Shown here piece by piece: positions 1 through 64,000 of a DNA stretch of 64,000 nt (positions are counted from its first letter, which is position 1; every line of letters begins with the position of its first letter). The notes under the pieces are model-generated. The model worked only from the letters and a program-made list of their open reading frames with translations, was not told the DNA's origin and made no database searches. The stretch comes from Prostheceraeus crozeri (Eukaryota > Platyhelminthes > Polycladida > Euryleptidae). The stretch covers positions 124,001 to 188,000 of the forward strand of contig CAJQUW010001859.1 in assembly GCA_907163375.1 (NCBI GenBank). Reading direction: 5' to 3'. Both the position numbers and the translations under genes were made by a program.

Positions 1-502
1 CATCCCAGAAAGGCCGAGAGCGTGAGATTGAACATTGAAGCAGAAGATAACATACGTCGTACAAAAGAGGGGAAAAGATCACGAAGTATCAAGACATGAA
101 AGTAGAAATATATAGTAGCTGTGAAATACAGACATTTGTGTCGTGTGCCAATGCTGAGCATCAAGGTTGAGGACATGCTTTCTTTAAATGTTTGAATATG
201 CTTAATTTCTTCGTTTTTATCATAGTTGAGTCTCAAAACGAAAACCAAATTCACGTCATATCAGCATCATATTTGTATGATAGAACCATGATAATGATAA
301 CTTTTGTGAGTTCGACGCTTGTGTTCATAAATGCATGTTCTAAGGACAATAATGTTATAGAAGTTCCTTCCACTTCCTCAGTTTCATTTCATCTTTCCAC
401 TTCATTTACAACTCACTACTTTTCACAGAATTTGACAATCGTGCATAGGCCTACTATCTCCATTCGAGTACAAAGTATTAAATTATACACTCCGTACACA
501 AT
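1..502. other. Host flank, no gene recognised
   Basis: I see no supported gene. The open frames here are short, lack recognisable domains and have no compositional or splice support. Confidence 0.5.
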
Positions 503-510
503 CCCTCGAC

Positions 511-1401
511 CAGTGGTTCTCAACCTTGTAATGTCTCAGTACCACTTGAGATCTTACACGTTCGCCGCGTACCACTTAGTCTCAGAGAAATTCTTTTTAC
601 GAGCATGTTAGGAAAGATATGATTCTTTTCTATTTCAAAGAAATTCGCTTTTATTCATTTTCTGTAATGAGATATCCTAAACGGGGTGGTGCAGATGATG
701 CATTGATTCAATCGATGCAGTGGAAAATTTGATTTTACAAGGCAAATTCACGGAATTTGAAAATCTACGTTTCGAGAAATCGATCTCTGATGATCACGTA
801 GATATCTACATGAATGCTGTTTCACGATACAGGGACAACTAAGATATCTGTATATCTTAGTAGTCCCTGCACCATACTGTGTCAAATATCTACGATCAAA
901 TGCAGGTTGTGTACATGTATATAGTTTTTAAGAAACGTAGCCTATATTGTGAATACTTTCGGCTTGCCAAAGTTGAAAGTAAATTTCTATGTAATAAGCA
1001 TTTTTCAAAATATGGGTACGTGATTTTGGCTTGCTGAGCTTCAAGCAAAATCCAAAATGTGTAGTTTTGTTTTGTCGATTTCTACCCGTCGGTCGCTTAG
1101 TCATTGCATCGCCTGTCGCATTGATGTCTAAACAACCCAATACAAAGTTTGACGTGACAAGAGCTGTGAAATCTATGCACAAGACAAATCTTCGTCCTTC
1201 GAGTCTATGAAAAGTGAAAAATTGCATCGAATTTTGTCGTCGATCTAATTTTCTTAAGCTGAGCAACACTTTTTTGATAGATTTGGTTTGTAATATGAAT
1301 AGGTTAAATGATCATCATGATACATACGTATAGCCTACTTCGGACAGGTTCTCGCGTACCGTCTGATGAGCCCTCACGTACCACAGGTTGGGGAAACTCT
1401 G
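511..1401. mobile_element. hAT-like non-autonomous element
   Basis: The left end CAGTGGTTCTCAACCT and the right end AGGTTGGGGAAACTCTG are inverted and imperfectly complementary, as in animal hAT elements. The flanks are candidate 8-bp target duplications, CCCTCGAC (503-510) and CCCTAGAG (1402-1409), matching at 6 of 8 bases. No transposase is visible inside, so it is probably a non-autonomous derivative. Confidence 0.6.
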
Positions 1402-1409
1402 CCCTAGAG

Positions 1410-3646
1410 TCATGAGATAGCAAGACATTATTATCTATAGCATTTTTCTTATAGATGTGCAAAATAGATATTTGCTGTCACAGTTAGCAATTTCATTTGC
1501 AACCGTTGCCATATCTATTCAATTGTTATGCTAACCTCTGTCACATAAAGGAAATTAAAATTTAATTAAATACAAAGAAAATTTTGCATGTCCAAATATT
1601 TTCTTTTTACAAAATATAAACATTAATTTCTTTTCGTTGCTAAGTGTTATTCTCTTGTTCTACGCTGAGATCAATATTAACATTTGACTTAGAATTCAAG
1701 GGAGTCAACACAATCTAAGAATATCAAGCCACTCCTCAAGAAACTGATACAATAGATTTTGATAAAAGCTTAGAAGCGTTTCGTCAAACAAAAGACACCA
1801 CACCGACGATGAAATTACATTTCCCTCTTACCCAAGTAAAGCAGCATCTGAAATTAGAGCGAGTAAATGGTCTAAAACAGGCTTGTCAAATGCCTTTGAT
1901 GTGAGCTAGTAAATTGAATATAAGCAATTAAGGCAAGTTTCCAGTTTTTCATTTGAGAGGACACGGTGCATTAAGTTGCCTAAAATTTTCAGATGATGCA
2001 AATATTTGTCACCGGCTGAGTTCACCAAGCGATAGCTGAAAAAATGTGACACTTATATAGATAAATATTTAAAAATGTAAAAAGTGCAGCATATTTTTCA
2101 AAGTTCGCCTATAGTTCCGTTGGAGGCAAAATAAACATTTTCAAAAATGCAATATGCAATCAGGACTTGATTAATAGGTAACTATACTCTATAAAGCAAT
2201 ATTTTTGCGATAAATAAATATTTTGGGACTAAATGCATGGACTAATTACGTTATAATTACTATAATGTGCTGTTTCGCGATTTAACTTCATCAGTGCCCT
2301 CATTGATTTGTTAATTTCATTGTTATCATTTTATCACCCCAGAAACGTGTTTTCAATTTGAGAATAAACGTTCTGATATATTCTGATATTCTGATATACT
2401 ACATGTCGCTGACAGGAGGCATATTCAGTAGGCCTACCCATAGACTCCTGAATATAGTTGCCATGGACGCGTCATGGGAATTCTTTCATTTTTAAAAGAG
2501 GGTGTGAGTGACTTTTTCACATTCTGAAAATAATCATTGATACAATTCAGGATAACTCCTGAAACGACTGTTGCTTGTTTTCAATATATCTGCAACAAAC
2601 TACAGACTCTATCTGACTGAGAATTTTAAACTGACATTACATTTGTCACCATTTCATGTATCTGCAGTTTTCAACAACGACGGAGAGTGGGGAGACTAAT
2701 GTATCTGCGACAGTCTATTAATAATTTTAAAAATAAGATATCTTTTAAAAACGTTGTAAACGTTGAAAATGTTGTAAAGTCAATAAAGTTCGTCTCCTTC
2801 TTTGAAGTACATTTAGTTATTGACTCTTCTTGATGCTGAAGTACCGGTAGTGCATTTTCACGAGATTCGGCTACAAGAAAGTTTGAAGACGGTGTTATAT
2901 TCTCACTGAATGATAAATAAAACGGAAAAAGCGCAAGGTATCAATATCGCTGCAGCTGAGAAAGACGTGCGCTTTAAATGCTCTTATGGCTTATGGCTTG
3001 TGGAGGATCGTGACGAGACTTGCGAGCAATGGCTTATGGCTTACTCTGTGTGTCTCCGGCCTTACGGTCCGAGAGCTACCTAAAAAACCGATGCAGAAAC
3101 TGAAGGGCATAGTTGTGAACAGACTTCCACAATGTCAATCTGAATTGACTTGCCAAATCTGCCGAACAGATTTCATCGCTAAAATGTGGAACAGTGCTGA
3201 CAGAATAGAATTATTCAGCATTCACCGCAAATTGATAGATGGGAAACATATGGAGTAAGTATAGTACCGTATGATTGGAACTTTATGGTGAAGCACATAA
3301 CCTTGTCTAGCTGGAGGGAAATCAGCTCCCAAGTATATTGATCCCCGATTGTGAAAGTGATGAGGACGATGATTTGAATGTATCTTCAGGTGACGAAGAT
3401 GAAGACCTGAATGACCAGTGAATACAGTTATGCACATTACATCGAATACATTGTTGATTCTAAATGCCTTTTATTAATCACCCAGTTGCATTCAATAACT
3501 TGGCTATTAATCTTGCAATCGTGCGTAATATTACCATCTTGTTCTCAGTGTATAAAACAATAAAAAGTAATTATGTGATATGATGCATGATCTGATATAA
3601 ATTGGCGCTAGTTTCATCGCTGGGCTCAAATTGCTAGTTGAAGTCA
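1410..3646. other. Host flank, no supported gene
   Basis: AT-rich sequence with scattered stops. A 90-codon frame at 2986-3258 and a short acidic Asp/Glu/Ser-rich stretch just after it (about 3340-3420) could be remnants of a transposase N-terminus or a host exon, but I cannot identify them. Confidence 0.4.
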
Positions 3647-3650
3647 TTAA

Positions 3651-5142
3651 CCCTTTAACGTCCGTGGGGCCTCTGAGGCCCCCAGCGGTTTTTAATTTTA
3701 TTCATGACGATCCATTTTTGAATCAGTTTTAATCAGCTTTCGTGAGAACTCTAACGATCATGTCTAGAACATATGCGTGAATTTCTAAGTCTCTGTGCGC
3801 ACTAGTTTAGGTGCTATATGGGTTTAGATTATTTGTATCGTAAGTACCAGTGGGGGCCATTGAGGCCCCAGCACTTTTAGGCAAATTTTAAATGTTATAT
3901 GCCCTATACTGATATTAGGTAATGCTATTAGTACGTAATAGATCTTCGATAGAAATAAGGCTCACTGAATGTGTTGTTCATCCATCATAAAATCACGATT
4001 GAACGCCTAAATTATGTTCCGACAAGCATTTCGAGTCGTTTTAGAATTATCGGAGTTTCTTTCTAATACAGGCCGTCACATAACTGCAGACAATTTTTTC
4101 TCGAGCATTGATGTTACTCGAGCACTTCTCAGTCGTGATCTGACGTATTCCGGAACAATTAGAAAGAATAAAAGTGAGCTACCTAACGAAATGCAGCCCT
4201 CACCCCGTCGCGAACCATTCACGAATCTCCTTGGCTTTCAACGAAACGTTACACTGGTTTCCTACGTTCCAAAAAAGGGGAAGTCGGTGATACTCATTTC
4301 TACGATTCATTATGACAGTGAGTGTGAGCCAGAGGATCCAAGAAAGCCGAAAAGAATTCTCGATCATAATCGAAATAAATCAGGAGGTGACACTCTTGAT
4401 CAAGTGTGCAGAACATATTCGTGCAAAAGATAAAACAAGAAGGTGGCCATTTGCAATCTTTTGTAATTTTATCGGTATGGCTTCAAGCAATGCCTTTATT
4501 ATCTATACCTCTATCCATCCGCAATAGTGCCATGCAGCATCTCATAGACACCGCTTGTTTCTAATTGAACTACGAACACAGCTGATGGCGGTGTCCGACG
4601 AGCAGAGATCCCTTCAGCCGGAGGCACAGAATTAAATATTTTGTTTATCTGCACCGAAGACGTGAGCAGATGAATCTAATTCTGTGACCGGAGGTCCTCT
4701 CCGCCCAACCCTCAATCTCACCAGACGCCGCTGCTACCTCTGTCCTCGACGATTAGTGAGGAAGGTGAAGCAGCATTGCACTGAATGCGAGAGAAACGTG
4801 TGTAATGAACATTGCCGCACCATATGCGAAGAATGTGAAAAGGACTGATGCTTTGATTTTATAGATACAATTTCATGAAAAGTTTGTGCATGTGAATTAT
4901 TTTGCTTTTATTTTCATGATAACCACATAGGCCTATAGCCTAATTCTTATACATAAATGTAAGCTTAATAGTACAACTATATGCTAAAAGATGGAAGTAT
5001 TTTCATCAAAATTGTTTGTTCATATATCCTAATTGAGTTCAGTATCATAATTAAACAATAGTCATTTTCTAGAAAAAACACATTGGGGCCTCAAAGACCC
5101 CATTGGACTTTAACGCAATTATTTTTGTTGGATGTTAGAGGG
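3651..5142 (+). mobile_element. piggyBac-family element, decayed
   Basis: The left terminus CCCTTTAACGTCC directly follows TTAA (3647-3650), the piggyBac target. The right end GGATGTTAGAGGG (5130-5142) is the inverted counterpart with two mismatches; the tetranucleotide after it has decayed to TTAC. Palindromic GGGGCC...GGCCCC stretches lie just inside both ends. The interior encodes transposase remnants. At about 1.5 kb it is much shorter than an autonomous piggyBac. Confidence 0.8.
4014..4853 (+). pseudogene. piggyBac transposase C-terminal remnant
   Basis: The first frame (4014-4433) carries piggyBac DDE-domain blocks: DNFFSS, GTIRKNK, LP, then KSGGDTLDQV, the conserved KgGvDxxDq block near the third catalytic Asp. 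A frame change follows, with RWPFAIFCNFIGMASSNAFI in the next frame matching the region after the catalytic core. Near 4720-4850 a Cys-rich tail (CYLCPRR...HCTECERNVCNEHC...CEEC) matches the C-terminal RING-like zinc domain of piggyBac transposases. The N-terminal two thirds are missing, so the protein is not functional. Confidence 0.8.
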
Positions 5143-5263
5143 TTACTTAATTTCTTAGTGACCATCCCAGCATAAAAAATTTCTTAAGCTGCTTTTTTGT
5201 GATAAGGACATCTATAGCAAATCTGCAGCAATTTTGGATGGTCTCAAATTGCTAATTAAAGTC

Positions 5264-5850
5264 AGTAATGGGCAAAAGACCGTTCCAGGACACCATAAAA
5301 TTCAAAAAATAGTATCTTTAAAAACGACTAAATTTATCAATTTATGTCATTATTTCAGGTTTTTAAGACCTAAATTCATGAATTTAGACCGTTCCAGGAC
5401 ACCATAAAATTCAAAAAATAGTATCTTTAAAAACGACATAAATTCATGAATTTGAACTCTTTTTCAGGTTTTTAAAACCTAAATACATGAATTTAATCCA
5501 TTCAAAAGTACCATTTTTCAAAAAATGGTACTTTTTAAAAACGACATAAATTCATGAATTTGAACCCTTTTTCAGGTTATGAAGAAAAAACTGTTTTTAA
5601 AAATACCCAATTTTTCAAATTTTTCAAAATCTCAAAATTTGAGAATTACAATTTTACTCCCAAAATCATGACCGTTCCAGGACACCGAAAATCATAAAAA
5701 TTGAGAATTTCAATTCATGAGTTTAGACGTTTTTCAGGTTTTTAAAATATATCATGTGACTAAAAATATTTCATTAAAAGTGGAAGAAACAAAAGTGGAA
5801 GAAACCGCGGGATGTATCCTTCAATATCATATGAACGTAGTTCTACTACC
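5264..5850 (+). repeat. Polinton A left terminal inverted repeat
   Basis: Imperfect inverted match to 24032-24536 and to both ends of copy B. It contains the motif GACCGTTCCAGGACACC at 5278, 5387 and 5670; the first two are 109 bp apart. Homology to the opposite end extends to an EETA..YPS.SYERSS-like reading frame near 5800-5850. Palindromic words such as TTCATGAATTT recur. No gene is supported within it. Confidence 0.9.
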
Positions 5851-5922
5851 CCCTCCCTTCTAATTTCTAGGGGTCCCTTCTGACTTCTAGGGGTCCCTAT
5901 AAGAAATTTTTTAAATTATAAA

Positions 5923-6366
5923 ATGAGCAACATAAATGAGTTTTTGAAATTATATGGAACACAAACAACAACGAATTTCGATTTAAAGAAAATCGCAAAT
6001 CAATTGGGAATAAAGAATTTTCATGTTCTGATGAGAGACGAATTACAATTCCTAAAAAATAAGCCAACAGGAACCTTCAGTTCCCGGAACAAAGTTCCAT
6101 CAATAACTATAAATTTCATAACAAATCTTCATACGTCAGATGAAAAAGGAATACATTGGTCTGCAGGTATCTTTAATAAAAATCGAGATAGTTACTATTT
6201 CGACCGCCCGGAGGCTGAGAACTATTGGTTCGACTCTTATGGACTTCCACCTACAAACGAAGTCAAAAAATTACTTGGCAATGGAATTTAAAATACATTT
6301 CAAATTCAAAAACCAGGAACTACAGATTGCGGTCAATTATGTCTTTATGTTTTATTTAAATTATAA
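5923..6366 (+). pseudogene. Adenain-like cysteine protease (maturation protease), broken
   Basis: Related to the adenovirus protease/Ulp1 (C5/C48) fold that processes virion proteins in Polintons. Visible residues are the catalytic His in IHWSAG, Asp in WFDSYG, a Gln in FQIQ and the nucleophile Cys in TDCGQLC. A TAA at 6289-6291, where copy B has a Tyr codon, truncates the protein before Gln and Cys, so this copy should be inactive. A 39-bp double-hairpin element (6069-6107) adds about 13 residues in frame upstream of the His and is absent from copy B. The start ATG is preceded by TATAAA, as at other genes of this element. It is transcribed towards the element interior. Confidence 0.85.
6069..6107. 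repeat. Double-hairpin element inside protease gene
   Basis: Two adjacent hairpins: GGAAC-CTTCA-GTTCC (6070-6084) and GGAAC-AAA-GTTCC (6086-6098). Copy B has an empty site here. The insertion is 39 bp and keeps the reading frame. Confidence 0.85.
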
Positions 6367-6471
6367 AAAGGAGTACCATTTCTAGATATTATGTTAGAAT
6401 TGAATAAGGGAATTGAATAAGGGAATTTAATTCCCGAAAAACGTTAGTTCCAATAATAATGATAATGATAA

Positions 6472-7832
6472 TTAAAAATCAGTTCGTTGTAATTCATTTT
6501 GATAAAATCGGCCTCTGATATTTTCGTCATCTAAATCTTTGATTTCGTAAGTAATCGGATAAGTTTGATTTATTTTACAAACTTCAAATATTTCTTTAGT
6601 CCAATAGCCAACGAAGCCTTTTTCAAATTTATTCTTATATTTAAATATTCTAACTCTATCTCAAATTTTAAATTTCGGCTTAAGTTTCTGTAAATTCGGA
6701 TTACTCTCATTCGAATAATTATTTTCGAATATCTTCTTTCGGATTAAATCAGGGTCGTCAGAAGCATTCTTTGGAGTTTCTTCAATACCAGAATGAACTT
6801 TATTATTGTACTCTTCTACAACTCCTGGTAATATCTTCAACCATTTCTGATTTCTTTGCTCAGTAAATTTCTTGAATAATTTATTTTTTAACGTCCGATT
6901 GAATCTTTCTATCACTACAGCTTCTCCAGCGTTTTCAGTTGAATAAACAGTTTCAAATAGTGGCTGAACGTTTCGGTTATAAAATTCCGACCCTTTATCT
7001 ACAAACAATTTTTTTTGGCTTTCTATTACTTTCTTTAAAGATTTCTTCAAACGCATATTTAACTGATAGACTTTATTTATTAGATTTTTTTTATTTAGAT
7101 ATTTTTTAAAGGCTTTACCTTAGCATATCGTGTATATAAATCTATAACGGTCAATGCGTATTTGTAGTCCCTTTCATTCGGCATATGAATAAGATCAGCA
7201 CTCCAAATATCATCTTTATTAAATACTTTTACTTTCAATAAATATTTAGGCATTCTGTATTCCCTATGAATTTCAGAGGCATAGGTTCGAGCGTTGCTCT
7301 CAGACAGCTTTGCTGTCGTTTCATTTAAACCCTGGCCGAATAATATTTTAGCTTGTAAAGCTTTCTTAACAAACATTCTTTCAATTTTTTTTCTAAATGT
7401 AGGATTTTGAATACTATCTAATTCTTGAATCATCTTCTTATCAGCTGCATGTCGAGAACTTAGATCATGATTTCGATAAGCTAAATCATGTCTATAAGCT
7501 GCGGCATCTACTCTATTTATTGGTTCTTCACCTGGTTTCGGATTATTATTCTCATCTAGTCTTATATCTAATCGAGTTCCTGGGCCGGTATATGAATGAC
7601 CAGGAAGATGTTTTTCTTTTGAATATTTACTCCAAATAAATCCAGGAAAGTTTTCTAATATTTTTTGTATGTCACCACCGTAGGTAGTAGCCAAACTTTG
7701 TTTGTCGTCGTTACCTTCATAAATTTTACAATTTGAGTTTTTATTTTTGTTTAATAGATAATTTAATAACTCTAAATTAGCAATTTTTAATTTAATTTAA
7801 TTTTCAGAATTTGTGGAATTTGTAGAATTCAT
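6472..7832 (-). pseudogene. PLA2 domain joined to retroviral-type integrase, broken
   Basis: The N-terminal half has a parvovirus VP1-type phospholipase A2 signature: YTGPG calcium loop followed by DAAAYRHDLAY with the His-Asp catalytic pair. The C-terminal half is an rve integrase: first Asp in IWSADL, second in FVDKGSEF, Glu in ERFNRTLKN, then an SH3-like C-terminal domain. In this copy the frame breaks near 7095, where a short AT-rich insertion lies, shifts again in an A-run near 7010, and has TGA at 6661-6663 in place of Gly. An additional in-frame TAA twelve codons after the putative ATG (7832) is shared with copy B. PLA2 could act in membrane escape of virions; integrase inserts the element. 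Confidence 0.85.
7289..7317. repeat. Double-hairpin element at PLA2/integrase junction
   Basis: GAGC-GTT-GCTC (7289-7299) followed by GACAGC-TTT-GCTGTC (7303-7317). It lies in frame in the linker between PLA2 and integrase domains and is present at the same place in copy B (45419-45447). Confidence 0.75.
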
Positions 7833-7863
7833 TTTTAAAGATAAAATAAATGTTTTACCTTAT

Positions 7864-7876
7864 GGACCAAAGGTCC
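7864..7876. repeat. Hairpin element in intergenic spacer
   Basis: GGACC-AAA-GGTCC followed by TGAGGT; it lies just after the stop of the membrane protein. The same hairpin occurs at 44860-44872 in copy B and could act as a 3-prime end structure. Confidence 0.6.
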
Positions 7877-7884
7877 TGAGGTTA

Positions 7885-8247
7885 TTACCGAATTATACTA
7901 GGACTTAGATATATTCCAGAACCATCTTTAGTTTCTTTAATTTCAATTAAATCATCAACATTGTGGAGAATATTTTTAAGAACTCGTTTTCCTTCATCAA
8001 CTAATTTTAATTTACTAATAAAATTATCTACTATTCCGTCACCCCTAGCAACTTTCTCTAACTCTCTATTATGACGTTTTTGTTCTTCTAATGCTGCCTT
8101 CTCTGACTTATTTTTATTTACTGCTTGGACAATACCAGCTGTACCACCTGCAACACTTCCTGCTGCTGCTATGCCACCTATTATTAGTGGAATTAATGGG
8201 AGAATCCCGCCATTCTTTTCTTCTTGTAATTGAATATTCTCTATCAT
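7885..8247 (-). CDS. Small Gly/Ala-rich membrane-active virion-type protein
   Basis: A 120-aa protein. Residues about 13-45 form a long Gly/Ala/Ile hydrophobic stretch (GGILPLIPLIIGGIAAAG...) followed by a charged helical region rich in Lys/Glu. Proteins with this layout are common between capsid and integrase genes in Polintons and resemble adenovirus minor core or membrane-active proteins, but I cannot assign a specific homologue. It is identical in layout to 44489-44851 in copy B and intact in both, lying between the 36-aa ORF and PLA2-integrase. Its ATG lacks the TAAAA leader seen at most neighbours, so it may be translated from a shared transcript. Confidence 0.7.
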   Translation of the reverse strand: MIENIQLQEEKNGGILPLIPLIIGGIAAAGSVAGGTAGIVQAVNKNKSEKAALEEQKRHNRELEKVARGDGIVDNFISKLKLVDEGKRVLKNILHNVDDLIEIKETKDGSGIYLSPSIIR

Positions 8248-8255
8248 TGGTTTAC

Positions 8256-8366
8256 TTATGTAATACTTTTTTTATTAATAGTAATAGTCTTAGGGGTATT
8301 TTTGTCAACAATATTACGTAATTTTAATTCAACAGTTTTATTATTATTACTTTTCGCTTGCGACAT
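8256..8366 (-). CDS. 36-aa conserved small ORF, unknown
   Basis: A short Lys/Thr/Asn-rich ORF starting MSQAKSNNNK. It is conserved in frame and sequence in copy B (44370-44480) and its start has the family leader TTAAAAATG. Conservation between the two copies and the promoter-like context support translation. Function is unknown; the basic composition would suit a virion core or DNA-binding peptide. Confidence 0.5.
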   Translation of the reverse strand: MSQAKSNNNKTVELKLRNIVDKNTPKTITINKKSIT

Positions 8367-8520
8367 TTTTAATAAAAAAATTTTAAGTTATCAAAAATTT
8401 TAATCTATTCCAGTTATGAATAAATTTTAAATTAGGAATTTTTAATCTATTCTAGTTACAAAAAAAATTTATTACTAATTACTAAAAAAAATTTAAGTTA
8501 ACAAAAATTTTAATTAACTT

Positions 8521-8553
8521 ATCGGAGCGAAGCTCCTCGAGGCTTCAGCCGAT
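8521..8553. repeat. Double-hairpin element at capsid gene 3-prime end
   Basis: GGAGC-GAA-GCTCC followed by GAGGC-TTC-AGCC, the whole bounded by ATCGG and CCGAT so that it can also fold as one larger palindrome around TCGA. It supplies the last codons and the stop of the capsid gene and is present in copy B at 44201-44233. Confidence 0.8.
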
Positions 8554-8861
8554 CCTAGCCATCTTTCCATTAAGAATTTCAATAGAATATTTTACATCTT
8601 CTAGCAATAAACCATAAGCCATCAATGAAGTTGTGGAATCTTTCTTTTCAATATTAATTGTTACATTACAACCAGTCTTGATAATATCTTCAGATTGTGC
8701 ACTTAAATCGAAACAGAAAACAGGATATAAATGTCTCCAATCTCCAGGAGTTAATTGTGGTTCAACTCCAAATTCTATACAAAGATTTCTATAAGAATCA
8801 TATCCTTCCATAAATTGATTATTGGTATCATCGAATCTTAATGGATCAATTGGATATCGGG

Positions 8862-9972
8862 CAGTGGCGTGCGGTCCATATATGCGATGCATGCGGCGAA
8901 TGCGTATGCAAATTTGAGTAATCTGATTATTCATTATGTTCAACACGTTTATTTCATCAAGTATCAGTTAGATGGCCTTCCAATTGTCAGTAGGGCGTAT
9001 GACGACATCACAAAATTCCATCTTCATAAATGAATTACATAACTGGGTGAATATTTAGTGGAGGCATCGCCGCATCCAACCTCCCATTCATTATGCATTG
9101 ACTCCTCATACAGCGGCGATGGAGCCAGGCGTCAGCGTACAGAGGCGGGAGCATTCGGTCGCTCAATCGCATGCTTGCAAATTAGGGAAGGAAAACTCTC
9201 GCTGTAGTTGTGTGCATGCCACTCAGTGCACACAATGTATGAAAGCCACACGCTTTGTAATCTGGCGGTAATCATGTTACTGTGAGCAATTTCCGCAAAC
9301 TCTGTTTGACGAGTTTAAAGACAAGTAGGCTACGGCCATTTGTTTGATTTTCCTCGGTTGCGCAATGAGCTGATCGTTCTTTACAAAAGTAATGAATTTC
9401 GTACGTACAATATCCATGAACTGAATGTTTATTTCGAAAGACAAAATTTGGGTGCAACGCTGCCTGAGACAAACAAATTCACGAAACTGGCACTGACCTT
9501 TCCCAGTACCACGGCGTCCTGTGAACGATCATTTTCTGCACTAAAGCGGATCAATTCTTTCACTAGGACCAGTCAAGGTGAAGAGAGATTGTCAGCTCTC
9601 GCCGCTATCGCCATCGAGAAGGAGTTGTTGAATAAATTTCAGGACAACTCCTCCGTCTTCTACGACACTGTCATCAATGACTTTATCAAGAAGTCTCAAA
9701 GAATGGATCTTTAAATGATTTTTATTTTCGATTTTATACAGAATATATCTGAAATGTATAATACTAGTTGTTTTGTGAATTTTATATGTAGATGAATGTG
9801 TTGGAAACTATAATAAGTATTGGCTGGTGATAAGCTGATCATGTACATGTACATATAACTTATAACATGCAGCATGTACATAGATTATAAAGGCTAGGCA
9901 TACATGTTATCATGCACTATGGTAGACTAAATATATCGCATGCCCACCGCTTGAGACCACCGCACGCCACTG
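8862..9972 (+). mobile_element. hAT element inserted in capsid gene
   Basis: Termini CAGTGGCGTGCGGT and ACCGCACGCCACTG are perfect 14-bp inverted repeats. Flanking 8-bp duplications ATATCGGG at 8854-8861 and 9973-9980 are identical, as expected for hAT. The capsid reading frame resumes exactly across the site. Copy B has no insertion, so this event postdates integration of copy A. The interior is internally deleted and keeps only the 3-prime part of the transposase. Confidence 0.95.
9340..9714 (+). pseudogene. hAT transposase C-terminal fragment
   Basis: The frame ends with the hAT dimerisation domain: LALTFPSTTASCERSFSALK, then RTSQGEERLSALAAIAIEK. This is the C-terminal block of ZBED/KIAA-type hAT transposases. 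The BED zinc finger and the catalytic RNase H-like core are absent, so the protein is not active and the element depends on a full copy elsewhere. Confidence 0.9.
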
Positions 9973-11079
9973 ATATCGGGTTTGATTTAATGAAACTTGT
10001 AAACTTCGAATTGTATTAATATGAAAAAGATTGTTGCTCTTATCAAAACTTGGAGAATTATTTCTTTGAAATGTTAGTAATAAATATCTTGGAGTATTTG
10101 AAGTTCTAGTAAAATGCCAGTTAAATCTTTGTTCGGAAAAAGTGACAGAACTAGCAGTACGCTTTAGAAAATTTACTGGAATTGGTTTGTTAGTATTTAA
10201 TCTTTTTGCAATAGCTGTTTCAATATCTAAACTAGGAGTAATATGCTTAATCCACCATTCAAGTCTATCAATTTTTAAATATGCTTTTTTTCCAGTCTTA
10301 CCAAAAAAGATTAATTCATTATTTGCTGTACGATGAATTATTAACTTAAATTTTAATTGAATGATATTTTATCATAATCTAAATATCCGAATAATGGAGA
10401 CAATGACCAATTTACTGTCTGTTTACTTTTCTTGTTAAATTCACGTCTTTCTTTATATGCACTATTGTTTGTTTTATTTAAATGTTTTGCAATATTTTCT
10501 ACATCTTTCGCAATTCCTGCTGCATCTGTTCCAGCGTGAGTTAAATCATCAACAATTATACCATCATTAGTATCAGGAAACCAACCTTCGATTTCATACT
10601 TTTTATTATTTTCACCAATTGTTACAAATCTAAGCATTGTATCAATTACACCTGGAGAATCACTTATTGTTTCTATATTTTGAGTTGCAACATCTAAACG
10701 CATTTGTGTAAATAATCTTGGAAAAAAATTATTCTCTAGTGCAATATTATCGGTTTCTGGTAATGGTGTTGTAAAATTGGCATCACTATACAAAGAATAT
10801 TCACAGTGTAAAAATGAATCCCGTAGATATATATAACTCTGCTGATTATCAACTTCAAAAATTAAATCACCTCCAGTATTTACTCTACTGGAAGATCCGG
10901 GATTCATAGCAATTCTTATATAGTCATTCTTTTTTTGATTGCAACTGACGAACGGAGGATCGTCTAATCTAAATTTATTTTCGATAAGCGAAGACATTTT
11001 TATAAAAAATAATTTGACTTTTTGTTTTTCTCACACACAGAAAAAATTTTACTAAAAAATTTTACTAAAAAACATAATT

Positions 11080-11646
11080 TTAGAATTTTGCTAGACCAGC
11101 TCCGCTACAGCTTTGCTGGTTAAACTGAAGGTTGCTGCTCACGCCATTTCCTCTTATTTCTTCAATTGAACGTTTTATGGCTACGCCTGATTTCTTCTTA
11201 TGTTTAGTATCAGACGGAGCTCCGCTCCTCAAGGTTTCCCCCACAGCTATCTTAGCAATTTTGTTTTTTGTTTCCTCTGAAAGTTTTTTTAAATTTTTTA
11301 GTTCTTCAGAATCATTCCTAAGTTTACGAATAGCTTCTAGTTGTTTTAATTCGTTTTGAGATTTAACAGCATTTGATATTGCACTAGCTGTACTACCTAT
11401 AGCAGCTGCTCCTTTTGCAGCAGATGTAATCAAATCTTTATTATTTTTAATTAAGTAAACGATACTTCCAATACCAGAGAAGATGCCAGCTCCTTCTTTT
11501 TGAACGGCACCTGCGGTGCCTAGGAACTTTTGTGTTCCGATTGTTTCTACACTGTCATAATGGTAAACAGATTTCATAGATGGTTCATGAGCAATTTTTT
11601 GATTTGAAGCAAAATGTTTAAGATTGTGTTTATAAATTATAGGCAT
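11080..11646 (-). CDS. Virion-type Ala/Gly-rich protein, 188 aa
   Basis: Residues about 50-95 are an Ala/Gly/Ile hydrophobic or amphipathic segment (GIFSGIGSIV...AAKGAAAIGS), followed by a charged coiled-coil-like helix (about 96-130) and a basic tail with KHKKKSGVAIKRS. The position directly upstream of the capsid gene and the Lys-rich tail resemble adenovirus internal virion proteins such as VI or core proteins; this is inference only. It is intact in both copies (B: 42169-42735). It contains hairpin elements in frame: GGCACC-TGC-GGTGCC near 11506 and GGAGC-TCC-GCTCC near 11216, which encode part of the protein. Confidence 0.7.
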   Translation of the reverse strand: MPIIYKHNLKHFASNQKIAHEPSMKSVYHYDSVETIGTQKFLGTAGAVQKEGAGIFSGIGSIVYLIKNNKDLITSAAKGAAAIGSTASAISNAVKSQNELKQLEAIRKLRNDSEELKNLKKLSEETKNKIAKIAVGETLRSGAPSDTKHKKKSGVAIKRSIEEIRGNGVSSNLQFNQQSCSGAGLAKF

Positions 11647-11734
11647 TTTTTAGGATTAAATTTGACTTTTGGGAAAAAATATTTACGTTAATATTTGCGC
11701 TAAGATTTACGTTTAGGATTGGTTAGGAACCTGA

Positions 11735-11782
11735 GGACCTTTGGTCCGATCGGCTAAAGCCTTGAGGAGCTTCGCTCCGATA
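11735..11782. repeat. Cluster of hairpin elements between fibre-like and 188-aa genes
   Basis: GGACC-TTT-GGTCC (11735-11747) is followed by a GGCTAAAGCC hairpin and GGAGC-TTC-GCTCC. The same cluster occurs in copy B at about 42034-42080. It lies in a spacer between co-oriented genes. Confidence 0.7.
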
Positions 11783-11807
11783 GGTTAAAAACCCAAGACT
11801 TCGTCGA

Positions 11808-12695
11808 TCAAGATTTACGTTTGTGAATGGACAACAACTTCGAGATAACTTTATTAATTGACTGTTGAACTTTATCTATTGCATCAAGCAGCGTGTGATG
11901 TACTTTAATTTCTTTTCTATTAACTTGCATTTTCTGCTGATTAATCTTCAACGCCGTTTTAAGAGCATTTAACTTAATTTTAAGAACATCTAATTGTCTT
12001 TTAACAGCATCTAACTGTTCTTTATTTTCTTTAGAGTTTTCTTGTAAATTTTTCTTTAATTCATTTTCTAAATTGATTTTAAGAGTTTTCATTTTATCAA
12101 CTTTTTGATTAAGCGAGTTTACTTCATTTATTATTCTATTCATCTTTTTCATTTGTTGAGTAATTTTAGAACTCAATTCATCAACACTTTTTTGGAATGT
12201 AGTTTGTAACTGCTTTAAATTTTTTTAAATTCTTTCAGGAAGTTTTTCTATTTCATCTTCTAATTGTTCTTTCAATAGTTGTATCTGATGTTTATTTTTA
12301 ATGACTGCAGATTTTAAATTTATAGAAAGTAATATTAAAATTTTTGATTGTTCTGAAATCTTTTTAAAAAGTTTTGCTATATCTGCTTCTAGCTCTCTAT
12401 CCTTTTTATCAAGTTTTAATAATTTTTCGTTTAATGATTTGTCATTAAGTTTAAGCAACTTTAATTCATTCATCAGTGGAACCAAAACATCGTTTATATA
12501 TTTTTCTTTTAAGTCATTGATTTGTGTATCAACATATTGTTTATTTGTTAACTCTGTATTTTGTTGCGGAAGAATAGAAAGATGCAATGGACCAGATAAA
12601 ACGTCTCCAGTTTTCATGATATAATTTTCTATTTCTATTTCTGATTCACGATTATTCGGGATATATGCACATCCACCAACATTTGGTAACATCAT
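11808..12695 (-). pseudogene. Coiled-coil fibre-like protein, broken by one stop
   Basis: Orthologue of the intact 295-aa protein at 41120-42007. The N-terminus carries MKTGDVLSGPLHL and TNKQYVDTQI, the pattern seen at bases of phage-type tail fibres and collar proteins, followed by about 230 residues of Leu/Lys/Glu/Asn heptads. A TAA (12225-12227), where copy B has Arg, splits the frame into 156 and 122 codons. It is divergently arranged with the clamp-like gene, with a 74-bp spacer between them. Confidence 0.75.
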
Positions 12696-12769
12696 TTTTT
12701 AAAAATAAAAAAATAAATTTTTTCTAATAAAAATAAAAAAATAAAATTTTTTCTAATAAAAATAAAAAA
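12696..12769. promoter_or_regulatory. Divergent promoter spacer (copy A)
   Basis: A nearly pure A/T spacer between the divergent fibre-like and clamp-like genes, made of about two copies of an AAAAATAAAAAAATAAATTT-like unit. Copy B has about four units here (40987-41119). It must hold both start regions; no other motif is visible. Confidence 0.5.
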
Positions 12770-14164
12770 ATGGATAAAGCAAATTTAAAAAAATTATATT
12801 CGTCCGCATCATCCTGTTCTTCTTATTCGACGAGATCAACGGGATTTGAAAATAAATGTTTTGATAATAATAATAATAATAATCCATGTATAGATGTTAA
12901 TATTTTATTTCAATTACAAGCCGAAATATTTAGAGAACAGACTAAAGGTTTACCTTCTATAGAAACTAATTATTGTTTATTTCCAGGTGGTCCATTTATA
13001 AAATTTATGGAGATTGTAAGTAAATATAATGATGTTGCGTATGTAGAATTGAATAAAGAAAATATGGTAATCATTGGTCATAATAATGTTTACGGATTCA
13101 TTAGAGCAGTTTTGCCGATTAGTAATACTGAGTGGATAGAAAATAAAATTATCAATTATATCAATATTAAAGAATTAGTTAAAAAATTAAAATCATTTTC
13201 GAAAGAAAAAATAAGATTATTTGTTGATGAACAAAACCAATATAATATTCATATAGAAAGTAAAAAACATAATGAAGAATTATTATGTCAAGTTTATTAC
13301 AGAGATACAATTTATAAACAAGAAACATTAGAAATGCCCCAAAGATATGATGATGATACTTATATAGGATTAAATTCAAATTTAAATATTAATTTATTAA
13401 AATCTTATATAAATGGTTTAGCTCAACAAGAAAAAATTTATATGTGGACAACACCTTATACGTGGACTACACCTTATACTATTAACAATGACCATAATCA
13501 TAATCATAAAAATTTTAAAGAATCTTATAATAATAAACGAACCGAAGGTTCTAGGGCTTTGCCCGATCTTAAAGAATCTTATAATAATAATGATGATAAC
13601 ATAGACGATGATTCTGAAACATCTGAAAAAGGTGTAAATGGTAAAAAAGATTACAAAAATATTAGTAATTATAAAAATTTAAGTGAAGAAAAATTTATAT
13701 CTCATACCGATGTACATGATATTAATACTACATATAATGAAAATTTATCTAAATTTCATTTTCTTACAATTGAAAATAATAATGATGGTATAGTTGAAGA
13801 TACTGTTAGACAACTATGTGTCGGGTCTACAAAATTTAAATTAGGATTTACATCTAATCAATTTAAAATTTTATCATCTTTAATAAAAACTAAAAGTGAT
13901 TCAGATTATGGTGGTGTTATTAAATTTTCCAAAAGAGATCAAAGACCAATATTTTTCTCTATTATATTATTATCAGATAAAAGATGTAATTTAGAATTAT
14001 ATATTCCAATAAGAGAATGGTATCCAATCAGGGAATGGCATCCTATACCAAAAAGTGTAATTTATGATGTTGAAGAAACAATTTATGATGATGATGAAGA
14101 ATCAATAGTTAGTGAAAATAAATTTAAATTATCTTTTGATAAAACGTTATATGATGAAACTTGA
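12770..14164 (+). CDS. Putative sliding-clamp-like (PCNA/Rad9-fold) protein
   Basis: A 464-aa protein. The N-terminal half has a clamp-domain-like order: FIKFMEIVSKYNDVAYVEL, then IINYINIKELVKKLKS followed by IRLFVD and a beta strand NIHIES. After an Asn/Asp-rich disordered linker (about 235-330) a second half has FKLGFTSNQFKILSSL and GGVIKFSKRDQRPIFFSI followed by LELYIP, similar in order to the last strands of PCNA or Rad9. A tail rich in Asp/Glu follows. If correct it would tether the neighbouring PolB to DNA. This is a fold-level guess from strand patterns; no diagnostic motif exists. A double-hairpin element (13538-13566) encodes RTEGSRALP in the linker. The frame is open here but broken in copy B. 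Confidence 0.5.
   Translation: MDKANLKKLYSSASSCSSYSTRSTGFENKCFDNNNNNNPCIDVNILFQLQAEIFREQTKGLPSIETNYCLFPGGPFIKFMEIVSKYNDVAYVELNKENMVIIGHNNVYGFIRAVLPISNTEWIENKIINYINIKELVKKLKSFSKEKIRLFVDEQNQYNIHIESKKHNEELLCQVYYRDTIYKQETLEMPQRYDDDTYIGLNSNLNINLLKSYINGLAQQEKIYMWTTPYTWTTPYTINNDHNHNHKNFKESYNNKRTEGSRALPDLKESYNNNDDNIDDDSETSEKGVNGKKDYKNISNYKNLSEEKFISHTDVHDINTTYNENLSKFHFLTIENNNDGIVEDTVRQLCVGSTKFKLGFTSNQFKILSSLIKTKSDSDYGGVIKFSKRDQRPIFFSIILLSDKRCNLELYIPIREWYPIREWHPIPKSVIYDVEETIYDDDEESIVSENKFKLSFDKTLYDET
13538..13566. repeat. Double-hairpin element in clamp-like gene
   Basis: GAACC-GAA-GGTTC, TA, then GGGC-TTT-GCCC; in frame, encoding RTEGSRALP. Copy B has the same element at about 40193-40220. Confidence 0.85.
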
Positions 14165-14562
14165 TATGATAAAACTTAATATGATAAAGAAAATAAAATA
14201 ACTAAAGAACGTAAAATATATAATAATATAAAATAACTCTCAAGACCTTGTTATTAGAATGTTTATATCTAAAATTAAAACACAATTTTTTCCTTAAAAA
14301 ATAAAAAAATGGAAAATACCAAGTTTTATTGTAACTTATGTAAAAAAAAGTTGCAAACAAAAAGAAGTTATCAATCTCATTTAAATAGTAAATTGCATTT
14401 ACAAAATGTAGAACGAGTTGATGAAGGAAATATATTAAAATTAAATAGTTATAAAAACTATCTAGAAACATTGCCTACTGATGTAAAAGTTAAAAAAATG
14501 TTTGATGATTATTCACACTCGGAATATAAAAAAGTTTTTAATAGTGAAGATGAGACCATACA

Positions 14563-14589
14563 AACCGAAGGTTCTAGGGCTTCGCCCGT
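14563..14589. repeat. Double-hairpin element in PolB N-terminal region
   Basis: AACC-GAA-GGTT, CTA, then GGGC-TTC-GCCC; encodes TEGSRASP. Copy B has a diverged element at the same site (about 39143-39170) encoding RTDCSRAWP. Confidence 0.8.
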
Positions 14590-14658
14590 ACTAGATGGAA
14601 GATATTTATTTAGCGATACAGATGAATTTAACGAAATAGATGAGTTTGATGAAGCCGA

Positions 14659-14689
14659 ACGAACCGAAGGTTCTAGGGCTTCGCCCATA
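14659..14689. repeat. Second double-hairpin element in PolB N-terminal region
   Basis: GAACC-GAA-GGTTC, TA, GGGC-TTC-GCCC; encodes RTEGSRASP. At the matching place copy B carries a different family member with GACATC-TTT-GATGTC (39001-39034). Confidence 0.85.
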
Positions 14690-16241
14690 ACAGATATAAA
14701 ATATTTATTTAATCAGTCCGTTGAACATAATGAAACCGATGAAACTTTTTCTGATATTCTAACCAACTTTTATAATATATTTAAGAAATCTTTCAAATGT
14801 TATATGAATGTAGAAGTACTTTATACAAAAAATGGACCTGATGGAATTCCTGAAGAAATAATACAAGGACATTTTACAAATTCACAAGAAATTCATAATG
14901 TAAATGATATACAACCCATATTTGAATCGATGATACTTAAATTAGAAAATTGTATAATTGAAGCCCAGTTACGTGAATCTGGTTGAAGATTTGTTAAAAT
15001 ACTATCTAAGAAAATAGTAATTGATAAATATAAAAATAATACTGGTGGTAGTTATGTTCCTTTACCTTTCAGTTCACGACAAATAATTAACATAAAAAAT
15101 GAAGATGATTATTGTTTTCTGTGGAGTATTATAGCACATTTACATCCTCCAGAATATCATAAAGAAAGACTAAGTCATTATAATAAAGAAAAATACATAA
15201 ATGAATTTGATCTTTCGGATGGTTTAGATGAATTTCCATATGATTATAATAGGTTAAAAAAGTTTCATGAAAAGAATATAAATTTAATAGAAGTAAATGT
15301 TTTTGAATTAAATGTGAATTATGTTTCTATTGGTAAAATTACTCCACTTTACTCAGATTCAAAAAAATTTTATTTGAATAATAAAAATTTATGTCAATCA
15401 GAAATAGTATATAATGATAGAGGAAATTACATGCATCATAATATTTTTTACCAAGGAAATATAATATGTACTGAAAAATTTCAAATTGTTAAAACTCTAT
15501 CACCAATAATGATTAATCATAATAATTATAAAGGACGTAATTATAATTATGATTATAATTACAAATATCTTTAGAATATCAACAAAAATTACAAAATTTA
15601 AATGAAATTTTAAAAAAATGTAAAACAGATTATCAACAACAAACAAAAATGTTACTACAAGAATATCACCATAAATATCAAAATAAGATAGAAACGATTC
15701 AAGAATTAAATAAAGACAATAAAGACAATAAAGAATTAAATAATGAAGAAAATAAAGAATTAAATGAATGTTTAAAAAAAATGTCAACAACAATATAAAG
15801 AACAATATGATAAAGAATATGAACAACAGCTACAAATATTAAATGAAAATTTTCATCGAAATACATTTAATCTTACAAAAGAAATTGATGAAACACATGA
15901 AATATATAAAGATAAATTTGAAAAATTAAAACAAACAAAGCAACCAGCACAAGCGAATATATTATATTATCAGGGTCATTTTATATTGTGTAAAGATGTT
16001 TCTATATTTACAAAAACTTCAGATAATGCTAATTTTCCCTGTCTCCAATGTATGACGAGCTTTAGAACTAAAGAAGAAATGAATAGACATTTGGAAAATT
16101 GTCAACAAAACGAAGCAGTTGAAAATACTTTTCCTAAAGATGATTATTTAGAATAAAATAAATGGTATTTCAAAAGTAAAATACCCTTTACTATTTATTG
16201 TGATTTTGAAGCATATAATGTTAACATGACACAAAATCACC

Positions 16242-16332
16242 AGACATCTGAGATGTCTTCCAGGGCTTCACCCAATTCTGAAAATTATAATTATGAAAAT
16301 GGTACGGGCCAAGCCCTAGAACCTTCGGTTTG
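16242..16332. repeat. Two double-hairpin elements in opposite orientation in PolB
   Basis: At 16242-16272: GACATCTGAGATGTC followed by GGGC-TTC-ACCC. At 16303-16332: GGGC-CAA-GCCC, TA, GAACC-TTC-GGTTT, the reverse orientation of the usual unit. Copy B has only one degenerate element in this stretch (about 37385-37410). Confidence 0.75.
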
Positions 16333-16663
16333 TAAATATGAAAAAAGTGCAGCTGAACAAAGTAAAGAAAAATATTTATTTGAACAAAAACCATTATGTT
16401 GGGGAATGTACATTCATTCAAATTATCCTGAATTATTTAAATCAGAATATTATCAATACTATGGTGAAGATAGTTCAGAAATGTTTACAAAGAAAGTAGA
16501 AGAATTACAAGGACGTTTTTCACAATTGCTTGAAACAAATATACCAATGATGCCATTAACAGAAAAAGAAAAATTAAATTTTATTAATGAAACAAAATGT
16601 TATTACTGTGGAAAAGAATTTACAAAAAATTATAAAATTGGCAAAGGTAGATATCTTGACAAG

Positions 16664-16687
16664 CGAAGCGACGGCTCCGCCGTCAAA
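16664..16687. repeat. Hairpin element inside PolB zinc/His region, copy A only
   Basis: Contains GACGGC-TCC-GCCGTC. It adds exactly 24 bp (8 codons) between Lys and Val just before the DHDHLNG block; copy B lacks it. Confidence 0.85.
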
Positions 16688-17406
16688 GTAAAAGATCATG
16701 ATCATCTAAATGGATTATTTAGAGGTGCAGCACATAATTCTTGTAATCTTAATGCTAATAAATTTAAATATAACTTTGTTCCTTTATATTTCTACAATGG
16801 TTCTAAATATGATTTCCATCTAGTAATGAAAGATTTATTTTCATCTGAAAAATTACAACAACAACAAATAAATGTACTATGTAAAACAGAAGAAGAATAT
16901 TTTTCAATGCAATTAGGTTGTATTAGAATTTTAGATGCATTTAGATTTTTTACTCCTTATTCATTAGATGTTATGGGAAAAACTTTGAAATCTGAACAAT
17001 GTAAAATATTAGATAAATATAATTTAAAACCTTTAAAAGGCATATTTCCGTATGAATATATAACTGGAGATAAAACCTGTGGTTCACAGTCGAAGACTGA
17101 TTTTAATTCTGTGAATAAAATTATGGAAGAAAAACAACTTCCTCCAATAAATAAATTTAAATCAACATTAAAACAATCACAATTATCTGAAGAAGACTAT
17201 GCAGAAGCTGAAAAAAATTGGAGAGAGTTAAATTGTAGAACAATGTATGATGATAGAATGAAATATCTTCAGATAGATGTATTAATACTAGCTGATCTTT
17301 TTGAAAACTTTCGTGACATGTGTTTAGAATGTTACGGAATAGATCCATGTTATTGTTATTCTACACCAGGTTTAACATGGTTAGCAGGATTAGAACATAC
17401 TGGTGT

Positions 17407-17436
17407 TCAAGCCGATGGCTCTAGGACAAAGTCCGT
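17407..17436. repeat. Double-hairpin element in PolB, copy A only
   Basis: GCC-GAT-GGC, TCTA, GGAC-AAA-GTCC. It inserts 30 bp (10 codons, QADGSRTKS-type) relative to copy B. Confidence 0.85.
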
Positions 17437-17773
17437 TAAACTTAAACATTATAAAGAAAATACATATGATAAATTATTATTTTTTGAATCTGGAATTAGA
17501 GGTGGAGTTTCATCAGTTTTAGGTAATCGTTATGTACAGTGTTACAATAAAAAAGTAAATCCTGATGATTATGGAATAATGAAACCTTTATCTCCAGAAG
17601 AAAAAGAAAAAATATTAGAAATTTTTCGAACGAAACGAGAAGGAGTAGAACGTGAAAATGCAATTGATGAATTCATGAGAGAAAACTATTTGTTATATTA
17701 TGATTTTAATAGCTTACATTCTTCTTGCATGATACAAGAATTACCAACAGGTGAAATGTCATGGTGTAATATT

Positions 17774-17812
17774 CGTACGACATCAGAGATGTCTACTAGG
17801 GCTTCGCCCGTT
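17774..17812. repeat. Double-hairpin element in PolB palm region, copy A only
   Basis: GACATC-AGA-GATGTC, TACTA, GGGC-TTC-GCCC. It inserts 39 bp (13 codons, TSEMSTRASP) shortly after polymerase motif A; copy B runs straight from Asn-Ile to Leu-Asp. Confidence 0.92.
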
Positions 17813-19055
17813 CTTGATTATCAAAAAACATATGATGGAAATTATAATCATGGTTATATATATGAAGTTGATTTAGTATATCCTGATGAAATAAAAGATA
17901 AAACAAAATATTTTCCTTTCTGTCCCGAAAACAAAATTCCCAATATAGAAGATTTTTCAGATTATCAAAAATCTTTAATTCCTAAGAAATACAGACCAAC
18001 AAAAAAACTTATGTTAACACAAAGCAATAAAGGAAAGTATGTTGTTGAAGGAAGAATGCTAGATTGGTATTTAGAACATGGAATGATTCTCACCAAAATA
18101 CATCGAAAACTATTTTATCAAAAATCTAGGTGGTTAAAAGATTATATAGAGTTCAATATTGAAAAACGTAAAATAGCTAAAAGAAATAAAGATGATTTTG
18201 GAAACGTGTTCTTCAAATTAATGAATAATGCATTTTATGGTAAGACTTTAGAAAATGTGCGTAATAGACAAAATATTGAAATAGTTTATGATAAAGATAG
18301 GTTTCAAAATTTAACAAGGAAACCTACATATAAAAGAACTACTAGATTTAGTGATGAACTATGTGCTGTACATTTACGTCGAATCAGCGTAGAACATGAT
18401 AAGTTTAATTTTATTGGATTCACTATATTAGAATTAGCTAAACTATTTATGTATAGATTTATATATGATTATTTAGCACCTGCTTATGGCAAAAACTATA
18501 AATTACACTTTACAGATACCGATTCTGTTTTCTTAGAATTAATAATACCGTATAATTCTACACTTGATGAAGAAATTAATAAAATAAAAGATATAATTCA
18601 TCCTTCTGATTTATGTAAAGTAAAAGATGAATTAGAAGGAAATGAAGATTTCATAACAGAAGCTATATTTTTAAAATCTAAATGTTATTGTTATAACACA
18701 ACTAATAATATTAAAACACATAAAACATTAAAAGGAATTTCAAAGGCATCAGTGGCTAATCAAATAACATTTCAAGATTATAAAAATGTATTATTTAATA
18801 ATGAAATAAAAACAGCATGTAATTATAGACTTAATTCAAAAAAACATAAAATGTATTTAAAAGAAGAACATAAATTAGCATTAGATCCATTTGATGATAA
18901 AAGAAAAATTTTACCTGATGGAATAACTACTTTACCTTTTTAATTTTCTAATTTCTAAGATAGACAAATTTGATATATACATAAAATAAAAAATAATAAA
19001 ATATTATAACACTATATTTATATATTTTTTTATCACTCGGTAAACAAATGTTCTA

Positions 19056-19095
19056 TCGACTTTCAGTCGGGGCGAAGCCCCTCGAGGCGAAGCCT
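19056..19095. terminator. Hairpin cluster between convergent PolB and ATPase genes
   Basis: CGACT-TTC-AGTCG, then GGGGC-GAA-GCCCC, TC, GAGGC-GAA-GCCT. It overlaps the ATPase stop codon and separates two convergent genes. The same cluster is at 34690-34731 in copy B. A transcription-end role is inference from position. Confidence 0.5.
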
Positions 19096-19859
19096 AGTCA
19101 GAGAACAATTGTTCGATAACTCTATCATGAATTTTTTATCAATATTAATTGTAATGAAGCCATAATCTTTTGACCAAGCATTGTTACACGATTGTTTAAA
19201 TTCATCTTTATTTCTTACACATAAATCTCTTAACAAATCACTTAAGTTTCTTGCATTTATTTCAAATAGTATAAATATATTTGCATTCTTTCTAATAACA
19301 CTTCCGTCTAATGAATACATACTTTGTGTTAAATAAAAAACACTACAGTTATTATGTCTACCTCTTGTGAAATAATTTCTCTGAACTGACTGATTTCTAT
19401 CATTAACACAATCATCAAAAATTACACAATGTTTCATTGTTTTATCTAGTTTACTAGGATCTTGCATATTACCACTATCATCTATTAATTGTATCTTTAT
19501 ATGCTTATTTTTATTGGATTCTACTAACTGACTATTTTTTGCTGCTTCTTCACACCACGAACTTATTTCTTCTTCATCTTCAGATTTTTCATATTCTTTG
19601 AATAATGAAGCAATTGCTGTTTTTTTAAGATTATTTTCAAATCCATATTTTAAAAATTGATAGACGGGTTGTTCTGCCGTTGTTGTATAAATTATAAGAT
19701 TGTTATAATCCAAAAAATTTGGAGTCGTTAAAATTTTAAATAATAGATACATTTTCCACAACCTGATCTTCCGCAAATAACTGACAAAACTTTATTAGAT
19801 AAATTTGGATGATGATTAAATTTAAGTTTCTTTTTATTTAATGGGGGTACTTCACTAAT
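19094..19859 (-). pseudogene. FtsK/HerA-type genome-packaging ATPase, broken
   Basis: Orthologue of the intact 255-aa ATPase at 33923-34690. The start ATG is replaced by ATT (19857-19859). A one-base loss at about 19752 disrupts Walker A right after GCGK, and another near 19130 shifts the C-terminus. The remaining frame shows Walker B (CVIFDD) and the downstream GRHNNCSVFYLTQS block of A32-like ATPases. The gene product would pump DNA into capsids; this copy is dead. Confidence 0.92.
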
Positions 19860-19928
19860 TTTTTAATAAAAAAATTTATTTTTAAAGAAGAAGAAGAAAA
19901 TTAAACTTCTCTAGCTTCGCGTGGGAGT

Positions 19929-20717
19929 TTATACCTCCCGAACCAAAAGATCTATCATAATCTCTTCACCTCCAAAATTTATTTCTTGTCCTTTCTCATC
20001 AGTGATTCTAATGCCAATGTTGTTAATAGTTTTTCTTGTAATAGGAAAATATATTAATGTTTGTGGAATTACATTTAATCTATAACCAATGGGTACAGTA
20101 AAAGCTGGAAAACTGAATATTAAATTTGACAATTTACCATTTATATATCCTCCTTCAATAATGTCACAATGTACAACAATTGAATCTTTTTCAGTTATTT
20201 TTGGAATCTTCTCACCTAAATGATAACCTTGACTATAGGTTTGTTTATTAAATCCTAATAGCTTTGACAATGATCTATCATGATTAAAATCAACTTGATG
20301 ATTTTCGTCTAAAGTAAGAGAAATTTTATTAACTGCCGGTTCAACTGCAAAATGTAATTGTTTCTTATCTTTAAATGGTATTCCTAAATGTCTCTTAATT
20401 TCATTTGATATTGATTCAACTTCGTAAGAACCAGGAAGAAAAGTTTGTATTTTCCATGTTTTGCCTTTATCAGTGGAATATCTAAATTGATCATTCACAT
20501 CTTTGATAACGTTTTGAATAGTGTTAAATGTGGAGAAACTAGTCAATGCAATTTGATAATTTTTATTCTGTTCTAAATGTAGAATGGGTTCTAAATTACA
20601 AGTGTGTGATGAAGTAGTTGTTATAATTTTTAACGTCGTACTAAATTTTGATGAACCCAAAATCTCTGTTAGATTTTCTAAATGATTATTAATTTTGTCT
20701 AAATCTGCTGAACACAT
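19929..20717 (-). CDS. Minor capsid protein (penton, single jelly-roll)
   Basis: A 262-aa protein, intact here and in copy B. Its pattern is that of Polinton penton proteins: YQIALTSFSTFNTIQNV near residue 55, FRYSTDKGKTW, PGSYEVESISNEIKRHLG near 95-115, and a C-terminus with GQEINFGGEEIMIDLLVREV. It would occupy the five-fold vertices of the virion. It lies next to the packaging ATPase, the usual morphogenesis pairing. The start has the leader CTAAAAAATG. A hairpin-bearing spacer (about 19912-19940) follows the stop. Confidence 0.88.
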   Translation of the reverse strand: MCSADLDKINNHLENLTEILGSSKFSTTLKIITTTSSHTCNLEPILHLEQNKNYQIALTSFSTFNTIQNVIKDVNDQFRYSTDKGKTWKIQTFLPGSYEVESISNEIKRHLGIPFKDKKQLHFAVEPAVNKISLTLDENHQVDFNHDRSLSKLLGFNKQTYSQGYHLGEKIPKITEKDSIVVHCDIIEGGYINGKLSNLIFSFPAFTVPIGYRLNVIPQTLIYFPITRKTINNIGIRITDEKGQEINFGGEEIMIDLLVREV

Positions 20718-20783
20718 TTTTTAGTTAAAATTTTAAATAAACATTTTTTATAAAAAATTAAAAACAACAGCATATTTCAGCTA

Positions 20784-20814
20784 CGGGCGAAGCCCTAGAA
20801 CATTCGGTTCGTTA
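20784..20814. repeat. Double-hairpin element at 3-prime end of 270-aa gene, copy A only
   Basis: GGGC-GAA-GCCC, TA, then an imperfect GAAC...GTTCG hairpin. It is a precise 31-bp insertion relative to copy B and replaces the last residues, moving the stop codon. Confidence 0.85.
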
Positions 20815-21607
20815 TACTTTTATAATCCTCTTCATTTAGAATCTTCTTTTCCAGCAGTCTTTTCAATATGGCATGAATTTCATTGAAACTAGAATTATGT
20901 CCTTCTTTTATTGCCGATATTAAAATATTTAATCTATTTAGTAATTTTTGTGGATCATCTGGTAAAAATACAGTTGTTTCTGTTTTAAAACCTTTTCCTA
21001 CTTTAACTCCCGTTGATAATAAATTTTCTAATTGTTTATAACGTTTAAGAGTTTTTCCTGCTTTAACTCTATCTAACATAGCTTTATATTTTATGAGATC
21101 ATCTACAGCATAATTATTTAAATCTGCTCCTCTTAAAAGATCAACAAAATTTCTATCTAAATTAAAAGGAGATTTATCTGGTGAAAAAATTAAACCTCGA
21201 AAAGGTTGTGGAAATATTTCTTTTTGTCCGAGATAAAATCTAGGTATTGTTTTTCCATCTATAAATGAGATAGAATGTTCAAATTGCATAGATTTTGGTA
21301 ATTTCTTATTAATGTTTGATTCTAGTAATCCATAGTCATCTAATATAGTTTTGTGCTCTGGATCTGTTATATCAATTTGTTTATCATTTTTTGTAAGTTC
21401 TTTTTCAAGAGTTTTAAATGGTTTCATAGTTTTTTCGAAATCAGTTTTTACTTGCTCGGTTTGCTGCATTTTTTCAAACATATCAGATTGAATACCAGCT
21501 TTTATCATTCTATGTTGAAGATGATTTTCTTTCATAATATTTCTTTGTTTTATTAACTCTTCTAATTGTTTTATTCTTTTAAAATTATCAGCTGTAATTT
21601 TATCCAT
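20795..21607 (-). CDS. Conserved Polinton-family protein, unknown, 270 aa
   Basis: Starts MDKITADNFKRIKQLEELI after a TTTTAAAAATG leader; a longer frame begins 22 codons upstream but lacks that context. The N-terminal 110 residues are Lys/Glu/Gln-rich and likely coiled-coil. The central part has FIDGKTIPRFYLGQ and PFRGLIFSPDKSPFNLD; the C-terminus has FLPDDPQKLLNRLNILI and ends in helices. I do not recognise it. It sits between a membrane protein and the penton gene. The C-terminus here is altered by a 31-bp double-hairpin insertion. Copy B has a premature TAA. Confidence 0.7.
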   Translation of the reverse strand: MDKITADNFKRIKQLEELIKQRNIMKENHLQHRMIKAGIQSDMFEKMQQTEQVKTDFEKTMKPFKTLEKELTKNDKQIDITDPEHKTILDDYGLLESNINKKLPKSMQFEHSISFIDGKTIPRFYLGQKEIFPQPFRGLIFSPDKSPFNLDRNFVDLLRGADLNNYAVDDLIKYKAMLDRVKAGKTLKRYKQLENLLSTGVKVGKGFKTETTVFLPDDPQKLLNRLNILISAIKEGHNSSFNEIHAILKRLLEKKILNEEDYKSITNRMF

Positions 21608-21728
21608 TTTTAAAATATAATATTTGAATTTTGTGGTAACATTGGAATACAGCAAAAACATTTTACTGAACAAATTATTTTTTTATTGCTTTGTTGTCTG
21701 ACATCTTTTCGTTTAAAGTTTTCTCGTT

Positions 21729-22355
21729 TTAAGTTTTGTTTAATAAAGTTTTGTTTGATAAAGTTTTGCTTAAATTTTCGCTTAAAGTTTTTAGCTCTTC
21801 TAAAAAAATTTTATCATTTTCTTCATTAGAAATTTTACCATCACTAGAAATTTTGCCATCACTCGAAATTTTGCCATCCTGTTTATTCTTATCATCAACT
21901 TTTTCTGACTGTAATTGAAATGATATTTGATTTACTTCATTAGCTATTTGATCAAATTTTTCAATCTCATCTAACGTAATAACATTATCATCACATACTC
22001 TTTGAAAGTAGTAATGTAGTTTATCATAGACTTCTTTAATATGTAAATGCTTAGTTCTTAATGATTTTCGTTTCTTAGTTATTAAAGATTTATCTAACAT
22101 TGTAACAAGTGAAGTTGCAAAAACACCCGTACCTGTTAAAGCTGTAGCAACTACTGGAATTACTAAAACACCAGAAGATATAACAATAGTGAGAGCGCCT
22201 AAACTTATTGTTAAGAATATGCCAATTCCTTGTGTTACATTCTTAACATTAGTCCATCTCTTTCTTAATTTTTTATAATGTTCTAGTCTAAGTAATAATT
22301 ATGATTCCTTATCTTTCATATACCTAACTCTATCTTTGTGTTTTTCTTTATTCAT
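21729..22355 (-). pseudogene. Two-segment membrane protein, broken
   Basis: Orthologue of 31353-31946 in copy B. After about 18 codons a TAA replaces a Gln codon (near 22303). The rest is open: a hydrophobic region, then KSLRTKHLHIKEVYDKLHYY and a Lys/Glu-rich tail. The tail contains three DGKISS repeats against two in copy B, so a short in-frame repeat is changing copy number. Function unknown. Confidence 0.7.
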
Positions 22356-22594
22356 TTTTCAATGTCCATTAAAGTAGAACTACGTTCATATGATAACGAG
22401 GGATATATTCTTGCGGTTTCTTCCATTTTCGTCGTCGCCGTTGCCGTCGCTGTCCCCGTTGAGGTTTCTTCCACTTTTGTTTCATTCATTTTTAAAGAAA
22501 TATTTTGAATACAATCGTCTGAAATTCTATTTAAATCGAAATTTGCAGTTGTTTGTTTGCCGTATAATTTAAAAAACTCATTTATGTTGCTCAT
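22352..22594 (-). CDS. Chimeric small ORF with protease-like N-terminus
   Basis: 80 codons. The first 25 residues (MSNINEFFKLYGKQTTANF) match the N-terminus of the protease gene at the other end of the element. The frame then runs into an MNETKVEETS segment, a Thr/Ala repeat and MEETARIYPSLSYERSS, which in copy B is a separate 42-codon ORF (31250-31378). None of the protease catalytic residues are present. It is probably the product of recombination between the two ends. Expression is uncertain. Confidence 0.5.
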   Translation of the reverse strand: MSNINEFFKLYGKQTTANFDLNRISDDCIQNISLKMNETKVEETSTGTATATATTKMEETARIYPSLSYERSSTLMDIEK

Positions 22595-22714
22595 TTTTAT
22601 AGAAGACAAAATGTTTCTATTATATTCTCGTAAATGCGAAATTAAAAACAACACATGGATATTTCAATATGTATATTTACAAAAATGCAACCACACAAGT
22701 CTACAAATATTGAT

Positions 22715-23030
22715 GTCCACACCGTGGACAAGGAATTTTCGTTCTCCAGTAAAAGAAAATAAAATCAGCTACTACTATTCAACTTTCTTAAAACAATCGG
22801 TTATTAACTATAATATTACAAATTGCATTAACAAATGTCCACACCGTGGACAAGGAATTTTCGTTCTCCAGTACAAGAAAATAAAATCAGCTACTACTAT
22901 TCAACTTTCTTAAAACAATCGGTTATTAACTATAATATTACAAATTGCATTAACAAAATGTCCACACCGTGGACAAGGAATTTTCGTTCTCCAGTAAAAG
23001 AAAATAAAATCAGCTACTACTACTTTAAAC
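22715..23030 (+). repeat. 122-123 bp tandem repeat
   Basis: About 2.6 units beginning at 22715, 22837 and 22960. Each unit starts with the hairpin GTCCAC-ACC-GTGGAC. The third unit diverges after about 70 bp. It is absent from copy B. Confidence 0.85.
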
Positions 23031-23201
23031 TTCTTTCCAAAAGCTTTCATATTTCCGAAGACAATCTTCTAACAATGATAAATTCGATTTCAAAAAACGT
23101 AAGGGTACATTTAGTCTACAAATCTTTGGAAAAATAGATGCCATCTTACCTAATTTAATTGCAAATGCAATTTCAGTCCTTGAATAAGAAATGTTATTAG
23201 T

Positions 23202-23696
23202 TTACAATAAATGTTGAAAGTATACCTTATCCTTTTCACACAGTTCCAGTAAATAATTCGCGTGTTTTCCCAGGTAGATTTTCATCATTATGTTAATAAC
23301 GTTATTTTTCTTCTCCATCACATAAAGAGTATTTAAATTTGCAATGGCTTCAGCAGTATCTCCTGAAGGCTCAACAAAGTCTTCTAAGGAATCCACAAAT
23401 TCATATCGGGTAGATAAAGACGTCGATAATTGATGATGAAGGTCGTCAATCTTTCCGCCCCTTTCTCTTTCTTTCTTTTCTTTCACGAGTAAGCGTTTTG
23501 CTTTTCTTCTCCGTTTTCTTTCCTTATCAAAAAATGTAGGGTCAAAAACAATAGGAAATTTCTCCATTTGTTCAATGATGAAAGTGTTATATTCTTCCTT
23601 CTTATCATTGGAAATATATCGTTTTGAAATTTCTGTAAATAACTCCGGAAACGTAGCAATAATGTTTGACTGCTCTTCGATAACTTCTTGTGTCAT
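23202..23696 (-). CDS. Unidentified 164-aa ORF in the extra right-arm segment of copy A
   Basis: Begins MTQEVIEEQSNIIATFPELF and contains a strongly basic stretch (KERKRRRKAKRLLVKEKKER) that could be a nuclear signal or DNA contact. It is Glu/Lys-rich and probably helical. Near its 3-prime end, codons for DK are followed by GTATAC, which would also fit a splice donor, so this could be a host exon carried inside the element. No counterpart exists in copy B. I do not recognise the family. Confidence 0.4.
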   Translation of the reverse strand: MTQEVIEEQSNIIATFPELFTEISKRYISNDKKEEYNTFIIEQMEKFPIVFDPTFFDKERKRRRKAKRLLVKEKKERERGGKIDDLHHQLSTSLSTRYEFVDSLEDFVEPSGDTAEAIANLNTLYVMEKKNNVINIMMKIYLGKHANYLLELCEKDKVYFQHLL

Positions 23697-24000
23697 GACT
23701 GATCACAGCGCAGCACACGATACAATGACAGACGAGAGAGATAAATGAAAACAGTACAGCTGGCAGATATCTTAACGTGATACGGGTGTGCTGACGCACT
23801 GACAAGAATTAAAACAACTTGCCTAACGTACAATTAAAATCTCATTGTTTCACAGAGTAGTAGCAGCTGTTTGTTCTTTCATACATTGTTTCCTTTCAAA
23901 TGTTTGAGTTGGAGGTCACAGCTCTTTACACTGAAATGCCTTTTCTTCATAAATGCGAGAAGCAGATGTTCTCTACAATTGTGTGATCATCTGAGTGCAA

Positions 24001-24031
24001 AGCAGTAGCAACTACTGGAATTACTAAAACA
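24001..24031 (-). pseudogene. Stray fragment of the membrane-protein gene at the right repeat edge
   Basis: About 30 bp here match the membrane-protein gene segment near 22141-22170 (encoding VLVIPVVAT) and are joined directly to the terminal repeat. This marks a rearrangement junction in the right arm. Confidence 0.7.
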
Positions 24032-24536
24032 CCTGGAACGGTCATGATTTTCAAAGTAAAATGTCACAATCACAAATTTGAGATTCTTAACTTTTCTGAT
24101 TTTTTCGGTGTCCTGGAACGGTCATGATTTTAAGGGCGGGTGTAAAATTGTAATTCTCAAATTTTGAGATTTTGAAAAATTTGAAAAATTGGGTATTTTT
24201 AAAAACGGTTTTTTCTTCATAACCTGAAAAAGGGTTCAAATTCATGAATTTATGTCGTTTTTAAAAAGTACCATTTTTTGAAAAATGGTACTTTTTGAAT
24301 GGACTAAATTCATTTATTTAGGTCTTAAAAACCTGAAAAAGGGTTCAAATTCATGAATTTATGTCGTTTTTAAAGATACTATTTTTTGAATTTTATGGTG
24401 TCCTGGAACGGTCTAAATTCATGAATTTAGGTCTTAAAAACCTGAAATAATGACATAAATTGATAAATTTAGTCGTTTTTAAAGATACTATTTTTTGAAT
24501 TTTATGGTGTCCTGGAACGGTCTTTTGCCCATTACT
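24032..24536 (-). repeat. Polinton A right terminal inverted repeat
   Basis: Inverted match to 5264-5740. It carries the motif GGTGTCCTGGAACGGTC repeatedly and ends at GCCCATTACT followed by the target duplication AAAGTC (24537-24542). Confidence 0.9.
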
Positions 24537-24542
24537 AAAGTC

Positions 24543-25502
24543 GGTTTGTGGGGCTGCCCACCGACTGTTCCAACATAGGCGGAACCTAAGAATTTACTTT
24601 CCAATAATAGCACGTCACGTCACATGAATTCCGCACATCAAGCCTTTTGGGCGCGAAATGCTAATTAAACCCTTCTGGACTCCCGGTCTATCAAAATGCA
24701 ATCCAGATGAAATGATAAGCAAAAAAGCGCAACAACATCTCAAGGATTGGGTAAGTGAATTCAATTTGTCCACACACTGTTATACACTTTTATTTATTTA
24801 TTATTACCAATCAACAATTTTCGTAGTATTCAGAAAATTTGAAACTTGTTTTTCTAACGGACATGTGAATTATTAAGCGTCAGTCACATCGAAGCATTTC
24901 GCTTTATATAAAATCGCTCAAATTATTCCAGCCCCGACGAATTTCGCATAATGTAAGCCTCATTTTATACAACATCACTTACTTCCCCTAATTGTGGCTA
25001 CAGTGAGAAATTAATACAAACAGTTGAATGCACATTTTATCATACATCGTTTTTCTTAGTCTTTTAGGCACTCAATCCATATTTTATAAATTTCTATTTT
25101 GGTGTTGTGAGATTTGTATTTTCCTCCTTGAGATCATAAAGAAGTTTCAACCACTGTGTTCGATGACAACTTTGGGAAGTTTACTATCAGAATGATCTTA
25201 ACAATGTAACGCCAAGCCAACTTTGATATAATGAAATTTGATTTCTATTTAAAATATGTGGTCAGAATTTCAAAAGTGAACTACTGAATATTATGCAATT
25301 TGATTTGATCCGAAATAATGTCATGCATAAGCGAACGTTTTAGAGGGAACAATAAATTGAATTAATACACGACACGGTCAAAAAAATTCGAAGGATCCAG
25401 GAAACGGAAGATAGCAAAAAAAACAACTACCCTAATGGAGAATCCTCTAAATAATTAGGTAGCTTAAAGTCATAAACGAATGAATATGAATTAATGCTAA
25501 CT
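24543..25502. other. Host flank, no gene recognised
   Basis: AT-rich sequence between copy A and the next transposon. One 72-codon frame at 24658-24876 has no recognisable domain and is not reported as a gene. Confidence 0.5.
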
Positions 25503-25510
25503 ACATAGAG

Positions 25511-26500
25511 CTGGGTTTTTTTAATTTTTCAGACCACATGCACTCTGGCATGTTGGGCCCAAAATCAACATGCCAATTCATAAATTAACATGCCATTGCC
25601 AGCACAGAGTATTGCAATTTCTCTTATAAAAGTACAAACTTGGCTTCTTTTACTTACGCAATAAGTACACTCTTAACTCAAATCGGCTTATAGAGGAGGC
25701 CGGAGGAATATGAGTATCAGAGCAATATGAGCAGTTTTCACTATTTCTGCTGTAACAGATCTACATGTAATACTCAACATACTTCAAAAACGATAAAAAG
25801 GTAGCTCTTGACATCCTCTCTAAGTGTGTATTAGAGAACATCGGACACACCGACACACGCGTGCTCGTAATACTTCGCCCAATCGCACGCGCTTTTGTCA
25901 TCACCGTAGTAAGGACAATGAAATGCAGCGTTCATTTGTCTAAGGTGGTCACACTCAGTGGAGATTTGCTATTCGAAACGTCGAAGCGCTTATGACGCGC
26001 CTGAAAACGAAAGTGCGCATTTTGCGCAACAAATTATCGGTCGTGACCGTAGACACATTGATACGTTTGCGATTGAACACTAAAAAGTGGAATCAATACG
26101 ACTATCAAAGTGCATTTGAAAAATGGTCAAGAGGTAAAACACAGCGCCGATCCATTTCGCAAGCTTCCACCCGCATCAGCTCACTTGCGGATGTCGGCGA
26201 CGAAGAAGGAGCGCACTAAATGCGGGAACAAGAAGTTTGACTTGTTTTTTTATAAGTGTGTTTTTGATGAATAAAATATGTGATTTTGATGTTTTTCAGA
26301 ACTTGTTCTTTTTGGAGTTTTGGATGAATAATAAATGTTAGGCAAATTTTTTTTAAAAGGCAAGAAAGCTCAGCACACAAAACTATTCTCTAAAACATGT
26401 GAAAAACTGACATGCCAGCTGGCATGTAAATCTCAAAATCGACATGCCAATTTCATAACCGACATGCCATGGCATGTGTATGGCATGCAAAAAAACCCAG
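25511..26500. mobile_element. TIR transposon with 8-bp target duplication
   Basis: Perfect 12-bp inverted ends CTGGGTTTTTTT / AAAAAAACCCAG. Identical 8-bp duplications ACATAGAG at 25503-25510 and 26501-26508. Subterminal regions carry repeated ACATGCCA/TGGCATGT words in both orientations. An internal 75-codon frame (25992-26219) is Arg/Lys-rich with no transposase motif I recognise. The 8-bp duplication fits hAT or KDZ-type families; I cannot choose. Confidence 0.85.
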
Positions 26501-26508
26501 ACATAGAG

Positions 26509-27262
26509 TAACCTACTCCAGTACAGAGTAGGAATTTAAATACGAATAAAGGCTAGCCGACCCAACTTAAGACGTGAAGGGAAATAAACTGAAACTTAAA
26601 TCAATTTCTATTTTTACAATCTAAGAACTAAAATGAGAGTTCGTCATGGACTTGACGAGAAGCTAACTAAAAATAACAAATGGTGAAAAGTAAGAAACCA
26701 AGAAACTAAAATTAAGTTTGCTATGCATGGAGTCATCAGGGAGGAACCATGTGGCTGCATGAAGCAAGGTTTCGGCCCCTAACCTCCAACCTATACCACA
26801 TGGCGGGGCCAGGCCAACCATATCGAATGCACGATATGGAAGGTCTCTCCAAGCCTGAGGAAACATAGCAGGACCTAACTGAAAGTAAAACTTTTGGAAT
26901 TTTTGAGGACAAAAGAAAGCAAATGAATCTGAAAGAAGTTTTTAGTTCAACATGCTAATGATGGAAGGCATCTTGCGGGGCGAAAAACAACCAAATTTAA
27001 AAACGAGGAACTTATTCTTTAAGAAGGACTTTATGCAAGAATTAACTAGCGGATTAATTCCTTCCTTTGAAGATATTGAAAATGCTCTTAGCTCTTGATG
27101 TGAAGGCGGAAGCATCAGATGAAATCCTGGCGAGCCTGATGAGCAGCAAGGATGTTTAAGCCAGTGTTCAAAAGCATATTACTCCCGGGGAAATATATAG
27201 CACCACTGGGAAGCTGAACTCATCAGCCTTATGGTAATCCTCTGTGGTGTAATTGATTTTAA
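26509..27262. other. Probable 3-prime remnant of Penelope-like element
   Basis: No open coding region. It follows the reverse-transcriptase remnant downstream on the minus strand where a linker and GIY-YIG domain would be expected, but I see no recognisable endonuclease motif here. Confidence 0.35.
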
Positions 27263-28030
27263 TTACAAATTGATTTTAACATCCAAATAATGCACGCATT
27301 TACTGTTATCACCGCTCCTGCTAGATAAGAGATCTATCGGGTAGATTTTAGGAAGCATCTTGTCAAATTGTTTGTAATTAAGCATGGAAATGTCGTCGAC
27401 ATGCCTTGTGGTACGAGAGAGAAGCTTGGCCAAGCCAAATCTCTTACTCGCTAGGAGCCCGTCACGTATGAACTCCCTGTATGATAAGAATAGGTCAGCC
27501 AAGAGTGAACTGGAATTCCCACCCATATGAATGCCCGGAATTTATCTGAAGACAAGTCCCCTGAAAGTGACAAAAGTGGATGAAACTAATAGCACTGAGG
27601 AATCGGGCTTTGGACCAGCAGTGATATCCTCTGTATTTCTTATTCGAGAAGAAGGTTCTATAATAGCCAATGCAGATAAAGCTCTTGGAACTGCTAAAAC
27701 TTAACTCACATAAGTCTCTCACGGAGTCGTTAACCTGGTCTAAATTAGGGTTCGTATAGAGTGTGTAAAAATCATAAACTTGTAAGAAGTGGCAATGCAA
27801 ACCCGACATCCTGTCTAGAAATTCCCCAGAAGAATTAATGCTCCAGAAGGCGTTCACACCCGAATTATGCTTGATGGAAAGACAATAACAATAGCATCTC
27901 CTTGTTCACAAGTATGGCCAAATCTTTGGAAATGCTGTTCCTGGCACCAGCTATGAATCTGCTCTTATACGGATTCTTGTGCAATTTTGGTATCCAGAAA
28001 AGTTTATGTAAAACCATGAACTTATCTTTA
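27263..28030 (-). pseudogene. Penelope-like element reverse transcriptase, core fragment
   Basis: Reading down the minus strand in several frames: WIPKLHKNPYKSRFIAGA, then VYDFYTLYTN (RT motif with the first Asp), then MGGNSSSLLADLFLSY and HVDDISMLNY (YxDD-type catalytic motif), then CVHYLDVKIN. This order is that of Penelope-like RTs. Frames change at least twice, so it is dead. The N-terminal part lies at 29467-30240, beyond a Tc1 insertion. Confidence 0.85.
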
Positions 28031-28200
28031 ACCGTTATGCCCTGAAGTCGGAAGGAAAATGCCTTAAAATGCCGTTATGCCTTGAAAAAGAAGGACATTA
28101 TCCTATTCTTCCCTTTATACAACTTTTGAAGTAAAAATCAATTTTTCATCTAAGAAACTTCTATTTCAATGAACATACGAATCGTGAGGTGATACAATTA

Positions 28201-29241
28201 CTAATCTATAGGCCCACCGTGGGCTTTTATGCACGCTGATACACGGCGAGGCATTGAAGCATAAAGTGCCTGACAAATGGGTTTTAGTTCATCCGACCTC
28301 GCCCAAATGGTGAGAAACTCGTTGATAAGTTCAACCTTAGAGCGAATCATCTTTTTCTTTAGTCTCTGCTTCACTATTGCCCACATGTTTTCAATCGGCG
28401 AAAGATCGGGTGAGCTACCGGGCCAGGTCAAGATGCGCACATGTTTTGCATGGAAAAAGTCCTTCACTTGTCTTGAGGTGTGGCACGGTGCAAGATCCTG
28501 CTGAAACCAATAATTTTCTGTCCCAAACCACTCGATTATTTGAGGCACTACACAATGAGAGATCACCTCCTTATATTGGTTGGAATTCATTGAGCCTTCA
28601 ACCACATGAACTCGACCTGGGCCATGGATTGATATGCAGGACCACAGCATGACCTTTATTGGATGACGAAATGCTTGCAGAAAATGATCTTCAGTTGGAG
28701 CTTGACCACGATTGCGACGCACGAATTGGGACGAGGGTGGTTGAAGTTCGAAAGAGCTTTCAGCACTGAAGATGACTTTGCTCCAATCTTCAGCAGTCCA
28801 ATGCCTATGTTCCTTGCACCAGTCAAGTCTTTTCCTCTTCATGGTGTCAGTAAGAACCTGCGCCTTTAACGGTCGATAAGCTGGTCTATCGTTTTCCAAT
28901 AGACCACGTCGAACTGTCGATGAGTCAATATCGACATCAAAGTGTTCTCTCAACTCATTAGCGATTTCCAATGAAGAGGCGTGCGGCTTTTTGACTGAGA
29001 TACGCAGAAAAGCTCTGTCGTCACGCTCGTTAGTCTTTCGTGGACGATGACACAGTTCTCGGTCACTCTGATGTGAGTCTGTATCTCGGTATCGCTTAAT
29101 AATCCTGGATACGGTCGATTGTACGAGGCCCAGATCATCCGCTATCTGTCTTATGCATTTGTCTGCATGTTCCCACAAGGCTATAATCTTTGCCCTGACT
29201 TCATTTGGAATGTCAGTCATTGTAAAATTCTCAGTATGCAC
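28201..29241 (-). CDS. Tc1/mariner transposase, long ORF with first catalytic Asp lost
   Basis: A 346-codon frame. It has an N-terminal HTH pair (IRQIADDLGLVQSTVSRIIK), a GRPR-like RPRK region, then a DD34E core. The first motif reads VIFSAESSFEL, where Tc1 enzymes have FSDES, so the first metal-binding Asp is Ala (GCT). The second motif FQQDLAPCHTS and the third SPDLSPIENMW keep Asp and Glu. The length matches the family. One terminus is visible at about 29466: CAGGGTTGTGCATT on the minus strand next to TA. I could not find a matching left end. It interrupts a Penelope-like element. It is probably inactive. Confidence 0.9.
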   Translation of the reverse strand: MHTENFTMTDIPNEVRAKIIALWEHADKCIRQIADDLGLVQSTVSRIIKRYRDTDSHQSDRELCHRPRKTNERDDRAFLRISVKKPHASSLEIANELREHFDVDIDSSTVRRGLLENDRPAYRPLKAQVLTDTMKRKRLDWCKEHRHWTAEDWSKVIFSAESSFELQPPSSQFVRRNRGQAPTEDHFLQAFRHPIKVMLWSCISIHGPGRVHVVEGSMNSNQYKEVISHCVVPQIIEWFGTENYWFQQDLAPCHTSRQVKDFFHAKHVRILTWPGSSPDLSPIENMWAIVKQRLKKKMIRSKVELINEFLTIWARSDELKPICQALYASMPRRVSACIKAHGGPID

Positions 29242-29466
29242 TGAATAGAGGCAAACAAGCAGAACCGATGTATGTTAATTCAAATTTGAAAGTTTGAACT
29301 CAAACATTTATAATAGATGAAGACTTGCATTTTATGACAATAGAAGTCATCCACAGCCTAGAAATCGGTGCAAAGCAATAATCAATCTGCCACTGATGCA
29401 CAAGCTTACATAGGAATTGATTTCAAAGTCTTTGATCACTTGATGCAATTTTAATGCACAACCCTG

Positions 29467-30240
29467 TATGTCATCAATGGAAGAAATAATCGGTGCGTAA
29501 GTCTGATTACCAACAACATTGAAGCTGCCAAGGTCAAAGCCTTCTGAAAGTTTGAAATGAAGTTTCTACACTCCTTAGATCTTAGTACCTCGTGCGAATG
29601 CAGAGATTGAAAGTTAGTACTTACGAAGGAGATGCGATTTTTAATTATCTTAAGGACAGTCTCAGACCAATCCAGGAAGTCAGAATTCTTAAGGGCGTAT
29701 TTCCTACAGGACTTTTCAATAAAGGTAACTAATGCATTTTTGACGCTGACTTTAACAAAATCCCATGACCTGTGAATAGGCTCTCTATAATTTGTACCCT
29801 TTGCCATCAAATCCCTAAGTTTTGGGTTGGATATAATACTCAAGTCACCAGTAACCACGTGTGAAGTGGGCTTGTAGCAGAAGATAGAATTGGAACAAAG
29901 ACAAGACTTGTTGATAAATTCTCTGATTTCATCTATTGAAATATTCTTCAAAATCTGGTTGTAATTGAAGAGTTTCTGACAGGGGTGGTGTATTTGAAGA
30001 AAATCTGCAGTTGACTTTTACTACGAATGGATCAGGCAACATACTGTTAACATGGGAATCAGTAAAAATGGAAGAAGCTTTCAAGAGATCTACTTGTTTG
30101 CACTCAAAAGGGATAATAATAACTTCCCTGTCGACCTTATCAACCAAATTTTGCCGGTTAAAATCGGTTAAATCAGGATTCTCGGTATTTATTTCATTGT
30201 CAAGGTTAATCAACAACTGCGGACCTTGTCAATTTGGGTT
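29467..30240 (-). pseudogene. Penelope-like element, N-terminal RT region
   Basis: The frame near 29451-29951 contains HVVTGDLSIISNPKLRDLMA followed by KGTNYREP, a block conserved upstream of the RT domain in animal Penelope-like (Neptune/Naiad type) proteins. A preceding frame (29929-30216) holds PFVVKVNCRFSSN, consistent with the N-terminus. Frameshifted and separated from the catalytic part by the Tc1 copy. Confidence 0.75.
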
Positions 30241-30501
30241 TCAACCGGATTCCTCCTTTGATTTCACTGCATGACTACATTACTTCACACTTAGTTTAAT
30301 TGATGCTGTCGCAAAACGCTTTTGTATCACTGGTAGGCCTATTCATCTGAAAATGCTTGAAATCCATGATCGCGGCATATTGAGATATTGGTATCAAAAG
30401 GATGTTCGTGCTACAACATGCCTTTAACGCCGAACCAATGCTGCGCCAATGGGTAGCGCAGCTTGTATGATGAAAGTTGAAAGCTATGCTTCAGTTCTCC
30501 C

Positions 30502-31249
30502 AGTAATGGGCAAAAGACCGTTCCAGGACACCATAAAATTCAAAAAATAGTATCTTTAAAAACGACTAAATTTATCAATTTATGTCATTATTTCAGGTTT
30601 TTAAGACCTAAATTCATGAATTTAGACCGTTCCAGGACACCATAAAATTCAAAAAATAGTATCTTTAAAAACGACTAAATTTATCAATTTATGTCATTAT
30701 TTCAGGTTTTTAAGACCTAAATTCATGAATTTAGACCGTTCCAGGACACCATAAAATTCAAAAAAATAGTATCCTTAAAAACGAGATAAATTCATGAATT
30801 TGAACCCTTTTTCAGGTTTTTAAGACCTAAATTCATGAATTTAGTCCATTTAAAAAGTATCATTTTTGAAAAAATAGTATTTTTAAAAACGACATAAATT
30901 CATGAATTTAGGTCTTAAAAACCTGAAAAAGGGACAAAATTCATGAGTTTATGTCGTTTCTAAAAATACCCAATTTTTCAAATTTTTCAAAATCTCAAAT
31001 TTGAGATTAAGATCATTTTACTCCCAAAATCATGACCGTTCCAGGACACCGAAAATCATAAAAGTTAAGAAACTCAAATTTGAGATTATGACATTTCAAC
31101 CCCCTTAAAATCATGACCGTTCCAGGACGCATCATCAAAAAATTGGTATTTTTAAAAACGTCTTTTAAATCCATTTTTCAGGTTTTTAAAATATGAGATC
31201 ACTAAAATTATGTGTCTAAACTTACGTGTCTAATAATATTTCTTTAAAA
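30502..31249 (+). repeat. Polinton B left terminal inverted repeat with 109-bp tandem units
   Basis: The motif GACCGTTCCAGGACACC occurs at 30516, 30625 and 30734, exactly 109 bp apart, and again (partly changed in the last) at 31034 and 31114. Copy A has fewer 109-bp units. It ends before the ATG at 31250. No gene inside. Confidence 0.9.
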
Positions 31250-31378
31250 ATGGAAGAAACAAAAGTGGATGAAACAAAAATGGAAGAAACCGCAAGAATA
31301 TATCCTTCGTTATCATATGAACGTAGTTCTACTTTAATGGACATTGAAAAAAATGAACAAAGAAAAACACAAAGATAG
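31250..31378 (+). CDS. Small acidic ORF, 42 aa, unknown
   Basis: Starts MEETKVDETKMEETARIYPS after the leader TTTAAAAATG and ends before the membrane-protein frame, which it overlaps. A related peptide (EETAGMYPSISYER) is encoded near the opposite end, within the extended terminal repeat. Function unknown. Confidence 0.45.
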   Translation: MEETKVDETKMEETARIYPSLSYERSSTLMDIEKNEQRKTQR

Positions 31379-31946
31379 AGTTAGGTATATGAAAGATAAG
31401 GAATCTCAATTATTATTAAGATTAGAGCATTATAAAAAATTAAGAAAGAGATGGACTAATGTTAAGAATGTAACACAAGGAATTGGCATATTCTTAACAA
31501 TAAGTTTAGGCGCTCTCACTATTGTTATATCTTCTGGTGTTTTAGTAATTCCAGTAGTTGCTACAGCTTTAACAGGTACGGGTGTTTTTGCAACTTCACT
31601 TGTTACAATGTTAGATAAATCTTTAATAACTAAGAAACGAAAATCATTAAAAACTAAGCATTTACATATTAAAGAAGTCTATGATAAACTACATTACTAC
31701 TTTCAAAGAGTATGTGATGATAATGTTATTACGTTAGATGAGATTGAAAAATTTGATCAAATAGCTAATGAAGTAAATCAAATATCATTTCAATTACAGT
31801 CAGAAAAAGTTGATGATAAGAATAAACAGGATGGCAAAATTTCTAGTGATGGCAAAATTTCTAATGAAGAAAATAACAAATTTTTTTTAGAAGAGCTAAA
31901 AACTTTAAGCGAAAATTTAAGCAAAACTTTATTAAACAAAACTTAA
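31353..31946 (+). CDS. Two-segment membrane protein, 197 aa, unknown
   Basis: The N-terminus is basic (MNKEKHKDRVRYMKDKES). Residues about 38-90 form two adjacent hydrophobic segments (GIFLTISLGALTIVI and VLVIPVVATALTG). Then comes a helical region (KHLHIKEVYDKLHYYFQRV) and a Lys/Glu tail with two DGKIS repeats. It is probably membrane-anchored with both tails on one side. I do not recognise it. It overlaps the small acidic ORF. Copy A has a premature stop. Confidence 0.65.
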   Translation: MNKEKHKDRVRYMKDKESQLLLRLEHYKKLRKRWTNVKNVTQGIGIFLTISLGALTIVISSGVLVIPVVATALTGTGVFATSLVTMLDKSLITKKRKSLKTKHLHIKEVYDKLHYYFQRVCDDNVITLDEIEKFDQIANEVNQISFQLQSEKVDDKNKQDGKISSDGKISNEENNKFFLEELKTLSENLSKTLLNKT

Positions 31947-32067
31947 AACGAGAAAACTTTAAACGAAAAGATGTCAGACAACAAAGCAATAAAAAAATAA
32001 TTTGTTCAGTAAAATGTTTTTGCTGTATTCCAATGTTACCACAAAATTCAAATATTATATTTTAAAA

Positions 32068-32895
32068 ATGGATAAAATTACAGCTGATAATTTTAAAAGA
32101 ATAAAACAATTAGAAGAGTTAATAAAACAAAGAAATATTATGAAAGAAAATCATCTTCAACATAGAATGATAAAAGCTGGTATTCAATCTGATATGTTTG
32201 AAAAAATGCAGCAAACCGAGCAAGTAAAAACTGATTTTGAAAAAACTATGGAACCATTTAAAACTCTTGAAAAAGAACTTACAAATAATGATAAACAAAT
32301 TGATATAACAGATCCAGAGCACAAAACTATATTAGATGACTATGGATTACTAGAATCAAACATTAATAAGAAATTACCAAAATCTATGCAATTTGAACAT
32401 TCTATTTCATTTATAGATGGAAAAACAATACCTAGATTTTATCTCGGACAAAAAGAAATATTTCCATAACCTTTTCGAGGTTTAATTTTTTCACCAGATA
32501 AATCTCCTTTTAATTTAGATAGAAATTTTGTTGATCTTTTAAGAGGAGCAGATTTAAATAATTATGCTGTAGAAGATCTCATAAAATATAAAGCTATGTT
32601 AGATAGAGTTGGTGCAGTAAAATCTCTAAGACGTTATAAACAATTAGAAAATTTATTATCAACGGGAGTTAAAGTAGGAAAAGGTGTATCTGAAAAACAG
32701 AAAACAGAAACAACTGTATTTTTACCAGATGATCCACAAGAATTACTAAATAGATTAAATATTTTAATATCTGCAATAAAAGAAGGACATAATTCTAGTT
32801 TCAATGAAATTCATGCTATATTGAAAAGACTGTTAGAAAAGAAGATTCTAAATGAAGAGGATTATAAAAGTGTAGCTGAAATATGTTGTTTCTAA
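32068..32895 (+). pseudogene. Conserved 270-aa-type protein, nonsense mutation
   Basis: Orthologue of 20795-21607. A Gln codon is TAA at 32467-32469; the frame continues afterwards to 32895 with a different C-terminus (VAEICCF) because the double-hairpin insertion of copy A is absent here. A small in-frame insertion also lies near 32685-32700. Function unknown. Confidence 0.75.
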
Positions 32896-32896
32896 T

Positions 32897-33045
32897 TTTT
32901 ATCTATGATTTTTATTCATGATTTTTATCTATGATTTTTATCTATGATTTTTATCTATGCTTTTTATCTATGATTTTTATCTATGATTTTAATCTATGAT
33001 TTTCATCTATGATTTTTATCTACGATTTTTATCTATACTATTTAT
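32897..33045 (+). repeat. 14-bp minisatellite
   Basis: About ten tandem copies of an ATTTTTATCTATG-like unit fill the spacer before the minor capsid gene. Copy A has no such array at this position. Confidence 0.9.
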
Positions 33046-33064
33046 TCAAAATTTTAACTAAAAA

Positions 33065-33853
33065 ATGTGTTCAGCAGATTTAGACAAAATTAATAATCAT
33101 TTAGAAAATCTAACAGAGATTTTGGGTTCATCAAAATTTAGTACGACGTTAAAAATTATAACAACTACTTCATCACACACTTGTAATTTAGAACCCATTC
33201 TACATTTAGAACAGAATAAAAATTATCAAATTGCATTGACTAGTTTCTCTACATTTAACACTATTCAAAACGTTATCAAAGATGTGAATGATCAATTTAG
33301 ATATTCTACTGATAAAGGCAAAACATGGAAAATATTAACTTTTCTTCCTGGTTCTTACGAAGTTGAATCAATATCAAATGAAATTAAGAGACATTTAGGT
33401 ATACCATTTAAAGATAAGAAACAATTACATTTTGCAGTTGAACCGGCAGTTAATAAAATTTCTCTTACTTTAGACGAAAATCATCAAGTTGATTTTAATC
33501 ATGATAGATCATTGTCAAAGCTATTAGGATTTAATAAACAAACCTATAGTCAAGGTTATCATTTAGGTGAGAAGATTCCAAAAATAACTGAAATAAATTC
33601 AATTGTTGTACATTGTGACATTATTGAAGGAGGATATATAAATGGTAAATTGTCAAATTTAATATTCAGTTTTCCAGCTTTTACTGTACCCATTGGTTAT
33701 AGATTAAATGTAATTCCACAAACATTAATATATTTTCCTATTATAAGAAAAACTATTAACAACATTGGCATTAGAATCACTGATGAGAAAGGACAAGAAA
33801 TAAATTTTGGAGGTGAAGAGATTATGATAGATCTTTTGGTTCGGGAGGTATAA
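33065..33853 (+). CDS. Minor capsid protein (penton, single jelly-roll)
   Basis: 262 aa, intact, near-identical to the copy A protein (19929-20717). It shows FRYSTDKGKTW, PGSYEVESISNEIKR and a C-terminal beta region NFGGEEIMIDLLVREV typical of Polinton penton proteins. The start follows CTAAAAAATG. The packaging ATPase starts 70 bp downstream on the same strand, consistent with a morphogenesis gene pair. A short spacer with GGGAG...CTCCC separates them. Confidence 0.88.
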   Translation: MCSADLDKINNHLENLTEILGSSKFSTTLKIITTTSSHTCNLEPILHLEQNKNYQIALTSFSTFNTIQNVIKDVNDQFRYSTDKGKTWKILTFLPGSYEVESISNEIKRHLGIPFKDKKQLHFAVEPAVNKISLTLDENHQVDFNHDRSLSKLLGFNKQTYSQGYHLGEKIPKITEINSIVVHCDIIEGGYINGKLSNLIFSFPAFTVPIGYRLNVIPQTLIYFPIIRKTINNIGIRITDEKGQEINFGGEEIMIDLLVREV

Positions 33854-33922
33854 ACTCCCACGCGAAGCTAGAGAAGTTTAATTTTCTTCTTCTTCTTTAA
33901 AAATAAATTTTTTTATTAAAAA

Positions 33923-34690
33923 ATGAGTGAAGTACCCCCATTAAATAAAAAGAAACTTAAATTTAATCATCATCCAAATTTATCTAATAAAGTTTTGTCA
34001 GTTATTTGCGGAAGATCAGGTTGTGGAAAAACGTATCTATTATTTAAAATTTTAACGACTCCAATTTTTTTGGATTATAACAATCTTATAATTTATACAA
34101 CAACGGCAGAACAACCCGTCTATCAATTTTTAAAATATGGATTTGAAAATTATCTTAAAAAAACAGCAATTGCTTCATTATTCAAAGAATATGAAAAATC
34201 TGAAGATGAAGAAGAAATAAGTTCGTGGTGTGAAGAAGCAGCAAAAAATAGTCAGTTAGTAGAATCCAATAAAAATAAGCATATAAAGATACAATTAATA
34301 GATGATAGTGGTAATATGCAAGATCCTAGTAAACTAGATAAAACAATGAAACATTGTGTAATTTTTGATGATTGTGTTAATGATAGAAATCAGTCAGTTC
34401 TGAGAAATTATTTCACAAGAGGTAGACATAATAACTGTAGTGTTTTTTATTTAACACAAAGTATGTATTCATTAGACGGAAGTGTTATTAGAAAGAATGC
34501 AAATATATTTATACTATTTGAAATAAATGCAAGAAACTTAAGTGATTTTTTAAGAGATTTATGTGTAAGAAATAAAGATGAATTTAAACAATCGTGTAAC
34601 AATGCTTGGTCAAAAGATTATGGCTTCATTACAATTAATATTGATAAAAATATTCATGATAGAGTTATCGAACAATTGTTCTCTGACTAG
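33923..34690 (+). CDS. FtsK/HerA-type genome-packaging ATPase
   Basis: 255 aa, intact. Walker A is GRSGCGKT at residues 30-37. Walker B is CVIFDD at about 145-150. The GRHNNCSVFYLTQS block (about 165-178) is the conserved motif of A32-like packaging ATPases of Polintons and NCLDVs. The length is typical. It follows the penton gene and converges on PolB. Its stop codon is the first base of a hairpin cluster. It would drive DNA into preformed capsids. Confidence 0.95.
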   Translation: MSEVPPLNKKKLKFNHHPNLSNKVLSVICGRSGCGKTYLLFKILTTPIFLDYNNLIIYTTTAEQPVYQFLKYGFENYLKKTAIASLFKEYEKSEDEEEISSWCEEAAKNSQLVESNKNKHIKIQLIDDSGNMQDPSKLDKTMKHCVIFDDCVNDRNQSVLRNYFTRGRHNNCSVFYLTQSMYSLDGSVIRKNANIFILFEINARNLSDFLRDLCVRNKDEFKQSCNNAWSKDYGFITINIDKNIHDRVIEQLFSD

Positions 34691-34731
34691 GCTTCGCCTC
34701 GAGGGGCTTCGCCCCGACTGAAAGTCGATAG
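34690..34731. terminator. Hairpin cluster between convergent ATPase and PolB genes
   Basis: AGGC-TTC-GCCT, CGAG, GGGGC-TTC-GCCCC, then CGACT-GAA-AGTCG. It is placed exactly at the ATPase stop codon between convergent genes, as in copy A. Confidence 0.5.
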
Positions 34732-37700
34732 AACATTTGTTTACCGAGTGATAAAAAAATATATAAATATAGTGTTATAATATTTTATTATTTTTTATTT
34801 TATGTATATATCAAATTTGTCTATCTTAGAAATTAGAAAATTAAAAAGGTGAAGTAGTTATTCCATCAGGTAAAATTTTTCTTTTATCATCAAATGGATC
34901 TAATGCTAATTTATGTTCTTCTTTTAAATACATTTTATGTTTTTTGAATTAAGTCTATAATTACATGCTGTTTTTATTTCATTATTAAATAATACATTTT
35001 TTTAATCTTGAAATGTTATTTGATTAGCCACTGATGCCTTTGAAATTCCTTTTAATGTTTTATGTGTTTTAATATTATTAGTTGTGTTATAACAATAACA
35101 TTTAGATTTTAAAAATATAGCTTCTGTTATGAAATCTTCATTTCCTTCTAATTCATCTTTTACTTTACATAAATCAGAAGGATGAATGATATCTTTCATT
35201 TTATTAATTTCTTCAGCAAGTGTAGAATTATACGGTATTATTAATTCTAAGAGAACAGAATCGGTATCTGTAAAGTGTAATTTATAGTTTTTGCCATAAG
35301 CAGGTGCTAAATAATCATATATAAATCCATACATAAATAGTTTAGCTAATTCTAATATAGTGAATCCAATAAAATTAAACTTATCATGTTTTACGCTGAT
35401 TCGACGTAAATGTACAGCACATAGTTCATCACTAAATCTAGTAGTTCTTTTATATGTAGGTTTCCTTGTTAAATTTTGAAACCTATCTTTATCATAAACT
35501 ATTTCAATATTTTGTCTATTACGCACATTTTCTAAAGTCTTACCATAAAATGCATTATTCATTAATTTGAAGAACACGTTTCCAAAATCATCTTTATTTC
35601 TTTTAGCTATTTTACGTTTTTCAATATTGAACTCTATATAATCTTTTAACCACCTAGATTTTTGATAAAATAGTTTTCGATGTATTTTGGTGAGAATCAT
35701 TCCATGTTCTAAATACCAATCTAGCATTCTTCCTTCAACAACATACTTTCCTTTATTGCTTTGTGTTAACATAAGTTTTTTTGTTGGTCTGTATTTCTTA
35801 GGAATTAAAGATTTTTGATAATCTGAAAAATCTTCTATATTGGGAATTTTGTTTTCGGGACAGAAAGGAAAATATTTTGTTTTATCTTTTATTTCATCAG
35901 GATATACTAAATCAACTTCATATATATAACCATGATTATAATTTCCATCATATGTTTTTTGATAATCAAGAATATTACACCATGACATTTCACCTGTTGG
36001 TAATTCTTGTATCATGCAAGAAGAATATAAGCTATTAAAATCATAATATAACAAATAGTTTTCTCTCATGAATTCATCAATTGCATTTTCACGTTCTACT
36101 CCTTCTCGTTTCGTTCGAAAAATTTCTAATATTTTTTCTTTTTCTTCTGGAGATAAAGGTCTCATTATTCCATAATCATCAGGATTTACTTTTTTATTGT
36201 AACACTGTACATAGCGATTACCTAAAACTGATGAAACTCCACCTCTAATTCCAGATTCAAAAAATAATAATTTACGAGTATCATATGTATTTTCTTTATA
36301 ATGTTTAAGTTTAACATTTGTATGTTTTAATCCTGGTTCGAACCAGTCCATGTTAAACCTGGTGTAGAATAACAATAACATGGATCTATTCCGTAACATT
36401 CTAAACACATGTCACGAAAGTTTTCGAAAAGATCAGCTAGTATTAATACATCCATCTGAAGATATTTCATTCTATCATCATACATTGTTTTACAATTTAA
36501 CTCTCTCCAATTCTTTTCAGCTTCTGCATAATCTTCTTCAGATAATTGTGATTGTTTTAATGTTGATTTAAATTTGTTTATTGGAGGAAGTTGTTTTTCT
36601 TCCATAATTTTATTCACAGAATTAAAATCAGTCTTCGACTGTGAACCATAGGTTTTATCTCCAGTTATATATTCATACGGAAATATGCCTTTTAAAGGTT
36701 TTAAATTATATTTATTTAATATTTTACATTGTTCAGATTTCAAAGTTTTTCCCATAACATCTAATGAATAAGGAGTAAAAAATCTAAATGCATCTAAAAT
36801 TCTAATACAACCTAATTGCATTGAAAAATATTCTTCTTCTGTTTTACATAGTACATTTATTTGTTGTTGTTGTAATTTTTCAGATGAAAATAAATCTTTC
36901 ATTACTAGATGGAAATCATATTTAGAACCATTGTAGAAATATAGAGGAACAAAGTTATATTTAAATTTATTAGCATTAAGATTACAAGAATTATGTGCTG
37001 CACCTCTATATAATCCATTTAGATGATCATGATCCTTTACCTTATCAAGATATCTACCTCTGCCATTTTTATAATTTTTTGTAAATTCTTTTCCACAGTA
37101 ATAACATTTTGTTTCATTAATAAAATTTAATTTTTCTTTTTCTGTTAATGGCATCATTGGTATATTTGTTTCAAGCAATTGTGAAAAACGTCCTTGTAAT
37201 TCTTCTACTTTCTTTGTAAACATTTCTGAACTATCTTCACCATCGTATTGATAATATTCTGATTTAAATAATTCAGGATAATTTGAATGAATGTACATTC
37301 CCCAACATAATGGTTTTTGTTCAAATAAATATTTTTCTTTACTTTGTTCAGGTGTACTTTTTTCATAATTATCATTTTCAGAATCGGGTGAAGCCTTGGA
37401 ACTTTCCGTTGGATTTTGTGTCATATTAACATTATATGCTTCGAAATCACAATAAATAGTAAAGGGTATTTTATTTTTGAAATACCATTTATTATATTCT
37501 AAATAATCATCTTTTGGAAATGTGTTTCTGACTGCTTCATTTTGTTGACAATTCTCCAAATGTCTATTCATTTCTTCTTTAGTTCTAAAACTTGTCATAC
37601 ATTGAATACAAGGAAAATTTGTATTATCTGAAGTTTTTGTAAATATAGAAACATCTTTACACAATATAAAATGACCCTGATAATATAATATATTCGCTTG

Positions 37701-38926
37701 TGCTGGTTGCTTTGTTTGTTTTAATTTTTCAAATTTATCTTTATATATTTCATGTGTTTCATCAATTTCTTTTGCAAGATTAAATGTATTTCGATGAAAA
37801 TTTTGATTTAATATTTGCAGCTGTTGTTCATATTCTTTATCATATTGTTCTTTATATTGTTGTAGACATTTTTTTAAAGATTCATTTATTTATTTTGTTT
37901 GGTTTCATTTTCTTCATTATTTTCTTCATTTAATTTTTGAATCGTTTCTATCTTATTTTGATATTTATGGTGATATTCTTGTAGTAACATTTTTGTTTGT
38001 TGTTGATAATCTGTTTTACATTTTTGTAAAAGTTCATTTAAATTTTGTAATTTTTGTTGATATTCTAAAGATAAAGATAAATAATGGGAATCATAATCAT
38101 AATTATAATTACGTCCTTTATAATTATTATGATTAATCATTATTGGTGATAGTGTTTTAACAATTTGAAATTTTTCAGTACATATCATATTTCCTTGGTA
38201 AAAAATATTATGATGCATGTAATTTCCTCTATCATTATATACTATTTCTGATTGACATAAATTTTTATTATTCAAATAAAATTTTTTTGAATCTGAGTAA
38301 AGTGGAGTAATTTTACCAATAGAAACATAATTCACATTTAATTCAAAAACATTTATTTCTATTAAATTTTTATTCTTTTTATGAAACTTTTTTAACCTAT
38401 TATAATCATATGGAAATTCATCTAAGCCATCAGGGAGATCAAATTCATTTATGTATTTTTCTTTATTATAATGACTTAGTCTTTCTTTATGATATTCTGC
38501 AGGATGTAAATGTGCTATAATACTCCACAGAAAACAATAATCATCTTCATTTTTTATGTTAATTATTTGTGGTGAACTGAAAGGTAAAGGAACATAACTA
38601 CCACCAGTATTATTTTTATATTTATCAATTACTATTTTCTTAGATAGTATTTTAACAAATCTCCAACCAGATTCACGTAACTGGGCTTCAATTATACAAT
38701 TTTCTAATTTAATTATCATTTGTTCAAATATGGGTTGTATATCATTTACATTATGAATTTCTTGCGAATTTGTAAAATGTCCTTGTATTATTTCTTCAGG
38801 AATTCCATCAGGTCCATTCTTTGTATAAAGTACTTCTACATTCATATAACATTTGAAAGATTTCTTAAATATATTATAAAAGTTTGTTAGAATATCAGAA
38901 AAAGTTTCATCGGTTTCATTATGTTC

Positions 38927-38965
38927 AACGGGCGAAGCCCTGGAAGACATCTTTGATGTCCCGTG
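38927..38965. repeat. Double-hairpin element in PolB, copy B only
   Basis: On the minus strand: GACATC-AAA-GATGTC, TTCCA, GGGC-TTC-GCCC. It inserts 39 bp (13 codons, GTSKMSSRASP) between Val and Glu-His-Asn; copy A has the empty site near 14720. Confidence 0.92.
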
Positions 38966-39000
38966 TACCGATTCATTAAATAAATATTTTATATCTGTTA

Positions 39001-39034
39001 TGGGCGAAGCCCTGGAAGACATCTTTGATGTCCC
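39001..39034. repeat. Double-hairpin element, alternative family member
   Basis: GGGC-GAA-GCCC, TGGAA, GACATC-TTT-GATGTC. At this site copy A carries the GAACC/GGTTC type instead (14659-14689), so the same position holds different elements in the two copies. Confidence 0.85.
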
Positions 39035-39551
39035 GTGTTTGGCTTCATCGGTTCTTTCAGCTTCATCTGTTTTTTAATTTCGTTTAATTCATCTATTTCG
39101 TTAAATTCATCAGTATCGCTAAATAAATATCTTCCATCTGGTACGGGCCAAGCCCTAGAACAATCGGTTCGTACATGTTCATCTTCACTATTAAAAACTT
39201 TTTTATATTCCGAATGTGAATAATCATCAAACATTTTTTTAACTTTTATATCATTAGGCAATGTTTCTAGATAGTTTTTATAACTATTTAATTTTAATAT
39301 ATTTCCTTTATCAACTCGATGTACATTTTGTAAATGCATTTTACTTTTTAAATGAGATTGATAACTTCTTTTTGTTTGCAACTTTTTTTACATAAGTTAC
39401 AATAAAACTTGGTATTTTCCATTTTTTTATTTTTTAAGGACAAAATTGTGTTTTAATTTTAGATATAAACATTCTAATAACAAGGTCTTGAGAGTTATTA
39501 TATATTATTATATATTTCACGTTCTTTAGTTATTTTATTTTCTTTATCCTA

Positions 39552-40986
39552 TTAAGTTTTATCATATAACGTTTTATCGAAAGATAATTTAAATTTATTT
39601 TCACTAACTATTGATTCTTCATCATCATCATCAATTGATTCTTCATCATCATCATAAATTGTTTCTTCAACATCATAAATTACACTTTTTGGTATAGGAT
39701 GCCATTTCCTGATAGGATACCATTCCCTGATGGGAATATCTAATTCCAAATTACATTTATTATTTGATAATAATATAATAGAGAAAAATATTGGTCTTTG
39801 ATCTCTTTTGGAAAATTTAATAACACCACCATAATCTGAATCACTTTTAGTTTTTATTAAAGATGATAAAATTTTAAATTGATTAGATGTAAATCCTAAT
39901 TTAAATTTTGTAGACCCGACACATAGTTGTCTAACAGTATCTTCAACTATACCATCATTATTATTTTCAATTGTAAGAAAATGAAATTTAGATAAATTTT
40001 GATTATATGTAGTATAAATATCATGTACATCAGTATGAGATATAAATTTTTCTTCACTTAAATTTTTATAATTACTAATATTTTTGTAATCTTTTTACCA
40101 TTTACACCTTTTCAGATGTTTCAGAATCATCGTCTATGTTATCATCATTTATATTATCATCATCATTATTATTATAAGATTCTCTAAGATCGGGCAAAGC
40201 CCTAGAACCTTCGGTTCGTTTATCATTATTGGATTCTTTAAAATTATTATTATTTTTAAAATTATTATGATTATGATTATGGTCATTGTTAATAGTATAA
40301 GGTGTAGTCCACATATAAATTTTCTCTTGTTGAGCTAAGCCATTCATATAAGATTTTAATAAATTAATATTTAAATTTGAATATAATCCTTTATAAGTAT
40401 CATCATCATATCTTTGCGGCATTTCTAATGTTTCTTGTTTATAAATTGTATCTCTATAATAAACTTGGCATAATAATTCTTCATTATGTTTTTTACTCTC
40501 TATGTGAATGTTATATTGATTTTGATCGTCAACAAATAATCTAATTTTTTCTTTCGAAAAAGATTTTAATTTTTTAACTAATTCTTTAATATTGATATAA
40601 TTGATAATTTTAGTTTCTATCCAATCGGTATTACTAATTGGTAATACTGCTCTAATAAAACCATAAACATTATTATGACCAATGATTACCATATTTTCTT
40701 TATTTAATTCCACATAAGCTACATCATTATATTTACTTAGTATATCCATAAATTTAATAAACGGGTCTCCTGGAAATAAACAATAATTAGTTTCTATAGA
40801 AGGTAAACCTTTAGTCTGTTCTCTAAATATTTCGGCTTGTAATTGAAATAAAATATTAACATCTATACATGGATTATTATTATTATTATTATCAAAACAT
40901 TTATTTTCAAATCCCGTTGATCTCGTCGAATAAGAAGAACAGGATGATGCGGACGAATATAATTTTTTTAAATTTGCTTTATCCAT
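39552..40986 (-). pseudogene. Putative sliding-clamp-like protein, broken
   Basis: Orthologue of 12770-14164. The N-terminal 290 codons are open (40102-40986); one-base losses near 40105 and 40095 end the frame in the linker. The C-terminal tail (IREWYPIRKWHPIPKSVIYD and an Asp/Glu run) is open at 39552-39749. The tail has an extra DDDDEES repeat against copy A. A double-hairpin element sits in the linker at about 40193-40220. Divergent from the fibre-like gene. Confidence 0.6.
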
Positions 40987-41119
40987 TTTTTCACTTTTAT
41001 TAGAAAAAATTTTATTTTTTATTTTTATTAGAAAAAATTTTATTTTTTTATTTTTATTAGAAGAAATTTTATTTTTTTATTTTTATTAGAAAATATTTTA
41101 TTTTTTTTATTGTTAAAAA
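40987..41119. promoter_or_regulatory. Divergent promoter spacer with tandem AT units (copy B)
   Basis: About four copies of a roughly 34-bp unit built on ATTTTTATTAGAAAA-like sequence. It separates the divergent clamp-like and fibre-like genes and is longer than in copy A, so the array varies in copy number. Confidence 0.55.
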
Positions 41120-42007
41120 ATGATGTTACCAAATGTTGGTGGAGGTGCATATATCCCGAATAATCGTGAATCAGAAATAGAAATAGAAAATTATATCATG
41201 AAAACTGGAGACGTTTTATCTGGTCCATTGCATCTTTCTATTCTTCAGCAACAAAATACAGAGTTGACAAATAAACAATATGTTGATACACAAATCAATG
41301 ACTTAAAAGAAAAATATATAAACCATGTTTTGGTTCCACTGATGAATGAATTAAAGTTGCTAAAACTTAATGACAAATCATTAAACGAAAAATTATTAAA
41401 ACTTGATAAAAAGGATAGAGAGCTAGAAGCAGATATAGCAAAACTTTTTAAAAAGATTTCAGAACAATCAAAAATTTTAATATTACTTTCTATAAATTTA
41501 AAATCTGCAGTCATTAAAAATAAACATCAGATACAACTATTGAAAGAACAATTAGAAGATGAAATAGAAAAACTTCCTGAAAGAATTAGAAAAAATTTAA
41601 AGCAGTTACAAACTACATTCCAAAAAAGTGTTGATGAATTAAGTTCTAAAATTACTCAACAAATGAAAAAGATGAATAGAATAATAAATGAAGTAAACTC
41701 GCTTAATCAAAAAGTTGATAAAATGAAAACTCTAAAAATCAATTTACAAAATGAATTAAAGAAAAACTTACAAGAAAACTCTAAAGAAAATAAAGAACAG
41801 TTAGATTCTGTTAAAAGACAATTAGATGTTCTTAAAATTAAGTTAAATGCTCTTAAAACGGCGTTGAAGATTAATCAGGAGAAAATGCAAGTTAATAGAA
41901 AAGAAATTAAAGTACATCACACGCTGCTTGACGCAATAGATAAAGTGCAACAGTCAATTAATAAAGTTATCTCGAAGTTGTTGTCCATTCACAAACGTAA
42001 ATCTTGA
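41120..42007 (+). CDS. Coiled-coil fibre-like attachment protein (inferred)
   Basis: 295 aa, intact. Residues 25-60 include YIMKTGDVLSGPLHL and LTNKQYVDTQINDLK, closely resembling the short beta-repeat plus NKxYVD block found in phage tail-fibre and collar proteins. The remainder is almost continuous heptad coiled coil (Leu/Ile/Val spaced by Lys/Glu/Asn/Gln) ending in a basic HKRKS tail. A trimeric rod on the virion is the natural guess, but a receptor-binding head is not evident. It is the first gene of the late-type block leading into capsid. Confidence 0.65.
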   Translation: MMLPNVGGGAYIPNNRESEIEIENYIMKTGDVLSGPLHLSILQQQNTELTNKQYVDTQINDLKEKYINHVLVPLMNELKLLKLNDKSLNEKLLKLDKKDRELEADIAKLFKKISEQSKILILLSINLKSAVIKNKHQIQLLKEQLEDEIEKLPERIRKNLKQLQTTFQKSVDELSSKITQQMKKMNRIINEVNSLNQKVDKMKTLKINLQNELKKNLQENSKENKEQLDSVKRQLDVLKIKLNALKTALKINQEKMQVNRKEIKVHHTLLDAIDKVQQSINKVISKLLSIHKRKS

Positions 42008-42033
42008 TCGACGAAGTCTTGGGTTTTTAACCT

Positions 42034-42080
42034 ATCGGAGCGAAGCTCCTCGAGGCTTTAGCCGATCGGACCAAAGGTCC
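42034..42080. repeat. Hairpin cluster downstream of the fibre-like gene
   Basis: GGAGC-GAA-GCTCC, TCGA, GGCTTTAGCC, then GGACC-AAA-GGTCC. Same as copy A 11735-11782. Confidence 0.7.
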
Positions 42081-42168
42081 TCAGGTTACTAACCAATCCT
42101 AAACGTAAATCTTAGCGCAAATATTAACGTAAATATTTTTTCCCAAAAGTCAAATTTAATCCTAAAAA

Positions 42169-42735
42169 ATGCCTATAATTTATAAACACAATCTTAAACA
42201 TTATGCTTCAAATCAAAAAATTGCTCATGAACCATCTATGAAATCTGTTTACCATTATGACAGTGTAGAAACAATCGGAACACAAAAGTTCCTAGGCACC
42301 GCAGGTGCCGTTCAAAAAGAAGGAGCTGGCATCTTCTCTGGTATTGGAAGTATCGTTAACTTAATTAAAAATAATAAAGATTTGATTACATCTGCTGCAA
42401 AAGGAGCAGCTGCTATAGGTAGTACAGCTAGTGCAATATCAAATGCTGTCAAGTCTCAAAACGAATTAAAACAACTAAAAGCTATTCGTAAACTTAGGAA
42501 TGATTCCGAAGAACTAAAAAATTTAAAAAAACTTTCAGAGGAAACAAAAAATAAAATTGCTAACATAGCTGTTGGGGAAACCTTGAGGAGCGGAGCTCCG
42601 TCTGATACTAAACATAAGAAGAAATCAGGCGTAGCCATAAAACGTTCAATTGAAGAAATAAGAGGAAATGGCGTGAGCAGCAACCTTCGGTTTAACCAGC
42701 AAAGCTGTAGCGGAGCTGGTCTAGCAAAATTCTAA
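42169..42735 (+). CDS. Virion-type Ala/Gly-rich protein, 188 aa
   Basis: Intact orthologue of 11080-11646; starts MPIIYKHNLKHY after CCTAAAAAATG. The central Ala/Gly segment (KGAAAIGSTASAISNAV) and basic C-terminal motif (KHKKKSGVAIKRS) suggest an internal virion protein, possibly membrane-active or DNA-associated. In-frame hairpins GGCACC-GCA-GGTGCC and GGAGC-GGA-GCTCC encode parts of it. It sits directly upstream of the capsid gene. The function is inferred from layout only. Confidence 0.7.
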   Translation: MPIIYKHNLKHYASNQKIAHEPSMKSVYHYDSVETIGTQKFLGTAGAVQKEGAGIFSGIGSIVNLIKNNKDLITSAAKGAAAIGSTASAISNAVKSQNELKQLKAIRKLRNDSEELKNLKKLSEETKNKIANIAVGETLRSGAPSDTKHKKKSGVAIKRSIEEIRGNGVSSNLRFNQQSCSGAGLAKF

Positions 42736-42874
42736 AATTATGTTTTTTAGTAAAATTTTTTTTAGTAAAATTTTTTTAGCAAAATTTTCTTAGCAAAATT
42801 TTTTTAGTAAAATTATTTTAGCAGAATTTTTTCTGTGTGTGAGAAAAACAAAAAGTCACATTATTTTTTATAAA

Positions 42875-44209
42875 ATGTCTTCGCTTATCGAAAATAAATT
42901 TAGATTAGACGATCGTCCGTTCGTCAGTTGCAATCAAAAAAAGAATGACTATATAAGAATTGCTATGAATCCCGGATCTTCCAGTAGAGTAAATACTGGA
43001 GGTGATTTAATTTTTGAAGTTGATAATCAGCAGAGTTATATATATCTACCGGATTCATTTTTACACTGTGAATATTCTTTGTATAGTGATGCCAATTTTA
43101 CAACACCATTACCAGAAACCGATAATATTGCACTAGAGAATAATTTTTTTCCAAGATTATTTACACAAATGCGTTTAGATGTTGCAACTCAAAATATAGA
43201 AACAATAAGTGATTCTCCAGGTGTAATTGATACAATGCTTAGATTTGTAACAATTGGTGAAAATAATAAAAAGTATGAAATCGAAGGTTGGTTTCCTGAT
43301 ACTAATGATGGTATAATTGTTGATGATTTAACTCACGCTGGAACAGATGCAGCAGGAATTGCGAAAGATGTAGAAAATATTGCAAAACATTTAAATAAAA
43401 CAAACAATAGTGCATATAAAGAAAGACGTGAATTTAACAAGAAAAGTAAACAGACAGTAAATTGGTCATTGTCTCCATTATTCGGATATTTAGATTATGA
43501 TAAAATATCATATCAATTAGAATTTAAGTTAATAATTCATCGTACAGCAAATAATGAATTAATCTTTTTTGGTAAGACTGGAAAAAAAGCATATTTAAAA
43601 ATTGATAAACTTGAATGGTGGATTAAGCATATTACTCCTAGTTTAGAGATTGAAACAGCTATTGCAAAAAGATTAAATACTAACAAACCAATTCCAGTAA
43701 ATTTTCTAAAGCGTACTGCGAGTTCTGTCACTTTTTCCGAACAAAGATTTAACTGGCATTTTACTAGAACTTCAAATACTCCAAGATATTTATTACTAAC
43801 ATTTCAAAGAAATAATTCTCCAAGTTTTGATAAGAACAACAATCTTTTTCATATTAATACAACTCGAAGTTTACAAGTTTCATTAAATCAAACCCGATAT
43901 CCAATTGATCCATTAAGATTCGATGATACCAATAATCAATTTATGGAAGGATATGATTCTTATAGAAATCTTTGTATAGAATTTGGAGTTGAACCACAAT
44001 TAACTCCTGGAGATTGGAGACATTTATATCCTGTTTTCTGTTTCGATTTAAGTGCACAATCTGAAGATATTATCAAGACTGGTTGTGATATAACAATTAA
44101 TATTGAAAAAAAAGATTCCACAACTTCATTGATGGCTTATGGTTTATTGCTAGAAGATGTAAAATATTCTATTGAAATTCTTAATGGAAAGATGCCTAGG
44201 ATCGGCTGA
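42875..44209 (+). CDS. Major capsid protein (double jelly-roll)
   Basis: 444 aa, intact. The start at 42875 (MSSLIENKFRLDD) follows TTTATAAAATG; an in-frame Met 12 codons upstream lies inside the AT-rich leader and is less likely. The Polinton capsid pattern is seen: N-terminal FVSCNQKKNDYIRI, a first jelly-roll ending near WSLSPLFGYLDYDK, and a second jelly-roll with FHINTTRSLQVSLNQTRYP and YPVFCFDLSAQSEDIIKTG followed by TSLMAYGLLLEDVKYSIEI. The stop codon is provided by a double-hairpin element (44201-44233). Trimers would tile the icosahedral shell. Copy A is disrupted. Confidence 0.95.
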   Translation: MSSLIENKFRLDDRPFVSCNQKKNDYIRIAMNPGSSSRVNTGGDLIFEVDNQQSYIYLPDSFLHCEYSLYSDANFTTPLPETDNIALENNFFPRLFTQMRLDVATQNIETISDSPGVIDTMLRFVTIGENNKKYEIEGWFPDTNDGIIVDDLTHAGTDAAGIAKDVENIAKHLNKTNNSAYKERREFNKKSKQTVNWSLSPLFGYLDYDKISYQLEFKLIIHRTANNELIFFGKTGKKAYLKIDKLEWWIKHITPSLEIETAIAKRLNTNKPIPVNFLKRTASSVTFSEQRFNWHFTRTSNTPRYLLLTFQRNNSPSFDKNNNLFHINTTRSLQVSLNQTRYPIDPLRFDDTNNQFMEGYDSYRNLCIEFGVEPQLTPGDWRHLYPVFCFDLSAQSEDIIKTGCDITINIEKKDSTTSLMAYGLLLEDVKYSIEILNGKMPRIG

Positions 44210-44233
44210 AGCCTCGAGGAGCTTCGCTCCGAT
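44201..44233. repeat. Double-hairpin element forming capsid gene stop
   Basis: GGC-TGAA-GCC then GGAGC-TTC-GCTCC, bounded by ATCGG and CCGAT. The TGA of the capsid gene is inside the first hairpin loop. Confidence 0.8.
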
Positions 44234-44369
44234 AAGTTAATTAAAATTTTTGTTAACTTAAATTTTTTTAGTAATTAGTAATAAAATTTTTTTGTAACTA
44301 GAATAGATTAAAAATTCCTAATTTAAAATTTATTCATAACTAGAATAGATTAAAATTTTTTTATTAAAA

Positions 44370-44480
44370 ATGTCGCAAGCGAAAAGTAATAATAATAAAA
44401 CTGTTGAATTAAAATTACGTAATATTGTTGACAAAAATACCCCTAAGACTATTACTATTAATAAAAAAAGTATTACATAA
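44370..44480 (+). CDS. 36-aa conserved small ORF, unknown
   Basis: Begins MSQAKSNNNKTVELKL after ATTAAAAATG and is conserved in copy A. Basic and Thr-rich. It ends 8 bp before the ATG of the membrane protein, so the two may be translated from one transcript or joined by a frameshift; neither can be shown from sequence alone. Confidence 0.5.
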   Translation: MSQAKSNNNKTVELKLRNIVDKNTPKTITINKKSIT

Positions 44481-44488
44481 GTAAACCA

Positions 44489-44851
44489 ATGATAGAGAAT
44501 ATTCAATTACAAGAAGAAAAGAATGGCGGGATTCTCCCATTAATTCCACTAATAATAGGTGGCATAGCAGCAGCAGGAAGTGTTGCAGGTGGTACAGCTG
44601 GTATTGTCCAAGCAGTAAATAAAAATAAGTCAGAGAAGGCAGCATTAGAAGAACAAAAACGTCATAATAGAGAGTTAGAGAAAGTTGCTAGGGGTGACGG
44701 AATAGTAGATAATTTTATTAGTAAATTAAAATTAGTTGATGAAGGAAAACGAGTTCTTAAAAATATTCTCCACAATGTTGATGATTTAATTGAAATTAAA
44801 GAAACTAAAGATGGTTCTGGAATATATCTAAGTCCTAGTATAATTCGGTAA
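44489..44851 (+). CDS. Small Gly/Ala-rich membrane-active virion-type protein
   Basis: 120 aa, identical in layout to 7885-8247. The hydrophobic stretch GGILPLIPLIIGGIAAAG...GGTAGIVQAV is followed by a Lys/Glu helix and a C-terminal region with DDLIEIKETKDGSGIYL. It lies between capsid and PLA2-integrase. It probably interacts with membranes or lines the inside of the capsid; this is inference from hydrophobicity and position. Its stop is followed by the GGACC-TTT-GGTCC hairpin. Confidence 0.7.
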   Translation: MIENIQLQEEKNGGILPLIPLIIGGIAAAGSVAGGTAGIVQAVNKNKSEKAALEEQKRHNRELEKVARGDGIVDNFISKLKLVDEGKRVLKNILHNVDDLIEIKETKDGSGIYLSPSIIR

Positions 44852-44903
44852 TAACCTCAGGACCTTTGGTCCATAAGGTAAAACATTTATTTTATCTTTA
44901 AAA

Positions 44904-46259
44904 ATGAATTCTACAAATTCCACAAATTCTGAAAATTAAATTAAATTAAAAATTGCTAATTTAGAGTTATTAAATTATCTATTAAACAAAAATAAAAACT
45001 CAAATTGTAAAATTTATGAAGGTAACGACGACAAACAAAGTTTGGCTACTACCTACGGTGGTGACATACAAAAAATATTAGAAAACTTTCCTGGATTTAT
45101 TTGGAGTAAATATTCAAAAGAAAAACATCTTCCTGGTCATTCATATACCGGCCCAGGAACTCGATTAGATATAAGACTAGATGAGAATAATAATCCGAAA
45201 CCAGGTGAAGAACCAATAAATAGAGTAGATGCCGCAGCTTATAGACATGATTTAGCTTATCGAAATCATGATCTAAGTTCTCGACATGCAGCTGATAAGA
45301 AGATGATTCAAGAATTAGATAGTATTCAAAATCCTACATTTAGAGAAAAAATTGAAAGAATGTTTGTTTAGAAAGCTTTACAAGCTAAAATATTATTCGG
45401 CCAGGGTTTAAATGAAACGACAGCAAAGCTGTCTGAGAGCAACGCTCGAACCTATGCCTCTGAAATTCATAGGGAATACAGAAGGCCTAAATATTTATTG
45501 AAAGTAAAAGTATTTAATAAAGATGATATTTGGAGTGCTGATCTTATTCATATGCCGAATGAAAGGGACTACAAATACGCATTGACCGTTATAGATTTAT
45601 ATACACGATATGCTAAGGTAAAGCCTTTAGAAAATAAAAGTGGTCTATCAGTTAAATATGCGTTTGAAGAAATCTTTAAAGAAAGTAATAGAAAGCCAAG
45701 GAAATTGTTTGTTGATAAAGGGTCGGAATTTTATAACCGAAACGTTCAGCCATTATTTGAAACTGTTTATTCAACTGAAAACGCTGGAAAAGCTGTAGTG
45801 ATAGAAAGATTCAATCGGACGTTAAAAAATAAATTATTCAAGAAATTTACTGAGCAAAGAAATCAGAAATGGTTGAAGATATTACCAGGAGTTGTAGAAG
45901 AGTATAATAATAAAGTTCATTCTGGTATTGAAGAAACTCCAAAGAATGCTTCTGACGACCCTGATTTAATCCGAAAGAAAATATTCGAGAATAATTATTC
46001 GAACGAAAATAATAATTTGAATGAGAGTAATCCGAATTTGCAGAAACTTAAGCCGAAATTTAAAATTGGAGATAGAGTTAGAATATTTAAATATAAGAAT
46101 AAATTTGAAAAAGGCTTCGTCGGATACTGGACGAAAGAGATATTTGAAGTTTGTAAAATAAACCAAACTTATCCGATTACTTACGAAATCAAAGATTTAG
46201 ATGATGAAAATATCAGAGGCCGATTTTATCAAAATGAATTACAACGAACTGATTTTTAA
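44904..46259 (+). pseudogene. PLA2 domain joined to retroviral-type integrase, one nonsense in linker
   Basis: One reading frame runs from ATG 44904 to 46259 with two stops: TAA at 44937-44939 (shared with copy A) and TAG at 45369-45371, where copy A has Lys. Between them lies the PLA2 domain (TGPGTRLDIRL loop; DAAAYRHDLAY). After the TAG come a linker with a double hairpin, the integrase core (IWSADL, FVDKGSEF, ERFNRTLKN) and an SH3-like domain (GDRVRIFKYKNKFEKGFVGYW). The Asp to Glu spacing between the last two motifs is 29 residues, shorter than the usual 33-35. Integrase starting downstream of the TAG could still be made. Confidence 0.85.
45419..45447. repeat. Double-hairpin element in PLA2/integrase linker
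   Basis: GACAGC-AAA-GCTGTC then GAGC-AAC-GCTC, in frame and shared with copy A. Confidence 0.75.
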
Positions 46260-46364
46260 TTATCATTATCATTATTATTGGAACTAACGTTTTTCGGGAA
46301 TTAAATTCCCTTATTCAATTCCCTTATTCAATTCTAACATAATATCTAGAAATGGTAGTCCTTT

Positions 46365-46769
46365 TTATAATTTAAATAAAACATAAAGACATAATTGACC
46401 ACAATAAGTAGTTCCGGGTTTTTGAATTTGAAATGTATTATAAGTTCCATTGTCAAGTAATTTTTTGACTTCATTTGTAGGTGGAAGTCCATAAGAGTCG
46501 AACCAATAGTTCTCAGCCTCCGGGCGGTCGAAATAGTAATTATCTCGATTTTTATTAAAGATACCTGCAGACCAATGTACTCCTTTTTCATCTGTTGTGT
46601 GAAGATTTGTTATGAAATTTACAGTTGGCTTATTTTTTAGGAATTGTAATTCGACTCTCATTAGAACATGAAAATTCTTTATTCCTAATTGATTTGCAAT
46701 TTTCTTTAAATCAAAATTTGTAGTTGTTTGCGTTCCATATAATTTTAAAAACTCATTTATGTTGTTCAT
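46365..46769 (-). CDS. Adenain-like cysteine protease (maturation protease)
   Basis: 134 aa, intact. Catalytic candidates are His65 (VHWSAG), Asp91 (WFDSYG), Gln114 or Gln116 (FQIQ) and Cys123 (TYCGQLC), the order and spacing of the adenovirus protease and Ulp1 families. The residue before the Cys is Tyr here but Asp in copy A; Asp is the commoner residue. It would cleave virion precursor proteins. It is convergent with PLA2-integrase, with a 105-bp spacer between them, and starts with TATAAAATG. It lacks the 39-bp double-hairpin insertion of copy A. Confidence 0.85.
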   Translation of the reverse strand: MNNINEFLKLYGTQTTTNFDLKKIANQLGIKNFHVLMRVELQFLKNKPTVNFITNLHTTDEKGVHWSAGIFNKNRDNYYFDRPEAENYWFDSYGLPPTNEVKKLLDNGTYNTFQIQKPGTTYCGQLCLYVLFKL

Positions 46770-46854
46770 TTTATAATAAAAAAATTTCTTAAGGGACCCC
46801 TAGAAGTCAGAAGGGACCCCTAGAAATTAGAAGGGAGGGGGTAGTAGAAATACG

Positions 46855-47502
46855 TTCATATGATATTGAAGGATACATCCCCGCGGTTTCTTCCACTTTT
46901 AATGAAATATTTTTAGTCACATGATATATTTTAAAAACCTGAAAAACGGATTTAAAAGACGTTTTTAAAAATACTAACTTTATGATTTTTTCGGTGTCCT
47001 GGAACGGTCATGATTTTAAGGGGGGTAAAAATTGTAATTCTCAAATTTGAGATTCTTAACTTTTATGATTTTCGGTGTCCTGGAACGGTCATGATTTTAA
47101 GGGCGGGTGTAAAATTGTAATTCTCAAATTTTGAGATTTTGAAAAATTTGAAAAATTGGGTATTTTGAAAAACGGTTTTTCTTCATAACCTGAAAAAGGG
47201 TTCAAATTCATGAATTTATGTCGTTTTTAAAAAGTACCATTTTTTGAAAAATGGTACTTTTTGAATGGACTAAATTCATTTATTTAGGTCTTAAAAACCT
47301 GAAAAAGGGTTCAAATTCATGAATTGATGTCGTTTTTAAAAATACTATTTTTTGAATTTTATGGTGTCCTGGAATGGTCTAAATTCATGAATTTAGGTCT
47401 TAAAAACCTGAAATAATGACATAAATTGATAAATTTAGTCGTTTTTAAAGATACTATTTTTTGAATTTTATGGTGTCCTGGAACGGTCTTTTGCCCATTA
47501 CT
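46855..47502 (-). repeat. Polinton B right terminal inverted repeat
   Basis: Inverted counterpart of 30502-31332, ending GCCCATTACT before the duplicated TCTCCC. It has fewer tandem 109-bp units than the left end, so the two repeats of copy B differ in length. Confidence 0.9.
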
Positions 47503-47508
47503 TCTCCC

Positions 47509-48027
47509 TGCTCCCTAGATTTAAGAGTTAAGATGACATTTGCTGAAATGCTGTATTTCGATTGGCAGAGATAACCTAGAAAATCGGATAACACTAGCCA
47601 ATAGATACAAAGAATTGGATTTTACGCCTTTAGATCAATCCACACTAATGCTACGTGTAGGGAAATAGGACGACTAAAGGATTGCGAATTGCGATGAATG
47701 AATTTGATTAGATTGTGAAACGGAGACAGTTATCTCTACGACATCAAACCAGCGTAATCTATAATTCAACCGGATTTCATTATACAAGATAAATCTAATC
47801 AAACGTTGTAACCGATTTTAACCGGTTAAGAGAAAGTGTAGCCGGTTAACCGAGATGATTAACCTGTTAACCGATCCCAGCCCTGCCTCTACGTCTTCTA
47901 AGGACTGGAGAAGAGAAGCACAGTTTATGTTAGGAACCTTTGGAGACACAACCAAAACCTTGAATTCTATCGTTCAGGCCGAGTGGGAAGATTGTACACA
48001 GTGTTTTTATCTAAAAATCCTCTTTCT
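47509..48027. other. Host flank with partial transposon end
   Basis: No gene. Near 47800-47885 repeated GGTTAACCG-type words are followed by CCCAGCCCTG, which resembles a hAT-type right terminus; the left partner is not visible. Confidence 0.4.
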
Positions 48028-48551
48028 TCAGAGGTTCCTTATTATCAGAGGTATAGAATTATCAGAGAATTTGGAATCAACATGGTCCATAATTTGCAAT
48101 TTAATATTGCAAAAATTATGATCATCTTGCCTTAAGTGCTCATAAAGGAAAGTAGTGGGTTTTGAGGATGCATAGTGACGGTGACCATTCAATCTAGCAT
48201 TTAGAGATTGGATGGTCTTGCCAACATATTGGAACCTGCATTCACTGCAAGAAATGAGATAGATTACAAATCTGGATTTGCAATCGAAAGAATCACTTAA
48301 ATCTATGAGGAAAGCCTTTCTAGTGGTGTTTGAGACGAAAAAGGAATATTTACGAGCGTATGTGTGGACCCACAGCATAAGCAACCCTTTCTATTACAAC
48401 TGTCAATAGAAAAGGTACTCGTGTTGTCGGCTACATAAGCCTTTTTCTTAATACTGCAAGGGTAATGGTACTTAATTCTAGAAGCCGTAAGCAAAGTTTT
48501 AATGTTACCCCTCGTCGAATAAGGCAAAATTCTAGGACTATGTGCTCTCAA
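48028..48551 (-). pseudogene. Penelope-like element GIY-YIG endonuclease fragment
   Basis: The motif VIYLISCSECRFQYVGKTIQ followed by LNARLNGHRH is the GIY-YIG nuclease signature with the Cys pair typical of Penelope-like elements. Upstream in another frame (48303-48551) is the Cys-rich linker (CNRKGCLCCGSTHTLVNI). The shift between the frames shows decay. No RT domain lies directly upstream, so it is a separate truncated copy from the one at 27263-30240. Confidence 0.85.
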
Positions 48552-48640
48552 AGTCCAAGGGCAACAGGCCGGACTGTAACCTATTGACGAGGGATTGCCT
48601 TGCTGAAGCGGGCGTTAACAGCCAATGGATCTAGACAGAC

Positions 48641-49525
48641 CCTCCCACCTTCACTAGCAATGCCTGGCGATTAGGATTTCGGCCAAACTCCTTAATGTTA
48701 TAACCGGATCAAAACTAGCATCTAATACTCGTACAATGTTGAAGGCAATAATAGCTTATTACCTTAATACTTAGAACAATATGGAAGAAAAGTAACATCG
48801 AATCTGAATAAATGTAAGAGTGAACGAAGAGAAAGATTGATAATAAAATCATGCCAATAAATAAACTGCAAGGTAATGCTGCTTCCTTTATGACAAATGA
48901 GTTACAGAGCAAAACGTTTTCATACAGAAATTCCTCACTTAGTCGAGACTTAAAGCAGGGTGATGATTAAATGTATGGAAAGCCATATAACATCTCGGTG
49001 CTATAATTATACATAATTAATGAAGTATCAAGTGCATTTCACATCCATTTATCTTAAGTTGTAGAAATATTTGGAAGCATCTCGCTGCAAAATCGTTTTT
49101 AGATTTGTACTTATCGATAATCAAATGTTGTTGCGTCTGAATAAACTTTTGCTTAATAAGAATTACGTAACATTTCGATAGATTATATCTTCCTCCAATT
49201 TCCGATGAGAAATTAAAGGCTTTGGCTTTTTTAAAATAAACATTTGAGCGTTTTTGAATCCTGCTTTGTCCTTTTGAATGATTTTACCTCCGGCGGATTA
49301 GTTGTTGAAACGAGTTGCCGCGTTCCTGCTCACGAATTCTTGCAACTGCATTCGATCTCGCGCCTTCCGTATGCAGTCTGCTAGTGAATGCCGTCTGACC
49401 CATGGATGGGTCTGACCAACGCGTCTTGCATCCACACGTCCCTGACTGCCGTGGACCATTCCCGTTAGGTCTTTCTTCTTCTAATGCATTTGTCTCTTTT
49501 GTCATAAATGTGCGTATTCTAGCAT

Positions 49526-49528
<3 letters not shown>
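48641..49528. other. Host flank, no gene recognised
   Basis: Unremarkable AT-rich sequence; short frames only. Confidence 0.5.
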
Positions 49529-49565
<37 letters not shown>

Positions 49566-49566
49566 T
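49529..49566. repeat. (TA)n microsatellite
   Basis: About 17 perfect TA units immediately outside the left end of the 7.9 kb inverted-repeat element. Confidence 0.97.
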
Positions 49567-49709
49567 CTAATCCCGGCCAACAAAAAACCTGACTGCTACG
49601 TAGCAGCAAGGTAGCGCCGCTACCTATTGATTCGTAGCAGATACGTGGCATTTGGCGCACCCAGCTACGTATATGCTACGTAGCATAGTTACCGTATGGC
49701 AACCTATCT

Positions 49710-49945
49710 GCTACCTTGCAGCTACTTCAATGCTACCTTCGCTACCTTGCAGCTACTTCAATGCTACCTTTGCTACCTTGCAGCTACTTCAATGCTACCT
49801 TCGCTACCTTGCAGCTACTTTAATGCTACCTTCGCTACCTTGCAGTTACTTCAATGCTACCTTCGCTACCTTGCAGCTACTTTGATGCCACCTTCGCTAC
49901 CTTGCAGCTACTTAAATGCGACTATTGCTACCTTGCAGTTTTACT
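49710..49945 (+). repeat. 31-bp subterminal tandem array
   Basis: About seven copies of a 31-bp unit containing GCTACCTTGCAGCTACTT; units start at 49710, 49741, 49772 and 49803. Long open frames across it are by-products of the 31-bp periodicity and not genes. Confidence 0.9.
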
Positions 49946-50264
49946 CGAATGATAGTATGGCTTGTAGTTGTTCAAATGTTACTTACTAATGCCACCTCAC
50001 CTCAACATCTGCTATTGCGTTTTTAGCTTGGTTCTGCACATAAAACCCTCATCCAGCTGTGCACCACAGATTTCATTCGAAAACAGACACTATATAAATA
50101 AAATTTATTATAATCATTGGGTGCGGATGGAACAGTCTGTCATCGTCTCTCCAGACGCCGTAGAGCCTGGTTCATCCAATTCACGATCAGCTTCCTCACG
50201 GCATCGTGGCCCTCGTTGATCCCGTTTCGACGTAGTGCTTCTGTAAAAAAAACACATGTGACAT

Positions 50265-52397
50265 CAGGGCTGGAACAAATACAATGATTGCAACTGTAAT
50301 TGTTTAATAAATTTTGAAGTTGTAGTTTTGAAGTAATTGTAGTTGAAGATTTTGATTTTAGAGTAATTGTAATTATAATGGCAATTGTGAAAGTTCAACT
50401 GTAATTCTAATTCTCGTTGTTATTATAATAATGGTAAACCGTGCGCTACATCCACGGGTCGATGTCGATCGCCTATATCTACCACGTTGAAATAGAGGTA
50501 GAGGGCTCATGAACATCCGAGAAGTGATCAAGGGAGAGGACAGGAGCCTCAACGAGTATATATGGAATACTAAAGACGATCCACTGCTGGCGGTGGTGAA
50601 ATCAGATGATCAGAACAAGCACGGGCCTGAAAAATTCCAAACATGGAAAGCAGCACAAGTGGACGACAGACAAAGGAAGTGGCATGAGAAGCCTCTGCAT
50701 GGACAATATTTCAGACAAACCAAGGACATTACAACAAAAGAAACACAGTACAATTGGCTTATAGCAACTGTCAAATTAAAGATTAAGACCGAATCAGTGC
50801 TAACAGCCGCACAAGATCAGGCTCTGAACACGAAGGCACATAAAGCACATATCCTAAAGATTTCAACAGACCCGAAATGCAGACTTTGTAAAGTAACTTA
50901 CGAAACTGTCTCTCACATCCTGACTGGCTTTTCAAAACTGGCAGGAACGGAATACCTCCGAAGACATAGCGAAGCTGCCGAGTCTATCCATAGAGCGACT
51001 TGCAAGGACAAAGGAATTGATGTGGTGGATCATGGAAGCACGACCCTCAATCAGTGATCAAAAGTAATGGTACAAAGATCTTGTGGGCCTTCGAAGTGCG
51101 GGCTGACCACTACTTACAAGCAAGAAGACCAGACATCATCGTGGTGGATAAGATCCAAAGGAAGACTCTGATAATAGATATAGCAGTCCCCGACGACAAA
51201 AACATACAAGAGAAAGAGAAGATCACAAACTATCAAGACCTACGCATAGAAATAAAGAAGTTGTGGAACACAAATGTTGAAGTTGTCCCGGTTGTTGTCG
51301 GCGCCTTGGGTGCCTACACATCAAGGTTGAAGGCCTACCTGAACAAGATTCCTGGGGCACACTACATACCGGAATTGCCGAAAGCAGCACTCCTTGGCAG
51401 TGCTCATATCCTGCATCGAACTATGATATACTTGAGGCTTGGTAAGTCTCCGAGGTCTTGAGACACTGACCGATCTGAATTTGTGAGATCGTGTAAAAAA
51501 AATTGAATTTTTATGATGTAATTGTAATTGAAGAAATATGTCGGTCAACTACACAATTACTTCTGTCTTTTCGGTTAGACGAAGCACAAAATCCAAAGAT
51601 TGCTATATTGAAAATTGAAGTATTCAGTACATCTATGAGATAGCTAGTAGAACAGTCAGCAATCAGCATAGGCCTGGCATCAATGTTAATGACGTGATGA
51701 TCCACAGGCTAGAAGTTGTTAAGTGTTGAAACAGGCCTATAAATACCCATGTAGCCTACAATCCCTACATGCACAAGTATAGCCTACATACAGGTCTGAT
51801 TCTGTGCCGCGTTTTACCGAATAATTGGAATAAGCCTCTACAACAAAACTCACAAAATTAAAAATGTCATATTAGGAACATTTTCGAATTTATACATTAA
51901 TATTTCCTTTAATAATTTATGCTAATCTCTAGTAAACGCCGTAGGTGAGAGGTCAACGTATTAATAAACATGAGACCTAGCTTTGATATAAAAGAATGTA
52001 CATGGAGGAGAATGACTTTGCATGGGTATGGGACGATCCTTATAGGAGGAGATGGCGCAACCTATTTTATGGGCGTTAACAGCGCTTTTAGAAATAGGCC
52101 TACCTGTAGCATCCTATACTAAAAATCAAATGTACAAAGACTTAAAATCGTTTTGGACAACCAACTCATAATTGACCAACATTGTTCGGAAAATCGATGT
52201 AATTGTGTAATTAATTGCAACTTTTGAAGTAATTGTAATTGCAATTGCAAAGTCACACATGCAATTGTAATTGAATAATAGTCGAGCATTTGCAATTGTA
52301 ATTGAAGATCTTGATTTCAGAGTTATAATTGTAATTGCAAAAGCACAACTGTAATTGTAATAGTGATGGAAAAAAATGTGTAATTGTTCCAACCCTG
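50265..52397. mobile_element. hAT-like element with AATTGTAATTG subterminal repeats
   Basis: Inverted ends CAGGGCTGGAACAA and TTGTTCCAACCCTG (one mismatch). Flanking near-identical 8-bp duplications TGTGACAT (50257-50264) and TGTGATAT (52398-52405). Both subterminal zones are dense in TAATTGTAATTG words. The interior carries a non-LTR retrotransposon remnant instead of a hAT transposase. Confidence 0.7.
50509..51475 (+). pseudogene. Non-LTR retrotransposon C-terminal fragment
   Basis: Two overlapping frames. The first has CRLCKVTYETVSHILTGFSK, a Cys/His finger common at LINE C-termini. The second has ARRPDIIVVDKIQRKTLIID followed by IAVPDD, and VVPVVVGALG, matching the widespread C-terminal region of animal non-LTR elements that resembles a PD-(D/E)xK nuclease. 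The RT domain is missing. A frame change at about 51055 and 5-prime truncation make it a pseudogene. Confidence 0.75.
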
Positions 52398-52405
52398 TGT
52401 GATAT

Positions 52406-54253
52406 CAATATAAAATTCGACACAGAAAGCAGATTTTATTGCTTAATGTGAAAAAACTTCGTAATAACACATTTCAACTGACTTTTTGTAAGATAAGCAT
52501 AATAGGCCTATAGATACAGGGTTAGTCAAAAGCAACACGACAACTTAGAATTGAAAATTCTGATGATAGTCACACTAACTGAACAAATGAACATGAAGAT
52601 GCGACACATGATCCGATTTGTATTAGCAGTTTCTTTAGCGGTTGTGCTGCCCTCGAAAAAAAATTGCTTAATCTTTCCACCAGCAAGGTCTCTCTGATCC
52701 TATTACTACAATGTACAGTATTATTGTTACTTTTTGATGTATACCGACTTATTTAGGCCTGTAGGAATAAGCATTTATTCAAATATAGACACCTGTGACA
52801 GATCACCGTGCGTAAAAATTAGATAATAGCATGCAAAAAAGACATTGATTATAATTTATAAATCACAGATCTGCGTTCCTTTAGTCAAATGAAACTGGAA
52901 TATCCTGAGAAAAAATAGTCACAGTTGCCACACCACTACCAATACGAACCTGGACTTTATTTTATCTTCTATCAGGACTATCCTTTCTGAATGTATGATA
53001 ACGATTGACGATAATTGATTCATTGATAATGTCGCTTTCTAGCCAAGGCGGAGATGCAAGAGGAAAATCCTCAGAGAAAAAGGCAGAGAAGAGGACACAA
53101 TCCTTCCGAAATTCATGCAGGATAGAGGAGGATTCTAGAAACTGCATCACTGATAAAGTGGAGTTTGAACTATAACATGTACAAGTTGCCAGTAATCATT
53201 TTTTAACTGTTTAAGGAACGGTTCGTAATAATCATGTCACAAAACATACGTGTGGATACTTTCAAATTATGTTACATTTGCATGCTCTTAATGTTGTAAT
53301 GATTAACTAAGCAATATATTCTAGAGTGAATGTTAACAACGGTCGACGTGAGTCTAATTAAATTAAACGGCCGGCGTTACTAAAATCGGTCGGCCGGTTC
53401 CAACCCTGTCTGTAGCATACTATTCATACGAATCATGCATGCAGTTAAGTACAGTAAGTCCATGATGCTATACTATGATCTCTGTATTGAAAGTATACAA
53501 ATTTACTGAAGAATGTCAATGCCTGATTAACATTTAATTAACGTGCATACTATGAGCAGGAATTGTAGTGGAAAAACTTTTTATGCCTTGCTTGCTTCTA
53601 TACTTATGTGTTCTGATTCATTATGTTGTATTCGCAGCAGACTTGTGTCAATTACTCATGAAATGTAGTTGATTGCAATTACAAATTACATCTCTATCAA
53701 TGTAATCGATTACAATTACAAATTACCGGTACTCCGTTTTTCTTCGATCACATTTCAATTAATTCAGAATTACTTTCGATAATTGTCAGCATTAAACTCT
53801 GCGTTTCCACGCCACTTCTTTTTCAAGGCAGATTTGCTTAGGTTAATTACAATTGCTCCCCGGAAAAGCAGGCGATGATATAGCATTGATATTAAATTAG
53901 CACCTTTTTATTCTCACCCAAGTTTTTTCGCCTTACAACTCTACTACGATTCAAACTGAAGATACAGGATTGGGATATCGAGACTTCTGGCTTCTAGGAG
54001 ACTTTGCCATGCTTGCAATTACCTGCTATGATTTAAATTTACTTGAAGATTTCAACTTTGTTTTTTTTCTCTTTTCTCCGAGAGGAGTAATTTTCTGATC
54101 TGCATTTTCAGTTCAGTTATTAAGATAAGAGGGAAAGAATATCATAAGACCGGCACTTCATTTAGATTTTGGAATTGTGTTTCGTCATAAATTTCTTTGA
54201 AAAAAGTACCGGTAGTTGCACACCCGGTAGGCTACACATATAAGTATAGTAAT
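52406..54253. other. Nested repeat debris, no gene
   Basis: Contains CAGGGTTAGTCAAAA near 52520 (a possible transposon terminus), a right terminus-like GGTTCCAACCCTG near 53397-53409, and more AATTGCAATTAC words near 53640-53730. No coding region is supported. Confidence 0.45.
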
Positions 54254-54463
54254 GCATGGAAAGGTGAAAGCAAAATTATTCTTCGGATGTTGTATATTAA
54301 AAACGGGCGTGTCATCTACATGTACGTCACAACATCCACATGAGTTGTATTTCACTCTACTTGCACTGAATGTGACAATTTCTTTAACGTTGATTCCTGT
54401 GAACATTTTATTTATTTTTAATATACAACACCCGAAGAAGAATTTTGCTTTCACCTTTCCATA
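54254..54463. repeat. Inverted repeat, about 47-bp arms
   Basis: The arm beginning ATGGAAAGGTGAAAGC (54254) is mirrored by GCTTTCACCTTTCCAT ending at 54463, with a spacer of about 115 bp. It is probably a small foldback or MITE. Confidence 0.8.
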
Positions 54464-54893
54464 TCAATAACCGGATGTGTGGAACCATATCAACTCATAG
54501 TAATGCATTTTTTTGACGAGGAGAGTCACGTAATTTAAGCAACTTGAGGAACGAATGTTAAGCTGTGCTGACTGCAAAATAATCGCAATTACCTCTCAAT
54601 TACATGGCTAAAAATGTTATTGATTGCGATTATAAATTACTCATCAGAAATGTAATTGATTACAATTACTAATTACATTAATTGTGATTGCGATTACGCA
54701 ATTGTAACAAGAATTACAACACAGTCGTTTACAGCTGGAGAGTTGGAATTTTACGAGTAATATAGTTCACCTTCACTCGGTAGCAAATTCTTCATTATGA
54801 TTTTATATCTTTTTTATTCCCCTTCGTATAAAACGTTGCGAATCATTTGAAATATTTTAATATTTTGACATCAAAATTATTCACTGTGATTTT

Positions 54894-55100
54894 AGGGCTT
54901 CTTTGTGTCCCTTTGTAATCATTTGAAATATTCTCTTATTTATAGATTAATTTGCTCTTCAGGAGTTCATTGCTTGTCCACTTGATTTTGTTAACCCCTG
55001 AAGAAGGGACATATGTCCTGAACGCTTGAACAGCAAATAAATCTAAAAATAAGAGAGTATTTCAAATGATTACAAAGGGACATAAAGAAACCACTAAATC
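54894..55100. repeat. Inverted repeat, about 60-bp arms
   Basis: The arm with CCCTTTGTAATCATTTGAAA (near 54917) is matched in reverse near 55060-55082. The loop contains CCTGAAGAAGGGACATATGT, a word often found near 3-prime ends of Penelope-like elements. Confidence 0.75.
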
Positions 55101-56900
55101 ATAATAAATAATTTTAATGTCTAAATAGGCTGTGTCTCATAATCTAAATTTCATTGGAGATTATCAAATGCATAATGAAACTAATAGAAATTAAAACAAA
55201 TGATCGCCGAAAGTTTTAGGCCTACTTACTTTGAATGATTAGCTTCATATCTTCATTGTCCGGAAACAGCCGAGTGTCGAAGTAAGGACTCGATTGTTAA
55301 GCATATTCAGATGCTACTTGGAAGATGCTCCTACACAAATTGATCAGTCTAAAAAATGCAGCAGAACAAGAGGTATGAATATGTGAAATTGCATGCCGGA
55401 ATGTAAAACATTTGCTTCAACATCTCAAGTTGATAATATTTGTTAGTATGTGAGTGCGCCTAAATGTGAGTGGATGTAGGCCTATGTGTATACGCCGAAT
55501 ATCTGCGTAAAATTACAGTGCTGTAGTGCATACACAATAATAAATCTTAAAATACTTATGCTTATACTTATTAATTAATGCAAAATTATGGAAATTTTCA
55601 ATAGGACTACTATAAAACAAATGGTAATTAGATGATAAATGAGAACTAAGTAAAAACTTATTGAAGTAGACTTTTAAAAGTAAAATTATCATCAGGCCAT
55701 GGAACAACATTTGCCGATGTATATGCCATCACGATATACATGTAGTTGTAGACAGACTACATACAGTATGAAGCTAAATGTGCGTATGTGTAGCCTATCT
55801 TCAAAATTTTGTGAAATAGATCTGAATCTGAATTGTTTCGAAAATTCCATTCTTATTTTATTTTTTATTTCATTCATTAACCAATTTAATATGAATTTAA
55901 GTACTGAAACTTACATGTTGTTGCGATGAAAGATTTGACACACAGAAGCATTTGAGCTTGAACCACGGAGTTGATAAACGAAGAAGCAACAAGTCATGGA
56001 GTACTCATGAAGTCTATGGAGTTCAAATGTATTTTGATTGTCTTATTCGAAAGAAATTCTGTTCTGGCATCCAACAGCACCATTTCTCTTTGTTTCCAGT
56101 GCATCATTTAGGTAAGCTATTCAAGTTTCTTCAAATCCATATCGCAGATCTATCGGATGAAGTTTTGCTTCCGTTTGAAGAATCCATTGCCACGACGAGG
56201 GCTGTACGTAATCCGCATGTGTCACTAAATTTGATACTGTACACGATGAATAAGAATTTGAAGAAGATAAAGTAGGCAACACTGAGACTAGCGGTCTCTA
56301 CAGACAGATGAAGGATAGCAGCAGTGGCGTGCGCAATGAAAGTCCACAATGTTGAAGTCTGCTATATTTGACGTAACATCGCAATCATGTCAGTTTCTCC
56401 ATGCTTGACGCTTGTGTGTGGCTGGAGATAAAGCGCCAGCATCATCGATCCATGCTACCTGTTCCATCTGTAGCTGTCAGCAGGCGAAGGCGAACAAAGA
56501 CGTGCGGGCTGCCGAAATTGGGATAGGGATGAATTAGCTGTCTATGAAAGCAAGAAGGGCGGTGGTGAAATTGCACAACAGAACTTGGCTGTGTAAAAGC
56601 TTTCAAAATCACATCGCTTTCGCAAATTTTGGATGTAGAGTATAGCCTCTACTAAATGTAAACTGTTGGTTCTCATCAATTGATGAAACCAATAGAAAAC
56701 TCAGAGCTTCAAAAGTTTCGAGCATTTAAAAGACGATTTAATTCCAAAACTTAATACTTGTGAAATGCGAATTTCATTATTGGGAGATTTAAGTGACAAT
56801 AACAATTGGTTACCTATGTAAAAATATTGTCGTGCGAAATAGACATAGACCATTCAATATTTATGATGCCTCACGAATATGGGTGTGTATGCACGTACAT
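55101..56900. other. Host/repeat sequence, no gene supported
   Basis: Open frames at 55699-55929 and 55952-56275 show no domain. At 56322 CAGTGGCGTGCG matches the first 12 bp of the hAT terminus at 8862, suggesting a solo end of a related element. Confidence 0.4.
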
Positions 56901-56921
56901 GATATAATGCGACAGAAGAGA

Positions 56922-56970
56922 GAGAGAGAGAGGTAGTGAGAGAGGGAGGGAGGAAGGGGGGAAGAGGATG
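56922..56970. repeat. Purine-rich (GA)n tract
   Basis: GAGAGAGAG runs followed by GGGAGGGAGGAAGGGG; simple repeat. Confidence 0.9.
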
Positions 56971-57229
56971 ATCAGAAATGGAGGAAATAGGAAATGAGGA
57001 TAGGAATGCTGAACAATCATAAAATTCTTCCTTTCTAGGAAACCGAAGCGCGCGTAGATGAATCTAATTCTGTGTGATAAACTCTCCCGATTTGGTAGAT
57101 AATGACACTATCGTATCGCTTTTCACCGGGAGAAAGTCAACCGGGACATCCCGCTAAGGAGGAAGACATCCCAGGAGCATTTGTGACGCAATATTGGCAT
57201 CATGTGATGCCAATTAGGACAAATTAGAC

Positions 57230-57475
57230 CTGCTACGTAGCTGCCACGTTTCGCTACTTTCCATTAGCTACCGAACAAATTGCAACGTAGCTGCTACGTC
57301 TCGCTACCTTGTATTTGCTACCGAAAAATATCAACGTAGCTGCTACGTTCCGCTACCTTGCATTCGCTACCGAAGAAAATGCTACGTAGCTGCTACGTTG
57401 CAGTTGCGTAGCACAGACACGCTACCTACTGCAACCAATGCTACCATCTGCTACGTAGGTGCTACGTAGCATTGT
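57230..57475. repeat. Right subterminal GCTACGT array
   Basis: Repeats with TAGCTGCTACGT and CGCTACCTTG spaced about 55 bp. They mirror the left array at 49590-49945 and support the two ends belonging to one element. Confidence 0.75.
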
Positions 57476-57488
57476 TGGCCGGGATCTA

Positions 57489-58900
57489 TCCCATACATTG
57501 ATAATCATTTCCATTTGAAATAGTTGTTAATATATAGGTTTTGTCAGGTTTCAATTAGGTGTTTTGGGTTTCTTATCTAAAACAAAACATGAACAAAATT
57601 CTGAAAATGGTTTATTAAAAGACAACAAAGAAAGAATTGAAAACTGGTTTGGTCAGAATTTTATATATGTCTCTGCGTAATGTTTTCGTATATCCTACGG
57701 TATTCGGACAGATTGAAATTCCTTTGATATACTTTCTCGAAATTTCGACTTATAATTCCACAGCTGTAGTCTCCTATACAGAGCTGGAACTGGATCTCGC
57801 ACGGATGACAAGGGTTATCGCTTTGTACACGCAACCATCCTTAATGGAACTATCGATTACGTTACTTGAGTGCAATCAAGAATTCTTCAACAAGCCCATT
57901 ATTAATTATTATGTGATTGCATACAGGGCCTATGTATCGTGCGTGATATTGTTAATCTACATGATGAATTAAATGTTTGAGATTTCCTAATCCGATTGTC
58001 TAAATCTGTATTGCATTATAAATATGGAAAAGGATTATTGGACAAAAATCATTGTTTTATTTGAAACATAGAAATCACAAATTGTTTTCATTCAATGGTT
58101 CGCAATTGTTCATAGTGGAATGGTTTAATTAGACAATGATCTTATCCTCAGAACACACAACCAAGGAAACATCAATATGATTGCCCTCGTAAGTGGAACA
58201 ACGGAGATAAATCAGTGAGGACACGATTGATCAATGAACGTTCTCTAAGTTCTCAAAATTACTTCAACAAAAGATTTGGTAGAACAGTCTTTTTATGAAC
58301 TGTAATAATGAAGCAGACAGAAACAATCTAATTTCTGCTGTTTCTCTTTCCTCCGATAATTAGATATGTGTCTGATTAGAATATCTGGTTCGGATGTTTT
58401 CACTCTCGATTTCATTAATTTCATTCATTGTTTTCTCAGTTTTAATTTGAAAAAATAGTATATCAGATATAATGTCAATAACTCTATATCTGCATGCATT
58501 CACTGCTTATTTGTTTTATTTTGGTATATCATATCTGGATAAAGTATATTTACAAGCATCATTCGTCGACATCTATTGGCCTTGGAAATTGCATCACACA
58601 ATGATTCAACTTAGAAACACAGTCCATCGGTCAGCGAGATTGACATGGATTACAAAATTCATTGCTACCGAAATTGTATTTGAAATAAAACACTAAAATT
58701 TCGGCTGAGAATGTTTTTCGATAGAGTAGTACACTTAACATAACAATTTTTGTGCGCTTAAGACACTTCCTAGTATTCATTTGATCTCTTAAAATAGTAG
58801 ATTGTAACTTACCCCAAGCAGCATTTTTCATATTGCTATTGAACAGGTGAAGATATAGACTTACCAATCGCTCCATTATAGAAAGCTCAAAGCGAACGCT
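57489..58900. other. Host sequence, no gene recognised
   Basis: A 111-codon frame at 57637-57972 and a 74-codon frame at 58472-58696 show no family motif; either could be chance. Confidence 0.4.
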
Positions 58901-58903
58901 TAC

Positions 58904-59142
58904 TGTAAACTGTAAATATCCGTAAAATTAACAGCTAAAATTAGTTTCACGGTTTTTTACAGTCTCAACAGTTAATATCCGTAAAAACAGACGTTTGCTT
59001 TATCTGATATGAATAGATTTCAACTGTTACGTCATCACTCATTACGTGATGACGTCATCATTTTAACAGATATTTACGGATATTTTCTGTGAAGTTTAAA
59101 GGCTATTTTCGCTGTTTTTAACGGTGTACAATTTACAGTGTA
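58904..59142. mobile_element. MITE-like foldback element
   Basis: The left end ACTGTAAACTGTAAAT... and right end ...TACAATTTACAGT are imperfect inverted repeats of about 35 bp. Internal ATATCCGTAAA words occur in both orientations, and the centre holds CATCAC...GTGATG and TGACGTCA. No coding capacity. Confidence 0.6.
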
Positions 59143-60190
59143 CCTTAGCGTTATCATAGCGTTGTTTATCAATATATTTGGCAAGTGTTTCAGGATAACT
59201 TAACCATTGTAATTATCAATAGTTCTATTTCTATGTCCTGAAATAAGCGTCTGCATACAACTACAGAGCGATAAAAAATTTTAACAGCCATGTAGCGATA
59301 AATTCTTCGATAATATTTATTGTACAATGAGGGTCATTTATCGTCCATCGAGCAATAATGCTCTATATCATTAATAGATGCATTAAAATCTCTTTTCTGT
59401 CTGCCTGATGAGTTTCAATTTTGTCAACACGCAATCATCAGCTGCACTTCTATCATGCTAGTATTGATAGACAACGAACTCAATGGTTACTGAAGTTGAA
59501 ACATTTTCATACAGAGTACTACAACACAACTTTAACAATTTAACACTTTACCTTTTTTACAATTTAGCATAATCTGCATTTTAAACAAACTATGCATTGC
59601 CCATAAAAGGCAGATGGTACTATGCGTTTACACCGGCAGACATTAAATGGCAGTAACTTGTCAAATTTTTTGACTATCCCACTGCTACTCTATAGCAAAA
59701 TTTTAGCGGGATTTGTGTAAGAAAATCTTCCTTCCCCACTTGTAATTTTTTTTTGATTCAATCAGCGCTTCTTAGGAGGGACTGAACCGCACTTTAATAG
59801 TCCATTGAACATATGATCCCTTTCAAATGTTTGAAGGTTTTTAAGCACTAAGGCTTGAAAGGATCTAAAGAACACCGGGACGACCTCCGGGTCGTGATAA
59901 TTGTCTCCATAATATTGCTCTATATATGCTGGTATAGTGCAATATCACTTCTTAATTGCATGTAATGATTCTATAGGTGGCAGGCTTACACAAAAGCTTA
60001 TTACCTAAAAATTCATTATCTATAATTTAGAGGCACGTTCAAAGTCACATCACCTGAGAACACAGCGAGGTCAACAGACATTGTTGGAATAATGGGCAAG
60101 CACAAAGAGTTGTCGACACAATTGACGATACAACATTTGTGTCCACATAACCAAGAACAGAGGTCGAGAATTTTCTCGATGAAGTCTTTC
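59143..60190. other. Host sequence downstream of GPCR gene
   Basis: No gene recognised; it may include the GPCR 3-prime untranslated region, since the gene ends at 60191 on the minus strand. Confidence 0.4.
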
Positions 60191-61432
60191 TCAGTACGTG
60201 TCATCTTCTTCCAAGTGAATTCTTCCAACGTCGCTTTCATCTCCATAGTGGCAATGGCTGTTAATCATTATATTGCTGCTATCGCTGGCTTTTCGTCCAT
60301 CGTTTTCAACCGTTAGTCGATTTCGTAGCCGGCCCCGTGCGAAGTGATGTCTTGGAGCATCAGTTTGAGTCAATTCTCGGGTGAGTGCGTGTCTACGACG
60401 GCAACAGAAGATATGTCGCAGTTCGTCGCGGTAAATCTTACTGGACATGCAGTAGATGAAGAAGTTGCACAAGGAGTCCAGACTAACAAGAAGTTCACTC
60501 ACTATATGATAAATTTCCAGAGCATGGGCGAGTGTAGAGTTGGGTGAAATACTTAGAAAACAAAAGATGAATGTAAATGCTAATGGCAATTCAAACGCTG
60601 CAAACGCTACTGTCAAACCCAATATAGTCTTCGTTGCGGAGGAGTAACGCGTGTTTTTCTTGTTTTTGAAGCTGCCACCATGTGCAGCTTTGCTTTGTAG
60701 TTCGATGCTGAGACCGATCTGACGGACGGTGAAATAAGAGAAAATGGACACAAGAATGACTGGCAGAACAGTTCGCATGAAGAGCGCTAAACCCTCAAGG
60801 ATTTTAAGACTTGAGGAATCGTCATGCATGAACCAGACATCGATCAGACTAATGTGACTTTGCAAACAATTGCGAACACGAACTTTAAAAGCGTACGTTA
60901 AAGCAATCGATTCTACCAACCAAATAATCAAGAAAACAAAGAAAGTGATTGTTATTCCAGTTGGTTTGTAGATATTCATTCGTTTCATTCGTAGTGGTTT
61001 CCAGATAACAAAAAATCTGGCACATCCAATAACCGCGATCCACCAATTCCGTAAGGATAAGAAAGTGTGCCCAGCGACTTTACAAAATATCTTGAGCCAC
61101 AAACGTGTGGCATGTTGAGTAAAAAGCTCAACTGTTTCTGGCAGGAATGAGAGCAGCGTGTACAAAACCTCAGCTACAGACAACAACAGAAGCAAGCGGC
61201 ACATTTCAGGACCACCGATTCGTCTTCGAATCAACACGATGAGGGACAAAACATTGCTAAAGAAACCCAGGACGTGGATAACAATGTCAGCTACCTCGGG
61301 ACCGCCAATTCCATCCAGCGCGCTATCAGTGTGATTGCCTTGGTGAGCAGTGCTTGAGCAATTAATGGATTCGTAGGAAATAACTCCAAATTGCAAACGA
61401 GGATCGAATTCGGATCCATTCGAGTCAAACAT
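60191..61432 (-). CDS. Rhodopsin-family GPCR, neuropeptide-receptor-like
   Basis: A 413-aa, single-exon coding region. The N-terminus has three N-glycosylation sites (NGS, NCS, NHT). TM1 has the conserved Asn (FFSNVLSLIVLI), Cys117 and Cys189 can form the ECL1-ECL2 disulfide, and TM6/TM7 are present with NFFIY in place of NPxxY. The DRY position reads CARF, so the acidic residue is absent. A Cys-rich CCRRR stretch after TM7 may be palmitoylated. A good splice acceptor (TTCTGTTTCAG) lies 25 bp upstream of the ATG, so a 5-prime non-coding exon is likely. The ligand is unknown; overall it resembles peptide (FMRFamide-type) receptors of marine invertebrates. It is the only host gene I can support here. 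Confidence 0.88.
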   Translation of the reverse strand: MFDSNGSEFDPRLQFGVISYESINCSSTAHQGNHTDSALDGIGGPEVADIVIHVLGFFSNVLSLIVLIRRRIGGPEMCRLLLLLSVAEVLYTLLSFLPETVELFTQHATRLWLKIFCKVAGHTFLSLRNWWIAVIGCARFFVIWKPLRMKRMNIYKPTGITITFFVFLIIWLVESIALTYAFKVRVRNCLQSHISLIDVWFMHDDSSSLKILEGLALFMRTVLPVILVSIFSYFTVRQIGLSIELQSKAAHGGSFKNKKNTRYSSATKTILGLTVAFAAFELPLAFTFIFCFLSISPNSTLAHALEIYHIVSELLVSLDSLCNFFIYCMSSKIYRDELRHIFCCRRRHALTRELTQTDAPRHHFARGRLRNRLTVENDGRKASDSSNIMINSHCHYGDESDVGRIHLEEDDTY

Positions 61433-61457
61433 TGGCTTCCGGAAATCCTTTTCAACA

Positions 61458-62033
61458 CTGAAACAGAAGCAAAAGAACTCTCATAATGGAATTATATACT
61501 GAAGAATGATTGTACAAGTTATCTCCCCATATTTTCAAATTTGTCTAAAACTTTTGCAAGTTAATCAATCATCTTATATGCAGAAATACGGACCTAAAAG
61601 TATTTTCTAGCAACATGAAAAATTTCATGCAGATTGAATGAATACTGAAAGAATCAGAGGTGCTAATGTAAAGCGTAATAAATGTTCGCAGATCAACAGG
61701 TCAGAAGAATCCTCTACGGTTTCCGTGAATGCATCGTATCGTGTTTTCTTGTGTATCATCTAATCAGCTGCTATTTGAGACGATGCTACGATTTCTCAGA
61801 ACACTGTTGTTGAGGTTATGCTTTACTAGGCCAAGGTCATTTAGCTATCAAAGTCTGCAAGATCGAATGCAAGTGCTCTTATTTTTTATGAACTCAATTT
61901 GTGACTTCATAGGAAGATATGTGGCTATTCATTTGATTCGTTGTGCTTCATTATATTGTAATTCTCAAAACAATTTCAAGCAAATTCAATTGTTTAGTTG
62001 ACCTTGCCCGATGTGCATGGTTCTAGTCCTGCA
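61458..62033. other. Upstream region or intron of GPCR gene
   Basis: Probably intron between a 5-prime non-coding exon and the coding exon. No gene recognised. Confidence 0.4.
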
Positions 62034-62755
62034 GCCAGACCGAGTTTCTGCAGGGAACGAGGCCGAAAATGGTACTTTCACAGAATGATGTACACCCAAT
62101 GGCTGCTACGAATCAGCGTGTCTGCCGAGTTCTTCCTGGCTCATCTTCTTGTGGACAAGATCAAAGAAATACACATGCAGATCCAATGGGAGACAGATTG
62201 AAGTTTTTCGGTAAAAATGATCTTTTCCGTATTTTTACATGTTATGTTGAAAATACTAAGTCTAGAGCCATGAATTTGGTATGGAATGTCTTTAGGTCAT
62301 TTCCTATGATGTGCATGTGTTATTATCATGCCTCTGATCGGCAATATTTACGAGAATGTGACTAAATATCGGTTGAATTGCTCAAAATACTTTGCCTGTG
62401 TCTACCGACATCAGGTGGCTTGCCAAATCTGAATGTGTTTAGCTTCATAGACGGGGGTGCATGAACGAAAAGGAACGTGAAGGAACGTGCACGAACGTGA
62501 AGGAAATGGCCTGGAGACATTCCATGTCAAAAATGATGACTATGGACTAAGTACTTTTCGCGCAAATCTGAGAAAACATAGAAGCAAAAACTGAAATCTA
62601 TACGTCTCATTGGATCAATATGCGTTTTTCTTTGATCGTGTCTGACAAAAAGAGAAACCGGGAAGAACTCGGTAGACACGCAGATTCGCAGTAGCCATTG
62701 GGCGCACATCATTCCGTGAAAGTCTCATTTTCGGCCTTGTTCCTTGCAGAAATTC
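62034..62755. repeat. Inverted pair of a host repeat
   Basis: A segment of about 180 bp from 62034 (with GGCCGAAAATG, CCCAATGGCT, CGAGTTCTTCC) recurs inverted at about 62560-62755. It is diverged by many point changes and carries unrelated spacer between. Family unknown. Confidence 0.75.
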
Positions 62756-63118
62756 GTTCTGGCTGCTGGACTCTTCTTCTTCCTTAAACAACTTAATTTT
62801 CTTTATATTATTATTTGATAATGAAGAATATTCTTCAGGACCCTCACGCCGAACCCTCTGACGATAGGATGAGAAAATAGGCCGAGTGGAAGACCGGTTT
62901 CGCTTTACTTGAAAAATAAGCTTTATCAATTCTACGTTGTTAGATGACAAATTACATGCAACTGAATAATATACAGAAGTCATAGGTTAATGATCGCTTC
63001 TCAATAGCGATCTAAGATTTCGGTGCGTTGTATAGGATGCTGTTACTTTGGTATTGGATATGCGAGATTGGCAGAGACGAAGCACTCTTTGACTGCATTG
63101 TCCATGTGGTAGTACGTA

Positions 63119-63190
63119 CATCCAGTTGAACAAAAACAGTAAGCTTCGATTAGTACTAATCGAAGCTTACTGTTATTGTTCAACTGGATG
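63119..63190. repeat. 72-bp near-perfect palindrome
   Basis: Two 36-bp arms meet at 63154/63155 with a single mismatched pair (A/A within AACAA[A/T]AACAG) and no loop. The core includes AAGCTTCGATTAGT. It coincides with the C-terminal end of the adjacent Penelope-like reading frame. Confidence 0.95.
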
Positions 63191-64000
63191 TTCATGCCAT
63201 GTGGTTGCAGGGTGTTCAGTCTCTTCATCGAGGAATTCTCTTTCTGCAGCCTGCGTTCTTTATTGATACAACTTTCAAGAGCGGTGAAAGAAAAATCAGA
63301 CATGGAACAATTGCCATTGTTAAAATGTCTCGCCATAGAGGTGTCACATGAGACTCTAATACTGTCTACATGTTCAGATACGCTGATACAAAGGACGGCT
63401 GGTTTGACCCACATAAAACATTTTACATTTTTTACATTGAATCAGTTAAATGACATTTACATCTGTACAGTTGAGACAGTGCATTATTGGAAAAGAGTTA
63501 TTAAAAGAGTTTACAACGAATTTACAATAAAAACTATATGTACATATATTACAGTTACATTTAATGAAACCAGTTTGCCAACTATCCGGTTTCCGTTTTG
63601 TTGTACGTAAAACTTTTCTTACATTGTCTCTGATTTCAGATCGAGAAAAACCTTGAGCCCGCCATTTTGGTTGCACAATGCTTTTTGTCACCTTGAAATC
63701 ATCGTATGTGGCACTGTGTGTAACCCATCTGTACAACTGGCCATATAAAACGTTGGAGAGAATTTGGCGTTAACATACAATGATCATCCGTCGGTTTGAA
63801 ATAAGTGCGGTACAAAAGACGACCACTGTCTATATACAACTTCAAGTCCAGAAAATTTACAGAGGTTGAGCTATATACAAGAGAAACATTTATACCAGGA
63901 TAGAAGCCATTAACAAAATCTCGGAAGTCGATCAACTCAGTCTCAGAAAAATTCCATACGCCAAAGATGTCATCTATATAGCGGAGCCACGCAATTGGTC
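63155..64000 (-). pseudogene. Penelope-like element, RT C-terminus plus GIY-YIG endonuclease (runs off window)
   Basis: From the right edge on the minus strand: WLRYIDDIFGVWN (RT catalytic YIDD), then FVNGFYPGINVSL, NFLDLKLYIDSGRLLYRTYF, a Cys-rich linker (CNCNICTYSFYC), LIQCKKCKMFYVGQTSRPLY (GIY-YIG signature) and a C-terminal block with RRLQKENSSMKRLNTLQPHG. Frames shift at least twice, so it is decayed. It ends in the 72-bp palindrome. The N-terminal part lies outside the window. Confidence 0.85.

What the first reader, a model, noticed from the sequence alone, without database searches (positions are those of the whole stretch)
17774..17812. Mobile double-hairpin elements inserted in frame in a virus-like element
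A family of 24-40 bp units, each two tiny adjacent hairpins mostly with 3-nt loops (for example GAACC-GAA-GGTTC plus GGGC-TTC-GCCC), is spread through both Polintons. Comparing the siblings gives clean filled/empty sites: filled only in A at 6069-6107, 16664-16687, 17407-17436, 17774-17812 and 20784-20814; filled only in B at 38927-38965. The five fully coding insertions are 39, 24, 30, 39 and 39 bp, all multiples of three, and add peptides such as TSEMSTRASP. Frame preservation implies they arose while the genes were functional. Rickettsia palindromic elements and fungal mitochondrial double-hairpin elements are the closest known analogues; I know of none described in Polintons.
Basis: partly seen in the sequence, partly recalled or inferred. 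Interest (0 to 1): 0.93.

Follow-up and report, generated by a model that had tools for sequence, protein, structure and literature searches.

The report
Mobile double hairpins inside Polinton genes
Tiny DNA units that fold into two hairpins are scattered through many copies of a virus-like element in one animal-like genome and sit inside its genes without breaking the reading frame, a kind of mobile element known so far mainly from mitochondria.

Summary
The window carries two sibling Polintons (A 5264-24536, B 30502-47502). Strict double hairpins number 12 in A, 9 in B and 0 in 27.7 kb of flank; shuffle means are 0.01, 0.02 and 0.32. The host assembly (2.05 Gb, unnamed) holds 7,588 exact copies of one hairpin, against 19 for its reversed control; 28 of 28 hits taken from that list lie in copies of this Polinton. 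Sixteen coding sites are filled in some copies and empty in others, with length differences of 24-42 bp that are multiples of three; of six non-coding or gene-edge sites one is. Polymerase relatives lack the inserts tested, so these are gains. Two or more flanking bases are repeated at 8 of 14 coding sites measured. At 13 of 14 sites the unit has one orientation and phase relative to the gene (by eye). Best reading: mobile double-hairpin elements tied to a Polinton, probably copied while it replicates, with selection on its proteins filtering survivors. The copying step is inferred. Kinship with mitochondrial double-hairpin elements was not tested.

The parts
5264..24536 (+). Polinton A (terminal repeats at both ends)
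   Evidence: Inverted terminal repeats and collinearity with B; PolB PF03175 9e-13
30502..47502 (-). Polinton B, sibling of A, 92-95% identical in the three long aligned blocks
   Evidence: double jelly-roll capsid PF21738 2.5e-18, integrase rve 4e-9, A32-like ATPase 4e-7
17774..17810 (+). 37-nt double-hairpin unit in the polymerase gene, TT on both sides; the given finding
   Evidence: Empty in B and in most other copies read; length difference 39
6066..6104 (+). 39-nt insert in the protease-like ORF, A only versus B
   Evidence: filled in 3 of 3 further copies
7285..7321 (-). Double hairpin in the PLA2/integrase ORF, shared by A and B
   Evidence: insert of 33 against one empty copy
11717..11798 (.). 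Two neighbouring double hairpins between genes, another family (GGTT...AACC with GGACC...GGTCC or GGAGC...GCTCC)
   Evidence: inserts of 31
13538..13565 (+). 28-nt type-1 unit in ORF464, shared
14561..14588 (+). 28-nt type-1 unit in the polymerase N-terminal part; type 2 in L011, both types in L028, empty in others
14660..14687 (+). 28-nt type-1 unit in A; B has a type-2 unit at the same place
16238..16274 (+). Type-2 unit in A; other left hairpins in other copies; empty in L024
16305..16332 (-). Type-1 unit in the opposite orientation, the one antisense coding case
16663..16684 (+). 22-nt unit in the polymerase gene (length difference 24)
17072..17099 (+). 28-nt unit, shared by A and B, absent from outgroup proteins
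17408..17435 (+). 28-nt unit, A only versus B, TT on both sides
19065..19099 (.). Double hairpin at the 3' edge of the ATPase gene, 49-nt length difference (not a multiple of three)
20784..20811 (-). Type-1 unit at the 3' edge of ORF292; 31 nt here, 37 or 38 in other copies, empty in B and L027
38929..38965 (-). 37-nt type-2 unit in B at a site empty in A; type 1 in six other copies of the call
39001..39037 (-). Type-2 unit in B opposite the type-1 unit of A at 14660
16226..18943 (+). Open C-terminal part (905 aa) of the protein-primed polymerase gene, carrying several inserts

Best explanation
The units are non-autonomous mobile double-hairpin elements living inside one Polinton family of what is probably an animal genome. 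A unit is two short stems with three-nucleotide loops (28 nt in the commonest form, 37 and 22 nt in others), the commonest bounded by C and G. Shown: it is gained at new sites, at many of them with 2-4 bases repeated on both sides; stem changes are often paired; left and right hairpins combine in different ways; in what was sampled it occurs with Polinton sequence and not in neighbouring DNA. Inferred: copying happens while the Polinton replicates. Its protein-primed polymerase displaces single strands, hairpins form on them, and a nascent end pauses there and continues at a short staggered break elsewhere. Selection on Polinton proteins then keeps inserts that preserve the frame and add a polar loop peptide such as RTEGSRASP or TSEMSSRASP.
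For: Filled/empty states at 16 coding sites. Gains by outgroup at the sites tested. In L011-L050, 98 units by Polinton homology (174 kb) and 0 outside it (56 kb). Covariation score 0.313 against 0.113 in shuffles, 94.4% of cells paired against 50% or less when slid. At site 17792 the flanking dinucleotide agrees on both sides in two backgrounds: AT left with AT right 4 of 4; TT left with TT right 17 of 19; Fisher 5.6e-4. Coding sites 16 of 16 multiples of three, other sites 1 of 6, Fisher 2.3e-4. Four internal polymerase inserts fall in loops of the model, in ten-residue blocks of mean pLDDT under 60; inserts absent from the other sequences of the alignment would be low there anyway.
Against: No enzyme or copying event was seen; the replication step rests on recalled knowledge of Polintons. 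Exact flank repeats of 2 or more are missing at 6 of 14 coding sites measured (8041, 13539, 14661, 16243, 16306, 17059), perhaps through later mutation or repeats. Four-gamete conflicts at 24 of 28 site pairs show heavy recombination, which can mimic repeated insertion. Two of 19 TT-left copies do not match on the right (L062, L065). Units were found by a hairpin scan, so high pairing is partly built in; the number of pairs with both sides changed (3) is reached by 85 of 500 shuffles, pair types (4) by 466 of 500, and the outermost left pair is unpaired in 6 of 12 units.
Confidence: 0.6

Rival explanations
1. Small elements moved in trans by a transposase or by the Polinton integrase, like very short MITEs.
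For: Flank repeats of 2-4 bases at 8 of 14 coding sites; a Tc1/mariner-type transposase ORF lies between the two Polintons.
Against: No terminal inverted repeats seen beyond C...G; with one Polinton family in what was sampled; unit length varies while the hairpin pair is kept; the Polinton integrase is recalled to make 5-6 bp duplications.
Confidence: 0.15
2. Units spread by recombination and gene conversion between Polinton copies; no new-site mobility.
For: 24 of 28 site pairs show all four combinations, and 13 of 13 fully scored copies differ; same-site replacement of one hairpin type by another.
Against: Conversion between equal sites does not put related units at some 20 different places; outgroup proteins lack the units tested; the flanking dinucleotide matches in two backgrounds; L028 alone is filled at 18712, with 13 empty copies.
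Confidence: 0.1
3. Insertion at RNA level into sense transcripts followed by return to DNA, explaining the fixed orientation relative to the gene.
For: 13 of 14 coding sites with related units have the same orientation and phase, in genes of both strands (by eye).
Against: One antisense case (16306); units also lie in terminal repeats and between genes; Polintons are not known to me to encode a reverse transcriptase; selection on the peptide explains orientation more simply.
Confidence: 0.08
4. Ancestral coding sequence deleted in some copies.
For: Precise length differences would fit either direction.
Against: P0001, P0002, P0003 and P0051 lack the inserts tested; related units repeat at many sites.
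Confidence: 0.03
5. Ribosome-bypassed hairpins, like the yeast mitochondrial byp elements (recalled; a search gave two papers, listing seen).
For: Hairpins inserted in genes.
Against: Bypassed units need not keep the frame or avoid stops; here the 16 coding sites keep it, and the gene's frame ran open through the unit in the cases translated.
Confidence: 0.02

Closest known systems
Mitochondrial double-hairpin elements (Allomyces, Schizosaccharomyces) and sponge repetitive hairpin-forming elements
   Same: Adjacent small hairpins, optional between relatives, thought mobile (PMC10085805 and PMC7218506, passages). Sponge elements are occasionally found in protein genes without frameshift (PMC2800124, passages)
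   Different: Those are in organelles, mostly between genes or in rRNA genes; here they sit in protein genes of a virus-like element in the nuclear assembly, in very many copies
Yeast mitochondrial GC clusters (GC42)
   Different: 42 nt, mostly intergenic, in mitochondria; no reading-frame rule in the passages seen
Rickettsia palindromic elements
   Same: Insert in frame into unrelated genes and carry a conserved peptide (PMC10969869, passages)
   Different: About 150 bp, bacterial; here 22-37 nt, two hairpins, inside one virus-like element
MITEs
   Same: Short, non-autonomous, flank repeats
   Different: No terminal inverted repeats seen, a hairpin pair instead, tied to one element family in what was sampled

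Membership tests
Mitochondrial double-hairpin elements | Two adjacent short hairpins | tested here: met
   (the 22-nt unit at 16663 folds with one hairpin only)
Mitochondrial double-hairpin elements | Optional presence between related copies | tested here: met
Mitochondrial double-hairpin elements | Location in organelle DNA | tested here: not met
   98 of 98 units in L011-L050 lie by Polinton homology; the mitochondrial genome was not looked for
Mitochondrial double-hairpin elements | Sequence kinship with known elements | not tested
   No set of known element sequences was compared; the Rfam scan had no match
Rickettsia palindromic elements | In-frame insertion with a conserved peptide | tested here: met
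   16 of 16 coding sites in length; 13 of 14 same phase
Rickettsia palindromic elements | Length near 150 bp in Rickettsia genomes | tested here: not met
   Inserts of 24-42 bp at coding sites, 30-49 elsewhere
Yeast GC clusters | AG or ACT flank repeat | tested here: not met
   Flank repeats TT, AT, TA, AC and others
MITE | Terminal inverted repeats | tested here: not met
   By eye on the aligned units, ends C...G only
MITE | Target-site duplication | tested here: inconclusive
   2 bases or more at 8 of 14 coding sites
Polinton (host element A/B) | PolB, DJR capsid, rve integrase, A32-like ATPase, terminal inverted repeats | tested here: met
   (PolB matched in A; capsid, integrase and ATPase in B)
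Polinton (host element A/B) | Adenovirus-type protease | tested here: inconclusive
   ORF 46368-46769 looks like one by eye; no Pfam match up to E 1

The most novel reading that the evidence does not exclude
A parasite of a parasite: hairpins of 22-37 nt that multiply only within a Polinton as it replicates, have settled on insert lengths (unit plus flank repeat) and a codon phase that leave its proteins readable, and so are among the smallest mobile elements of a nuclear genome.
Probability: 0.45. Interest if true: 0.93.

Novelty: new variant of a known kind. Interest (0 to 1): 0.85.

Why it matters
Mobile hairpin elements have been argued from optional copies in mitochondria, and how they move is open (PMC4478555, passages). 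Here one genome offers very many filled alleles per site (523 matches to the left junction of one filled site) and empty ones beside them, with flank repeats, paired stem changes and coding constraints to read together. That makes the origin, target choice and copying route of such elements testable by sequence alone. It also shows a virus-like element whose proteins gain and exchange short peptides by DNA insertion.

Tried and rejected
Led nowhere: a two-hairpin pattern of 20 fixed bases in IMG/VR gave one match, in a contig whose genes look like those of an unrelated phage. A polymerase profile found no relative in IMG/VR and one distant one in prokaryote genomes. Rfam had no match. None of 120 listed polymerase relatives holds the peptide motifs searched.

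Rejected: deletion of ancestral coding sequence at the sites with outgroups; chance hairpins; ribosome bypass (frame and stops). The length rule by itself was not taken as proof, since ordinary A/B indels of 6 or more in the same genes are mostly multiples of three too (18, 24, 18, 15, 6, 6, 12, 15, 18; exceptions 17, 10 and 8). If the two gene-edge sites (19082, 20797) are counted as coding, the contrast falls to 16 of 18 against 1 of 4, p = 0.024. Rows dropped before counting sites: 11120 and 11684 (no empty copy seen), 17811 and 13549 (pairings overlapping real units). The row of B mapped to 16218 belongs to site 14661, and the rows placed near 14133 and 14852-14941 are mis-mapped terminal-repeat rows.

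Full report
What is there. The window (C1527 of a 2.05-Gb assembly) holds two Polintons in opposite orientation, A at 5264-24536 and B at 30502-47502, 92-95% identical in the three long aligned blocks. Polymerase was matched in A, double jelly-roll capsid, integrase and ATPase in B. The flanks hold an intronless Srw-type receptor ORF and transposon pieces, so the host is probably an animal; the species is not known.

The units. A scan for two adjacent three-base-loop hairpins gives 12 in A, 9 in B and none in 27,726 bp of flank; 100 dinucleotide shuffles give means of 0.01, 0.02 and 0.32. A looser scan had one flank place. Loops are closed by C-G in 29 of 34 and 19 of 22 hairpins. The commonest unit is C-GAACC-GAA-GGTTC-TA-GGGC-TTC-GCCC-G (28 nt). 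A second kind (37 nt) has a GACATC...GATGTC left hairpin with the same right hairpin. As single-stranded DNA the 28-nt unit folds at -6.1 and the 37-nt unit at -7.4 kcal/mol on both strands; two variant 28-nt units fold at -3.9 and -4.5, and the 22-nt unit shows one hairpin. On 12 distinct 28-nt units, 94.4% of cells are paired (50% or less when partners are slid), and the covariation score is 0.313 against 0.113 in shuffles, reached by 0 of 500. Three of nine pairs show changes on both sides, which 85 of 500 shuffles reach; pair types do not exceed shuffles (466 of 500); the outermost left pair is open in 6 of 12. The units were found by a hairpin scan and are related, so this supports but does not prove selection on the fold.

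Numbers and location. The exact left hairpin occurs 7,588 times in the host assembly; its reversed control occurs 19 times. The eight hits that the tool cut out (two pairs overlap) and 20 further ones that I picked from the list of 100, knowing only their positions, lie in copies of this Polinton, terminal repeats included. Twenty longer stretches, chosen in part because hits clustered there, also map to it. In L011-L050, 98 units lie by Polinton homology and none in 56 kb outside it. Units also sit in the terminal repeats and between genes.

Filled and empty sites. Comparing copies gives 16 coding sites (A coordinates): 6066, 7167, 7303, 8041, 13539, 14563, 14661, 14715, 16243, 16306, 16664, 17059, 17086, 17422, 17792 and 18712, with length differences 39, 30, 33, 42, 30, 30/39, 30/39, 30/39, 39/30, 30, 24, 30, 30, 30, 39/30 and 36. 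At 16306, A against B differs by 45, 30 against other copies. These are multiples of three. Other values also appear in the calls, from repeated flanks or small differences near the site: 24 at 13539, 18 at 7303, 19 at 7167 in one copy, 28 at 17422 in one copy, and a one-base-shorter unit at 14563 in L015. Some sites rest on few empty copies (7303 one, 16243 one). Other sites: 5760 (31), 11718-11741 (31), 11763-11794 (31), 19082 (49, 3' edge of the ATPase), 20797 (31, 37, 38; 3' edge of ORF292) and the terminal repeat (30 most often, 27-31 by which repeat is compared, and a form 7 nt longer in L004, L033 and L049). By site, 16 of 16 against 1 of 6, Fisher 2.3e-4.

Direction. Polymerase relatives P0001, P0002 and P0003 lack the inserted peptides at 16664, 17074, 17405 and 17772 (the loop at 16664 varies in length), and P0051 lacks the two TEGSRASP inserts of the N-terminal part. 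None of 120 relatives holds the motifs searched. At these sites the units are gains. The protease site and the remaining sites were not polarised.

Target. Best exact flank repeats are 2-4 bases at 8 of 14 coding sites measured (7167, 7303, 14563, 14715, 17086, 17422, 17792, 18712) and under 2 at six. At 17792 the 37-nt unit sits between TT and TT in A, L015 and 15 of 17 further TT-left copies, and between AT and AT in 4 of 4 AT-left copies, which are the only AT ones among 100 listed; of the two misfits one reads TC and one AT on the right (Fisher 5.6e-4). Empty copies of both backgrounds exist, and L046 has a 28-nt unit between AT and AT at the same place. Two or more independent insertions are the simplest reading; double conversion is not excluded. 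In the whole assembly 523 places match the left junction of the filled 37-nt form.

Reading frame. At 13 of 14 coding sites with related units (6066 and 16664 carry other units and are left out; 7303 is counted as related by eye), the unit lies in the same orientation relative to the gene and in the same phase, in genes on both strands, giving RTEGSRASP, RTEGSKTKSD, QADGSRTKSV, CGSQSKTD, TSEMS(S/T)RASP and near forms; 16306 is antisense (GQALEPSV) (read by eye). The 28-nt unit has four open frames of six by my reading of its letters, so openness alone does not explain the single phase. In the model of the open polymerase part (mean pLDDT 85.8, 50 sequences) four internal inserts fall in loops, in ten-residue blocks of mean pLDDT under 60; since the other sequences lack them, low confidence there is expected.

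Recombination. Thirteen fully scored copies show 13 different patterns at eight sites, and 24 of 28 site pairs show all four combinations (of six added partial rows four repeat copies already counted). A/B divergence is uneven between genes (pS 0 to 0.20). Total pN/pS is 0.22, driven mainly by ORF464; the capsid and polymerase parts give 1.25 and 1.16 on six changes each. Left hairpins differ between copies at the same site (14563, 14661, 14715, 16243, 17792), and L032 joins the type-1 left hairpin to another right hairpin.

Mechanism. Shown: gain at new sites, short flank repeats at many, paired stem changes, modular hairpins, confinement to the Polinton in what was sampled, and retention of frame. 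Inferred: copying during Polinton replication through single-stranded intermediates, and selection as the source of the fixed phase. An RNA-level route would also give fixed orientation and is kept as a rival.

Known relatives. A full-text search for double-hairpin element listed 13 papers, whose titles and abstract starts concern mostly mitochondrial genomes. Passages of four of them (PMC4478555, PMC10085805, PMC2800124, PMC7218506) and of a MITE review on Rickettsia elements (PMC10969869) were seen. Sponge mitochondrial elements already include rare cases in protein genes without frameshift, so frame-keeping hairpins are not new in themselves. A search for polinton plus hairpin gave 38 papers, of which 15 listings were seen, none announcing such units; (20 of 57 listed) likewise. 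So I know of no report in Polintons, within those searches.

Noticed in passing
window 28204-29241 (-): Open 346-aa Tc1/mariner-type transposase ORF between the two Polintons.
   Followed up: no
window 60194-61432 (-): Intronless 413-aa Srw-type receptor ORF.
   Followed up: no
window 7095-7694 (-): A phospholipase A2-like domain (PF08398) and the start of the integrase core lie in one reading frame in A.
   Followed up: no
window 12770-13600 against 40144-40986: This gene differs far more between A and B at silent sites (pS 0.20) than the six other stretches compared (0-0.04), a sign of patchwork recombination.
   Followed up: partly
L018 and L027: Polinton pieces lie in scrambled or inverted order next to each other, suggesting nested or rearranged copies.
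   Followed up: no
window 20784-20811: The unit at the end of ORF292 supplies the gene's stop codon in A.
   Followed up: partly
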